Origin: Membranipora membranacea
Lineage: Eukaryota; Bryozoa; Gymnolaemata; Cheilostomatida; Membraniporidae
Length of the DNA stretch: 64,000 bases
Direction: 5' to 3'
Assembly (NCBI GenBank): GCA_914767715.1
Contig: OU612069.1
Coordinates: forward strand, 29,520,079 to 29,584,078
The notes under the pieces: model-generated
Told to the model about the DNA's origin: nothing
Database searches by the model: none
What the model saw: the letters and a program-made list of their open reading frames with translations, nothing else
Translations under genes and position numbers: made by a program
In this document: piece by piece, positions 1 to 64,000 of the stretch
Layout of the letters: each line of letters opens with the position of its first letter
Numbering within the stretch: the stretch's first letter is position 1

Positions 1-392
1 AGTCATGGGTTATAGGTCATAGGTTATATAACAGGTGTAGATAGGTCAGTAAGTCATGGGTTATAGGTCATAGGTTATATAACAGGTGTAGATAGGTCAG
101 TAAGTCATGGGTTATAGGTCATAGATAGGTGTAGATAGGTCAGTAAGTCATGGGTTATAGGTCATAGGTTATATAACAGGTGTAGATAGATCAGTAAGTC
201 ATGGGTTATAGGTCATAGGTTATATAACAGGTGTAGATAGGTCAGTAAGTCATGGATTATAGGTCATAGGTTATATAACAGGAGTAGATAGGTCAGTAAG
301 TCATGGGTCATAGGTCATAGGTTATATAACAGGTGTAGATAGGTGAGTAAGTCATGGGTTATAGGTCATAGGTTATATAACAGGTGTAGATT
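1..392. repeat. 51-bp minisatellite
   Basis: About seven to eight head-to-tail copies of a 51-bp unit built around AGTCATGGGTTATAGGTCAT, with one copy shortened near position 125 and point changes elsewhere. It begins at the window edge, so the full array may be longer. No coding potential is seen. Confidence 0.95.
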
Positions 393-675
393 GTGCGATT
401 GGGTAGATAAATTCTTTATCACACTAATCAATTTGTATAGGAAAATGGAGTTGTTCGTTTTCCCAAACCCCCCACCCACCGAACAAAGCTTGTTAGGACA
501 GGCTAAATTATAACTTGTTGTGCAAGAGGCCCGAGTTTTTATCCGTATGAAGCCAGATTTCATTTAAATTATCAGCTCTTTTTCTACTTGGTGGTTTAAC
601 TGTTTTGTCACGGTACCTATTTAATACTACTTACACCCACTAAACCTGGATTATTTCGCACTGAGCTCAGCAAGC

Positions 676-775
676 TTCAGCGGGTTAGCGTGGCTGAGCG
701 CTTGCCGCTTAGAGTGTTTGATCTCAGCGCGAGAGACCCAAGTTTAAATTCCGGTGAGGCAAGATTAAAAAAAGC
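676..775 (+). mobile_element. tRNA-like SINE fragment
   Basis: GCGTGGCTGAGCG near 688 resembles a Pol III A box of a Ser/Leu-type tRNA, and AAGTTTAAATTCCGG near 751 resembles a B box. No closed cloverleaf could be drawn, so a tRNA-derived SINE remnant is more likely than a working tRNA. Confidence 0.35.
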
Positions 776-1145
776 AAGGAGGAGCATGAAGAGGACCCCT
801 TATTTTTATATAATATATATATTAATAGACTACAATTATATCATTTTTGTTGCGCTATATTCTATGGCCGTATTCACTGAGAATAATTGTTGGGGAGTTC
901 TACCACATAATAAGACAATGATACTCTGGCTGTCTAGCTCATAGGTGGTATGGAATGGACATTTTAATTTTAGTTTGCACTTATAATGACATCGCCCATT
1001 GGCCATCCATCATAAACTCAATCGACAACCTGAGTGTATGTCATCCACACCCCTGAAGTTTTGTGGCATTTATGATTGCTGCATTTCTAGTTATTATACA
1101 TATAATATTTATTATTGTGTATAATATTTTATATTCTGTTTTTAG

Positions 1146-1338
1146 TTTTGCCAACATTCAGGCTCACCTGGATAAGAGAATATCATCATCTACAGCTGCT
1201 CCAGATGTCCGACCCAAGATACCGCCTCTCTCAGCTATAGCCACGCCTTCTACAGCATCACAGGCCACACCCACTATTACATCAAGTCTTAGTAAAGGTA
1301 AACCAATCAAAGGTGTGCTAAAGAAGCCCAAGGAGTAG
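1146..1338 (+). CDS. Candidate terminal exon of an unrecognised gene
   Basis: A pyrimidine-rich tract ending TTTTTAG at 1145 precedes an open frame of 63 residues that runs to a TAG at 1336-1338. The peptide is Ser/Thr/Pro/Ala-rich (sequence around SSSTAAPDVRPKIPPLS) and ends with a basic tail, KPIKGVLKKPKE, a believable natural C-terminus. The upstream exon would have to lie left of the minisatellite or outside the window, since no matching coding block is visible between 400 and 1140. I do not recognise the family. The opposite strand is also open here, so coding status is unproven. Confidence 0.35.
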
Positions 1339-2731
1339 ACTAGCAGGTGAAATAAGCGATTATTATTTCCATGTTGCCTATGTGTATGTCCAGACATGTC
1401 TAAGTCTAATACTGTAGTTACTATAAGCTGTGATTCTTTGAGCTTTCAAGAACAAAAAAATACCAGAATTGTTATCTTCTCCTGTTTTTTGGAGTATAAG
1501 ATAAAATCTATTATATGACTGTATGTAATAATTCACTACTTAGTATGATGTTATAATAGTTGAGTAGTTTAGTTTGTCTCAGACTATCTTTGTCTCTTAA
1601 GTCTGTTCAGTTATTAGATAGTGAGATGATGAATATATAACTTAATCTCTCTGTAAGCTGATACTACCCACTGATGAGAATTCTGTGTATTGTTATAATA
1701 ATATATCATCTTATTCATATAAATCTGAGCTTTCTGTTGATTTTTTGCTCTTCTACTTGTTTGTTACCAAAGATAACATTAGCCGAACTATTCTGGTATT
1801 TTGTTATTCTCTGAGGACTTGTCATATTTTTGTACTTCTTACTGTGATTGTTTTTGATGATCTGTGATGATCTTTTTCTACTCGGCTCTAGAAAAAAAAT
1901 CTTATTTTCTTTTCCAATAATATCACTTTGTTCCGGTTTGAATAATTAGTAACTAGTAAATAACACGCTTTATAATTTAATACCCTACACAGTTGGCAAC
2001 AGAGAGGTCGGGAGGGGAGTGGGAGGGGAGTGGGTGTAGGAAAACCAGTTGAGGGTGTGGCTGAACCTAAATTTGAGGGCTCTGGGTATACCATACACAA
2101 ATGAGCAAACCATCAGTGTCTAAAACTGTTGCAGACCTGGAAACGTTTAACTTACTTATAAGAATCAGGGTTCCCAAGTCACTGCTTGATGCTGGGGCTG
2201 GATACTATGCTGACAAAGTCTAATATGCATTATTTAAGCATTGAAGCAAGAAAATAGCATTTTTCTCACAGATTCATCGAGAAACTATCCAAGCAAGTTA
2301 TTTTAATGTGAAATGTGATGGACCAAGCCAGCTGTAAGTGTTTGAATTTTGCATCTGACTCAAATATTGAGTGAGTTACGTCCATTAGAAGTCGGAAATA
2401 TCATGACTCAATGACTGACTGTTGCATGAAAATATTTGTTTATGCGTTCTGAAAGACACAGGCCTTACCATGTGGGTGTGCTGCAATCAGTTGATGACTC
2501 AAAGCATGGCTAGCTAAAAATAGCTATTACCTTGGTCAACCTTGCACATGCTGTGTCCATCTGTATTGTAGCTCAAGGGGTTTGTGACACGTCCCCATAA
2601 GTAGCATGATCTTGAAAGTTATCGCTGTAGGATTTTGGGTTAGCTTAATTTTTACATACTCTTCATTGGTGGGCTTTGCCTTATTGAGACTAAACTGTCC
2701 AGTTGCGCAGTGGATTTCTTGCACACCAGAC
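1339..2731. other. AT-rich stretch without recognised gene
   Basis: No coding block or complete repeat was recognised. A short G-rich run (GGGAGGGGAGTGGGAGGGGAG, about 2011-2031) could form a G-quadruplex. The right end is the 5' flank of the THAP/P-element remnant. Confidence 0.5.
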
Positions 2732-3413
2732 ATGGCATCAACATCGCAATCGGTAAGATAAGATTCATAACTATACTTGTGTTTTAATTTGTTTCAGTTC
2801 CATGGTATGTTATGATCTACTTTTCAATACTGTCAGGTAAAGGTGGCAATGACAGGCGCGACATTATGCTCTTTTTTCACTTTCGCAAAGTAGGAGAAAG
2901 ATTGCTGTGATGTTTATGAGTTTCTCGATTTTACAGGCCAGTAAAAGTAGTCAACACTGCTGCTGTGATTTTGGCTGTAGCAACACACCAATTAAGGATG
3001 CAAGCCTCACCTTCCACCGTTTTCCGCCTCAGCAGGAACGCCGTGACAAATGGATCGAAGCAGTGTCCCGTAAAGATTGGAAACCAAACACAAACTCTGT
3101 TCTATGCAGCAAGCATTTTGGAAAGGGTGCACACAGAGTGCCTCCTAACCTTCCAGGGAGACGGGCTATGCTCTACCCGAATGCAGTGCCTACTATATTT
3201 CCGGAGTATCCTGCGTATCTACGACCCCCACAATCCAAAAAACGTAGAGTGTTAAGCAGAGACGCTGAAAACGCCCCGAGTTCCAGCGCAGAAACTACTG
3301 AGGGTTTATATACTGTGCAAACAGATACAGTTCCTGCTGAAGCAGCAGAACCTGTAGTTCCAGATATACCCTTAATATTGAGTAGCGATAGGTATCTTAG
3401 AAAAGGAAAATAA
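2732..3413 (+). pseudogene. THAP domain exons of the P-element remnant
   Basis: Exon 2732-2752 encodes MASTSQS and ends at a GTAAGA donor. After an intron, exon 2937-3413 begins in phase 0. The THAP C2CH signature is visible: CCCDFGC, then about 40 residues later C-SKH, followed by the hallmark AVPTIF about 90 residues into the domain. THAP domains are sequence-specific zinc-binding DNA readers that in P-element relatives recognise transposon ends. The frame stops at TAA after a lysine-rich stretch. The next coding segment (KLQAAQLGTIDGVMKEL) continues in a shifted frame, consistent with an indel in an A-run. Confidence 0.85.
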
Positions 3414-3485
3414 GCTGCAGGCTGCTCAGCTGGGCACAATCGATGGTGTTATGAAGGAACTGGTGAATAATGAAGCTTTAAATAA

Positions 3486-4336
3486 ATGAAAAAACAATCT
3501 AGATCATATAGTGATGACATAAAAAGCTTTGCTATCACTATACATTATTATTCGCCGAAAGCCTATAGATATTTGCGAAAAAACTTCAGTCTCCCTTCAA
3601 CAAGGACCATCTGAAGTTGGTTTGAAACAGTGAATTGTGAAGCAGGCTTTCTTGTTGATGTGATAAAAACAATACCTAAGGACTCGAAACCATATAGCTT
3701 GGTTATCGATAGTATGGCCATACGGAAACGCTTGCTTGTGAACAAACACACTCATAAAATTGACGGTATAGTTACTGTTGGAGCTAATATGGAGAAGCTT
3801 GCAACTGAAGCTCTCGTGTTTCTGTTAGTTCCTATATTGGGTGGACCCAGACATCCCATAGGATACTTCCTTGTTGATAAGATCGACAGTGATGTCCAGC
3901 AGCAGCTTATAGTCGACTGCCTGAAACTAACTGCAGAGAATGGTATCAACATTGTTAATATAACATGTGATGAAGCACGCTCAAACGTTCTGACTCTAGA
4001 GAAACTTGGTGCCAAGATACCAGCAAAGCCGTATTTCAAGCACCCATCAATGGAACATAACGTTTATACTAGTCTTGATGCCGTTCACATGTTAAAATTG
4101 GCACGGAATGCATTTGACTCTCTGAGACGATTTAACTCTGAGAATGGGGAGATTAACTATGGCTATGTTGAGATGCTTCATAAACTACAGGCCATATGAA
4201 GTGGCAAAACATGAAAATGAAAGTGCGTCTAGCAGCACAAATGTTATCGTCATCAGTAGCCGATGCCCTGGAATACCTAAAACAGACAAATCCAAAGTTC
4301 AAAGATTCAGAGCCTACGATAGAATTCATACGCAAA
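3486..4336 (+). pseudogene. P-element transposase RNase H-like core, broken
   Basis: The segment begins with the family's pre-core pattern (SYSDDIKSFAITLHYYSP, then a YRYLRK block), has an in-frame TGA near 3611, then an open run from 3630 to 4197. This carries the catalytic-fold landmarks VIDSMAIRK, the block around NIVNITCDEARSN, and DAVHMLKLARN. A frameshift at about 4194 moves the reading into KWQNMKMKVRLAAQ, which continues to a GTGAGT donor after position 4336. Matches are to THAP9/P-element transposases by family pattern. Confidence 0.8.
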
Positions 4337-4600
4337 GTGAGTTGACTGAATTACCAACAACATGTATTCGCTGGGATGTTTGCTAACACTACTATTTGTA
4401 ATAATAGCGTTGAAGAATCTTGATTTCAATAACATTCTACGAATTATTTTTGTCTTGGAGTTAATTGCCCTTGCTAACAAGATTTGAAGGCTGCGATATA
4501 GAAACAAGAAATCGAGCCGCCAATCTTAAAAAAACAATTTGACATCTAATTCAGTTTTGTTTTATCACTTCTTCTTCACAACAAATTTTTACAATTTCAG

Positions 4601-5167
4601 ATGGACAGGCTCTTTGACATTCTCAACAGCAGTAGCCCATTCGGCAGAGGTTTCAAAAGCCCTCTGACGCGTGAGAACATAGGATTCAAAGAAAAGGATC
4701 TACAGGAAATAGTCCGATACCTCAAAACTCTCACACTTCTCACTGGGAAACCAATATCTCAGAGTGGTCGCAAAACATTTGTGATGGGCTTTGAGACAGC
4801 ATCTACCTCATTCAAAGCAGTTTCAAAAACGATCTTTGACACTTACCCCGGAGCTAAGTATGTACGCGGATACCAGATGGGACAAGATCATATAGAAACA
4901 TTGTTTTCTAAAATAAGATCCAGGGGAGGATTTAACAACAACCCTGATATTCTATCATTCAAGTGGTCGTTGAAGTCTCTGCTACTCAAGAGTGATATAA
5001 CGCCATGCTCCTCGGCTAACTGTATAGAACTAGGTCCAAGTCAGCAACAAGGCACTCTCGGGTCACTTCTCTTCAGCGCAAAGAAGAAGAAAAAGAAATC
5101 AGATGACGAAGAACTCGAAGAGGAATTCTTTGAGGATGAAGGAGGGCGGTTGGATCTCTCGCCATAA
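4601..5167 (+). pseudogene. P-element transposase C-terminal exon
   Basis: It follows an AATTTCAG acceptor and joins the preceding exon in phase 0. The start MDRLFDILNSS and the later motif GQDHIETLFSKIRSRGGFNN are the standard C-terminal THAP9/P-element signatures. The exon is open for 188 codons and ends in a low-complexity acidic/lysine tail (KKKKKKSDDEELEEEFFEDE) before TAA. Confidence 0.8.
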
Positions 5168-6290
5168 CAAAACCCATCATCGACATAGCAGACTACATCG
5201 GTAAGTAATGGCCCCAATTAGCATAATTAACATTTCAGTTGCTTAGTTTTATAACAGCAAACTTTCATTTGAAATATATACTCCTTTTAAATTTTCACAT
5301 CACACAACAGGCTATATATTGAAAAAACTAATAAAAGCAAGATAGTGTTGCTAAAAATTTTAAAAGGCTTGGACTTGACGTTTCTTATGACGGGGGTGTA
5401 ACAAAAACCCCAAACATCATGTTCTGGTATGATTCTAAGTTTAGTTTACTTTTTTTTCACTCATAAAAGATCTGCAACTAGTACTAACCACCCTTCTAGA
5501 TTTACAAAATTACCACATGCATAAACCTCACCTTCTATAGGGACCAACATTGATTGAATGAGCTTATTCGATTACTTTGTAGGAGGGTATGTCATCCGCT
5601 CGACAAAACTGAATTGTTCAGACTGTAGAGATTCACTTATAGATACAGACACTAACGAACCGAATGATGATACTACACTGGTGTCCGTCAAGAATAGGGA
5701 CGGGCTTGTTGTACTTTCAACACAAAGAAGCTCTTCGTAGTGAGCGAGCAACTGCTCCGCAATTATATAACATGCAATGGTGTTGACACAAACATACTTA
5801 TCAAAACCTGAAACAGAGTCCTCAACCATATTCTTTTAGGAAATTTGCATGGATTTATGAAATGCGCTGTGCATTCCACTTCAACAATCAAGTCCCTTAT
5901 CCACCGATACATAATGATACGAGTTCATTACGAAACCCAGAAGATAACATCAGAGAAAAATGAAAATATCCGATCTAAACTCAATAGATTGGTAATATTT
6001 CAGCATCAGTAACTGGTCTATCTATGCAAATCATGACATAAAGTACGCAACTCGTACTTCTAGTGGTACTTCTGGATGTTCAGTTGCATAATAAGAATAA
6101 GACTTCTCATTTATTATTACAACCAATACAAGACACATTATTTATCTTCACTGTTGCTGTTCACTGTTGAGTGGTAATAGAAAACCATAGACTCAATATA
6201 TTTTTTTTTCTTTTTTTTTTGGTTTCTGCAACAATTTTTTGTAATTAAAATCAAAGGACTAAAATAGTGAAATAAAATAAGGCAGCGGCA
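5168..6290. other. Gene-free AT-rich stretch
   Basis: Nothing coding was recognised. There is a T-rich run around 6201-6220. From 6291 to 6600 the sequence becomes GC-richer and carries a weak B-box-like GGGTTTGAATTTC near 6574, possibly an old tRNA-derived repeat. Confidence 0.4.
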
Positions 6291-6690
6291 TGGTCAGATT
6301 AGTCCAGGACTAGTATGGCGACCATCCGAGTATCGGGAATACGAAGGCTACTGTCCCCAGGGCGAGCCCAGACACGCAGCCTACTCGACAAGAAGCGAAC
6401 CACACCCCCACAGCGAGGACGCAAACCTCCCATGCAAAGCAGAAGGAGCCGCCCTCTCCTCTCCCAGTAGGTGTGAATTCCACAGGTTAACACCTTCGGT
6501 TAGCATTGTACTCTCCCCTCTACAGTTGTTGGCTCTCTTTGGGGCAAATTTTTCCTTCGACCTCGTGGCTGTAATGGCAGGGGTTTGAATTTCTAACTCC
6601 CATTAGGGCGAGTATTATTGAAATGTAACAAATAGCGGTATTTAAAAAGCATTTTGATGGGCATAATTTGATACTCAGAGAAGAAAGAGG

Positions 6691-7565
6691 TCACATGACC
6701 ACGTGGGCGGATTTTGAGTATGACACGAAGAGCTGATCTTTGAAGTAAATAGATTTGATGACAATTTGCGGCATGACCATAAAACTCAATACCATAATTA
6801 AATGTGGATAAAAGAATGTGTAATACAAATTGATCATCGTAGGAATATCGAAATATGGTCGTACACTACCCATTAAAAATAGGATGTAGTTCAATTTCCG
6901 ACAAACTTCTAAAATATGGGTTTTGAAAATAATGCTCTCATCAAGGTGAATGCCGAGAAATTTGGTGCTATTTTTTGTCTCTAAAACCTGATTACCAAGT
7001 TTAATTTGGTACTGTTCAATTTGCTTATTTTGGGATTTAAAAATTACCTGAAATGTTTTTGTGTAGTTTAAAATCAATTTATTACTCAAGCACCATTGTT
7101 CAATTTATGAACATTTGATTTTAAAATTTCGGGATCATTGGAAAATATATTTGTGTCGTCGGCAAAGAGAATATATTTAAACATTGGCGCAGATATTACC
7201 AAATCATTGATATATATTAAAAATAAAATTGGACCTAATACAGATCCCTGAGGAACTCCTATATCGGCCTTTTTCATTGTACTGGAATGATCGTTAATTT
7301 TGACAAATTGTTTTCTGTTTTCTAAATAAGATTTCAACAAATCACATGCATCATTTGTAAAATTAAAAAAAGGCAATTTTTTGATTAAAATATCATGGTT
7401 GATGGTATCAAAAGCCTTGCTGAAGTCTAAAAATATTCCTTGTGTAATTTTACTGTTATCAAAACTGTCGTACAGTTGTTCCATTAGTCTAGATATAGCA
7501 GAAGTTGTGATCCGTTTTTCACGGAATCCAAACTGGCTGTCAATTAAATTATTAGAATTTTCCAA
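6691..7565 (-). pseudogene. LINE reverse transcriptase fragment
   Basis: Two overlapping frames carry reverse transcriptase motifs: FLDFSKAFDTINHDIL (motif A), GVPQGSVLGPILFLIYINDL (motif B) and LFADDTNIF (motif C, with the FADD catalytic pair). These are followed in the next frame by the thumb-side pattern KFLGIHLDESIIFKTHI. The catalytic aspartates survive; the break is the frame change near 7088. Confidence 0.85.
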
Positions 7566-8137
7566 ATAAAAACGATGTTGGATAGCTAATACTTTTTCCG
7601 CAATTTTGGATATTGCAGTTAATATTGATATCGGCCGATTGTTGTTACAGTTAAATTCATCACCTTTTTTATGCAGTGGTCGTACTCTGGCAATTTTCTG
7701 GCTATCTGGAAATTTGATGTTCGAACAATAAGATTGATCATGTGGGTCAAGATTGGGCTGATAGCATTTTTATGACATTCTCTGTAATGTCGTTTGTAAT
7801 TTCTAAGAAGTCAAAATGGTTAATTCTGTCGTATTTAGTATTTCGTATTAAGTATGATAACGGGTCAGCTCCACATTCAGGTAATTTAGCTGCCAAGCCA
7901 GAACCTACACTCGTAAAAAACTTGTTAATACATTCAGCAATTTCATTTTCAGATGTGTACCTTTGTCCATTTGTTTCAATACAGCTTGGTGTTGAAGACT
8001 TGTCTGCTTTTCTGGTTAAAAGCCGATTTACAGAAGCCCATTTCTCATTTTGATTCGATTTTACATTTTCAAATTTAGTTTTGTAAATTTCTATTTTTGC
8101 ATCTTTGATGATATTACATGTCAGATTTTTTATCTTA

Positions 8138-8496
8138 AGCTGCCTTTACACATGCGACAAATCGGCTAAAAATAACAACTCAGACACAGGTCACCGATTT
8201 GACTGACCGTGTAAACAGTTAATCTGTGTTTAAATCTGTATCGTTCAAAATCGTTCACTTGTCACAAGTGTCACAAGTGAACGACAAATCTTAATTATTA
8301 TGAATGGTTCAGCCAATAACAGCACAGCCAATCAGAGACAAGTTGAGTTAGAAGTTTGTGTTGAAATTGGTTAGGCATGAACAGTGTGTACATAGCGTAT
8401 CGTTGACATGTTGACAGACAACGATTATAGAGCAGATTCATAATCTGTGTCGGAGTTGTTATTATTAGCCGATTTGTCGGACGTGTAAACGCAGCT
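8138..8496. mobile_element. PIF/Harbinger-type MITE inside the LINE
   Basis: The 359-bp insert has imperfect terminal inverted repeats (AGCTGCCTTTACAC at the left, GTGTAAACGCAGCT at the right). A TTA target duplication flanks it at 8135-8137 and 8497-8499, the size and sequence expected of PIF/Harbinger. Sub-terminal sequences around the ACAAATCGGCTAA motif also pair. It has no coding capacity. It inserted after the LINE, between its endonuclease and RT regions. Confidence 0.7.
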
Positions 8497-8662
8497 TTAG
8501 AATATTTTTGAAGAAGTTTACTGTTGAAAGGCTCATCCTTTAATTTCCGGGCAAGATTTTCTCGCTGTTGAATCAATTTGAAGATTTTGAGTGTCGTCAA
8601 AGGCTTTTTAAAAGTAAATTTATTGCTTAGCTTTTTAGTTTTAGTTGTTGAAGACTCAGCTA

Positions 8663-9515
8663 CTAATTTCTGTAGAGTATTTGTAAAAATTTCAAAGGCG
8701 CATTTGGATTACTGCTATTGAGCACTCCCTGCCATACTTCGGGGTCATTAACTTTCTTGTAAAGTGTGTTGGGATCAAGCTTAGTAACTAAAATTTGGTT
8801 TGCTTGGTTTGGCTTCCATGTGTTTGGGAAAGCAATGGAGCTAATCACTGGAAAATGGTCAGCTATCATGTCAGTTTGAACTGTACATGACAAAATTTCA
8901 TTACTGCTGTTGTTGACCAGAATATGATCTAAAATGCTGTCTTTCGTGCGGCCGCACCGTGTTGGCGACTCAATAATATTAAAGAAGCCATTCATGCTCA
9001 TAATTCTCATATAGTCTAGGGTAAAGTTATCAGTTTATTTGAAGGATTTAAGTCAAAATTAAGATCACCAACAACTATAGAGTTGATAGGGAGCGAAGGC
9101 AGCTGCCCCTCCCAATCCACCAGGAAAGCTGCCGGCCCCACCGAAGGGGTGCGATAGCCTGCCAGCACAGAGCAGACTGGGTGGCCAGAACAAGTCATAC
9201 GAACCACCATAGCCTCCGATCCAGACAACCGAACATCCGTCACACTAGCCCCAACTCCTCTGATACATACATAGCAATTCCACCGCCAGCGCCATGAAAC
9301 CGAGATCTACAAAACACTTTATAGCCATATAGTGAATACTTCTCTAAAAATTCATTTTGTGAAAACCAAGTCTCTGAAATGACAATACATGAAAAATGAA
9401 CATTGAGTTGAGCTAGCAGTACTTCAAACAAAGGCATTTTGTTGATTAAACTACGCATATTGATGTGTAAAATTGTTAAGGATCTGGTGCTAAAATTTTT
9501 AATAACGGTATTCAC
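8663..9515 (-). pseudogene. LINE endonuclease domain, fragmented
   Basis: The start TILHINMRSLINK, the internal IVISETWF, VVGDLNFDL and the later MIADHFPVISS match the conserved blocks of the apurinic-type endonuclease domain of LINE ORF2. Several frame changes (near 9241 and 9013) break it. Confidence 0.8.
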
Positions 9516-9884
9516 AGATCCTGGGCTAAGATTTTGAGCATGATTAAAAAAGTCAATGATTTGGTAATTGGTTGGCTTAGCCGTCCTGTTTTGGTGTTGT
9601 TACAGCATTGAGGTCATTGAGCATGCTTTCCGATGTTATTTTAACAGCATCGGCATCTTGGCTTTGTAGACTTGCCCATGATAAGTCCATGCATATTTCC
9701 AGTTGAGAGCCTTTTTCTGTTTACGGGCTTTATAGAAAAGTTTTTGTTGGGCTGTGGAGAGCATTTCATTAATAAAAATGTTCCGTTCTTCTCTGAAACC
9801 GATGGTTTTTGTGGTAACCGTTTTCTTTTTGAAATTTTTTCTGGCATTGTACAGCTTTTCCCATGATGTTGTGTTGTTGAACTT

Positions 9885-10382
9885 TTATAGGATCACTGGA
9901 TGATCTCGTGAAGACTCATTTTTGATCCGGAATGCAGCATCTATATCACTTGGTGAGATGGTAGTGTCCAGGTGACTTGCTAGTGATAGCACAATTTTTG
10001 ATGTGCTTTCATTGCGGCTCTCCGGGATATTAGCTATTAACAGCGCTCGTTGATTTTTATCATTCTCGATTTTATCAACAGTGTGGATGACGGCCTGAGT
10101 TTTTTCTGATTTGTCTTCATTATTAGCTTGGAGTTGTTGTATATGCTTGTTGAGTTCTTCAAACTTTGCTTTTAAATCAGTTACATCTCGGTGTGCATAT
10201 TCTAGTGATGTGACGAAACCTCTGTGATCCGCCTCGATGGCATCCAGGCGAGTGTTGATCTTGCTCACTGCTGTCATTAAGGTGTTGTACTGGTTGTCAG
10301 CTGACCTCTTGTTCTCGTCCATTTTGTCTAGGATTTGTTGCAGCTGCCAGCTGGCCATTATGTATCTCACTGGCTTCTGCAC
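9885..10382 (-). pseudogene. LINE ORF1-like coiled-coil protein
   Basis: It opens with MASWQLQQILDKMDEN (internal Met) and has a long heptad-like region ending around LEELNKHIQQLQANNED-type residues. A segment with the RALLIANIPESRNE pattern follows, typical of the RRM-like part of L1-type ORF1 RNA chaperones. The open frame stops being readable after DHPVIL, and the continuation is in another frame (9847-9641). Confidence 0.6.
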
Positions 10383-11330
10383 TCACAGATTATGTCTTAA
10401 CTTTACCACGAGTAGCATACTCCGATGTAATGGAATTAATCATAAGTCAGCACGCTAGGTATTGATGTACACTTACTCTCAGAGGGGCAGTTCACGGTAT
10501 CGTTACCAGTTCTCTGCCCCTAGATGCTGTGCTGAGCCTCTTCAACTATAAATCTCCAAAATAATCGCCGACAGTTAGGTGATTTTCTGAACAGTACAGT
10601 GTACAGTGTAAACTTAGACAGGATATTATATGAGGCATTAGCATTGATGCATGTAATTCATGAGTTGCCCTTCAAAACAAAAGTAACCCTCTTCACATGA
10701 GCTCTGTGAAAATCAGAGGTTGAGGGTCTATTGATATCTATCCGAGCTTTTGTCTTACAACATATCGCATGAGGATTCATGTACCCATTGCCAACAACTG
10801 GTAAATAAAATGTATGTTACCTTGATGTAGTAGATAGTGAGATACCAAGATAACAACTGCTGAGATAAAGTGATTTATGAGCATGAGTCAGATCAGAGAG
10901 GGTTACATTTGATATAATCCCAATCTTCCTGCCCAAATATTTTATCGTGATGCCCTTTTCAAATGTTATGGTAGTTGTCTCATTGTATCCAGGATGTCAA
11001 TTAAAAATCACACATACTTAGTCAAATTCATGATCATCAACACTTTTACCCGGCTTAGTTTTACTTTCTGTGTTCATAAACAACAAAGAAACATGTCAGC
11101 CAAAAAATTCAAAAGCTAAGTCTTGTCAGTTTATCAAGAAAATAATCAAAGTTGAGTGAAATATCTACCTTGTTTACCAGTCAATATAAAGTTAAGATGC
11201 CAACCGTAGCTTATGAAGACTTTTTTACTAGTGAACAGAATATGCAGAGACCACAAACTAGTCACCGAGATAATGTTCATATTTATGCAGGTCTTCAATG
11301 CGCCTCTAGTTTATTATTGTTTTCTTGTTA

Positions 11331-11640
11331 TAGGCTGAATTGCGTTAAACTTATTAAAACAAACCGCCATCTTTATCATCGACCAGTCATGTTGCATTAC
11401 AACAAAAATGTGTATTTTAGTTTGGTCATTTCACACAATTGGGAAGCTGAAGAATGTTGAAACAGGAAATAAAATTTGCGTTTAGGTATAAAATTTTTAT
11501 AAAACACCAGTTTTAGGCTTAAATGATTAACCTTATTAAAACAAACCACCATCTTCATCATCGACTTATCGTGATGCATTGCTGAGATCGATAAAAATAT
11601 GTATTTCAGTTTCACACTTCACATAAATGGGTAGCAGAAA
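11331..11640. repeat. Diverged direct repeat pair
   Basis: Blocks at about 11331-11456 and 11514-11640 share a run of similar sequence (for example TTATTAAAACAAACC, then CATCTTTATCATCGA versus CATCTTCATCATCGA) about 183 bp apart. They lie just 3' of the Roco gene stop codon and may fall in its 3' UTR. Between 10470 and 11330 nothing was recognised. Confidence 0.6.
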
Positions 11641-11831
11641 AACGATAAAAAATAAATACTAAAATGTACAAAACCACCAAGAAATCTGTTCATAAAAAAA
11701 CTGAAAAACGAAACCGAGGCTTGCAATTCCTGTCTGATGCTGAAATCGAATGACTGTCTTGCATATAGTCTGATGATTGATATTGTATTTGTATTATCTT
11801 TAGTTGTCACACCTGATTCTCTCATCACTGT

Positions 11832-12881
11832 CTAATCCGAATCTTGGTGCGCTAATAAAATCTCATCAATTTTCTCCCGGGGAACATGTTGATTGGCCTT
11901 CTCCCCAAACTGATAGAAAAGCATATGAGCCTCATCAGCAGTAGGTAAAACTAAATCCTGGGAGTCTGAACCGATATTAGCGGGTGGAGCTATAGTCTGA
12001 ATGGCGATTTGGGCTGTGGGGAACTTGTACGACTGAGGAAGATTTCGTATGATGTACCTCTCAAAACAGTCAGAGATATTATCTGCTCTGTGGGGTGGCT
12101 GGCGATTCAAGCATGGTGGTGTCTCGCAGACTGCACATGTCTCACCAGAATAATGAGCATTTCTTGATTGTCGAACAATTTCATCTATAGTTAAAAAGTT
12201 CATCGATGCGTAGCTTTTAAGAGAGCTTTCCTTGACACCATGAGACTCAAATAGGACCATCTCTTGGTTGAATTTCTTCTTGCATATTGAACTTGACTTT
12301 GCATTACATAGTGGAGTATGCTTATCTGGGTGGTTGATAAGATCATGCTGAACATGTGGCGCGACGGCTTTTACTTTCTTCCTTGCACTTTTCTTTGAGT
12401 AGTTTGATTTCAGTATTTGGGCAAATCGCTGGCTGTCAGGGATCTTCTTGGTGGTGAGCGTGAGAGAGGTTAGAGCATCTTTATAATCCAATCTTACAGG
12501 AAGCCCTATGCTGTTAGTCTTACCGACAGCTATCAGAATACGGCGTGTAGAATCGACACCCCAGCCCTCCCTATACTGGATTATTGGCTTAATATGACCA
12601 CCATTTTTTCCTATGACCTTAGTTGTTGATGTTGTGTTTAGTGCAGATCTTTCCTCTTGACCTGGTTCTATTTCTCCACTGGCAGCAGTTGGTCTCTTCA
12701 CACTTTCCAATCTCGAATAAACATGAAACTTGCACAAAAATACTGACTCAGTGCACGACAGACTGTCACTTCCTGTGTCATCTATGTCTATGAAGCGAGA
12801 CAAGTTATCGTCATAATCCTGTCCTTGAGGATCAAGTGAAGCGTGCGTCGATTGGATTTGATCGAATTGTGATTGAGAAAG
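11832..12881 (-). CDS. Last exon of the Roco-pseudocaspase gene
   Basis: The acceptor is TTTTTTTCAG; 349 codons run to TAG at 11832-11834. The exon starts LSQSQFDQIQSTHASLD and contains basic stretches (NYSKKSARKKVKAVAP), a CAVCETPPCLN cluster that might bind metal, and an amphipathic end (EEILLAHQDSD-like acidic tail). No known domain was recognised. A polyadenylation signal was not assigned with confidence. Confidence 0.75.
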   Translation of the reverse strand, partial: LSQSQFDQIQSTHASLDPQGQDYDDNLSRFIDIDDTGSDSLSCTESVFLCKFHVYSRLESVKRPTAASGEIEPGQEERSALNTTSTTKVIGKNGGHIKPIIQYREGWGVDSTRRILIAVGKTNSIGLPVRLDYKDALTSLTLTTKKIPDSQRFAQILKSNYSKKSARKKVKAVAPHVQHDLINHPDKHTPLCNAKSSSICKKKFNQEMVLFESHGVKESSLKSYASMNFLTIDEIVRQSRNAHYSGETCAVCETPPCLNRQPPHRADNISDCFERYIIRNLPQSYKFPTAQIAIQTIAPPANIGSDSQDLVLPTADEAHMLFYQFGEKANQHVPREKIDEILLAHQDSD

Positions 12882-15800
12882 CTGAAAAAAATTAACAGAT
12901 TATAGCTCACATCAAATTTTGGGAGTTGTGAGTAAAAAAGTCTGTCTTGTCTTTGTCAGACTGATACAAACCATGACACAGTAATTTGATTCGTTGCTCC
13001 CGGTGGATATTCCAAACCAGCCTCATAAAGAACACCTTAATACAAAAACAAAATTACTAGCACATATGATGATCTGTATTTATTATGGTATATCATGTAT
13101 GAGACATTTTCTGAGTGCAACCAACCTTCTCGTTTTCCTGTGAGGTATTGAAGATAGATAGCGGGACGAACTTAGTGAGGGTCTCGTCACATCCGGCCTT
13201 AACAGAAATTCCCTCTGAGCCAAAGCAGACTGACAGATCATCATCCCTAGAGAGATGAAATACCTCAGGTTGCGGTGCACGAGGCCACATGGTTCTTTGA
13301 AGATCTATTCTCTCACACTCATCAAACTCTGTCAGCTCAGCTGTGATTTTGTGACATATATGGGCCAGTGAGACAAGCCATTGTCCCTCAATGCCAACTT
13401 TGCTGAAGAAATATCGCTGACCTGTTTGAAAATGCACCAATCCTTCATGAAAGACCACCAATGTGTTAGTATCACATTGTCTATTCTCTCTCTGGAATCC
13501 GCTGACAAATATGACAGCAGTGATGACGTTGTCTACTTGACCCTTATTGTCGTGAAGCTTCCTCAGCTTCTTTGTCACCTCACTTAGTTGTTGATGCATC
13601 TTCATCCGCTTGTTCATGAGCAGCGACTAAAAAAAGGAGAAATCTATGCAATTTGAATGTTCGCAGCATAATATAAATCAGAAAACTCTTCAAAACTTTT
13701 CAATTTGACATCCAAGTAACAATACATGATTAAAAGAGAACATGCTGCGTGTATTTAAGGTAAAATTTCACGATGTAGAGCTAACCTCAACAATCAGGTC
13801 GCTGTAGTAACTAGGACCGGCAGATGAGAGTGCTTTGTTCTCGGACGGACTCTCCGGTTTGCCAACAATAAGCTTCAAATCCTTGTGTCTGTAGAAATAT
13901 GCTTCTTTTCCAGTCCCTTTGTCAGATTCCACAGTTGGTGAGATGATCTCATTTCGGTCACAGGTGAAGTAGCACATCTCACAATCACTCTCATCACTGC
14001 CATCAGCTGATGGTGGCTTGAATGCAGGCAGGCTAGCCACCACCAGGTACTTTGAATTATTCTCGATCATTGCAGTCAACTCTTCTTTCTGTATAGTCTC
14101 AAGAGATTTCTCATTATGTTCCACAATAAACTCATGCAGGAGGTCGTTGAAAACAATATGGGTGCTTGATGTTTGGCTTCCAATTTCCGCTGAGAATCTC
14201 TCACTGATAGACCCAGCAACAAGATGAAACAAAGACTCACATGTTGACTTAGATCTCATCCACACTATTGTGACGACTGAGTAATCATCAGGATTTTCTA
14301 GGTCTGAGATCTCTTTCAGTACGTCTGACTCAATCTTATGATACTAAAAATAAAGAGACATTATCAGCAACTGTACTACTGATTGGTCACAGCGGTGTAA
14401 GTTACATTGTGAAATCCCAAATCACACAGAAGCTATTGTGACCATTATTGTTGTTTTACTCAATTAGCAGGCAAACCACACCCACCTCTACAGGTATCAT
14501 GTCACTGAGTTTGTCTTCAGAGGGATTATCTGTATGAGTCTGGGGTGAACTCAGTTTGCTGATTAATGTCATTTGTTCATCTGGGATCCCTGTTTCTGTT
14601 TCCGGTTCATCTGATGAAGAACACAAAACAATACTTTGGAAAGTTTGACACATAGTTCTCAATGCACTGCTTAAACAAGTTTTTTAAAATACTTTAAGGA
14701 AAGATTGACATAGCAAGATTGAACTGTGTACCAATCAGAGAAGCTACTTTAAAAACATTGACCCTCACAAACGAAAGCCTTCTAGTCACTTTTGAAATCA
14801 AGATGATCATCCCTTGAAACCTTAAATGCAGCACATTTTTCATCTGAGAGGAAGAGATAGATCTATAGCTGATACAAGTCAGTGCTATCTAGATATTACC
14901 TGAGAGGTGCCTAATATTTGTGCGATCAGAATTTCCTGTTTCATCAGATGGCTGAATTCCATATTGAACACTGAGATCCCATTGGCTGAGATAAAGCTGC
15001 CGGTCACCAGTAAAAGTACATGTATTCTTCGGCATTTGGTCTACTTGAGCTTTGTGGCGCCCAGACGAAGGGGAGCTATGCCTGATTTCATAGGATCTCT
15101 CAGCACTGTACATACTAACAGCCTCCCTGATCTGTTAATAGAATCAAAACCAATTTTATGTTGCTGATAAAACCAGAATTTATCAGACAGCTGAATCCTA
15201 ACCACCCTTCTAATCTTTATAAGAAAAGCTCTCCCCCAGCTGTCTCTGCTCCTGGGTGGTGGAGAGATTACAAGATTGAAGGGGGTCTGGAACAATCAAA
15301 TCAAAGCAAACATTGAAAGCTACTCAGTGGGACTTGAACCTACACCTTCTTCAGCATGCTCGCCTGGCAGTGAATGGGAGACACGTTTACTTGGACCCCT
15401 TGTATGAATCTTTTTAGCTGATTTTCACGTTTGTCAGCATGTTTTCCATGCTTTCACATGTCTTTCCATGAGTCAGTAAGTTAAGTTAATTAATATTAAG
15501 CAATGTTTTATGAGAAGAATGTTAAGGAAAAAACTGCTTTACAAATGATGATAATATTTAGAAGTTGATATCAAATCATTTAACATAATGTCTTTAGACC
15601 ATTTCTGAACTAAACAACTCTTACAGAATTTGCAAAGGCTTGCAAGAGTTAGTAGAACTTACAATATTACTCATAGTCACCATATCGTACCGGTCAGCCA
15701 TTTTATATAGTGTTAGGGCCACAGCTCTTATAAACGGTGATCCTAAAACTGGACTCCTTGCTGAAGCAAAACCTACAAATGAAAGACATCTGTCGATCAT

Positions 15801-18800
15801 TAACGTTAGTGCTCTTATCATGATGAATTGGTTCAGGTAACGGCAGTGCTGGGGCACCATTAAGGGACTGATGAATCTTAATATTTTCATTATAATATAC
15901 CAATCCGTCAAAATGTATGTACAGGATAGTAAGAATGTGGTTACGCGATGAGTTTAGATTCTACTGCAATTCAACAGTACTTTTGAGCTATTCGCTAATT
16001 AAATTTTGTACACCGAGGTTATTACATCATTTCCTCTTGTTTTTTACTGAGTCTGAGGATATTGATTGGATCACATTATATAAAATTCTGTTGATTCCTG
16101 ACATGGCACTCACCATCAAAGCCTGATTGCATAATCAATAGATCTGGAACTGATATCTCGAGTTCGACCGGTGGTTGTGACTGCTGAGGATAAGAGAAGG
16201 CAGCACGTGGTTCATTCTCAGCAGCTGATTGGTTGACTCTTTCTGTATGACCCTCACTGCTGGAGCTTTGTGGGGTGACTATCTGTTGTTCTGATCCATC
16301 ATCAAGCATTTTCTCAACTTTCACTGCACATTAAAAATCATAAAATTAGAATTATGATAATTTGAATTGATTACCCAGAATCGAGAATGAATTGTTACAA
16401 TAAAACAAATTTGAGAAGACAATACAATTACAGGTTATATTTAGGCCTACGGTTTTAATACTCTTAGTTATTGAATAAAGCACGTTTATTATTCCACATA
16501 ATCATTGTATATTATATAATATTGTATATATATCTGATTTATTGAGGCTTCATTGCAATCCCTTACCTCCAGAGGAAGCCTGAATTATCACAAGCTTTGG
16601 TTTGCCTTTCATAGCTGGGAAATTAAGAGGTGATAGCAGGTCATATAGATCAGTCAGTTTGATGTGTTTTTTATCACAGCCTAGTACACTACCCTCATCT
16701 CCATGACTTGTCACGACTAGGACAAACATGCCGTAGTTCTCGTGTATCGATCTGCCTGTGTTCTCATCTATTAGCTGTGTTTCAGCATGAATAGCATCAA
16801 CGATATCCTAAAAGGAATTAATGTATGCATTAGTATACCTTATGGTAATGGTAATTGAACATTGTATTGTGATGTCGGTAACGGCGACCAATACCACTCC
16901 TTACCTGTATGGTGTTGTCTATACTATGTACTACTAGATGATTACCGTTAGGTCCCGTATTGTAACCACGCGGCTTGTTGGTGAACAGGCCTGGATCAAT
17001 TAAGGAAACAAAACACAGATTTTAGCCATGTCACACCAGCAAGCCACTGTCACTAGCCGGACAGGCAATAAAATGATCAAGAGCAAGATCAAGATGTGCA
17101 CACTATATGTTACATGCTAATGCCCTCCCACCACACTTCACAGACCTGACCATAGATCACAGCTGTCCGACTAACTTCTTCAAAACAAATCATTATGATA
17201 CATTTCTGTCTGACATAAAGATAAGAAGTTGCATTGACTGGTGGGGAAGAAGAATGCTGATTGGTTAACTATTTGTCAGATCGTTTCTTATTGGATGATA
17301 ATTTTATGTAGTTGTAACGAGGTAACAAGGTCATTACATTGAGCTCAACAATTTTATATGTCTCTTCTGAGGTCGGATATTGTTAATAAAAATAAGAGAT
17401 ATATAGTCGCTGCTAGCTTGTTACAACTGAGTTAGTATGTATGTTCACTCATTAGCCACCTGCCTATAGAATTTGGAAACAATGCCCTTATTATAACCGC
17501 GGTATGCTTGACTAAGTTTTAACCACTCATGCACATTAACCACGCGGCTACAATACGCGACCTTACGGTAGAAGTGCACTGCTGTAGACATGTGCCCAGT
17601 GTTTTTGGGACTGGCCTGTTGAGCAAAGCGTTAAAAGACCACAACGCAATTTATCAGTAGGCGATGCAGTTGTTCATTCCAAAACGACTGACAAAATGCA
17701 AAGACTCACGGCCCTGGATCTCAAAACAGCCACACCAATTAATAAAAAAGTAGAAACATTGTACTGTAAATGCAAAAGAAAGGGCACAACACATCTAGAG
17801 AACCGTTACACTACCTATGCCATGTTGTCCAGTAAATGCTACAGAAGCAACATGCTGAGTATTTCAATAAACTATTCACTGACCAAGAGAAGTCCCCGGA
17901 AGAACTTTCTAAGCACTTTTGTACCTACATCAAACATAAGTGTTCTGGCAACATGTCATCTGTGGGACGACTGAAGAAAGCCAAACAACTGGTGACAACC
18001 CTTTAAGAAAGGGCTGAAATTCTGAACAACCAATTTGTATCTGTCTTCTCAAAGCCCTCAGAAGGAGGATAATATCATGCCTTAACACTCAATTCCACCA
18101 TGAGTGACATTGTCATAGGCAGGAATGGGGTTCATAAACAACTACAAACTCTCAACCGATACAAGCCCTCAGGTTCAGACGGTATCAGCCCAAGAGTCTT
18201 GAAAATCTAGCGGAAATCATGGCTGACCCACTCACCACCCTATTCCAGAACTCACTGGGCAGTGGCAGTGTCCCTGAAGATTGGAAAAAGGCTGTGGTAT
18301 GCTTCATCTACAAGAGGGGAGGGAAGACCACAGCAGCAAATTATTGACCTGTAAGCCTTACCTGTATATGCAGTAAGATAATGGAACACATCATTACCAG
18401 CCAGCTTAAGACATTCGCAGAAGACAATAACATCTAACATCTAACATCCCAACCAGCATGCGTTTCGCAGAGACCATAGCTGTGGAAGTCAACTGATTGA
18501 GCTGATAAGCAATATCACCGAAAAACTTGACAAAGGCGAGGAGACAGAAACGTGTGTTTTGGACTTCAGTAGAGCTTTTGATAGCCAAAGTCAACCACAC
18601 CAAGCTGCTTTACCAACTCGCATCATACAGCGTCAACTACCAACTCGTGTCTTGGATCGGCGACTTCCTCGGAGGGCGTAGCCATAATGCAGTGATCGAT
18701 GGTGAAAGCTCCTCAGAAGCACATTGTGTTCACTAGAAAACGCCAACCTACAAAAAGAAGCTATACCTGCACGGCACTGAAATCCTGAAAGCACAGCACA

Positions 18801-21800
18801 TCAAGTATCTAGGGGTTAAACTTGACCTGGAATCGCCATATCGATCATGTGGTTGCTAAGGGAAACTCCACTCTCGGATTCATATTATGTAGAAACATAC
18901 CCACAGGCTGCGAGGCAATCGAGAACACAGCAGCGTACACGCAGCTGGTCCGGCCAGTCCTAGAATATGCCTCCGAAGTCTGGGACCCAGCAGCTGACTC
19001 TGCTACCAACCCCAATCGAAGCTGTGCAGAGAAGAGCAGCCCTGTTCATCTGCGGTATACGGCGCACCGACAGGGAAACCAGCGCAACCTGGATTGATCG
19101 AGAAACTGTCGCTTCAACCCCTCTCACACAGACGGAGGGATAGAAATATCAAAATCTTTAATCGATACCATCACTCCAACAAAGGCGTCATCAACAACTA
19201 CATCCAAACAGCCAGCGTTTCATCAGCTAGGAGACAGGAGGAGCAGTACTTTAAACCTATGTCAAACAGACCCGAGAATGTTTTCATCCAGGACTGGAAT
19301 GCCCTACCCACTGGTAACTCATTTCTTGTCCCCCGCGTGTTTAACCCCTAAAAGCTGTTCAATTATCAAAATTGTTGCTGATTGGAAATGTTAACCGACA
19401 TACCACGCGGCTTGTTGGTGAACAGGCCTGGATCAATTAAGGAAACAAAACACAGATTTTAGCCATGTCACACCAGCAAGCCACTGTCACTAGCCGGACA
19501 GGCAATAAAATGATCAAGAGCAAGATCAAGATGTGCACACTATATGTTACATGCTAATGCCCTCCCACCACACTTCACAGACCTGACCATAGATCACAGC
19601 TGTCCGACTAACTTCTTCAAAACAAATCATTATGATACATTTCTGTCTGACATAAAGATAAGAAGTTGCATTGACTGGTGGGGAAGAAGAATGCTGATTG
19701 GTTAACTATTTGTCAGATCGTTTCTTATTGGATGATAATTTTATGTAGTTGTAACGAGGTAACAAGGTCATTACATTGAGCTCAACAATTTTATATGTCT
19801 CTTCTGAGGTCGGATATTGTTAATAAAAATAAGAGATATATAGTCGCTGCTAGCTTGTTACAACTGAGTTAGTATGTATGTTCACTCATTAGCCACCTGC
19901 CTATAGAATTTGGAAACAATGCCCTTATTATAACCGCGGTATGCTTGACTAAGTTTTAACCACTCATGCACATTAACCACGCGGCTACAATACGCGACCT
20001 TACGGTAGAAGTGCACTGCTGTAGACATGTGCCCAGTGTTTTTGGGACTGGCCTGTTGAGCAAAGCGTTAAAAGACCACAACGCAATTTATCAGTAGGCG
20101 ATGCAGTTGTTCATTCCAAAACGACTGACAAAATGCAAAGACTCACGGCCCTGGATCTCAAAACAGCCACACCAATTAATAAAAAAGTAGAAACATTGTA
20201 CTGTAAATGCAAAAGAAAGGGCACAACACATCTAGAGAACCGTTACACTACCTATGCCATGTTGTCCAGTAAATGCTACAGAAGCAACATGCTGAGTATT
20301 TCAATAAACTATTCACTGACCAAGAGAAGTCCCCGGAAGAACTTTCTAAGCACTTTTGTACCTACATCAAACATAAGTGTTCTGGCAACATGTCATCTGT
20401 GGGACGACTGAAGAAAGCCAAACAACTGGTGACAACCCTTTAAGAAAGGGCTGAAATTCTGAACAACCAATTTGTATCTGTCTTCTCAAAGCCCTCAGAA
20501 GGAGGATAATATCATGCCTTAACACTCAATTCCACCATGAGTGACATTGTCATAGGCAGGAATGGGGTTCATAAACAACTACAAACTCTCAACCGATACA
20601 AGCCCTCAGGTTCAGACGGTATCAGCCCAAGAGTCTTGAAAATCTAGCGGAAATCATGGCTGACCCACTCACCACCCTATTCCAGAACTCACTGGGCAGT
20701 GGCAGTGTCCCTGAAGATTGGAAAAAGGCTGTGGTATGCTTCATCTACAAGAGGGGAGGGAAGACCACAGCAGCAAATTATTGACCTGTAAGCCTTACCT
20801 GTATATGCAGTAAGATAATGGAACACATCATTACCAGCCAGCTTAAGACATTCGCAGAAGACAATAACATCTAACATCTAACATCCCAACCAGCATGCGT
20901 TTCGCAGAGACCATAGCTGTGGAAGTCAACTGATTGAGCTGATAAGCAATATCACCGAAAAACTTGACAAAGGCGAGGAGACAGAAACGTGTGTTTTGGA
21001 CTTCAGTAGAGCTTTTGATAGCCAAAGTCAACCACACCAAGCTGCTTTACCAACTCGCATCATACAGCGTCAACTACCAACTCGTGTCTTGGATCGGCGA
21101 CTTCCTCGGAGGGCGTAGCCATAATGCAGTGATCGATGGTGAAAGCTCCTCAGAAGCACATTGTGTTCACTAGAAAACGCCAACCTACAAAAAGAAGCTA
21201 TACCTGCACGGCACTGAAATCCTGAAAGCACAGCACATCAAGTATCTAGGGGTTAAACTTGACCTGGAATCGCCATATCGATCATGTGGTTGCTAAGGGA
21301 AACTCCACTCTCGGATTCATATTATGTAGAAACATACCCACAGGCTGCGAGGCAATCGAGAACACAGCAGCGTACACGCAGCTGGTCCGGCCAGTCCTAG
21401 AATATGCCTCCGAAGTCTGGGACCCAGCAGCTGACTCTGCTACCAACCCCAATCGAAGCTGTGCAGAGAAGAGCAGCCCTGTTCATCTGCGGTATACGGC
21501 GCACCGACAGGGAAACCAGCGCAACCTGGATTGATCGAGAAACTGTCGCTTCAACCCCTCTCACACAGACGGAGGGATAGAAATATCAAAATCTTTAATC
21601 GATACCATCACTCCAACAAAGGCGTCATCAACAACTACATCCAAACAGCCAGCGTTTCATCAGCTAGGAGACAGGAGGAGCAGTACTTTAAACCTATGTC
21701 AAACAGACCCGAGAATGTTTTCATCCAGGACTGGAATGCCCTACCCACTGGTAACTCATTTCTTGTCCCCCGCGTGTTTAACCCCTAAAAGCTGTTCAAT

Positions 21801-24800
21801 TATCAAAATTGTTGCTGATTGGAAATGTTAACCGACATACAGGAAAAAACAGTTTCTCAAGTCACAGCAGACGCTGGCACTGGAAACTAGACTCATCAAG
21901 GAACAAATCAAGGTACAAATCAAGGTACAAATCAAGCTACAAATCAAGGTACAGATCAACATCACAATGATATATTCAGTTACCAGATTACACTGACAGC
22001 AATGATTGCAGACAAGGCCCCAAATGTATGGTCGGAATGTGGAAGGCAAAATTAGATCAGCTTTGGGTTTTGTGAAGTGTACATGGAAAGAAAGTGAAAT
22101 GAATAAATTTAACTGCTATTTGAAAGAAAAAAAAGTTTTGTATTCCCTGATTACCCCCCTGAAAACTGTGCAACTTACTGAGTGTTCACCAGAATGGATT
22201 ACTGGGCTTTTAACCTCCAGCCACAAATAACACTCATTCAGGGTAAGGCAGAAGGGCAATCTGTCTGCAACTTGCTCATCACAATCAAACCACCAGTACA
22301 GCCAATCACATCACAGTTTGGTACAAAACAGTTCAAATATACAACTATTCTATATCAAGTTGCACAATAAAGCATAACAACAGATTTAATGATACAAAGT
22401 CTGATATGCCATATTATACCTTAGCGTTGTAGTTCTTGTGTTCTCCTGCTGTGACGAAGCTCAGACTATCCAGTACTCGTTTCATGTTTTCATAGTCATG
22501 TTCCAATCCGTGTTTCATGAGGTCATTTTCTGTCTGTTCATCAGTCACCTGGTACATGTTAGATAATATCAAGGCTCTGCCTCGCGGCTCTGTCATCTTG
22601 TATACCTGTAAGAGTAAAACACAAAAATCTACATAAATAACTGTTCTTAACTGTGCAATCAAATGACAACATGTGACTTCAGTCTGAAAAGTAACATACT
22701 TTATATTAGTATGATCTCATTAAAGGGGTTAATCAGAATAAAAATCAACCTACATTAATGTGTAACTGTAAAGCATCAACAGCTGTTCATCACAGAAACA
22801 TTGTTGAAACTAATCAAGCATGTACCAAGGTGGGATGCAAAAAATATAGGAGGGGTAAACAAAATGAAATGCAGTGAAGAGTTGATATACCTCATACAGT
22901 GTCTGCGTTGGCTCAGTAACCAGACCTCCACCCTCAGGACAGATATCAGCAGGTGAATTCTTCATCATATTCACTATCTCACCTACGTCTTCAATAGTCG
23001 ACTTCTCTGACACCTCTACAGATACTTGGATTCCGGTTTGTGTAATAGATCCTTGGTGAGGCACTGAAATCAAATATAAAATTTCAGTAAGCAAAATAAA
23101 CATGAAATAATGGCAGTCATAAAAATTACTCCCAATTTAATCACGCCACTTTTAGAAGCTACTAAAGAGTGTGTTAATTATGCATAAACAAGATATGTTG
23201 ATGACTGAACACAAAATTGATACTGGTTCTCTCTTTGATTCAACAAATACCTGACAGATCGTTGCTGTAAAACATCAATCATATCTCCATAACCTGATAC
23301 AGAAAATTCTACATTACTGATCAAACAAACAAATCCATATACTATGGTACATACCAGTGATAGTTCCTTGGAGGCCTCTAGAGGTCCCGACAAATCCAGA
23401 CCTAGGTGAGCCAGACCTCTCTTCTTCAAGCTCCCTCACATAATCCTTTACCTTCTTCAACTCTTTCTTCGTCAACCTGTCACCTGTGACAAAGGACAGA
23501 TTAGACTAGTATAATAATGAGGTGATATTGAAATCGCCTAAAACAAACTCTCAGTATTCCTATACACAAGATCTTGAACAAGGCCAAAAAATTAAAGATT
23601 TTGACAATGCGATTAATGTTGCTGAGCTTGGAGGTTATTTGTAGAATACTTGAAAGGGATTAAACCATTGCTGCCACAGCTTGGCTTTGCCCAGCATAGC
23701 AACCAGTCAAAAATTTAAATAGAGAGTTGTGGCATCAAAAAATCTAAGATATACAACCGCTACCTCAAGCATGGAACTATCCATCTCAAAACTAACGTCA
23801 GTGAAAATTCCAATGAGCAGCAGCATGTCTCTCAGTGAAAATTACTCACACGGGTACCGCAGAGGCTTCAGCACCTTCAGGGGGCCTCCATAAGTTCTGT
23901 CGTTGGCACAGGGGACAGGCTCCACGCCTCTGAATTCACGTAGCCAGTCATCTTTATTCTCTTGCAAATCAGGAATTTCCATCCAGTCTGGGTCAATATC
24001 AGCATCAGGATCAGGGAGCCTCAAGTACAAGCAATGAGAGCAGAAGAATTTACAGATGGGTCGAGCTCCTTCCCATTGCCCCAGGGAGCATCTCAACAGG
24101 TGACAAATCGCTTTCTTCATGAGCCTCCAGGACTCACCCAACTCTTCCACTGGTGTGTCCATTTGGATTATGAGCTCACAGTTCTCACTGCTGTGGGTGA
24201 CACGACTGATCGAGGATCCATGATGGACTTCTGCACCATTACTAGCGGCTCTTATCTTATACTCAGGTGCCAAGAAGAGATTCAAGAATGCTACTGTCAG
24301 AAGGTGGTAGACATAGGTAGGTGGTGGAAGGCCTACAAAGAGAATGCCCACCCGGAGGGGAAGGAGACGATCAACGATCACATTTTCTCTAATTACATCT
24401 GTTGAGAGCGCAGGGATGATATATGCCTCTGCAGGTTTGTCTCCAACTGGGCCACAAATCAGGTAAAATGTCCGAAGAAGGGCAACGGCGATTTCAACAG
24501 GGAAGTCATTGCCGCTAAACGCAGTTTTGAGAACTCTCTCATCCAGCATCCCAGAGCTGAGGAAATTGTTAACTAGCACTGAGTATTTCTCCTTAGTGAC
24601 CCACTTTCCATTCAACCTTAATGGCTGAAATTCATCTGTTCTCCTTTGCCAGTTCTCGCCATTCCTGTGATGAAATATCACTGCGATCGCACTGGTCACC
24701 AAATCTATCCTGTGGAAGACATACTGACGAAGTATGACATCTCGCTCAAACCATAGAATCCTGCCAACATCATGCTTATACCGTAGTATCACCAAGTCCT

Positions 24801-27800
24801 TATCTTCTGGGAATGCCTTTATAATATCTGTCAGAAGGATGTACTGTGACTGGTCATGTTGCTCGAAGATGGACTCGATATCATTCCATAAGTCAGGGAC
24901 AACCCTTTTGTGAGCTTCACTACGAAACTCAAGCTTTTGTGTCAAAGAATGAATGTTTTCTGTTTCAAGCTCATCATCACCGAAAGAATATATGTCATCA
25001 TCGTCGAACAGTGGTCGGTCGGTGTCGGAGAAATGCTCAATGGTGCAAAATCTGCTGGAGTTTCTGGAGTAAAGCGCTTCCTCCTTCACCATGGACAAAC
25101 GCTTAGATTCCATGGTTGTTAGTAGCTGTGCTTTACTCTCAGTGAATGCTTCGTCTGATAGGCGATCCATGTGTGTGAGAACCAAAATGGGCGCTCCCAG
25201 ATTAGGACATGAGATATATAGGTGACTGAGGTATCTCATGCAGACCAGCTCTGTGGCTTTACTGGTCCCGTCAGACATAGACAAATCAGAGAACTTTTTC
25301 ATGTTCACAACTATGACAGGGATGTAATTGTTCCTTATTGTGAACTGGTGAGCAAGATGATAAACATCGTTGCCACCGAAGTCAAAACACCTCAGCTTCG
25401 AGCCATTGATTGTAATGTCTTTCACCTCAAAGACTTCAGTTGTATCGTCAGTAGGTAAACTCTCATCGCGGCTAGTCAGGGTCCTCTTATTGTGTTTTAG
25501 TGTTTCAATCAGACTTGTCTTACCAGCCAAAGTACTTCCTATGACTGCTACTGAGATTACGGGAATTTCAGCGGGTGGAGTATGACCTTGATGAGCGAGG
25601 TCAGTATAGTATTTCTTGATTGCAGAGAGCCCCTGATCACATACTTCGAAAGGTGGACTTCTTAGTGCATTACAACCGCTACAACCTAGTGAGGCGAGGT
25701 GAGCCAGGTTAAGTATCCCCTTGTCCAGTGATTTTAATGTGTCTGTCTGTGAGATATTCAAATGGTTGAGTCTCTTCAGCAGTAAGATTACAGGAGGTAA
25801 TGTTGTGAATTGGTTACCTCCTATATCGAGATACGTCAGATTTTTCAGTGCTGACAAACTGTAAGTAATAATAGTGAAAGTACAGATAATAATTCACAAA
25901 ACTTGAATTTTGTGTTTATGACAGTCCTATTTTCAACCACATCTGTGTAGTAAAACCAATTGATGGTTTGCCTATTTGCCCGATTACACTTTAATTGCCC
26001 GATCTTAATATTGAAAGCTTCAAATTATTGAGCGACCTACCAGGCCTTTGAAGATAAACAATTTCAATCAAGTTGTCTTCCCTTTGAAAATTGACATTGG
26101 CGTTGAGCACATCATTAGTGATGACAGAATTCATGGAATAACTCCTATTCCAAGAAAGCTAAAATTAAGGGGTTGCCATAGGATCATGTCAGTGTAGTAT
26201 GATATCTGATGGCCATACTTGCCAAGTAATCTAAATACAAAATAGGGAGATTCCATTTTACGGCGATACTGCATCACAACGTGGTGCTTCGAGGGTGCGA
26301 CGCAGCCGAGTCATCCACCTGGGAGTTTGGGGGGCGGTGTGAGCCCCCCAACGGAGTACGGGGCGGAGCCCCGTCTGCAGAAGCTCTGTGAGCGTTTCCA
26401 GCCACTAGGAAGGGCTAAAAAGGTATATTTGACCCCAAATAATTTCATATTTGTACTAATACTAAAATATCAAAATGAGGTGAAATACACTTTAAACAAT
26501 TACAATCAATCCATGGGCCCCTAAGACTCTTACATACATGCCTCTACATTGTCAATGTCCAGTATCAAACAACCCATTGGCAAAGTAGAGGCATGTAAGT
26601 CCCAGGGGCCTTTGCCTGTCAAGACAGGCTACAAGTGCCCATGCATCATCAAGATCTTAAAATGTGCTCAGTCACAGACAGTGAGAATCCAGATAAGGTA
26701 CTATACTTTTGTTTGACTAACATTAAATATGTTTCAAAGTCTTTGGTCCGAGGTTTGTTAAATTGTAGTGGACCTACCTTTGGAATTGTTAGGTTTCTAT
26801 TTTCCTTCACTTAAATTTAACTAGTAGACAGTACAAAATGAATACTAAAAAATGTGTGATCTGAAAGGAAATGAAAACTAAAGGTATGCACTTGACTAGC
26901 TACAGACTATTTATTTTTTGTATTAGGTTAATCGGTGATTGACTTGTGTTAGATGAATGGTTGACTGAATTATCCAGTATAGGTTTTGGGTGGTTGATAC
27001 TTGACATCGGCGAAATGCAGGCTTGCAGGAATACAGATCCCAGGGGCCCATGACACAAACCCTCCCTAGCCTTATCTTCAGACTCTATTCCAAGCTCAAT
27101 GTGGTCCAAATGGCCAAGTGAGGGGGATTGATGAAGTCAGTTTTTGTCCTCACGGTGTCAACCATAGTGTGAAGTTTGATGCGGTATTCTGCCTTTCCGT
27201 GCAGCTTTCCACAAGGCACCTTTACTCTGGTCCATGGTGTGACACTGAACATCATATATTTCTCCAGCGGTGAGGTTCATTTTCTGCATGAGTTGTGCTA
27301 TAAATTGGCTTCTTTGACAGCGTTTAATAATATCAACTTTATTACTAAGGTTGTCCACTTATTGAGCAGCAGCGATTGTAGCTGTAGATTCCTGATCAAT
27401 AATTATAATTTCAGGTTCTTGTGGAGTTTGGTGGCAGTCCTGCAGTTGACCTGTTACCACATTGTCAATTGTCGTTTAGGGTAAAGATTATAAATTATTG
27501 TTAGGCTTATGGTACTGGCATTCAATTTACTGTTATTCCTTATGACTTGTTACATTATGTTACAGCTCTGTTATGTAAACCTTGATATACTCTGTAAATC
27601 ACTTTAAAGTGCCTCGACCGGTATAAAAGGGCCAGTCAATGTAAAGCGATCACTCAGCCATATCAAATTCAAATGGGGTTAGCAAAAATCTCCTTAGAAA
27701 GTGGTGAAAATGCATCAGCTTTGACTCAAAATTGCACAGCCACAGAGATTTCAAATTACCCGCCCCACATTTTACTGGTTCTTATTGGTCGATTTTGAAA

Positions 27801-30800
27801 TACTATTGACAGATTTATATAGTGCCTAGAATTTTTTTCAATTGCCTAGTTACGGTTGCTGTCATTAATTGGCAATTATATGCTATTAAAATGCTACAAT
27901 CAAGTTTACATGAGATGGGATAAAATAGCTATATGGGCTTTATCCAAGGCAATGTTGAATACAGTATTTTGCATTGATGTTGCAGACAAGCAGCCACAAA
28001 TAAACACTATTCTTATCGATCATTTTGGGAGTTTGTGAGGGTTGTAATCACCAAAACTCTATGTATCTCATCTAAGAGATTAGTATGATACAGTATAAAG
28101 GATTCGAGTAAACACGAGTATGATGATGTCATGTATGTTTTTCATGATGTGACATAAATAAACAATCACTTCATTTATGATTGGTGATCCTGAAAAAGGC
28201 CATTGGGTTCAGGGCTAGTCGTTTTGGTTGTCGCACATTGTCATCCATGTATACCGGACATATGGAGGATTGGCTACTTTTTTTGGGAGTATACCAATTA
28301 GCCGCAACATTTTTATGGACCTGTCTTTTCCATGAATGTTACATGTAGTGGAGAATTCCCATCTGCTGCAATAGAGCAACAACTAGAAATTTCCTGAATT
28401 TCAGATGCGACCATAATGAATATATCGTACACCAAAATTTTGAACAATGCGAGAAAGTGCGTTTCAACTTTTCTCTGTGGTGAGAGTGCAACTGGCCAAA
28501 CAAAGTGACCTTTTCGGCAAAACTCACAATCGACCGGAGGTTGGCTATGGCCGGATTATCACACATTTTCACACCACAGTCGAAATGACTTCCCTTCGGA
28601 TGTTCACTTTACCACGGACATCCTCCGTCTTTTGCATTTATCTTCATCTGCTCATAGGCCTCTAATGTAACGCATACCATTAAAAATTTGTACTGCAAAT
28701 TTTTCTGTAACAAGTTTTTTCTAGAGGAAGGTAATGCAGCAACATCTCTCTAATTCACTTTCATTTCTGCAAGATTATTTTTATTATCATTGCGTCAAAG
28801 ATTATTACAATTATACCTCTACGATAGTTAGAATAAGTTTACACTATTCATTGTACAGGACCGTAGTTCTAGGTGAGGCAGAAAGGCACTGCCTCCCCTA
28901 GATAGCTAAATACAGTGGCCTAAAAACACTCTAATTTAATAATCCATGTCAGAATCAGCTCCTCTGGGATTTCCAGTTGCTTAAATTGGCTTAAATTTCT
29001 CGGGGAGGAGGTTACTGGTGATGCATTGGACTCGCCTCGGACCTTTGCCTCCCCTACCATTTTTTCTAATCTACGGCCCTGTTATACAGTGGAATAGCAG
29101 GGTACAAATAATACTTGTTTGTACACAAAGTCAAATGTTTTCATCAGCTGATGTGAAGTGTCGCTTCCTTTCAACATCACATAAACATTGCAGTCGGCTG
29201 CAAAGCTGCAAGGGCACAGGTGTTGCTTGACTTCTTACATAACACACTTGAGAAAACACTTGAAACATGCAAGCTCGATTTCTGCAAAACTCAAATGCAA
29301 CGTGGACTGGGCTAAAGCAGGCGTAACTAGGCGTGACATTACACTCATTATCCAATGGTGTTGCTTGTCAATAGCAAATACTAATTATGTTTAATCCCCG
29401 TGCACTGCCTTTTGAGTTCACACTTTGAATCTGTTGGGTAATTCATGAATATGATTGCTCACTGCTTCGGACAAAGTAAATCCTTATTACATCATGACCG
29501 GAAAATTTAAATTTGTCACAACTTGAACACACCAACACAAAGACCAGGGCTGGCCCAAATCCCCCCAGACCAATCACGGACAGCCAACGCCCCATAAAGA
29601 TGTTGGGAGGTTGCCAGAAGCTGCAACAAATACACTGCTTGACACAATACTGCACCCTGGATCCCCTGTTTGAAGAGTAAATCACATATTGTGATCACGA
29701 ACCAAAGACCAGACTTAATTGTTTGGTCTGACAAAGAAAAAGCACTAATACTGATGGAATTGACGGTGCCTTGGGAAGAAAATCTCTCATATGCGCATGA
29801 GAGAAAACTGACAAGATACGAAGATCTGGTCACACAATGCCAAGACAAAGGTTGGAATTGCGAATTATTCGCAGTGGAAGTTGGCTGCCGTGGATTCATG
29901 GCTAGATCAGCTACCAAATTTCTGACTAGAGTTGGGCTTTCAGGAAGAGCACTCAAACAAGCCACAAAAAGCATAGTACATGAGGCAGAAAGCGCATCTG
30001 CATGGATATGGCAACAGCACTGTGTGAAGACAAAAGCTAAGTAATCCTATTACTTGTAAGCTGGGGTTTAACACACTCACTTTGTTTTGTGGAGTTGGCC
30101 AGCATTTAATTTCTTTTGTTATAATCCTTGTAAGGATTAGAATGAGGGGATTAAGTGATGATAAGCAAATTGCTTGGGGTAGAAGGCTAAGCAAGATTAT
30201 GCCTTTAATACTCAAATTAAAGTAGTTTAATCTCTGCAGAGTGAAAATCAAAGTGAGTTTGAGTTAGATCTAAGGTTTTACAAACATAGGATTAAAAGCT
30301 TGGCCCTCGCATAAAAGGCAGGCAGAGCGAGACAGGAAATCACAGTCAGCCCACTGGCTGTCGCGCAAACAAGTCATCTCTCTGACTTGTGTATGAGTTG
30401 TACTATGCTCAATGTGGTGAATTTGAGTAGTGAACGAGTGGCACGAGGGGCGGGTGCCTTGACGATAGCGACTTTGCGCCGATGAGTTGATGGAAAGCAA
30501 ACCTCCCTGCACTGGTTTGGCTTAGAGTATAAGCATGAGAGTGATGGGGCGAACATTGTTGCACTGAAACAATGAAGAGTTGGCAGCCTCCCTGGTTGCG
30601 CAACAGTGTAAACACACCAATTATGTCAAACCACCGAAACTTACAAAATGCACTGAGGGATCGATGAGATTGATTGAGATGCTCAGCAACACAAAGGGGT
30701 GGCTTCATGCTGCTGGGGCCGGCCATGAGGAGGTTGTACTAGAGAAGGCCTCGAAACAGCGTTTGACTCATGGTTTCTAGCTGAAGACCTGTGTGTTGTG

Positions 30801-33800
30801 CAGTGGTATGCGCACCACTGTATGTTGTATCCAGATCTGAAATTGGACTGAACCTAATCCTGCAGATGAGAGCAGTGACAACAACTTTGGAGTTAAAACG
30901 AGTCTCCAGCTTAAGCTGGTGAAACAAAAGAACATTTAATTTGAATACATAATACCTGGGTTTGTTACATAATGAATTTTAGTTTGTTTTTGTTAAGCTG
31001 ATGAGTATCTTTACACTCCCATCTTGAGTTTTTATAAAAAAAAAGAAATACAGAGAAAGGTCGATCCACTGCTGACTGTTCCAGACCCGGAAATAAAACT
31101 ATGCTAAGTCTTTGCGTAATATACGAGATTGGGACAACTAAATATGAGGTTTATAACGTAGATTAATGGGACATTTGCGGCATTTCAGCATCTGGAAAGT
31201 TTTCGCCATGTTAGATCACAGTTTGGGAAAAAATCACATATAGGGAAAAAGGCAAAAGATTTCACTTTAACGATTCCCTATCGTTAGACTTTCAGCTTAG
31301 GGGATTATGTGACTTGGGATTTTTACTGATGGAACTTGGACTTTTGTCGTACAATTTATAACATTTATTGTCGAGCTTTACCGAGATTCACACCGTGAAA
31401 TCTAAAAAGATTAACACAAATAATGACTATATATAAAGGCATTACACAGGTTCTCAAAAAGTAACCTTTATGGTGTTACTTTACAGCTTTTAAAATATAG
31501 TCATTATTTGTGTTAATCTTTTTAGATTTCACGGTGTGAATCTTGGTAAAGCTCGACAATAAATGTTGTAAATTGTACAACAAAAGTCCAAGTTCCATCA
31601 GTAAAAATCCCAAGTGACATAATCCCCTAAGCTGAAAGTCTAACGATAGGGAATCGTTAAAGGTGATAACACCTGATTGGTCTTTTGGGAGTCTTCAAAC
31701 ATATCAATGCAGGAGACTCATAATCAGTGAACCCATCATAAGAGGTTGTTGAGACTTATTTAGGATAATAATTATTCCTCAACGGTGGTTAACTTATAAA
31801 TAATCAAGTTAATCAGTACTAATGTATATATTGAGAGTTGAGGTATCAGTAACAGGAAGTGATGCTTATTTACCTGTCAGGTAGTTCGGTGAGCCTGCAT
31901 TTTGTCACATCAAGCTCCTTCAGGCTCTTTAGTTCTCCGATCCAATCAGGTAATGTACTCAGACTTGTATTCGATCCTACATTCAGTTCCTGCAGACCAG
32001 TCAGATGTCTCATACTGTAACAAGGAAAGTTATGTGAAGGTAAAGGGTTAGAAGTCGTGCTATGGTAATCACCAGTCTTTTGGCTACATAGCCGGACCGA
32101 GAGGCAGCCAGACCACAGATGACAAGTCAACAGACTTGGTAGTACAGGAATGCTATGCAGTAGAGTGAAACATGATTATCATGGTTCACCTATGCTATAA
32201 TAATACCTTATGGCTCAAAGTTGTATCCCTTGTAATATTGTGCAGACACTCTATAACTGATTCAAGTCATGTTACCGACCACTACACCAGTGGTCTGCTT
32301 TTATTGGTTGATGTGCTGTTAAAATGGGTTAACCCTTTAAATGATAAATCATGGTGTAAAATAGTCCTATGTAAGTATTATATCTTCCCGATGTGCGGAA
32401 AAGTTAGACGGAAGATAATATCTGTATCAGCTATGTTTAGTTTATTTTTAGCAAGGAGTAACAGGTTTGGTTTAAGTTACAAAGTTAGAATATTTACTGT
32501 ATTATACTTTGATGATTTACATGTTAGGGAGGTCTTGACACAATTTGGGAGATACTTTCAGCTCTTCCACCGGGCCAGTGAAAAATCTATAACTATGACA
32601 ATGCTGGCGACTCAAAATCAGTGAACCTATCAAGGAGATTATTGAGACTTTGCTAAGAAAATCACTATTTCTGAGTTCCCTCCATGACGGTTAACTTATA
32701 AATTGTCGAGTTAATCACCATCCACATCAGTCAGTATAATATTGTATTATATTGAGAGTTGAGGTAACATTGGTAATAAGTGATGCTTATTCACCTGTCA
32801 GGTAGATCAGTGAGTCCGCAAGAAGACACATCAAGCTTCTTTAGGCTCTTTAGTTCTCCGATCCAGTCAGGTAATGTACTCAGACTTGTATTCGATCCTT
32901 CATTCAGTTCCTGCAGACCAGTCAGATATCTCATACTGTAACAAGGAAAGTTATGTGAAGGTAAAGGGTTAGAAGTCGTGCTATGGAAATCACCAGTCTT
33001 TTGGCTACATAGCCGGACCGAGAGGCAGCCAGACCACAGATGACAAATCAACAGACTAGGGAGTACAGGAATGCTATGCGGTAGAGTGAAACATGATTAT
33101 CATGGTTCACCTATGCTATAATAATACCTTATGGCTCAAAGTTGTGTGCCCCTGTAATATTGTGCAGACAACTCTATCACTGAATCAAGTCATGTTACCG
33201 ACCACTACACCAGTGGTCTGCTTTTATTGGTTGATGTGCTGTTAAAATGGTTTAACCCTTTAAATGATAAATCATGGTGTAAAATAGTCCTATGTAAGTA
33301 TTATATCTTCCCGATGTGCGGAAAAGTTAGACGGAAGATAATATCTGTATCAGCTATGTTTAGTTTATTTTTAGCAAGGAGTAACAGGTTTGGTTCAATT
33401 TACAAAGTTAGAATATTTACTGTATTATACTTTGATGATTTACAAGTTACGGAGGTCTTGAGGCAATTTGGGAGATACTTTCAGCTCTTCCACCGGGTCA
33501 GGGAAACATCTATAACTATGACAATGCTGGCGACTCAAAATCAGAGAACCTATCAAGGAGATTATTGAGACTGTGCTAAGTAAGTCACTATTTCTGAGTT
33601 CCCTCCACGACGGTTAACTTATAAATTGTCGAATTAATCACCATCCACATCAGACAGTATAATATTGTATTATATTGAGAGTTGAGGTAACAGTGGTAAT
33701 AAGTGATGCTTATTCACATGTCAGGTAGATCAGTGAGTGCGCAAGAAGACACATCAAGCTTCTTTAGGCTCTTTAGTTCTCCGATCCAGTCAGGTAATGT

Positions 33801-36800
33801 ACTCAGACTTGTATACGATCCTACATTCAGTTCCTGCAGACCAGTCAGATGTCTCATACTGTAACAAGGAAAGTTATGTGAAGGTAAAGGGTTAGAAGTC
33901 GTGCTATGGAAATCACCAGTCTTTTGGCTACATAGCCGGACCGAGAGGCGGCCAGACCACAGATGACAAATCAACAGACTAGGGAGTACAGGAATGCTAT
34001 GCGGTAGAGTGAAACATGATTATCATGGTTCACCTATGCTATAATAATACCTTATGGCTCAAAGTTGTGTGCCCCTGTAATATTGTGCAGACAACTCTAT
34101 CACTGAATCAAGTCATGTTACCGACCACTACACCAGTGGTCTGCTTTTATTGGTTGATGTGCTGTTAAAATGGTTTAACCCTTTAAATGATAAATCATGG
34201 TGTAAAATAGTCCTATGTGAGTATTATATCTTCCCAATGAGCGGAAAAGTTAGACGGAGGATAATATCTGTATCACCTAAATTTAGTTTATTTTTAGCAA
34301 GGGGTAACGGGTGTGGTTTAAGTTACAAAGTTAGAATATTTACCGTATTATACTTTGATAATTTACAAGTTACGGAGGTCTTGACGCAATTTGGGAGATA
34401 CTTTCAGCTCTTCCACCGGGCCAGTGAAAAATCTATAACTATGACAATGTTGGCGACTCAAAATCAGAAAACCTATCAAGGAGATTATTGAGACTGTGCT
34501 AAGTAAATCACTATTTCTGAGTTCCCTCCACGACGGTTAACTTATAAATTGTCGAATTAATCACCATCCACATCGGACAGTATAATATTGTATTATATTG
34601 GGAGTTGAGGTAACAGTGGTAATAAGTGATGCTTATTCACCTGTCAGGTAGATCAGTGAGTCCGCAAGAAGACACATTAAGCTTCTTTAGGCTCTTTAGT
34701 TCTCCGATCCAATCAGGTAATGTACTCAGACTTGTATTCCGTTGTACAATCAGTTCCTCCAGACCAGTCAGATATCTCATACTGTAACAAGGAAAGTTAT
34801 GTGAAGGTAAAGGGTTAGAAGTCGTGCTATGGAAATCACCAATCTTTTGGCTACATAGCCGGACCGAGAGGCAGCCAGACCACAGATGACAAATCAACAG
34901 ACTAGGGAGTACAGGAATGCTATGCAGTAGAGTGAAACATGATTATCATGGTTCACCTATGCTATAATAATACCTTATGGCTCAAAGTTGTGTGCCCCTG
35001 TAATATTGTGCAGACAACTCTATCACTGAATCAAGTCATGTTACCGACCACTACACCAGTGGTCTGCTTTTATTGGTTGATGTGCTGTTAAAATGGTTTA
35101 ACCCTTTAAATGATAAATCATGGTGTAAAATAGTCCTATGTAAGTATTATATCTTCCCGATGTGCGGAAAAGTTAGACGGAAGATAATATCTGTATCAGC
35201 TATGTTTAGTTTATTTTTAGCAAGGAGTAACAGGTTTGGTTCAATTTACAAAGTTAGAATATTTACTGTATTATACTTTGATGATTTACAAGTTACGGAG
35301 GTCTTGAGGCAATTTGGGAGATACTTTCAGCTCTTCCACCGGGTCAGTGAAACATCTATAACTATGACAATGCTGGCGACTCAAAATCAGAGAACCTATC
35401 AAGGAGATTATTGAGACTGTGCTAAGTAAGTCACTATTTCTGAGTTCCCTCCACGACGGTTAACTTATAAATTGTCGAATTAATCACCATCCACATCAGA
35501 CAGTATAATATTGTATTATATTGAGAGTTGAGGTAACAGTGGTAATAAGTGATGCTTATTCACCTGTCAGGTAGATCAGTGAGTCCGCAAGAAGACACAT
35601 CAAGCTTCTTTAGGCTCTTTAGTTCTCCGATCCAGTCAGGTAATGTACTCAGACTTGTATACGATCCTACATTCAGTTCCTGCAGACCAGTCAGATGTCT
35701 CATACTGTAACAAGGAAAGTTATGTGAAGGTAAAGGGTTAGAAGTCGTGCTATGGAAATCACCAGTCTTTTGGCTACATAGCCGGACCGAGAGGCGGCCA
35801 GACCACAGATGACAAATCAACAGACTAGGGAGTACAGGAATGCTATGCGGTAGAGTGAAACATGATTATCATGGTTCACCTATGCTATAATAATACCTTA
35901 TGGCTCAAAGTTGTGTGCCCCTGTAATATTGTGCAGACAACTCTATCACTGAATCAAGTCATGTTACCGACCACTACACCAGTGGTCTGCTTTTATTGGT
36001 TGATGTGCTGTTAAAATGGTTTAACCCTTTAAATGATAAATCATGGTGTAAAATAGTCCTATGTGAGTATTATATCTTCCCAATGAGCGGAAAAGTTAGA
36101 CGGAGGATAATATCTGTATCACCTAAATTTAGTTTATTTTTAGCAAGGGGTAACGGGTGTGGTTTAAGTTACAAAGTTAGAATATTTACCGTATTATACT
36201 TTGATAATTTACAAGTTACGGAGGTCTTGACGCAATTTGGGAGATACTTTCAGCTCTTCCACCGGGCCAGTGAAAAATCTATAACTATGACAATGTTGGC
36301 GACTCAAAATCAGAAAACCTATCAAGGAGATTATTGAGACTGTGCTAAGTAAATCACTATTTCTGAGTTCCCTCCACGACGGTTAACTTATAAATTGTCG
36401 AATTAATCACCATCCACATCGGACAGTATAATATTGTATTATATTGGGAGTTGAGGTAACAGTGGTAATAAGTGATGCTTATTCACCTGTCAGGTAGATC
36501 AGTGAGTCCGCAAGAAGACACATTAAGCTTCTTTAGGCTCTTTAGTTCTCCGATCCAATCAGGTAATGTACTCAGACTTGTATTCCGTTGTACAATCAGT
36601 TCCTCCAGACCAGTCAGATATCTCATACTGTAACAAGGAAAGTTATGTGAAGGTAAAGGGTTAGAAGTCGTGCTATGGAAATCACCAATCTTTTGGCTAC
36701 ATAGCCGGACCGAGAGGCAGCCAGACCACAGATGACAAATCAACAGACTAGGGAGTACAGGAATGCTATGCAGTAGAGTGAAACATGATTATCATGGTTC

Positions 36801-39800
36801 ACCTATGCTATAATAATACCTTATGGCTCAAAGTTGTGTGCCCCTGTAATATTGTGCAGACAACTCTATCACTGAATCAAGTCATGTTACCGACCACTAC
36901 ACCAGTGGTCTGCTTTTATTGGTTGATGTGCTGTTAAAATGGTTTAACCCTTTAAATGATAAATCATGGTGTAAAATAGTCCTATGTAAGTATTATATCT
37001 TCCAAATGTGCGGAAAAGTTAGACGGAAGATAATATCTGTATCAGCTATGTTTAGTTTATTTTTAGCAAGGAGTAACAGGTTTGGTTCAATTTACAAAGT
37101 TAGAACATTTACTGTATTATACTTTGATGATTTACAAGTTACGGAGGTCTTGAGGCAATTTGGGAGATACTTTCAGCTCTTCCACCGGGTCAGTGAAACA
37201 TCTATAACTATGACAATGCTGGCGACTCAAAATCAGTGAACCTATCAAGGAGATTATTGACACTTTGCTAAGAAAATCACTTTTTCTTAGTTCCCTCCAT
37301 GACGGTTAACTTATAAATTCTCCAATTAATCACCATCCACATTACTCAGTACAATATTGTATTATATTGAGAGTTGAGGTAACAGTGGTAATAAGTGATG
37401 CTCATTCACCTGTCAGGTAGTTCTGTGAGACTGCAGTGAGTCACATCAAGCTTCTTTAGGCTCTTTAGTTCTCCGATCCAATCAGGTAATGTACTCAGAC
37501 TGTCATCCCATCCTAAATTCAGTTTCTCAAGACCAGTCAGATATCTCATACTGTAACAAGGAAAGTTATGTGAAGGTAAAGGGTTAGAAGTCGTGCTATG
37601 GAAATCACCAGTCTTTTGGCTACATAGCCGGACCGAGAGGCAGCCAGACCACAGATGACAAGTCAACAGACTTGGTAGTACAGGAATGCTATGCAGTAGA
37701 GTGAAACATGTTTATCATGGTTCACCTATGCTATAATAATACCTTATGGCTCAAAGTTGTGTGTCCCTGTAATATTGTGCAGACAACTCTATCACTGAAT
37801 CAAGTCATGTTACCGACCACTACACCAGTGGTCTGCTTTTATTGGTTGATGTGCTGTTAAAATGGTTTAACCCTTTAAATGATAAATCATGGTGTAAAAT
37901 AGTCCTATGTAAGTATTATATCTTCCAAATGTGCGGAAAAGTTAGACGGAAGATAATATCTGTATCAGCTATGTTTAGTTTATTTTTAGCAAGGAGTAAC
38001 AGGTTTGGTTCAATTTACAAAGTTAGAACATTTACTGTATTATACTTTGATGATTTACAAGTTACGGAGGTCTTGACGCAATTTGGGAGATACTTTCAGC
38101 TCTTCCACCGGGTCAGTGAAACATCTATAACTATGACAATGCTGGCGACTCAAAATCAGAGAACCTATCAAGGAGATTATTGAGACTGTGCGTGCTAAGT
38201 AAATCACTATTTCTGAGTTCCCTCCTCGACGGTTAACTTATAAATTGTCGAATTAATCACCATCCACATCAGACAGTATAATATTGTATTATATTGAGAG
38301 TTGAGGTAACAGTGGTAATAAGTGATGCTTATTCACCTGTCAGGTAGTTCTGTGAGACTGCAGTGAGTCACATCAAGCTCCTTCAGGCTCTTTAGTTCTC
38401 CGATCCAATCAGGTAATGTACTCAGACTGTCATCCAATCCTAAATTCAGTTTCTCAAGACCAGTCAGATATCTCATACTGTAACAAGGAAAGTTATGTGA
38501 AGGTAATGGGTTAGAAGTCGTGCTATGGAAATCACCAGTCTTTTGGCTACATAGCCGGACCGAGAGGCAGCCAGACCACAGATGACAAGTCAACAGACTT
38601 GGTAGTACAGGAATGCTATGCAGTAGAGTGAAACATGTTTATCATGGTTCACCTATGCTATAATAATACCTTATGGCTCAACGTTGTGTGTCCCTGTAAT
38701 ATTGTGCAGACAACTCTATCACTGAATCAAGTCATGTTACCGACCACTACACCAGTGGTCTGCTTTTATTGGTTGATGTGCTGTTAAAATGGTTTAACCC
38801 TTTAAATGATAAATCATGGTGTAAAATAGTCCTATGTAAGTATTATATCTTCCAAATGTGCGGAAAAGTTAGACGGAAGATAATATCTGTATCAGCTATG
38901 TTTAGTTTATTTTTAGCAAGGAGTAACAGGTTTGGTTCAATTTACAAAGTTAGAACATTTACTGTATTATACTTTGATGATTTACAAGTTACGGAGGTCT
39001 TGACGCAATTTGGGAGATACTTTCAGCTCTTCCACCGGGTCAGTGAAACATCTATAACTATGACAATGCTGGCGACTCAAAATCAGAGAACCTATCAAGG
39101 AGATTATTGAGACTGTGCGTGCTAAGTAAATCACTATTTCTGAGTTCCCTCCTCGACGGTTAACTTATAAATTGTCGAATTAATCACCATCCACATCAGA
39201 CAGTATAATATTGTATTATATTGAGAGTTGAGATAACAGTGGTAATAAGTGATGCTTATTCACCTGTCAGGTAGTTCTGTGAGTGTGCAGTGAGACACAT
39301 CAAGCTTCTTTAGGCTCTTTAGTTCTCCGATCCAATCAGGTAATGTACTCAGACTTGTATTCGATCCTACATTCAGTTCCTGCAGACCAGTCAGATGTCT
39401 CATACTGTAACAAGGAAAGTTATGTGAAGGTAAAGGGTTAGAAGTCGTGCTATGGAAATCACCAGTCTTTTGGCTACATAGCCGGACCGAGAGGCAGCCA
39501 GACCACAGATGACAAATCAACAGACTAGGGAGTACAGGAATGCTATGCGGTAGAGTGAAACATGATTATCATGGTTCACCTGTGCTATAATAATACCTTA
39601 TGGCTCAAAGTTGTGTGTCCCTGTAATATTGTACAGACAACTCTATCACTGAATCAAGTCATGTTATCGACCACTACACAAGTGGTTTGCTTTTATTGGT
39701 TGATGTGCTGTTAAAATGGTTTAACCCTTTAAATGATAAATCATGGTGTAAAATAGTCCTATGTAAGTATTATATCTTCCAAATGTGCGGAAAAGTTAGA

Positions 39801-42800
39801 CGGAAGATAATATCTGTATCAGCTATGTTTAGTTTATTTTTAGCAAGGGGTAACGGGTGTGGTTTAAGTTACAAAGTTAGAATATTTACCGTATTATACT
39901 TTGATAATTTACAAGTTACGGAGGTCTTGACCCAATTTTGGAGATACTTTCAGCTCTTCCAAAGGGCCAGTGAAAAATTTATGACTATGACAATGCTGGC
40001 GACTGAAAATCAGTGAACATATCAGGGAGATCATTGAGACTTTGCTAAGTAAATCATTACTCCTGAGTCCCCTCCATGACGGTTAACTTAGAAATTGTCG
40101 AGTTAATCACCATCCACATCAGTCAGTATAATATTGTATTATATTGAGAGTTGAGGTAACAGTGGTAATAAGTGATGCTTATTCACCTGTCAGGTAGTTC
40201 TGTGAGCCTGCAGTGAGACACATCAAGCTCCTTCAGGCTCTTTAGTTCTCCGATCCAATCAGGTAATGTACTCAGACTGTCATCCCATCCTAAATTCAGT
40301 TTCTCAAGACCAGTCAGATATCTCATACTGTAACAAGGAAAGTTACGTGAAGGTAAAGGGTTAGAAGTCGTGCTATGGAAATCACCAGTCTTTTGGCTAC
40401 ATAGCCGGACCGAGAGGCAGCCAGACCACAGATGACAAGTCAACAGACTAGGGAGTACAGGAATGCTATGCAGTAGAGTGAAACATGATTATCATGGTTC
40501 ACCTATGCTATAATAATACCTTATGGCTCAAAGTTGTGTGTCCCTGTAATATTGTACAGACAACTCTATCACTGAATCAAGTCATGTTACTGACCACTAC
40601 ACCGGTGGTCTGCTTTTATTGGTTGATGTGCTGTTAAAATGGTTTAACCCTTTACATGATAAATCATGGTGTAAAATAGTCCTATGTAAGTATTATATCT
40701 TCCCAATGTGCGGAAAAGTTAGACGGAGGATAATATCTGTATCAGCTAAGTTTAGTTTATTTTTAGCAAGGGGTAACGGGTGTGGTTTAAGTTACAAAGT
40801 TAGAATATTTACCGTATTATACTTTGATAATTTACAAGTTACGGAGGTCTTGACGCAATTTTGGATATACTTTCAGCTCTTCCACCGGGTCAGTGAAAAA
40901 TCTATAACTATGACAATGCTGGCGACTCAAAATCAGTGAACCTATCAAGGAGATTATTGAGACTGTGCTAAGTAAATCACTATTTCTGAGTTCCCTCCAC
41001 GACGGTTAACTTATAAATTGTCGAATTAATCACCATCCACATCAGACAGTATAATATTGTATTATATTGAGAGTTGAGGTAACAGTGGTAATAAGTGATG
41101 CTTATTCACCTGTCAGGTAGATCAGTGAGTCCGCAAGAAGACACATCAAGCTTCTTTAGGCTCTTTAGTTCTCCGATCCAGTCAGGTAATGTACTCAGAC
41201 TTGTATTCCACCATACACACAGTTCCTCAAGACCAGTCAGATACCTCATACTGTAACAAGGAAAGTTATGTGAAGGTAAAGGGTTAGAAGTCGTGCTATG
41301 GAAATCACCAGTCTTTTGGATACATAGCCGGACCGAGAGGCAGCAAGACAACAGATGACAAATCAACAGACTTGGTAGTACAGGAATGCTATGCAGTAGA
41401 GTGAAACATGATTATCATGGTTCACCTATGCTATAATAATACCTTATGGCTCAAAGTTGTGTGTCCCTGTAATATTGTGCAGACAACTCTATCACTGAAT
41501 CAAGTCATGTTACCGACCACTACACCGGTGGTCTGCTTTTATTGGTTGATGTGCTGTTTAAATGGTTTAACCCTTTAAATGATAAATCATGGTGTAAAAT
41601 AGTCCTATGTAAGTATTATATCTTCCCGATGTGCGGAAAAATTAGACGGAAGATAATATCTGTATCAGCTATGTTTAGTTTATTTTTAGCAAGGAGTAAC
41701 AGGTTTGGTTTAAGTTACAAAGTTAGAATATTTACTGTATTATACTTTGATGATTTACATGTTAGGGAGGTCTTGACTCAATTTGGGAGATACTTTCAGC
41801 TCTTCCACCGGGCCAGTGAAAAATTTATAACTATGACAATGCTGGCGACTCAAATTCAGTGAACCTATCAAGGAGATTATTGAGACTTTGCTAAGAAAAT
41901 CACTATTTCTGAGTTCCCTCCATGACGGTTAACTTATAAATTGTCGAGTTAATCACCATCCACATCAGTCAGTATAATATTGTATTATATTGAGAGTTGA
42001 GGTAACAGTGGTAATAAGTGATGCTTATTCACCTGTCAGGTAGTTCTGTGAGACTGCAGTGAGTCACATCAAGCTTCTTTAGGCTCTTTAGTTCTCCGAT
42101 CCAATCAGGTAATGTACTCAGACTGTCATCCCATCCTAAATTCAGTTCCTCAAGACCAGTCAGATATCTCATACTGTAACAAGGAAAGTTATGTGAAGGT
42201 AAAGGGTTAGAAGTCGTGCTATGGAAATCACCAGTCTTTTGGCTACATAGCCGGACCGAGAGGCAGCCAGACCACAGATGACAAGTCAACAGACTTGGTA
42301 GTACAGGAATGCTATGCAGTAGAGTGAAACATGTTTATCATGGTTCACCTATGCTATAATAATACCTTATGGCTCAAAGTTGTGTGTCCCTGTAATATTG
42401 TGCAGACAACTCTATCACTGAATCAAGTCATGTTACCGACCACTACACCAGTGGTCTGCTTTTATTGGTTGATGTGCTGTTAAAATGGTTTAACCCTTTA
42501 AATGATAAATCATGGTGTAAAATAGTCCTATGTAAGTATTATATCTTCCCAATGTGCGGAAAAGTTAGACGGAAGATAATATCTGTATCAGCTATGTTTA
42601 GTTTATGTTTAGCAAGGAGTAACAGGTTTGGTTCAATTTACAAAGTTAGAACATTTACTGTATTATACTTTGATGATTTACAAGTTACGGAGGTCTTGAC
42701 GCAATTTGGGAGATACTTTCAGCTCTTCCACCGGGTCAGTGAAACATCTATAACTATGACAATGCTGGCGACTCAAAATCAGAGAACCTATCAAGGAGAT

Positions 42801-45800
42801 TATTGAGACTGTGCTAAGTAAATCACTATTTCTGAGTTCCCTCCACGACGGTTAACTTATAAATTGTCGAATTAATCACCATCCACATCAGACAGTATAA
42901 TATTGTATTATATTGAGAGTTGAGGTAACAGTGGTAATAAGTGATGCTTATTCACCTGTCAGGTAGATCAGTGAGTCCGCAAGAAGACACATCAAGCTTC
43001 TTTAGGCTCTTTAGTTCTCCGATCCAGTCAGGTAATGTACTCAGACTTGTATTCGATCCTTCATTCAGTTCCTGCAGACCAGTCAGATGTCTCATACTGT
43101 AACAAGGAAAGTTATGTGAAGGTAAAGGGTTAGAAGTCGTGCTATGGAAATCACCAGTCTTTTGGCTACATAGCCGGACCGAGAGGCAGCCAGACCACAG
43201 ATGACAAATCAACAGACTTGGGAGTACAGGAATGCTATGCGGTAGAGTGAAACATGATTATCATGGTTCACCTATGCTAAAATAATACCTTATGGCTCAA
43301 AGTTGTGTGCCCCTGTAACATTGTGCAGACAACTCTATTACTGAATCAAGTCATGTTACCGACCACTACACCAGTGGTCTGATTTTATTGGTTGATGTGC
43401 TGTTAAAATGGTTCAACCCTTTAAATGATAAATCATGGTGTAAAATAGTCCTATGTAAGTATTATATCTTCCCAATGTGCGGAAAAGTTAGACGGAGGAT
43501 AATATCTGAATCAGCTAAGTTTAGTTTATTTTTAGCAAGGGGTAACAGGTTTGGTTTAAGTTACAAAGTTAGAATATTTACTGTATTGTACTTTGATGAT
43601 TTACAAGTTACGGAGGTCTTGACCCAATTTTGGAGATACTTTCAGCTCTTCCAAAGGGCCAGTGAAAAATTTATGACTATGACAATGCTGGCGACTGAAA
43701 ATCAGTGAACATATCAGGGAGATCATTGAGACTTTGCTAAGTAAATCATTACTCCTGAGTCCCCTCCATGACGGTTAACTTATAAATTGTCGAGTTAATC
43801 ACCATCCACATAAGTCAGTATAATATTGGGAGTAGAGGTAACATTGGGAATAAGTGATGCTTATTCACCTGTCAGGTAGTTCTGTGAGCCTGCAGTTTCT
43901 CACATCAAGCTTTTTCAGGCTCTTTAGTTTTCCGATCCAGTCAGGTAATGTACTCAGACTTGTATTCGATCGTACAATCAGTTCCTCCAGACCAGTCAGA
44001 TATCTCATACTGTAACAAGGAAAGTTATGTGAAGGTAAAGGGTTAGAAGTCGTGCTATGGAAATCACCAGTCTTTTGGCTACATAGCCGGAACGAAAGGC
44101 AGCAAGACCACAGATGACAAATCAACAGAGTTTGGAGTACAGGAATGCTATGCAGTAGAGTGAAACATGATTATCATGGTTCACCTATGTTATAATAATA
44201 CCTTATGGCTCAAAGTTGTGTGCCCCTGTAATATTGTGCAGACAACTCTATCACTGAATCAAGTCATGTTACCGACCATTACACCAGTGGTCTGCTTTTA
44301 TTGGTTGATGTGCTGTTAAAATGGTTTAACCCTTTAAATGATAAATCATGGTGTAAAATAGTCCTATGTAAGTATTATATCTTCCCAATGTGCAGAAAAG
44401 TTAGACGGAAGATAATATCTGTATAAATTGTCGAGTTAATCACCATCCACATCAGTCAGTATAATATTGTATTATAGGGGAAGGCGGGGAACGTTGAGCC
44501 ATGGGGCACGTTGATCCACCCCACTTTTTTCAAATACCATTTTATCTTTTGAGTTTTCCTCTCCATCAGAGGCCATGTGCTCAAAGGTACCCTTTTTGAG
44601 CAGACAAAAGTAAAGATAGCTACTAAGGGAAGATAATTAATCAGTTTTTCATCGTTTTTAGCGCAAAAAGTAAATAATGCGCTAATCGACGGAAATGTCA
44701 TCTGTTCCCAAAAAGGCATGACTGAGGAATTGCAACTTTTATTATGTGATGACATCATATTTAGTCTCAATTGTACATAATCTAAACTTATCTCTGATGG
44801 AGAGATTTTGTTTAACTTGAGTTGAAAGTGAAAAACAGTCTGTTGGGGCACGTTGATCCATGCCCGTTGGGGCACTTTGAGCCATGCCCTGGAGTATTTG
44901 AAAATTATATGATGAAAGTGTATATGAAGTATATGTACACAAAAACAAAAACATTGGAACCGATGTATCTTAATGAAATAAGCAATTACTCTTGAGTTGA
45001 CTTTTCCATCACTTATCATCAAGTTTGCCGTGTGCAAGATTTCCTATACCGCAAAAAGATGACCATAACAGAGTGGCTCAACGTGCCCCATACAAAATGC
45101 AAACCCGGCTCAACGTGCCCCGTGCTTGGGGCACGTTGAGCCGCTTCCCGAATTTTTTTGAAACAGCAATATTTCCTTTTCCTGCTGCAATAGTTTTCTG
45201 ACCTCACTCATGTTGATGGAAGACATGAAGACCAATTTCAGTACCAATCCTTGTCAATCTGGCACAATTCAACTGCATGTTACAATCCAATATGTAAAAA
45301 CTGGCACAACGTACCCCCGCCTTCCCCTATTGAGAGTTGAGGTAACAGTGGGAATAAGTGATGCTTATTCACATGTCAGGTAGTTCTGTGAGACTGCAGA
45401 CATGTAAGATATCTTATACTGTGATAAAAAAACAGTTGGATGGTGAATAAATGTTTTATTATTGTCAAAAGATCTGGTAACTGAAGATTTTCTCACTAAG
45501 TGTTCAACAAGGAGCGAGCGGGTAAATTTTAGATGGTGCCTCTGAAGATGGAAGGCAATGATATTATATTTCCTTGCGGATAATCAGGCAAGCGTTCTTG
45601 TATTCACCTTGTCTTAATAACTTATCATTGCAACAGGATTAGGAGGTGGCTCAGTTTGGTAGAGCACAGATTTGGAGGTTGACATGAATAGACGACTAGG
45701 GTTTGGATGGCCCCAGGTGTGCTCCAAAACAGAGCCAATTTATATCCTTGGAAAGGTCTAGCCCTACATTGTTTTGGCATCAGTATGATTCAGAGTTGTC

Positions 45801-47453
45801 AGAACAACAGATAAGACAATCTTTCAGCTCGGCTTACTATTTATTTACCTGGACATAAGAACTTGATGAACATCAAACATACTCATGTTACCAGAACGCT
45901 AACCCAACTTACTCTACCATTTTGCGAGTTTGGATAGCACTTCAGTAAAAAAAACTTTGTTTCACATTTTACATGGCAGCCTACCAATCTATGTCTTCAG
46001 GTAAATTATCAGAGTTAAGACGTTACTACAAGTCAGTTTATGCAATGGCAGCCAATAGAACACTGCAGGTGTTGTCAATCAATTATCTAAAATTTCAACA
46101 ATAGTGTAGATTGTTAAAGATTTTCTCTCAACCATAATGAAAGAACTAGAAAATAAAATTATTCCATTGTTTGCTGTTTATCCTCACAGTATGTAGTAAT
46201 GTACAGCTACTAAGAATTAATAACGTCACACGTCAAGGCAGCGAATTATTAATTGCTTTATGGGCTAGGCTGCAATGTCTGCACAAGGTTGCTCTATAAT
46301 TGCAGGCAGGTCGGAGCACATCTGGGGGCCAATCAAACCCCAGTAGTCAATAGAATGCAGTGGGATATGAACCCCTGACCTTATAATCACTTTCATGCTG
46401 AAGGACCGGCGCTCTAACCAACTGAGCCACCTCCTACTCCTAGAGGAGGATAGACTGCGTCCAGGACTGCTGGATCTGCATCAGCTCTCTACATTAGTGT
46501 GACCCTGATATTAAGGTAATACTTATATTTTGTGTTTGATATGTAACATCCTGCTGTTTAATAATGCAGGGGAGACAAATTAGTTATTTACTGCAGAGTT
46601 TACACAACTTACCCTGTTGACTGATCTGCAGTTGTTAAGTTCTCCAGTCTCAACACTTTGAGGTGAGGTGCTTTCTGATTTAGAGGTGGTATATCTCCAC
46701 TAATAACCATGTGTGTCACAGTGTGACCTTCTGTAGCTGATATAAACTCATGTAGTGTTAGTTTCCTGTAGTTCACATCTTCAGGTATATCATCGATATC
46801 TGGCTCACTGTCATCTCTGTACCAGATATCATACTTATCTGTCAACATTAATCACTTTTATCAACAGAGACATCAGGGTGGGTACATCATAGTGGTGAGG
46901 ACCCTTTACTCTCAATATTATAATCACAGCAAACTGAAATTGGGGCAGGCTGCAAATCCCACAACTATAGACACTGGAAATCTACAGACAGCACTGACCA
47001 TAACAAAATAAATAGCCATTATAAGGGAAGAAGGTACCATGGTCGCACACAAGAAGCTACCATGGTCGCACACAAGAAGCTACCATGGTCGCACGCAAGA
47101 AGAGTAAGTTTATGCAGTAGTAAAAGTTTACAGGTGCTTAAATTATAAACATATAAGGTTTGCTTAAAATTACTCTTTCCTCAACTAGCCAAAATTTTCT
47201 GCTAGCTAACATTAAGTCAACCCAAACTAACTAAACAAAATAATTGCTACTATTTAACCATCCAGAGTGTTTACCAATAAAGACCATACTTTTAGGTTTT
47301 CATTCTGAAAACATAAATCTCACCTCGCTGACTATCTGCTGGTTGACTTGTACCTGAGTCCTCACTCTGGTGATCCTCTGAGTCCTGACTCTGGTTATTC
47401 TCTGCGGACTCGATTCCAGGTTTCTTAGTAGTATTCTGCTGTTGTGTATCCAT
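11832..47453 (-). CDS. LRR-ROC-COR-pseudocaspase protein (Roco family), whole gene
   Basis: Joined exons listed separately give 7854 nt including the stop, 2617 codons, with every junction phase matching. Approximate residues: 1-118 acidic N-terminus and first LRR; 119-776 fourteen 47-residue LRR cassettes; 777-870 three LRRs; 877-1015 ROC GTPase; 1090-1440 COR; 1447-1547 linker; 1548-1855 caspase p20 plus p10; then an unrecognised C-terminal region to 2617. Roco proteins use a ROC-COR dimer as a GTP-dependent switch for an attached effector; here the effector is a caspase fold with a Ser in place of the catalytic Cys. No signal peptide or membrane segment is seen, so it is probably cytosolic. 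A sensor or scaffold role in immunity or cell death is inference. Number of cassettes used in mRNA, and a small optional exon at 12979-13036, are uncertain. Confidence 0.85.
13126..13626 (-). CDS. C-terminal region exon B, unrecognised domain
   Basis: 167 codons after a TTTTTTTAG acceptor, entering in phase 0 with ESLLMNKRMKMHQQL, then a long open frame with strands such as NVITAVIFVSGFQ and TNTLVVFHEGLVHF. It ends either at 13126 (AAG/GTTGGT, phase 0, straight to the last exon) or at 13122 (phase 1) if a short exon at about 12979-13036 (VLYEAGLEYPPGATNQIT) is included. Both parses keep the frame. Confidence 0.65.
13786..14343 (-). CDS. C-terminal region exon A, unrecognised domain
   Basis: 186 codons, phase 0 at both ends, preceded by TTTTTAG. 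It has hydrophobic strands such as YSVVTIVWMRSK and SKYLVVASLPAF, and a CEMCYFTC cluster. It looks like a folded alpha/beta domain rather than a linker, but matches nothing I know. The donor GTTAGC is atypical. Confidence 0.7.
14486..14610 (-). CDS. Post-caspase acidic exon
   Basis: Acceptor CATCAG, donor GTGGGT. It enters in phase 1 (giving DEPETETGIPDEQ) and leaves in phase 0. It is acidic and Ser/Thr-rich with no recognised domain, probably a flexible linker to the C-terminal region. Confidence 0.7.
14900..15131 (-). CDS. Caspase p10 C-terminal exon
   Basis: It begins IREAVSMYSAE (the V-x-R-x-V helix position), and KAQVDQMPKNT followed by CTFTGDRQLYL matches the caspase ending (K-x-Q-x-P, then LTKxLYF). 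About 25 further residues extend past the usual caspase end before the phase 1 GTAATA donor. Confidence 0.8.
15300..15400 (-). mobile_element. tRNA-derived SINE fragment in intron
   Basis: On the minus strand a B-box-like GGTTCAAGTCCCACTGAG lies downstream of GGCGAGCATGCTGAAGAAGG. It resembles the internal part of a tRNA but the acceptor stem does not close. It lies in the intron between the last two caspase exons. Confidence 0.35.
15663..15772 (-). CDS. Caspase p10 core exon
   Basis: The acceptor TTTGTAG gives the junction SGFDGFASARSPVLGSPFI, which aligns without gaps to the p10 block YxSWRNxxxGSWFI of caspases. The Arg of SxR that contacts P1 Asp is kept, although the catalytic Cys is not. 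The helix ALTLYKMADRYDMVTMSNI follows. Donor GTAAGT, phase 0. Confidence 0.85.
16114..16323 (-). CDS. Caspase inter-subunit linker and p10 start
   Basis: Phase 1 to phase 1, 210 nt. The first 50 residues are Ser/Gln/Glu-rich and look disordered (a p20-p10 linker). The end, LEISVPDLLIMQSGFDG, matches the first p10 strand (ADFLVAYST-type position) and the PG turn. Confidence 0.8.
16567..16807 (-). CDS. Caspase p20 exon b with Cys-to-Ser active site
   Basis: Eighty codons plus one base. The strand GMFVLVVTSHGDEGSVLG carries the catalytic His (codon at 16703-16705). KPKLVIIQASSG occupies the position of KPKxxxIQACRG, with Ser (TCC, 16574-16576) in place of the nucleophilic Cys. His-to-Ser spacing is 43 residues, close to the usual His-to-Cys spacing, so the alignment needs no gap. 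Phase 1 donor GTAAGG. The fold should form; thiol protease activity should not. Confidence 0.9.
16966..19402 (+). mobile_element. LINE fragment, tandem copy 1
   Basis: A 2437-bp unit inside the intron that splits the caspase p20, in the orientation opposite to the host gene. The downstream half carries a broken RT: GSVPEDWKKAVV-type palm start, CVLDFSRAFD (motif A), then AQHIKYLGVKLDLE and HIDHVVAKGNSTLGFI, the late RT blocks of CR1/Jockey-like LINEs. The region with motifs B and C (including the catalytic YADD or FADD) is deleted, and there are several stops. The upstream 700 bp are unidentified. Confidence 0.8.
19403..21839 (+). mobile_element. LINE fragment, tandem copy 2
   Basis: It repeats copy 1 at an exact offset of 2437 bp. 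Every readable peptide is identical between copies, including the same internal deletion and the same stops. This is a recent tandem duplication of an already dead fragment, or an assembly artefact. Just beyond it, 21900-21958 holds about five copies of a 12-bp AAATCAAGGTAC-like repeat. Confidence 0.85.
22420..22605 (-). CDS. Caspase p20 exon a
   Basis: 62 codons, phase 0 at both ends. VYKMTEPRGRALILSNMYQ matches the first p20 strand. ENDLMKHGLEHDYENMKRVL matches the following helix of caspases (the D-x-x-x-L pattern). The R-x-GT basic motif that binds P1 Asp in active caspases is not obvious here. The donor GTATAA is weak. It joins the next p20 exon across a 5.6-kb intron filled by the duplicated LINE, giving NAKDIVDAI in frame. 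Confidence 0.85.
22891..23063 (-). CDS. Linker exon 2 leading into the caspase
   Basis: Acceptor TTTCAG, donor GTATAT. It encodes ITVPHQGSITQTG (with the split codon) through LVTEPTQTLYE, leaving in phase 0. Its last residues plus the next exon read TLYEVYKMTEPRGRALIL, the usual run-in of a caspase p20 (a Y-x-M segment before the RG-x-ALI strand). Confidence 0.8.
23355..23483 (-). CDS. Linker exon 1 (basic/acidic helix)
   Basis: The phase 1 acceptor TCACAG gives a junction reading RYPCDRLTKKEL. It encodes a charged, probably helical segment (KKELKKVKDYVRELEEE) and a Gly/Ser-rich tail, and ends in phase 1 at GTATGT. It connects COR to the caspase part. Confidence 0.75.
23850..25858 (-). CDS. 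Three LRRs + ROC GTPase + COR exon
   Basis: A single 2009-nt exon. Residues 1-90: LRRs (LTYLDIGGNQFTTLPP and two more). Residues 101-240: ROC, with P-loop GSTLAGKTS at 107-115, switch-I Thr pair near 139, DFGGN at 159-163 (the DxxG step; LRRK-type proteins have DFAG) and THMD at 228-231 in place of NKxD. Residues about 310-600: COR, including HDVGRILWFERDVILRQYVF. A Cys-rich end (CKFFCSHC) follows. All nucleotide-binding motifs look intact, so GTP binding is expected. The donor after CCCGT is GTGAGT, phase 1. Confidence 0.93.
26260..26420. repeat. GC-rich repeat-like module
   Basis: A GC-rich island in AT-rich intron sequence, with short self-complementary runs (GGGGCGGAGCCCC; GGGGGGCGGTGTGAGCCCCCC). 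It resembles a transposon-derived module but no terminal repeats were identified. Confidence 0.35.
26515..26611. repeat. Inverted repeat hairpin
   Basis: GGGCCCCTAAGACTCTTACA at the left pairs with TGTAAGTCCCAGGGGCC at the right, and CATGCCTCTAC pairs exactly with GTAGAGGCATG. The loop is about 40 bases. It lies in the 6-kb intron and may be a small MITE. Confidence 0.6.
26900..27370 (-). pseudogene. YqaJ-exonuclease-like remnant
   Basis: Two minus-strand frames contain fragments that resemble a YqaJ-type recombinase/exonuclease fold: TMDQSKGALWKAARKGRI (the QS-x-W-x-x-x-R-x-x-RI start) and ELGIESEDKAREGL (the GI-x-x-E-x-x-AR helix). Spacing and stops show decay. Such domains are common in invertebrate transposons. 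The match is by pattern only. Confidence 0.35.
28856..29081. mobile_element. Possible hAT-like MITE
   Basis: Ends CAGGACCGTAG and CTACGGCCCTG form imperfect inverted repeats around 226 bp of non-coding sequence. No matching 8-bp target duplication was found, so the assignment is weak. Confidence 0.3.
29670..30044 (+). pseudogene. Retroelement C-terminal endonuclease-like fragment
   Basis: 124 codons with RPDLIVWSDKEKALILMELT, then VPWEENLSYAHERKLTRYED, and later VEVGCRGF and a final SASAWIWQQHC. This resembles the restriction-like endonuclease region (PD...E-x-T-V, K-x-x-KY) seen at the C-terminus of some non-LTR retrotransposon polyproteins. The repeat continues to about 30790; a second, inverted copy lies at 53440-54180. 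Identification by pattern, not by search. Confidence 0.45.
31262..31667. repeat. Long foldback (two ~175-bp arms)
   Basis: The left arm (about 31262-31437) is almost perfectly reverse-complementary to the right arm (about 31493-31667); for example CGATTCCCTATCGTTAGAC pairs with GTCTAACGATAGGGAATCG. The loop is roughly 55 bases. It is placed in the intron right beside the LRR array. A MITE or a double-stranded RNA-forming hairpin are both possible. Confidence 0.85.
31874..32014 (-). CDS. LRR cassette exon, 14th (last)
   Basis: Variable strands LQELNVGSNTS and KELDVTKCRLTELPD. The donor is AG/GTAAAT. In phase 2 it joins the ROC-COR exon across a 6-kb intron to give LPDSLSALKNL, a seamless LRR continuation. 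Confidence 0.85.
32795..32935 (-). CDS. LRR cassette exon, 13th
   Basis: Variable strands LQELNEGSNTS and KKLDVSSCGLTDLPD. A Glu replaces the usual buried Val/Leu of the first strand, as in the cassette at 42956. Confidence 0.85.
33718..33858 (-). CDS. LRR cassette exon, 12th, weakened donor
   Basis: Variable strands LQELNVGSYTS and KKLDVSSCALTDLPD. The last exon base is T instead of G (AT/GTGAAT rather than AG/GTGAAT). GT remains, but the donor is weaker, and the junction codon would encode Ile instead of Ser. This cassette may be skipped more often. Confidence 0.8.
34641..34781 (-). CDS. LRR cassette exon, 11th
   Basis: Variable strands LEELIVQRNTS and KKLNVSSCGLTDLPD. Identical peptide to the 9th cassette at 36487. 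Confidence 0.85.
35564..35704 (-). CDS. LRR cassette exon, 10th
   Basis: Variable strands LQELNVGSYTS and KKLDVSSCGLTDLPD. It is the duplicate partner of the cassette at 33718, from which it differs by Gly for Ala in the second strand and by a normal donor. Confidence 0.85.
36487..36627 (-). CDS. LRR cassette exon, 9th
   Basis: Variable strands LEELIVQRNTS and KKLNVSSCGLTDLPD. The peptide is identical to the cassette at 34641, being part of the duplicated two-unit block. Confidence 0.85.
37410..37550 (-). CDS. LRR cassette exon, 8th
   Basis: Variable strands LEKLNLGWDDS and KKLDVTHCSLTELPD. WDDS group. Normal acceptor and donor. Confidence 0.85.
38337..38477 (-). CDS. LRR cassette exon, 7th
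   Basis: Variable strands LEKLNLGLDDS and KELDVTHCSLTELPD. It differs from its neighbour at 37410 by Trp to Leu in the first strand and Lys to Glu in the second. The downstream 927-bp spacing carries a 4-bp duplication (GTGCGTGC). Confidence 0.85.
39264..39404 (-). CDS. LRR cassette exon, 6th
   Basis: Variable strands LQELNVGSNTS and KKLDVSHCTLTELPD. The first half equals that of the last cassette (31874); the second half is private. Confidence 0.85.
40187..40327 (-). CDS. LRR cassette exon, 5th
   Basis: Variable strands LEKLNLGWDDS and KELDVSHCRLTELPD. The WDDS-type first half is combined with a second half found nowhere else in exactly this form. Confidence 0.85.
41110..41250 (-). CDS. 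LRR cassette exon, 4th
   Basis: Variable strands LEELCVWWNTS and KKLDVSSCGLTDLPD. The first strand is unique in the array (Cys, Trp, Trp at exposed positions), while the second is the commonest type. This is a mosaic of a private and a shared half. Confidence 0.85.
42033..42173 (-). CDS. LRR cassette exon, 3rd
   Basis: Variable strands LEELNLGWDDS and KKLDVTHCSLTELPD. It belongs to the WDDS sequence group shared with the cassettes at 37410, 38337 and 40187, but has EEL where those have EKL. Confidence 0.85.
42956..43096 (-). CDS. LRR cassette exon, 2nd
   Basis: Variable strands LQELNEGSNTS and KKLDVSSCGLTDLPD. It is the same combination as the cassette at 32795, nine units away, with one change in the flanking RHL/RYL position. 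Proper TACAG acceptor and CAG/GTGAAT donor. Confidence 0.85.
43869..44009 (-). CDS. LRR cassette exon, 1st in transcript order
   Basis: Two LRRs in 47 residues. The variable strands read LEELIVRSNTS and KKLDVRNCRLTELPD. It is the only cassette with WIGKLKSL instead of WIGELKSL, and its flanking intron is the most diverged (913-bp spacing), as expected for an array edge. Confidence 0.85.
44477..45327. mobile_element. 851-bp TA-flanked element in the array
   Basis: It interrupts an array unit at a TA that is duplicated (44475-44476 and 45328-45329), so the uninterrupted neighbour units show the exact empty site. Termini GGGGAAGGCGGGG...ACGTTG at the left and the reverse complement at the right form imperfect inverted repeats. 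The interior repeats a GGGGCACGTTGAGCC-type motif in both orientations at least six times. TA duplication suggests Tc1/mariner-type mobilisation. No transposase is encoded. Confidence 0.85.
45373..45418 (-). pseudogene. Degenerate LRR cassette exon
   Basis: Both edges of a cassette exon are recognisable, but about 95 internal bases are missing. What remains shifts frame and reads into TGA, and the acceptor AG context is also altered. It is the outermost, oldest-looking unit, separated from the array by the 44477-45327 transposon. Confidence 0.7.
45636..45790 (+). mobile_element. tRNA-derived SINE, copy 1
   Basis: It starts at GGATTAGGAGGTGGCTCAG with A-box sequence, and a decayed B box lies near 45705. 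The distal part GTGTGCTCC is shared with the copies at 46265-46443 and 49034-49200, which defines a family. Confidence 0.6.
46265..46443 (-). mobile_element. tRNA-derived SINE, copy 2
   Basis: The minus strand begins GAGTAGGAGGTGGCTCAG, followed by TTGGTTAGAGCGCCGG and a B box GGGGTTCATATCCC, then the family body with GTGCTCCGACCTGCC. It lies 170 bp from exon 2 of the Roco gene. Confidence 0.7.
46613..46838 (-). CDS. Roco gene exon 2 (N-terminal cap and first LRR)
   Basis: The acceptor is TTGACAG and the donor GTAAGT. The exon enters in phase 1 and leaves in phase 2, exactly the phase needed by the LRR cassettes. It encodes about 75 residues beginning DKYDIWYRDDSEPD and ending with HLKVLRLENLT, the first recognisable LxxLxLxxL strand. 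It is the fixed 5' partner to which any cassette could splice. Confidence 0.8.
47033..47101. repeat. Three-copy 25-bp tandem repeat
   Basis: ACCATGGTCGCACACAAGAA occurs three times at about 25-bp spacing in the first intron of the Roco gene. Confidence 0.85.
47324..47453 (-). CDS. Roco gene exon 1 (start)
   Basis: ATG at 47453 in context ACCATGG. It encodes 43 polar residues beginning MDTQQQNTTKKPG and rich in Asp, Glu, Gln and Ser, and ends in phase 1 at a GTGAGA donor. It joins exon 2 to give DSQRDKYDIW. The acidic tract looks disordered. No upstream promoter element was identified. Confidence 0.7.
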
Positions 47454-49033
47454 GGTTACATGAGAACTAAGGCTACAGCAGAACTGATCTTTCTGTCTAT
47501 CCAGTTATGATATCCAGGTCTATAATATCAGATACATATATACTCAGATTGCTGATGCGCATGTGACAAAGCTGCTAATGCAAAATTCAGACACAATGTG
47601 AGGAATTGATACAACAAAGTTTAAAAAATTCTGCAAACAAACTCCATGTCCTTGCATGACTAGTCCATTGAGCGATGTGGGTGAAGCACAAACTAAAATA
47701 AAGCACCATCATCTCTGATAATGGTTTAGGCCTACTCTTAAAAGATAATATTGTGTTAATGCAAACACAGCACTCTGAGGATTGGTGAAGCAAACACTGT
47801 TATCTTATCTAAATATGCAGCAGCTGTTAAACCTGATTAACTATATAACTATTTAAACTATACCACCACACACTGGTATGTAAATAAAGATAAGTTCTGG
47901 GGGTAACAACCACAATGTAGTGAGCAGTAAGAGGTCTAACAACCATCTGACCCCAGGCAGATACGGGATGATTGCATTAAAGGGCAACCAAGGTTTCGCA
48001 GCAATGCATTAATGGGTAGCAAATAATGCGCTGGGCAGCATCAGCTTTGTGCATTACGAGATGCAAAACTCAAAGTAGTTGCTGACTCTAAGCTGGTTAA
48101 CACTTCAGTTTAGGGGAGGCTCCAAGAGTTTGCTGTAATAATTGTAGAGCACAGGTTAAATAATAACAGGAACAGGAAACTGCTATGTGGAATTCTCTTT
48201 TAGCTGAGTTTGAGTGCCTGATGGAAGAAATGTTTCACAAGAATTCTGGCTGAATAATCATCCGAATTATATTTTGTCTTTTTCCCCATGCAGAAGGTGC
48301 AATCTGCTATTAATCAATGGCCATCAATGAGAAGTTGTTTGAAACCTTGGTTGCCCTTTACCAAAATAAAAACCAAGCAACATCAAGGCTTCTCTCACGA
48401 TATCCCAGGGTATCGATACTAGAAAGGAGTTTACTTTTTAAGAAGATAGATTGCATGTTTTCTTTAAATTAAAGCATCTTCAACTTTCCATTGTGCACAG
48501 GTCTCATTTTATTCAAAGTTTGATAGTACCTAATTTAACAAGCAGCATTAAACTATGACATGAATTACGCACACACAAACAAGGCTACACACTTTTTAAA
48601 ATATTTTAAGATAAATATCTTCAATCTAGACTTGAATTTTTATGTAATTTAAATAATGAAGAATACTCTAATCCAAGACTCAGGGATTGTGAAACATGTG
48701 ACAGGTGCTGTATGGCACATTTTCAAAAGCACTCATGCGGCCCCCACAGCACACAGAAAAATGCTTTATAGAACACCAGGCACATGTATTTCAACACCCG
48801 TCACCAGTGGCTGTTTTAGTGCCCTTCCAGAACAGGATAATTCTTTATAATGCCCAGATATCCATGAAAATTACAGGATGGACTGTGATGTTATTCACTT
48901 TACTCTCATGTTTATTGTTAGATATGATCTTGTGGTCTATGCACATATGGCCTAACAATCTTTGACATCAGCCTATCATATGAGAGGTTGTGATTTTATC
49001 TACGATTTAGCTCCTCTCGGCAGGGGTCACATG
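47454..49033. other. Gene-free 5' flank of the Roco gene
   Basis: No coding block, clear TATA box or CpG island was recognised. This stretch should contain the promoter of the minus-strand Roco gene. Confidence 0.4.
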
Positions 49034-49200
49034 TAGGAGTAGGAGTAGGAGGTAGCTCAGTGGGTTAGATCGCCTGCCCTCTAATGCGCAAGCATTGGGT
49101 TCGAATCCTGCTGCAGTTTACCAACTACTGGGCTCAATAAACGCCGTAGGTGTGCTCCAACCTGCCTGAAAACAACTGGCGCCGAATACAAGGGCCGCGC
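49034..49200 (+). mobile_element. tRNA-derived SINE, copy 3 (best preserved)
   Basis: GGAGGTAGCTCAGTGGGTTA (A box) and GGGTTCGAATCC (B box, perfect consensus) are spaced as in a tRNA. A non-tRNA body with GTGTGCTCCAACCTGCC and GGCGCCGAATACAAGGGCCG follows. The head can be drawn as a near cloverleaf but lacks a 3' CCA-compatible closing stem. Confidence 0.75.
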
Positions 49201-49595
49201 CCTTAACATTACAAAATAAAGTGCAGTTCTAAATGAGAAACTAAAACCGTCGGGCGACGGTTGGTGTCATTACAAAATAAAGTACACCTATGCTGTAGTA
49301 TGTTGGATAGGCCCTGGGGGCTGATGTCAGGGAGACATGTCCCAAGAGACCTATTAGAGTTGTATAACAAAAGGCCTTTTGTTTGGTGAACAAAGGAGTA
49401 CAATGGCAGGCAAAGTTTGCATGTCTGATTACATGTTGGATGTGTGTGCTTGCATGCTGGGGAGCGTGTATGGTAGCCTCAATTCTCCACTTTTGATACA
49501 CGCATTTGTGGGTATACACAATCCACCCGCTGCTACAATATGTAGGAACCACTGGTTAAGGGTACTGTATTTTATTATGTAACGTTGTTGAATGG

Positions 49596-49680
49596 CAGCA
49601 TTATTGTTAAATACGATACAGCATTGTTGTTAAATACAATACAGCATTGTTGTTAAATACAATACAGCATTGTTATGCAG
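49596..49680. repeat. 22-bp tandem repeat
   Basis: Three to four copies of a unit around TTGTTAAATACAATACAGCA. Further right, 49985-50055 holds an impure TG microsatellite. No gene was recognised from 49200 to 51700. Confidence 0.75.
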
Positions 49681-51730
49681 CCAATATTGTTAGAAATCCT
49701 TTGTTGGATCAGACTAAGTACCTAAACTATGTCTTAGCATGCAATATGGGCTGCACAAACAAACCCTCAACTATGTATTTTTCATAAAACTGGCTATTGA
49801 AATTTTAGAATTGGAAACAAGTTGGATATCGGGACTTATTAAAGCCAAGCCTATGCTGGCTATCCTGACAAGATAGAATTTCCCCGCCGACACATGCTTC
49901 GTGTGGGGCAGAATTGCCAGGATGGAATGAGATTATGTGGGTTACTCACCTTGAATTTTGAATCAAGTCCAAACTTTGGAGATAAGTGTGTGTGTGTGTG
50001 GGTGTGTGTGTGTGCAAGGAGTTCAAGACTTTAACTCCTTGGTGTGTGTGTGTTCATTTAAGCAATGAACTCCCTCTTCATTGATATAAGGAACTGGGAT
50101 GTACAAAGCGGATGTACGCCCACTCCATTGTCCAATCAGTGCCCATATTCATATTCTTAGTATCAATATTATAACATAGCGAGCCAACTAACAAGTGCAC
50201 AAGGTAAGACAACTCTGAGATATCAATGAGATGAGATTAGGTAAGCTGACCCTGAGTATGCAGGGCTCTCAACCACTCAGATTTATCCCGAGTTACTCAG
50301 GTTTTTGGGTTCAACTCAGGCAACTCAGGTGAGATTTTAGAATATTAGCTAAAAACTCAGATTTTGTATCATTTTCATTGAAGGTGGGGAATTCCTCTCG
50401 GTGTGGCCTGGTTGTATGATTATAAAGAAACAATTTTATGTTGTAATATATGAAAAACATTAACCAGGATGAAATTTACAGTGGTTCTATATCAATGATA
50501 TTCTAACTACTCTAAAAAAAACCAGCATCATTCATTTGCAGAGGCCTAAATTGGGAGAAAGATCTATGCTCCATCAATCCAGCTCCCACGACACAAGGTT
50601 AGGTGGAATAAAATCCACGATTAACACAAATGTAAAACGCTTCTCATTTGGGCACCGTATTCATAAGATATTAAATCATGTTTAAACCTGAAGATATATA
50701 TTATTTATCTGACATATCTTTCAAACCATAGTAATATATTATTAAATGATCGCATTTACTTTATAACTAGTTGTGGGGTTACTCAACAAGATGGCTTATC
50801 ATTATTATTTGTTACATGTCATCTATATTTGATATCGTTAAAGTAAACCACTTAAACATATCAGATGAATATGTAGTGCATCCATCCAGACGCCTATTGC
50901 TGAATATTTGCAACCCGCTCTATTTTGCCCCGCCCCCGTCAGGCTGGGTGCTTGCTTGGGGGTTCAGTTCTGAGGCTGAGGCAGCCTTTCTCACATTGCT
51001 ATGCAAAAGGTGTATGTCGTGTAGCAAGCCTTGCTGCATCAATTAAATTACCAGTGTATCTTATAACAATACCAATTACTCTTCTATTAAGCTGATTATC
51101 AACCATGATACCAACAATCACTCGTCTATCAACTTGATTATCAATCCTGTCTTGTCAATATCTTGCTATATGTCCAACATATAAACCAAGTCTGCACCAT
51201 TTATTATCAGGACTAACAATATCTGGGCCATCTGAATCTCAAAGAACACCAGGACTCTAAGCTGACCTGAAGGATAAGGATTCAATGCCAACTCTCTTAT
51301 CATACAAAAAATAATATGTATACTGACTTCTACCGAAACCTACTATTGAATACAAAACTCGGGATTATATATACAATCGACGGTACTGATGATATGAACA
51401 TTGCTACAAGGACCCGGTCTACTGCAATTATTAAGCAAAAGCAGAAACTATCTTCATCCGATATCCTTCAACTCTCAATCAAATTTTCATCACTATATTT
51501 TAACCTGAGAGGTTTTGGATTTTCATTTTTCAACGATCAAATTTATTTTCCATCACGCATCAAGATTGATATCATAGACATTTTATAAAACTAAATCTCT
51601 GTTTTTTCACACTCACCCACATCGCTGCAATTATTGAGAACCCCCGCTACATAAAATCAGGTGGTAATCAAAGCATCTCTATTCTCTTGGGGCTCTTTGT
51701 GCTATGGATACTTTACTGGTTTGTATAGAT

Positions 51731-52064
51731 CAGGGGTGCCCAACGTTTTCATTTATGGGGCCGCATCAACATATTGCAATGTCCCTGGGGGCCTGTAACC
51801 TCACCATAAATCGAACACTCAAATATGGGTGTGCAGTATTCCATCTTTGCAGTGGGCAATTTATTTATTGGAGCTCACTCAAATGCAATGGTTGGGGAAT
51901 TCCTAGATTAAGAGCGTTCCATATTATTTTATTATCTTTTATTATCTTACTGACTACGCGATTTTCTCAGACGGGTCGGGGGCCGCATAAAATTGGGCCG
52001 GGGGCCGCATAAAATTGGGCCGGGGGCCGCATGCAGCCTCAGGGCCACTCATTGGACAGCCCTG
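51731..52064. mobile_element. hAT-type non-autonomous element
   Basis: Perfect 8-bp target duplication GTATAGAT at 51723-51730 and 52065-52072. Termini are CAGGGGTGCCCAA and TTGGACAGCCCTG, the CAGGGGTG-type ends of the hAT superfamily. Inside, GGGGCCGCATAAAATTGGGC-like sequence is tandemly repeated near 51980-52030. No transposase remains. Confidence 0.88.
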
Positions 52065-52258
52065 GTATAGATTGTTCTGGTTATTCTCAGTGAATTTTTA
52101 CATGATTTATGTGCATGTCAGCGGATCCATCTCATCTGCTTTTTAATAGACTCACTTTAACACATGTAGAATGTCTTCTCGCCGTAAAGCCACTATTTTC
52201 GTATATCATAAAAGTTGTTCACTTTGAAGTGACAGCAAAAGTAAAAGTATCTGATGAC

Positions 52259-53201
52259 TAGGGGTGGACCGACCTCTTGATGTTGGAGTTGAATTTCGGA
52301 TATTTGACCTCGGAACCAACCACAAACCGGGTCGGATATGTGTTATGTCTGATCCGAGATGATGCGTTTTTAATCAACACTTACTTAGCATCATTTATCT
52401 CACTGAAAATGACAAGGGAGGAAGTATGATAGTCATTAATTTGTAGTTCAGATAAGATAATTGAGTTTGGCTAAATGCACTCAGTGGTGATCAGTAGGCA
52501 TTCAATACCTGTCTCATTTTCATAGCTATCTATATGTTGCTGATTAAATTTGATGGATGTTTTTTTCTGCTGAAATTTATAGAAGCATCTTTACTCAGAT
52601 CGATGTGACATAAGACAAAATTTTGTCCAATGATGTTCCTTGTAACAAAATGTCTAGGTTTATGAACAAAGTAATTATCCTCTTCTGCTTTTTCAAAGTA
52701 GGAGGACAATTCCTATCCCTAATCGCAACAGAGAGTTTGGGACCAGGGAGGGTGGGATATACTTCCCTGTTGGGACATAGGAGCAGGGAGTTTGTTCAAA
52801 CTCAGTGATTTTTAACATCGGGGTTTGAGTGATCCTGGCAAATTGAGTGCCTATGCACAAATTCTCGTTGTCAAGAGATCTTAGAACTCATTAAATGATC
52901 TTTTCAAATAATCTGTTTGTGTGATCCTTGCGCTGTTTGAGTGATAAGTTGCTCCTGTAAAGAATTATATCCAAGCTGATATGTGCACATTTGAATTAGG
53001 GTAATGGTTCAGGGAAGAGATTGTTGCCGGTGTTTATCCATGTATTCAATGACCTTAATTGTATATTATGGTGCAAAAGAAGAGCTGGTAAATTTAGCGT
53101 TTTTACGCGTTATCCGGGTCCGGATCCGATCCGAGGTTGAATTTATAGACCGATCCGATATCCGATCCGACGTTGCCGAACCCTGATCCGTTCCACCCCT
53201 A
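52259..53201. mobile_element. hAT-type non-autonomous element, second
   Basis: Termini TAGGGGTGGACCGA and the reverse complement of TCCGTTCCACCCCTA pair imperfectly. Flanking octamers CTGATGAC (52251-52258) and CTAATGAC (53202-53209) differ by one base, consistent with an aged 8-bp target duplication. Sub-terminal GATCCGATCC-type repeats lie near the right end. Confidence 0.7.
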
Positions 53202-53439
53202 CTAATGACCAAACGAGACCTTCCATGGCCAGGTTAAGTCTCAAACAATCATCACAATGATCCTAGAACAGAGAGGTGGCTTGGAGTTTTCTAACATATC
53301 ATTCAACATTCATAACTTTCCGCACTTGGGTTGAGGTATTTTTGAAAATGTTGTAAAACTTTTGGAATAGCAGTTATCTGTCAGTTTTTTCAAGCGAGAT
53401 AACTCCTGCAATAACTGCAATAATAATTTAGGTGTATTT

Positions 53440-54190
53440 TCAATGAGAGAGATGATACAACAAACAGGTCTTCAGCTAGAAAGTCAAGTGCTGTTTTGAG
53501 GCCTTCTCTAGCACAACCTTGCATGGCTGGCCCCAGTAGCATGAAGCCACCAGTCACCCCTGTGTGTGGCGAACATTGTTGCACACAAGTTGTCTTTTAA
53601 CAAACATGTAGACTCTTTAGTATCAGCTTGTAGCTCAAGATTATTTTTAATGAGGAAACTAAAGACCATTGGACTAAACAGTGGTGGCTTAAAAGCTTTT
53701 TATTTGAGCAACATACGCTCAAAGCTTAGCTATGCTGCTCCGGTCTGGTATTCCTTGCTAGGCGAACATAACCGCGACAGACTTGAGAAAATACAAAGAG
53801 CAGCTCTGAAGATAATTTTTCCAGATTTAGAATACGATCATAGATTATCAGTCTTAGGCATCCCAAAACTCTGTGGTTTTCTTTTTGAGATCTCTTATTC
53901 ACATTTTTAGTGAACTACTTTTCAACAAGAATTCCAGAACATCCTCTCGAGCTATACAAATTTTTCGGCCAAAACTCTGCAGGACTGAAAGGCGGAGAAA
54001 AGGCTTTGTTAATTTTTTCATGACCTATCATGACAACGGTCTAGTATATAAATAATTTTTAGTGTGTTGTTTTTACTATGCCATACCATCGCTCGCATTC
54101 TGTACCATCTGTCATGACGATTGAATGAATACTAATCAAATCAAATCAAATCAAATCAAAACAATGAAGAGTTGGCAGCCACCCTGTGTT
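53440..54190 (-). mobile_element. Inverted copy of the 30-kb repeat, split by a LINE
   Basis: On the minus strand, GGTGGCTTCATGCTACTGGG and TAGAGAAGGCCTCAAAACAG match the + strand repeat at 30698-30770. The segment GCGAACATTGTTGCAC then AAACAATGAAGAGTTGGCAG matches 30549-30580 but is split by the LINE piece at 53580-54161, giving an insertion history. Confidence 0.65.
53580..54161 (+). mobile_element. 5'-truncated LINE 3' end
   Basis: Open for about 110 codons, with LSFNKHVDSLVSACSSRLFL, KLSYAAPVWYSLL and RLEKIQRAALKIIF, the post-catalytic RT region of CR1/L2-like LINEs. It ends in an (AATCA)n simple tail at 54134-54161, typical of the 3' end of these elements. 5' truncation is the normal result of incomplete target-primed reverse transcription. 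Confidence 0.8.
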
Positions 54191-54402
54191 GTTTTGTCAG
54201 TGATTATTATTATTTGTGTTGTTTGTCAATGATTATTATTATTTGTGTTGTTTGTCAGTAATTATTATTATTTGTGTTGTTTGTTTGTTTTGTCAGTGAT
54301 TATTATTATTTGTGTTGTTTGTCAGTGATTATTATTATTTGTGTTGTTTGTCAGTGATTATTTTTATTTGTGTTGTTTTGTCAGTGATTATTATTATTTG
54401 TG
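54190..54402. repeat. ~29-bp TTATTATTATT-rich tandem repeat
   Basis: About seven imperfect copies of a unit around GTCAGTGATTATTATTATTT directly left of the 24-bp minisatellite. Confidence 0.85.
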
Positions 54403-54403
54403 T

Positions 54404-56052
54404 TAATTGTGTGTCACCAGGGAGAATGCAGTGAGTGTGACCAGGGAGAATGCAGTGAGTGTCACCAGGGAGAATACAGTGAGGGAGAATGCAGTGAGTG
54501 TGACCAGGGAGAATGCAGTGAGTGTGACCAGTGAGAATGCAGTGAGTGTGACCAGGGAGAATGCAGTGAGTGTCACCAGGGAGAATGCAGTGAGTGCCAC
54601 CAGGGAGAATGCAGTGAGTGTCACCAGGGAGAATGCAGTGAGTGTCACCAGGGAGAATGCAGTGAGTGTCACCAGGGAGAATGCAGTGAGTGTCACCAGG
54701 GAGAATGCAGTGAGTGTCACCAGGGAGAATGCAGCGAGTGTCACCAGGGAGAATGCAGCGAGTGTCACCAGGGAGAATGCAGAGAGTGTCACCAGGGAGA
54801 ATGCAGTGAGTGTGACCAGGGAGAATGCAGTGAGTGTCACCAGGGAGAATGCAGTGAGTGTCACCAGGGAGAATGCAGTGAGTGTGACCAGGGAGAATGC
54901 AGTGAGTGTCACCAGGGAGAATACAGTGAGGGAGAATGCAGTGAGTATGACCAGGGAGAATGCAGTGAGTGTGACCAGTGAGAATGCAGTGAGTGTGACC
55001 AGGGAGAATGCAGTGAGTGTCACCAGGGAGAATGCAGTGAGTGCCACCAGGGAGAATGCAGTGAGTGTCACCAGGGAGAATGCAGTGAGTGTCACCAGGG
55101 AGAATGCAGTGAGTGTCACCAGGGAGAATGCAGTGAGTGTCACCAGGGAGAATGCAGTGAGTGTCACCAGGGAGAATGCAGCGAGTGTCACCAGGGAGAA
55201 TGCAGCGAGTGTCACCAGGGAGAATGCAGAGAGTGTCACCAGGGAGAATGCAGTGAGTGTGACCAGGGAGAATGCAGTGAGTGTCACCAGGGAGAATGCA
55301 GTGAGTGTGACCAGGGAGAATGCAGTGAGTGTGACCAGGGAGAATGCAGTGAGTGTCACCAGGGAGAATGCAGTGAGTGTCACCAGGGAGAATGCAGTGA
55401 GTGTCACCAGGGAGAATGCAGTGAGTGTCACCAGGGAGAATGCAGTGAGTGTCACCAGGGAGAATGCAGTGAGTGTCACCAGGGAGAATGCAGTGAGTGT
55501 CACCAGGGAGAATGCAGTGAGTGTGACCAGGGAGAATGCAGTGAGTGTCACCAGGGAGAATGCAGTGAATGTCACCAGGGAGAATGCAGTGAGTGTCACC
55601 AGGGAGAATGCAGTGAGTGTCACCAGGGAGAATGCAGTGAGTGTCACCAGGGAGAATGCAGTGAGTGTCACCAGGGAGAATGCAGCGAGTGTCACCAGGG
55701 AGAATGCAGCGAGTGTCACCAGGGAGAATGCAGCGAGTGTCACCAGGGAGAATGCAGAGAGTGTCACCAGGGAGAATGCAGTGAGTGTCACCAGGGAGAA
55801 TGCAGTGAGTGTCACCAGGGAGAATGCAGTGAGTGTGACCAGGGAGAATGCAGTGAGTGTGACCAGGGAGAATGCAGTGAGTGTCACCAGGGAGAATGCA
55901 GTGAGTGTCACCAGGGAGAATGCAGTGAGTGTCACCAGGGAGAATGCAGTGAGTGTCACCAGGGAGAATGCAGTGAGTGTTACCAGGGAGAATGCAGTGA
56001 GTGTCACCAGAGAGAATGCAGTGAGTGTCACCAGGGAGAATGCAGTGAGTGT
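54404..56052. repeat. 24-bp minisatellite with higher-order structure
   Basis: Roughly 68 copies of GTGTCACCAGGGAGAATGCAG plus three bases. Variants (GTGTGACC, GCGAGTG, AGAGAGTG) recur in the same order: the AATACAGTGAGGGAG variant at 54470 and 54920, and the GCGAG cluster at about 54733, 55183 and 55683. This shows ~450-500-bp higher-order duplications. Because the unit is a multiple of three, both strands are open for over 540 codons; this is a length artefact, not evidence for a protein. Confidence 0.95.
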
Positions 56053-56389
56053 AACACTACATTTTGAAGCTTATCTTTATATTCATGGAAAAATACTCCA
56101 TTATGTCCCCCACTGGTTCTTGTGAGAGTTGCGAGAAATATATCTTGTGTTTCCCTATTGAATAATCAGTGATTTTAAAGTTGGGCCTCCCTCAGAAAAG
56201 AAAGGAATATCAAATCATTGTCATAACAAGACATTACCGCGTGTCAGATGCATGAGTAAAATATGCACCCAAGATAAAATATCTTTATTTATACCAGAGA
56301 CTATAGATATAGATATATCTATAGTCTCTGTTTATACCTCACAGATGACGACTGACCCACATTTATGTAGGCTATGTGTTACTTCTTAC

Positions 56390-56548
56390 CTGTACGATAT
56401 CGTTATGTGACAGCTCTATAGTAGGAGTCTGTATAGATAGAGATACGGATCTCTGGTGACTAGAATTACTCATATCCATACTTCTATTTATACTTCTACT
56501 CATACCGGTACTAACATTCATACTCATCTCTGTGATATGAGGGTTAAT
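56390..56548 (-). CDS. Candidate isolated exon of an unrecognised gene
   Basis: A good acceptor (CTATTTCAG) and a consensus donor (CAG/GTAAGA) bound 159 nt that are open for 53 codons in one frame. The peptide is low-complexity, Ser/Met/Asn-rich (TEMSMNVSTGMSRSINRSMD). No partner exon was recognised on either side, and it is not needed by the Roco model. It could be an alternative 5' exon of that gene or a chance pairing of splice-like sites. Confidence 0.3.
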
Positions 56549-59100
56549 CTGAAATAGAGAGTACAACGTCTCAGTCTGAGGATATTATTACAAAATGCAG
56601 AGAATTTAATGCTTCGTAAGTATGTGCTACAGAACTTAAAATTACAAAGGTGGATTTCTGTAAATCATGGTGCTCTACAATATGGGCTATTGTCCAGGCA
56701 GTGAAGGCCCAGGGTTCACATAACTGTGAAGTGAAGACATGACACTCATCACACATCAGTGAAATTTAATACCAGTAGCGGGTCTCAGGAATAGAAAATT
56801 GCTCTACTTATTTAATGAAAACAGTAGTGAATTATGGGTCTAATTTTGGTGTCATTATAACTATAATATGCAGTGCACGAAAAGCTAGTGGAGGTTTATT
56901 TAGTAGGAAAATCAAAAAATGTACGTTAATGATAAACCAACTCCTGAACACAAGCTGCCGCTGGTAAAGCACAAATATATAATATTTGTAGTTGAACTGG
57001 AAGGTATGCATCACTATGCAATAAAGTTTCATCATAACATAACTTTCAGAAAGTCTCCAACATGCCTGAGCCTCGTTGTCATGTGATCATTTAAACAAAT
57101 ACAACAGTAAATCATCACGGTGATCTAAACAGCGAAATATTGTTCTGATAAGAAACAGAGGTGAATCAGGAGCAATAATATATTGTACATCGAGAGCAAC
57201 GCTACTGTTGCACTCTACCATTCTTTGCATGAACCTGTACATGCATGCGTGAAAATTGGAAACGTCAAAAGGAGTCTCAAAATCCATTAACATAAATCAC
57301 TGATGACTTAGCCAATCTAAATTGAACTGCAGCATACAGACAGACATATATGAAATGACAGTAAACAGGTAAATCTTATCTAAATCTAACTCAAGATAGT
57401 GAAGTAGGTAAGCCTACAAACACAGCAAGCAAGAAGTCTTCATATATATAGCAGGCAGGACGTGTCAAAAATGAACTGCTCTTGTAGAGTAGTCTTAGAT
57501 CTAGCCTACCTACCTACAACTGCAATATATTTAACTCATTGCTATCACTATCACTATAATGTCACTGTTACTGTATAGGTTTGGCTGGTTACCTGTTATA
57601 TGATGTACCATATATGAAATGTATGAAATGTATTTAGGCCCATATATATATGTAATAGGCTATATATATATACATACTATATATATAAATGTTTTGTATG
57701 AATATGATGATGATGATGTATGTAGGGCCTAGTATAGTGTATGAATTTGTATTGTATGTCATGTATGTATTGTTATTGTTACTCTTACTATAATATAAGG
57801 ATCAATAAACTCCCTGTAGGCCTAAGGATAGGAACTTCATTGTAAGGATAGACCTAACTCTTACTAAAAAAAACAACTTATTATTATTCATTGTATATAT
57901 ATATATATTATATTCTAACTTGTTCAGCTGCTTATATTAGCTCCTTGTTAAATAGACTATGAAAAATGACTTACATGTTAACTCCTTTAAAGCTGTATAG
58001 ATCCTCCTGCTTGTCATATGATTGTGTACTCTTACTTGCTGGCGCTTACTCTCACTTATATATTGTATGTTGTTGTTGTTGTTTTTATTTCTTTCACATG
58101 CCTGTAATCACAACAATGGTCAGAAACTTAATCGCTGTAATAAGATTTAACAACATTTGATTGGCTGACCTTCCTATCCCTGACATCTAAAGCCTCTGAT
58201 TCTTTACTGTAGACGATGAGGCTGTGTTGAACCCTTACCGCTTTCAGATACTACGGTTATCACTTCTGCAACAAGTTTCTTGCAGAAACTAAATTCCATT
58301 TGTCAGCAAACTGGAAACCCCCAACCAAGATCTCCTTGCTCTAACCTAGGATCAAAGGTAAAAGCTTTGCAGTCAACAAATCTGAAAGGAAACGGAAAGA
58401 AGTTGCACTGCTAGATGAGTTTGGGACTTGGGTAACAAGTAGCTACATGACATTTTGATGAAATAATAAATCACAGTGTCCATTTTGTTTTTCTCTTGGG
58501 TTTCTTGCATGATAACCAAATCCTCCTCAATATGAGCAACTGCAACAGTGAAGATTTCTGCTCTCTAACTTTTGTACAGGCGTACCAGTTTGTGAGAGAC
58601 TAGGGGTCTTTGTGTTACCCCGGTAACTGCGGCAGACATCTCCTACTATACAGGAAATATGTCGTATCATTTTTTTATATTGATATTTTGTATTGTCTGT
58701 TTATCTTGGAGTTTTGCAACATTTCCCCAATTCTCTGACTGAGCTGAATTGAGCAAACCTTTATCTTCTCTAACCATCTCATTATTTAATCCATTTTTCT
58801 TCCAACATATCCAGCTCACTTGGACTGAATAGATTAGTTGTCAATCCTTTCTTTCACCCAAGCCCATAGCAGACACCTCCCCATTCATTCTTTGGGATGC
58901 ATGCTCGCCCCTTCAGCTACACAGGAATTGCTAGTAGTATTAATTTAATACTTAATACAACTGTACATACAAGCCTATAGGGCCTCCTGAAAATTGTACT
59001 CGTGAAGTTTCTGGCCACTTTCTGCTTTTACTTGATTCTCCCGGATTGAAAATTTCATTCTCCGTCAAACATGATCGATTCTGAAATAATTAGAGGCCCT
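56549..59100. other. Gene-free AT-rich stretch
   Basis: No coding block was recognised. It contains a TA-rich microsatellite (57640-57690), a short GATGATGATG run (57707-57718) and a TTG run near 58067. Confidence 0.5.
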
Positions 59101-59108
59101 AATGTATA

Positions 59109-59505
59109 CACTGTCCGCGGTACACTGATGGGACTATCCGCGGTACACTGATGGGACTGTCCGCGGTACACTGATGGGACTATCCACGGTACACTGATGG
59201 GACTATCCGCGGTACACTGATGGGACTGTCCGCGGTACACTGATGGGACTATCCGCGGTACACTGATGGGACTATCCGCGGTACACTGATGGGACTGTCC
59301 GCGGTACACTGATGGGACTGTCCGCGGTACACTGATGGGACTGTCCGCGGTACGCTGATGGGACTGTTTACACAAAACGAGACAGCTATTGTCACCATTT
59401 AAACACTATCCGCGGTACACTGATGGGACTGTTTAGACAAATCGAGCCAGTTATTGTCACCATTTAAACACTATCCGCGGTACACTGATGGGACTGTTTA
59501 CAAAA
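59109..59505. repeat. 23-bp minisatellite with longer variant units
   Basis: Eleven to twelve copies of a 23-bp unit, TCCGCGGTACACTGATGGGA plus three bases (59109-59362), then two longer units of about 73 bp that insert a segment containing AGCTATTGTCACCATTTAAA between copies. Each unit has a SacII-type CCGCGG. Confidence 0.93.
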
Positions 59506-60252
59506 ATCGACACAGCTATTGTCACCGACTTGTATATACTTGTCTACAACGAGCCCAGTTATTAAATGATGGTTCTCCTGGTGCACTATTTTCTACCGAC
59601 TGACACTGTTGGAGAAATATGCCAAGATAGATTTGTATTATTCCCGATCCACTAGATATAGAAGTACCCACACTAGGTCACACAGGCCTTCCCCTCTCCT
59701 CACTGAATATACTGGGAGGTTATTGGGTCCGACCACAAGGAAGCTAATTCTGACACGCTATCGACCTGATTTGCAAGATTGTATTTAGGTCTTGTGAATG
59801 GAATTTGCCTAGTCAGACAATATGGGTTATAATTATTTAGTTCATTGATCATCTTATGCTCTAAATTCCCAGCTTCCCGCCAAATCAGATAGTTATATAA
59901 TATAACGTCACCATTCGATCACCGACGGTGATTCTATGTTACCGATTACTTGGTTATCTGAGGTTATGAGACAGTGTAGTCTGACCCCCCTCTCCACTCT
60001 TACCCTCTGTTGGAGAGACAGTGATGATCTCACTCCGGATGGTTTGTGGTTTGATTACGGAGCTGTCCCTGAAGAGAGCTGCTCATTACAACATGAAAAG
60101 CTAACAAACAGTATCTCAGGGAGTAGCATTGCATATATAACATTCACTGCTCATTATAACCGCTAACTTGTACATATTTATTTGTTACAGAATCTATCCA
60201 CACACCACCACCAGACTATCTCCTCTCTTCTGATAATCTACTGCTGATTATA

Positions 60253-60389
60253 ATGGAGGCGTTTGTGACTTTAGCTACTAATGATAAGTACTCTCTCGGG
60301 GCTCTTACTGTAGCTGCCTCGCTCAGAGCTGTCAAGACTAGCAGACAGATCGTGTGTATGATAACTCCTGATGTCAGTGAGCATATGAG
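60253..60389 (+). CDS. GYG: Glycogenin exon (N-terminus)
   Basis: ATG at 60253 opens MEAFVTLATNDKYSLGALTV, the glycogenin N-terminus (the AFVTLxTND strand of a GT8 glycosyltransferase that binds UDP-glucose), continuing to CMITPDVSEHMR across the junction. Glycogenin is the self-glucosylating primer of glycogen synthesis in the cytosol. The acceptor TTGTTACAG at 60190 shows an upstream exon, probably 5' UTR; the frame is also open back to the acceptor, so a longer N-terminus cannot be excluded. It ends in phase 2 at GTAAGG, the first of three tandem copies of this donor. Confidence 0.9.
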
Positions 60390-60480
60390 GTAAGGGTGAT
60401 AACTCCTGATGTCAGTGAGCATATGAGGTAAGGGTGATAACTCCTGATGTCAGTGAGCATATGAGGTAAGGGTGATAACT
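60360..60480 (+). repeat. Triplicated exon end and splice donor
   Basis: A 38-bp unit holding the last ~30 coding bases of the first glycogenin exon plus its GTAAGG donor occurs three times in a row. Only the first donor matches the phase of the next exon; the copies shift the frame by two. Confidence 0.9.
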
Positions 60481-62010
60481 CCTGATCCGTCTCTAGTGTG
60501 AGTCCCCCCCTCCCTCCTACACCCTACTATAAGTCAGTCCCTACCACAAATGTATTTATTTATCATAGATTCATTTATTATTTGGTAATAGTGTCACTGA
60601 CATGTATCACAATGATGTTATTTGGAGGTCTCTGATGTTTTAAATCTTTACACTATCTGGTGTAACACTTGGTAAGGTGCTGATTTTGGGTAAAAGATCA
60701 GAAGAGTCGCAAAATAAGTTGATTAATAAGTTATCATGATATGGGAATTTTTAGGAGAACTAGGAGTAGTTCCCAACTGTTATTTCTAAGTGTTAGCTAG
60801 CCTACATGAATAATTATCAGACACAGGAGTAATACCTTGATGTAGTACTTAGAGTACTTAGATATGATTATTTATGGAGCTGATATTTGAAGTAGACCTA
60901 TGACCAGCTGTGACCAGTTCTTATAGTATAAACTGTGGAGTGTGGGCCTATATAACTACATACTACATACTACATACTACATGGCTCATATAACAGTACA
61001 TCAGCGTCTACATCTACGTTCAGATCACTGATGTTTTATTATTTTACACATTGGCGAGGCTCAGATTAAATGATGATGTGATGGTCGTTGTTTAACTTCA
61101 CAGGTTGGCTCACTTAGCCTATGATAGTAACTTGTAGGCCCTGTTTCCTTATCCCAGATTATTTACTTATCGTTTGTGTTACTTAGCAGCAGTCTCTTCT
61201 ATCCCACATGGTAAGCAGCTAAGTATCTGTATCTGCCTTGCTTTATAAGCTTTATCTAGTCTGTTATATAATTGTATCAGATGCTACAAAAAGCGAAGAC
61301 AGCTAGATTATGATCAGCTTGCTGATTTTACAATGTTTAATTTTCAATGAAACATTGGTCATTTTGTGGTAGTCATGTAATATTGCTTCAGATCGAAGCT
61401 ACATTCACTTTGGCCCAAAGTCATTACTGAGGGGTTTTTTTTGACAATAATTTGCATAATAGTTGAGCTGAATCTGTCTGGTGATCCCTGGATATAAATT
61501 CTAATCTGACTTGGCTGACAGTGTCAGTAGTGATTGACTACCAGCTGCTGGCCCAGAGACAATAGATCATATAATTATACTGTCTCTTGGCATCCTGTTA
61601 TTTTTAACAACGTCAATTTGTAAATAAGTTATCTAGACACCTTGTCAATGAATCAGACCTGGAGCTCCTTTGTGGCCCTTAATCTTTCTTGTATTGTTCA
61701 ATTTCTGACTTTCGCTCATATCTCATTAATTCACAATGAAATAATCTATTCTCTTGTCTTTAGTAATTGGAGGAAGACATCAGAGTATCATTAGAGAGTC
61801 ACCTCTTTGTCTTTACAGCTCATTTCACTCACAAGACAAGCTGCTGTCTGTCTGAGAGATTTCGGATATCCTACAAATTCATTCATTCATAAAGTTAAAT
61901 ACAAATAAATTTTGGGTTTGATCATACAATACCTGACCCACCTATTATTGATGAGAATCGTGGAAAATCCATACATCCTCTAACTGTATATTTATATACT
62001 GTGTTGACAG

Positions 62011-62185
62011 ATCGGTATTAGATAAACTGTATGATGAGGTACATGTGGTAGATATACTCGACTCACGTGACCTGGCTAACTTAGCGTTACTAGAGAGACC
62101 CGACCTCGGAGTGACATTCACTAAGCTTCACTGCTGGAGGTTAGAGAAGTATAAGAAGTGCGTGTTCCTCGACGCTGATACTCTG
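62011..62185 (+). CDS. GYG: Glycogenin exon (donor-binding core)
   Basis: Acceptor TTGACAG, donor GTGAGT. With the split Arg codon it encodes RSVLDKLYDEVHVVDILDS, then RPDLGVTFTKLHCWRL and YKKCVFLDADTL. DAD is the Mn2+/UDP-binding DxD motif of GT8 enzymes, and the Lys of TKLHCW is the conserved catalytic-site Lys. Phase 2 in, phase 0 out. Confidence 0.93.
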
Positions 62186-62210
62186 GTGAGTGAGTCTCTC
62201 AGCCGTCAGA

Positions 62211-62411
62211 TTTACTGACTCCTCCAGTCGACTCGGCTGTGAGATAGCGGACAGGCTGACTTGTATGTTTGGGTAATTAGATGATATCTCATGAGGGATT
62301 GTATACATTACCACCTCTCTCCAGTCCTCTTAGTCACCGCCGCTCACTTTACTGACTCCTCCAGTCGACTCGGCTGTGAGATAGCGGACAGGCTGACTTG
62401 TATGTTTGGGT
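62211..62411. repeat. 64-bp perfect direct repeat in glycogenin intron
   Basis: 62211-62274 and 62348-62411 are identical (TTTACTGACTCCTCCAGTCG onward), 137 bp apart. Confidence 0.9.
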
Positions 62412-62649
62412 GGGGTGGGATGAGTATTAGTCTGAGGAAAAGTTTACATTTTATTACAAGTTTGAGTTTTAGTGAAATCTATGATTAGGTAACATTCACT
62501 CCGCATGTTACTAAATTAACTCCAGCCAAGCTGGTGAAATTTGGTGCTAGCTAACAATAAGTCATCTCCAAAGTCCAAGTTCTAGCTAATATTACTGCTC
62601 TGCGGGGGTCCCACACTCCCTGGAGTAGTCTGACTGGTTTGATTGTTGT

Positions 62650-62960
62650 GTCTGTATAAGCTGCTGATGACAGGCTAACTATCTGTCTGTCTGTCTGTAT
62701 AAGCTGCCGATGACGGGCTAACTATCTGTCTGTCTGTATAAGCTGCCGATGACAGGCTGACTGCCTGTCTGTCTGTATAAGCTGCCGATGACGGGCTAAC
62801 TGTCTGTCTGTCTGTATAAGCTGCCGATGACAGGCTAACTGTCTGTGTGTCTGTATAAGCTGCCGATGACATGCTAACTGTCTGTGTGTCAGTATAAGCT
62901 GCCAATGACATGCTAACTGTCTGTGTGTCTGTATAAGCTGCCGATGACAGGCTAACGTTC
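62650..62960. repeat. ~39-bp minisatellite in glycogenin intron
   Basis: About eight copies built from a (CTGT)n run and TATAAGCTGCCGATGACAGG; spacing varies between 39 and 43 bp through CTGT slippage. It ends 25 bp before the acceptor of the next exon. Confidence 0.9.
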
Positions 62961-62982
62961 TGCTGATTTATTTCACTGACAG

Positions 62983-63145
62983 GTAGTACAGAACAGTGAT
63001 GAGTTATTTGAGAGAGAGGAATTCTCCGCCTCCCCAGATCCCGGATGGCCCGACTGTTTTAACTCCGGTGTCTTTGTATTTACTCCTAGTCAGGATACTT
63101 ATAACAAACTAGTCCAGTTTGCCCAGCAGCACGGCAGCTTCGACG
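62983..63145 (+). CDS. GYG: Glycogenin exon (C-terminal core, partial gene)
   Basis: It encodes [19 protein letters not shown], then [14 protein letters not shown], and ends QQHGSFDG with the split codon: the strongly conserved glycogenin block that precedes the DQGLLN motif. Donor GTAAGT, phase 1. The next exons (DQGLLN, and the self-glucosylated Tyr) are not found up to 64000, so the gene runs off the window. Confidence 0.93.
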
Positions 63146-63745
63146 GTAAGTAAAACTTCACCTTACACATTAGCTTAGAGCTGGCTTGTGATTGTAGATT
63201 AAGGCAACTTATTGTCTTCAAATAATTTCAACAAATAAGATCAATTTTTGTAATCATAGGTTGTTCCTGTTTTAACTATATCAGATCAGTGAACTAACTA
63301 ATGATTCACAACTCATAGTCACATAATGTGCAGTTAAAAATTGGGTTTAAATTTAATAACATTGGTCTTAGAACATTCTTCTGATGACTGGAAGTCATTA
63401 ACACCAGGTAGTGATTATTTGAGAAAGATGAGTTACAAGCAGTTTACCAAATTCACTCAGTGTACATTTCACATCCTAGAAATTGAAGCCACTATTCACT
63501 AATTTTAATCTGTGGTTCTGACATGTTAGTTTGAGTTGGGGAGGACATGTTAGATTGATGTTACTTGAGGTTGGCTGAGCGAGGATCTCTCATGTTATGG
63601 ATGTGTGACTGATGTTATAGTACTTAGTCTGGTTGTTGACTGTATATTGTTACCTAAGAATTATGAGTTGATGTCTGAACCATCTATCTACAAAGTATCA
63701 CATGCTATTCTAGGACCATATCATTGTGGTAGAGTCTTGAGCCTA

Positions 63746-63872
63746 AAAACTACCCAAACACCAGTGCACGTCATAGTCAGGCCTTTATTTATGATGTAGT
63801 TTTGTCCGATTTTCAAAACTTCGTCATAAATAAAAGCCTGACTATGACATGCACTGGTGTTTGGGTAGTTTT
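63746..63872. mobile_element. Stowaway-like MITE
   Basis: Two ~50-bp arms (AAAACTACCCAAACACCAGT at the left and its complement at the right) around a 28-base loop, with TA at both flanks (63744-63745, 63873-63874). Non-coding; Tc1/mariner-type by target choice. Confidence 0.8.
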
Positions 63873-64000
63873 TAAGTAAATGAAAATAATATTGTGATAT
63901 ATTGATATATATTATGCCAGTAACGTTGATCCTTATAAATATATTGAATAATCCTCTAGTCTCCAATTTCTGAGAGAAAATTGACAGTAATAATGTAGAC

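Follow-up and report, generated by a model that had tools for sequence, protein, structure and literature searches.

The LRR-ROCO genes of brown algae have an LRR-ROC-COR plan and encode up to 49 LRRs, a number that is highly variable, and splice variants of the ROCO genes have been shown (PMC11378527). Each of these LRRs lies on one 72-bp exon of a repeated phase-2 series, and diversifying selection acts on residues of the concave face, at sites 14, 16, 18 and 19 (PMC11378527). In NLRP-type genes, such as human NLRP3, two LRRs are encoded per strictly frame-preserving exon, with a length of 171 bp in NLRP3, and there is a link to caspase signalling (PMC6642158). The ciliate Tetrahymena has long arrays of LRR exons with a fixed length of 90 bp (a 30-residue unit), an extreme phase-2 bias and a recent species-specific expansion (PMC6564038); excerpts of that paper make no mention of ROC-COR in these genes. 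Homologous LRR-ROC-COR proteins, some of them with a caspase domain, occur in Watersipora subatra (the MFHAS1-like P0009-P0012 and P0146), and these contain repeated two-LRR units of 46 residues. NLRP genes have NACHT and not ROC-COR, they contain fewer LRR exons than the bryozoan array described below, and to our knowledge they form no diversifying tandem array. Lamprey VLRs, whose extracellular LRRs are assembled somatically, and arthropod Dscam, with its mutually exclusive choice of Ig exons, also obtain diverse recognition surfaces from repeat cassettes, as the present locus may do.

The locus lies on chromosome 5 (C5) of Membranipora membranacea (Bryozoa), in a window of 64,000 nucleotides, by which we mean the whole stretch of DNA that was analysed. 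The first-pass annotation had described 14 cassette exons here, each supplying two LRRs in 141 bp of phase 2-2, in units of about 923 bp. These figures hold, as all 14 copies were recovered by blastn, every one is exactly 141 bp long and open in phase 2-2, and the unit spacing is 913-927 bp, with 923 as the commonest value. The array itself is also where it had been placed, but the limits given for it (31690..44430) were too wide by a small margin, the cassettes occupying 31874-44009 on the minus strand. In all 14 cases the exon is preceded by ...TTACAG and followed by GT, and the introns measure 772-786 bp. Such an array is far beyond chance. The symmetric phase of its cassettes is an automatic consequence of the tandem duplication of one exon. 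The cassettes provide 28 LRRs and about three more can be counted by eye in the ROC exon, in agreement with the ca 31 proposed earlier; a degenerate extra one is present in exon N2.

The copies are for the most part distinct (13 of 14 exons, 12 of 13 introns). Cassettes E9 and E11 have identical sequences, and the two-unit block of 1846 bp that starts at E11 is a recent duplicate of the one starting at E9, with 99.73% identity. Upstream of E1 there is a relic (E0) of which 46 nt remain, with an in-frame stop, identified by eye, if it is spliced in phase 2. Between this relic and E1 lies an 857-bp element with terminal inverted repeats of ca 28 bp that are 90% alike, which breaks the intron upstream of E1.

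We now consider the gene as a whole, called G1 here. The model could be extended to 27 exons, including the 14 cassettes, which join without a stop into 2268 aa and comprise an acidic N-terminus, an N-terminal LRR, the cassettes, ROC-COR and a caspase domain (Table 1). A gene start at E1 was ruled out by the two exons N1 and N2 found upstream. N1-like exons with 55-57% identity precede three other arrays of the same chromosome (G2, G3 and G5), and the copies of N2 at these places are 88-97% identical, with a donor common to all four. N2 also matches the N-termini of Watersipora P0017 and P0146 (tblastn E values of 7e-5 and 0.014). The ROC exon is 60% identical to P0001, and its Roc domain (PF08477, E 6.7e-7) scores 30 bits against a cut-off of 27; the COR-A match that follows it has an E value of 7e-6 and, with 26.4 bits, is below the curated cut-off of 35.3. 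For the predicted model of the homologue P0010, the best match is the LRR-Roc-COR structure 6hlu, followed by LRRK1/2. The LRRs precede ROC in the gene, as they do in Roco (LRR-ROC-COR) proteins, and the closest proteins are of this type, which bears out the earlier placement of the array inside a Roco gene. Neither NACHT nor NB-ARC is among the Pfam hits of the gene pieces scanned, and ROC stands in its place. The caspase domain is complete (PF00656, E 3.4e-22, profile positions 1-229 of 233). Its catalytic cysteine is replaced by serine, that is, QASSG is found where G2, G3 and Watersipora have QACSG, the QACxG motif being what we take to mark the catalytic cysteine of caspases.

Table 1. 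Features of the gene and its cassette array, in window positions and in the order of transcription.
Feature	Position	Strand	Basis
Exon N1: acidic N-terminus with start codon (MDTQQQNTT...), phase 1 end	47324..47453	-	frame; in-frame join
Exon N2: first LRR, preceded by a conserved N-terminal domain; donor in phase 2	46613..46838	-	tblastn, paralogue copies
Relic cassette E0, dead 15th copy	45373..45418	-	unit blastn and sequence
Inserted element, 857 bp	44474..45330	.	self-blast
Cassette E1 (two LRRs, 141 bp, phase 2-2)	43869..44009	-	blastn, splice borders, reading frame
Cassette E2	42956..43096	-	blastn, splice borders, reading frame
Cassette E3	42033..42173	-	blastn, splice borders, reading frame
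Cassette E4	41110..41250	-	blastn, splice borders, reading frame
Cassette E5	40187..40327	-	blastn, splice borders, reading frame
Cassette E6	39264..39404	-	blastn, splice borders, reading frame
Cassette E7	38337..38477	-	blastn, splice borders, reading frame
Cassette E8	37410..37550	-	blastn, splice borders, reading frame
Cassette E9 (= E11)	36487..36627	-	blastn, splice borders, reading frame
Cassette E10	35564..35704	-	blastn, splice borders, reading frame
Cassette E11 (starts duplicate block)	34641..34781	-	splice borders, reading frame
Cassette E12 (exon ends in T; donor T/GTGAAT)	33718..33858	-	splice borders, reading frame
Cassette E13	32795..32935	-	blastn, splice borders, reading frame
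Cassette E14	31874..32014	-	blastn, splice borders, reading frame
Last LRRs, ROC GTPase, COR; phase-2 acceptor	23850..25858	-	Pfam, protein similarity
Exon X2, linker	23355..23483	-	frame and phase
Exon X3, linker	22891..23063	-	frame and phase
Exon X4, caspase domain start	22420..22605	-	domain match, frame
Exon X5, caspase p20: SHG histidine, QASSG (QACSG in relatives)	16567..16807	-	domain match, alignment
Exon X6, linker	16114..16323	-	frame and phase
Exon X7, caspase p10-like	15663..15772	-	domain match, frame
Exon X8, C-terminal part of caspase	14900..15131	-	domain match, frame
Exon X9, tentative C-terminal extension	14486..14610	-	open frame and phase only
Exon X10, tentative C-terminal extension	13786..14343	-	open frame and phase only
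Exon X11, tentative C-terminal extension; gene may continue	13126..13626	-	open frame and phase only

With this plan the locus is nearer to the brown algal LRR-ROCO genes (PMC11378527) and to the LRR exons of NLRP genes (PMC6642158) than to the lamprey VLRs and Dscam to which the first-pass annotation had likened it. The domain order and the repeated phase-2 LRR exons are shared with the algae, and so is the spacing of the variable concave sites, which in the first LRR of the cassette are 9, 11, 13 and 14. A wide spread in repeat number is common to both as well, and so, over the five bryozoan arrays taken together, is diversifying selection at the concave face. The differences from the algal genes are the 141-bp exon with two LRRs, the animal host, the caspase domain, the introns homogenised below the divergence of the exons, and the occurrence of similar cassette-bearing front ends with two dissimilar kinds of back end. 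The Watersipora proteins, compared at the protein level, are ca 36% identical in ROC-COR and their unit is one residue shorter. The variable positions of their LRR units coincide with those of the cassettes (10 units from three of nine proteins), although the search pattern by which these units were picked has several leucines fixed in it, and the other positions look more conserved by construction.

The array had also been described as homogenised. This is true of the introns (pi 0.0375; no 141-bp intron window exceeds 0.062) but not of the exons, where divergence within the unit is highest (pi 0.1015), and simple homogenisation is thereby ruled out. For the 12 inner cassettes, the exons are less alike than both flanking introns in 55 of 66 pairs. 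The other four arrays behave in the same way, with exon/intron values of 0.147/0.082, 0.106/0.054, 0.153/0.060 and 0.096/0.043, where the comparison over the five arrays uses the 61 of 87 introns that have standard length, the 26 of unusual length being excluded. An introner-like spread of the introns was considered as a cause and rejected, because whole units duplicate (the 1846-bp block) and the middle of the cassette exon is about as diverged as the intron (0.043 and 0.037).

The exon differences concentrate on the concave face of the LRR. Counted by parsimony, on a tree built from recombining sequences, the 73 distinct cassettes of the five arrays have 179 nonsynonymous and 23 synonymous changes at exposed codons (dN/dS 1.75, p 0.005) and 24 and 33 at core codons (dN/dS 0.35, p 7e-5). 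The exposed set (codons 8, 9, 11, 13, 14, 16, 32, 33, 35, 37, 38 and 40) was drawn from the LxxLxLxxNx motif, which we take to define the exposed positions of an LRR, but after the list of variable codons had been inspected. In G1 alone the contrast is not significant (25:6 at exposed against 7:6 at other codons, p 0.13), and the overall cassette dN/dS is ca 0.8-0.95. The replacement divergence at exposed codons in G1 is about seven times the intron divergence (0.27 vs 0.037).

Several cassette arrays cluster near one end of the chromosome. Besides the 14 cassettes of G1, four further arrays on C5 have 9, 42, at least 16 and 11, and these numbers, together with the two-unit duplicate, support the earlier claim that the array can expand and contract. 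The total of 92 cassettes is a lower bound, since 40 of 202 candidates were scored, all 40 on C5, and the count excludes the upstream end of G4, C5 beyond 29785000 and the 922 bases between the window end and the next tile. Open 141-bp exons with AG/GT make up 91 of the 92, which is an upper bound in that a similarity search favours intact copies and under-counts decayed ones (one relic is known). There are 73 different DNA and 69 different protein sequences among them. G4 is 98.8-99.1% G1-like up to C5:29750512, a point within an intron that separates two cassettes; from there on it is G2-like, with a similarity of 93% at first, 96% from 29751238 and 98% from 29753493. Its two sides thus match two different arrays, and recombination, in whichever direction, has therefore taken place inside the cassette region. 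The ROC exons are of two kinds, 23-27% alike and both with a phase-2 acceptor, so that alike N-terminal exons and cassettes stand in front of two unlike ROC-COR-caspase back ends. G4, with its truncated ROC, and G5, with a stop in exon X3, both look damaged, and for this reason G4 does not represent a swap that yielded an intact gene.

Our preferred reading, to which we assign a probability of about 0.7, is that the array forms the sensor of a candidate intracellular receptor which belongs to a bryozoan family, and that the members of this family diversify in the germline, through unequal exchange between their phase-2 cassettes. The receptors would consist of an acidic N-terminus, a long LRR solenoid, a ROC-COR GTPase and a caspase or pseudo-caspase. 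Since the two-LRR exons lie between phase-2 introns, any number of cassettes, any front end and any back end join in frame. All cassettes would normally be spliced in, germline unequal crossing-over and gene conversion would supply variants, and selection would favour new binding surfaces. Ligand binding would be relayed via ROC-COR to the caspase in G2 and G3, while the G1 caspase, lacking the catalytic cysteine, would act through binding. The role is likely the recognition of pathogens or non-self, as judged for immunity from architecture and selection alone, and the variation of the binding face suggests an evolving recognition repertoire.

One can also imagine that the repertoire is made by splicing, cassettes being skipped or chosen in varying combinations to give many isoforms per individual. 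Each of the 14 cassettes is neutral with respect to frame and their splice sites are nearly identical, several splice variants are found in those ROCO genes of brown algae whose LRR exons are shuffled (PMC11378527), and, on a small scale, a 171-bp two-LRR exon is skipped in human NLRP3 (PMC6642158). However, the frame symmetry is explained by tandem duplication alone, the near-identical sites give no hint of selective regulation, and the Watersipora gene model P0146 has at least seven such units in one predicted protein; we consider this explanation rather unlikely. A wider version, in which the cassettes would make up a combinatorial system of receptors in a single individual or colony, is a somewhat bolder speculation that we also consider unlikely. 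Each gene would then have its 9 to 42 cassettes spliced in a regulated manner, which together with recombination between arrays would yield many recognition solenoids, and phase-2 front ends, cassettes and back ends would be combined with interchangeable ROC-COR-caspase outputs. That the family serves to tell self from non-self among colonies or gametes, and not to ward off microbes, seems improbable to us: bryozoans are colonial and diverse binding faces would fit this too, but no secretion or membrane domain is among the Pfam hits of the gene pieces scanned, which suits an intracellular sensor.

The relic cassette, the lost catalytic cysteine and the overall dN/dS near 1 would fit a relaxed or decaying array, in which neutral variation of long standing accounts for the differences among exons and chance for the homogenised introns. 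Against this stand the near-complete set of open cassettes (91 of the 92 found, as an upper bound), the dN/dS of 0.35 at core codons and the sevenfold excess of exposed replacements over intron divergence in G1, and we regard decay as very improbable. As to an assembly artefact, false tandem copies or merged haplotypes could produce the ca 98% likeness among segments of G2, G3 and G4, a level that haplotypes can reach, and the two G1 blocks that are 99.7% alike. Most units are distinct, though, the 264 kb of the cluster that were read contain no N (the 922 bases between the window end and the next tile excluded), and the assembly is a curated one from 66-fold HiFi reads, according to an excerpt of its description (PMC10290214), which makes an artefact hardly credible.

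Turning back to germline diversification, our search of the open-access PMC literature, by title and abstract opening and with most subscription papers outside that scope, found no report of bryozoan two-LRR cassette arrays among the papers listed, and no description of such LRR cassette arrays in any animal was found in the same literature. Cassette diversification of Roco LRR sensors is already known from brown algae; what would be new here is the animal host and the caspase output. The locus offers a natural experiment, in that each cassette under selection has introns beside it as a local yardstick, and the five arrays of this chromosome differ in copy number and give evidence of exchange with one another. 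With it one can test how a changing recognition repertoire is kept up in an invertebrate that has neither V(D)J nor VLR systems.

The array lies on the minus strand of DNA of animal type (GC of the window 39.7%, zero N), ca 0.4 Mb from the end of contig C5 (chromosome 5), where the window occupies C5:29520079-29584078. A blastn search of a single exon against the window returned 14 full copies spaced ca 923 bp apart, and an additional 28-bp relic match. Every cassette is an open exon of exactly 141 bp, preceded by ...TTACAG and directly followed by GT, has one leading and two trailing bases (phase 2-2), and encodes two LRRs, MRYLTGLxxLxxxxxxSLSTLPDWIGELKSLKKLDVxxCxLTxLPD(S). The search and the reading of the exons confirm the array described by the first-pass annotation, and the further arrays below add to it. 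Its location within a Roco gene, called G1, also holds: downstream is a 2009-bp exon with the last LRRs, ROC and a probable COR, in which Pfam places Roc above cut-off and COR-A below, and the closest proteins are LRR-ROC-COR proteins (60% identity for P0001, at most 45% for the further ones, 36-38% for proteins of the bryozoan Watersipora subatra that are named as MFHAS1 homologues). For the predicted model of P0010, a Watersipora MFHAS1-like homologue (mean pLDDT 75), the best structural match is the LRR-Roc-COR of the Chlorobium tepidum Roco protein, with LRRK1/LRRK2 next.

Exon N1 sits upstream of N2, and both the end of N2 and the start of the ROC exon are in phase 2. Joined, G1 has 27 exons and 2268 aa with no stop, X9-X11 being assigned on open frame and phase alone. 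The claimed modularity of the cassettes holds. The C-terminal part contains a caspase domain that is almost complete (PF00656, E 3.4e-22) and whose catalytic motif is QASSG, against QACSG in Watersipora and in the paralogous genes G2 and G3. The best PDB match by sequence is a CED-3 entry with likewise QAS at this motif, which we take to be an engineered Cys-to-Ser mutant. With Ser for the catalytic Cys, the G1 domain is, judging from its sequence, a natural pseudo-caspase of the same family as the G2 and G3 caspases.

Features and their coordinates (C5 prefix, contig positions; otherwise window positions)
Feature	Position	Strand	Remark
N2	46613-46838	minus	located through Watersipora N-termini
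G1 array limits	31874 to 44009	minus
ROC exon	23850-25858	minus
X5	16567-16807	minus	caspase catalytic motif
Tandem duplication, X4-X5 intron	17588-19394, 20025-21831		frames repeated identically, offset 2437 bp
Inverted repeat, intron between E14 and ROC exon	31200-31680		long, MITE-like (by eye)
857-bp element, intron between relic E0 and E1	44474-45330		terminal inverted repeats ~28 bp; internal 'ggggcacgttgagcc'-like repeats
THAP domain, then P-element-like transposase frames	2853-5167	plus
Non-LTR retrotransposon remains	6691-9599		reverse transcriptase PF00078, E 3e-28, at 7086-7769; neighbouring frames judged by eye
1.6-kb minisatellite	54411-56052	both	24-bp units, several frames open
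Acidic insertion, G2	~C5:29603742-29604277		ROC exon frames
Acidic insertion, G3	~C5:29674462-29674811		ROC exon frames
15 protein-identical G3 cassettes	C5:29712725-29730381
Exceptional cassette	C5:29635077		apparently one extra codon
G5	C5:28219507-28219677		locus of the stop in X3; gene inverted, 1.3 Mb away

The array had also been called homogenised, which is true of the introns (mean identity 96.2%, pi 0.0375) and not of the exons (89.9%, pi 0.1015). The pi of any 141-bp intron window is at most 0.062, and 36 of 141 exon columns segregate versus 101 of 786 intron columns (p 2.6e-4). The excess is concentrated in codons 8-16 (pi 0.218) and 33-43 (pi 0.178), while the middle third (0.043) is near the intron level. 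Amino acids vary at 11 of the 12 exposed positions of the concave face (codons 8, 9, 11, 13, 14, 16, 32, 33, 35, 37, 38 and 40) versus 5 of 34 others (p 3e-6); the exposed set was defined from the LRR motif with the variable codons already in view. At the exposed codons the nonsynonymous pairwise difference is 0.27, ca 7 times the intron divergence, and the synonymous one is likewise high, 0.234; because both are high, these blocks look like old lineages held separate while the remainder was homogenised. Replacement to silent ratios, 25:6 at exposed and 7:6 at other codons, do not differ significantly in G1 alone (p 0.13). Among the 12 inner cassettes, exon similarity is weakly correlated with that of the flanking introns (r 0.10 and 0.23), and exons are less alike than both flanks in 55 of 66 pairs. 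The latest event seen in G1 is a two-unit duplication of 1846 bp with 5 differences.

Over the window and 230 kb of further DNA, with genes bounded according to where N1/N2 and ROC exons lie, we found 92 cassettes: 14 in G1, 9 in G2, 42 in G3, at least 16 in G4, whose N-terminus lies outside this range, and 11 in G5. All except one are intact 141-bp open exons with AG/GT. Exon pi exceeds that of standard introns in all five arrays; 61 of the 87 introns entered this comparison, G2 contributing only 3. The 73 distinct sequences among the exons have an entropy of 1.67 bits at exposed versus 0.38 at other positions (p 1.7e-4), and parsimony counts of nonsynonymous to synonymous changes are 179:23 at exposed codons (dN/dS 1.75, p 0.005), 24:33 at core codons (0.35, p 7e-5), 82:37 at the remaining codons (0.62) and 285:93 overall (0.95). 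Variability peaks at positions 11, 13, 14 and 16 and at 37, 38 and 40, at or just past the short strands predicted by the P0010 model, which a mapping by eye puts at cassette positions 9-11 and 33-35. The equivalent places are also the variable ones in ten Watersipora units (entropy 1.04 bits, against 0.28 at the other positions; p 0.001), although the units were picked by a leucine-fixing pattern, which by construction makes the other positions look more conserved.

In G3, 15 cassettes are identical in protein (MRYLTGLEELIVRSNTS...TKCRLTELPD), and the lengths of their introns are, for the most part, 780 and 782 bp in alternation; these cassettes are a recent expansion within this gene.

We now turn to the back ends. 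One ROC type is common to G1, G4 and G5, with identities to G1 of 97% for G5 and, for G4, 94% over residues 36-229 and 78% over the first 40. G2 and G3 have the other type, 27% (residues 27-373) and 24% (376-622) identical to G1; their ROC exons are open (frames of 813 and 751 residues) and the caspase motif is intact. These two exons also carry an acidic repeat-rich insertion (GREGGD...DEFGDG...), unequal in length between the genes. Nevertheless, N2 in G2, G3 and G5 is 88-97% identical to that of G1, the cassettes form one family, and all N2 donors (4 genes) and ROC acceptors (5 genes) are in phase 2, as read by eye.

The 3' side of G4 is 98.8-99.1% identical to G1 (C5:29743595-29750512), and this likeness stops sharply within an intron between two cassettes. 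Past the switch G4 follows G2, at 93% to C5:29752620, 96% over 29751238-29753500, and 98% over C5:29753493-29757008 and 29767873-29785000 (97.6-98.4%). The first 3 kb are weakly assigned to G2, because G1 and G2 cassette stretches are elsewhere mostly ca 91% alike or less. At the level of sequence the mosaic shows exchange directly, whichever array is the older. It is important to point out that the G4 ROC exon is cut after ca residue 229, and that exon X3 of G5, a gene with an open ROC exon, contains a stop. Both may be pseudogenes; G4 is for this reason no proof of an intact swapped gene, and the argument for a swap is carried by the front ends common to G1 and G2/G3.

Related logic appears in three reports: LRRs on 72-bp phase-2 exons with splice variants in brown algal ROCO genes, in which four concave sites are under positive selection (PMC11378527), frame-preserving 171-bp two-LRR exons in human NLRP3, one spliced alternatively (PMC6642158), and arrays of 90-bp phase-2 LRR exons in Tetrahymena (PMC6564038). 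The spacing of the selected brown algal sites equals that in the Membranipora cassettes, which differ from all three systems in unit, host and effector, in their homogenised introns, and in the likeness of the front ends that precede two kinds of back end.

Cassette number and order would change through unequal crossing-over and gene conversion, with phase-2 joints keeping the frame unharmed and also allowing a front end to switch its back end, while selection would retain the leucine core and favour change on the concave face. All cassettes would be expected in the mRNA, so that the solenoid would have ca 31 repeats in G1 and more than 80 in G3, with ROC-COR probably controlling the caspase or, in G1, a caspase-like binding domain instead. 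Splicing in any combination, as proposed by the first-pass annotation, is a less probable candidate reading, and the annotation overlooked the stronger signal: selection acting on residues of the binding face, and exchange from gene to gene.
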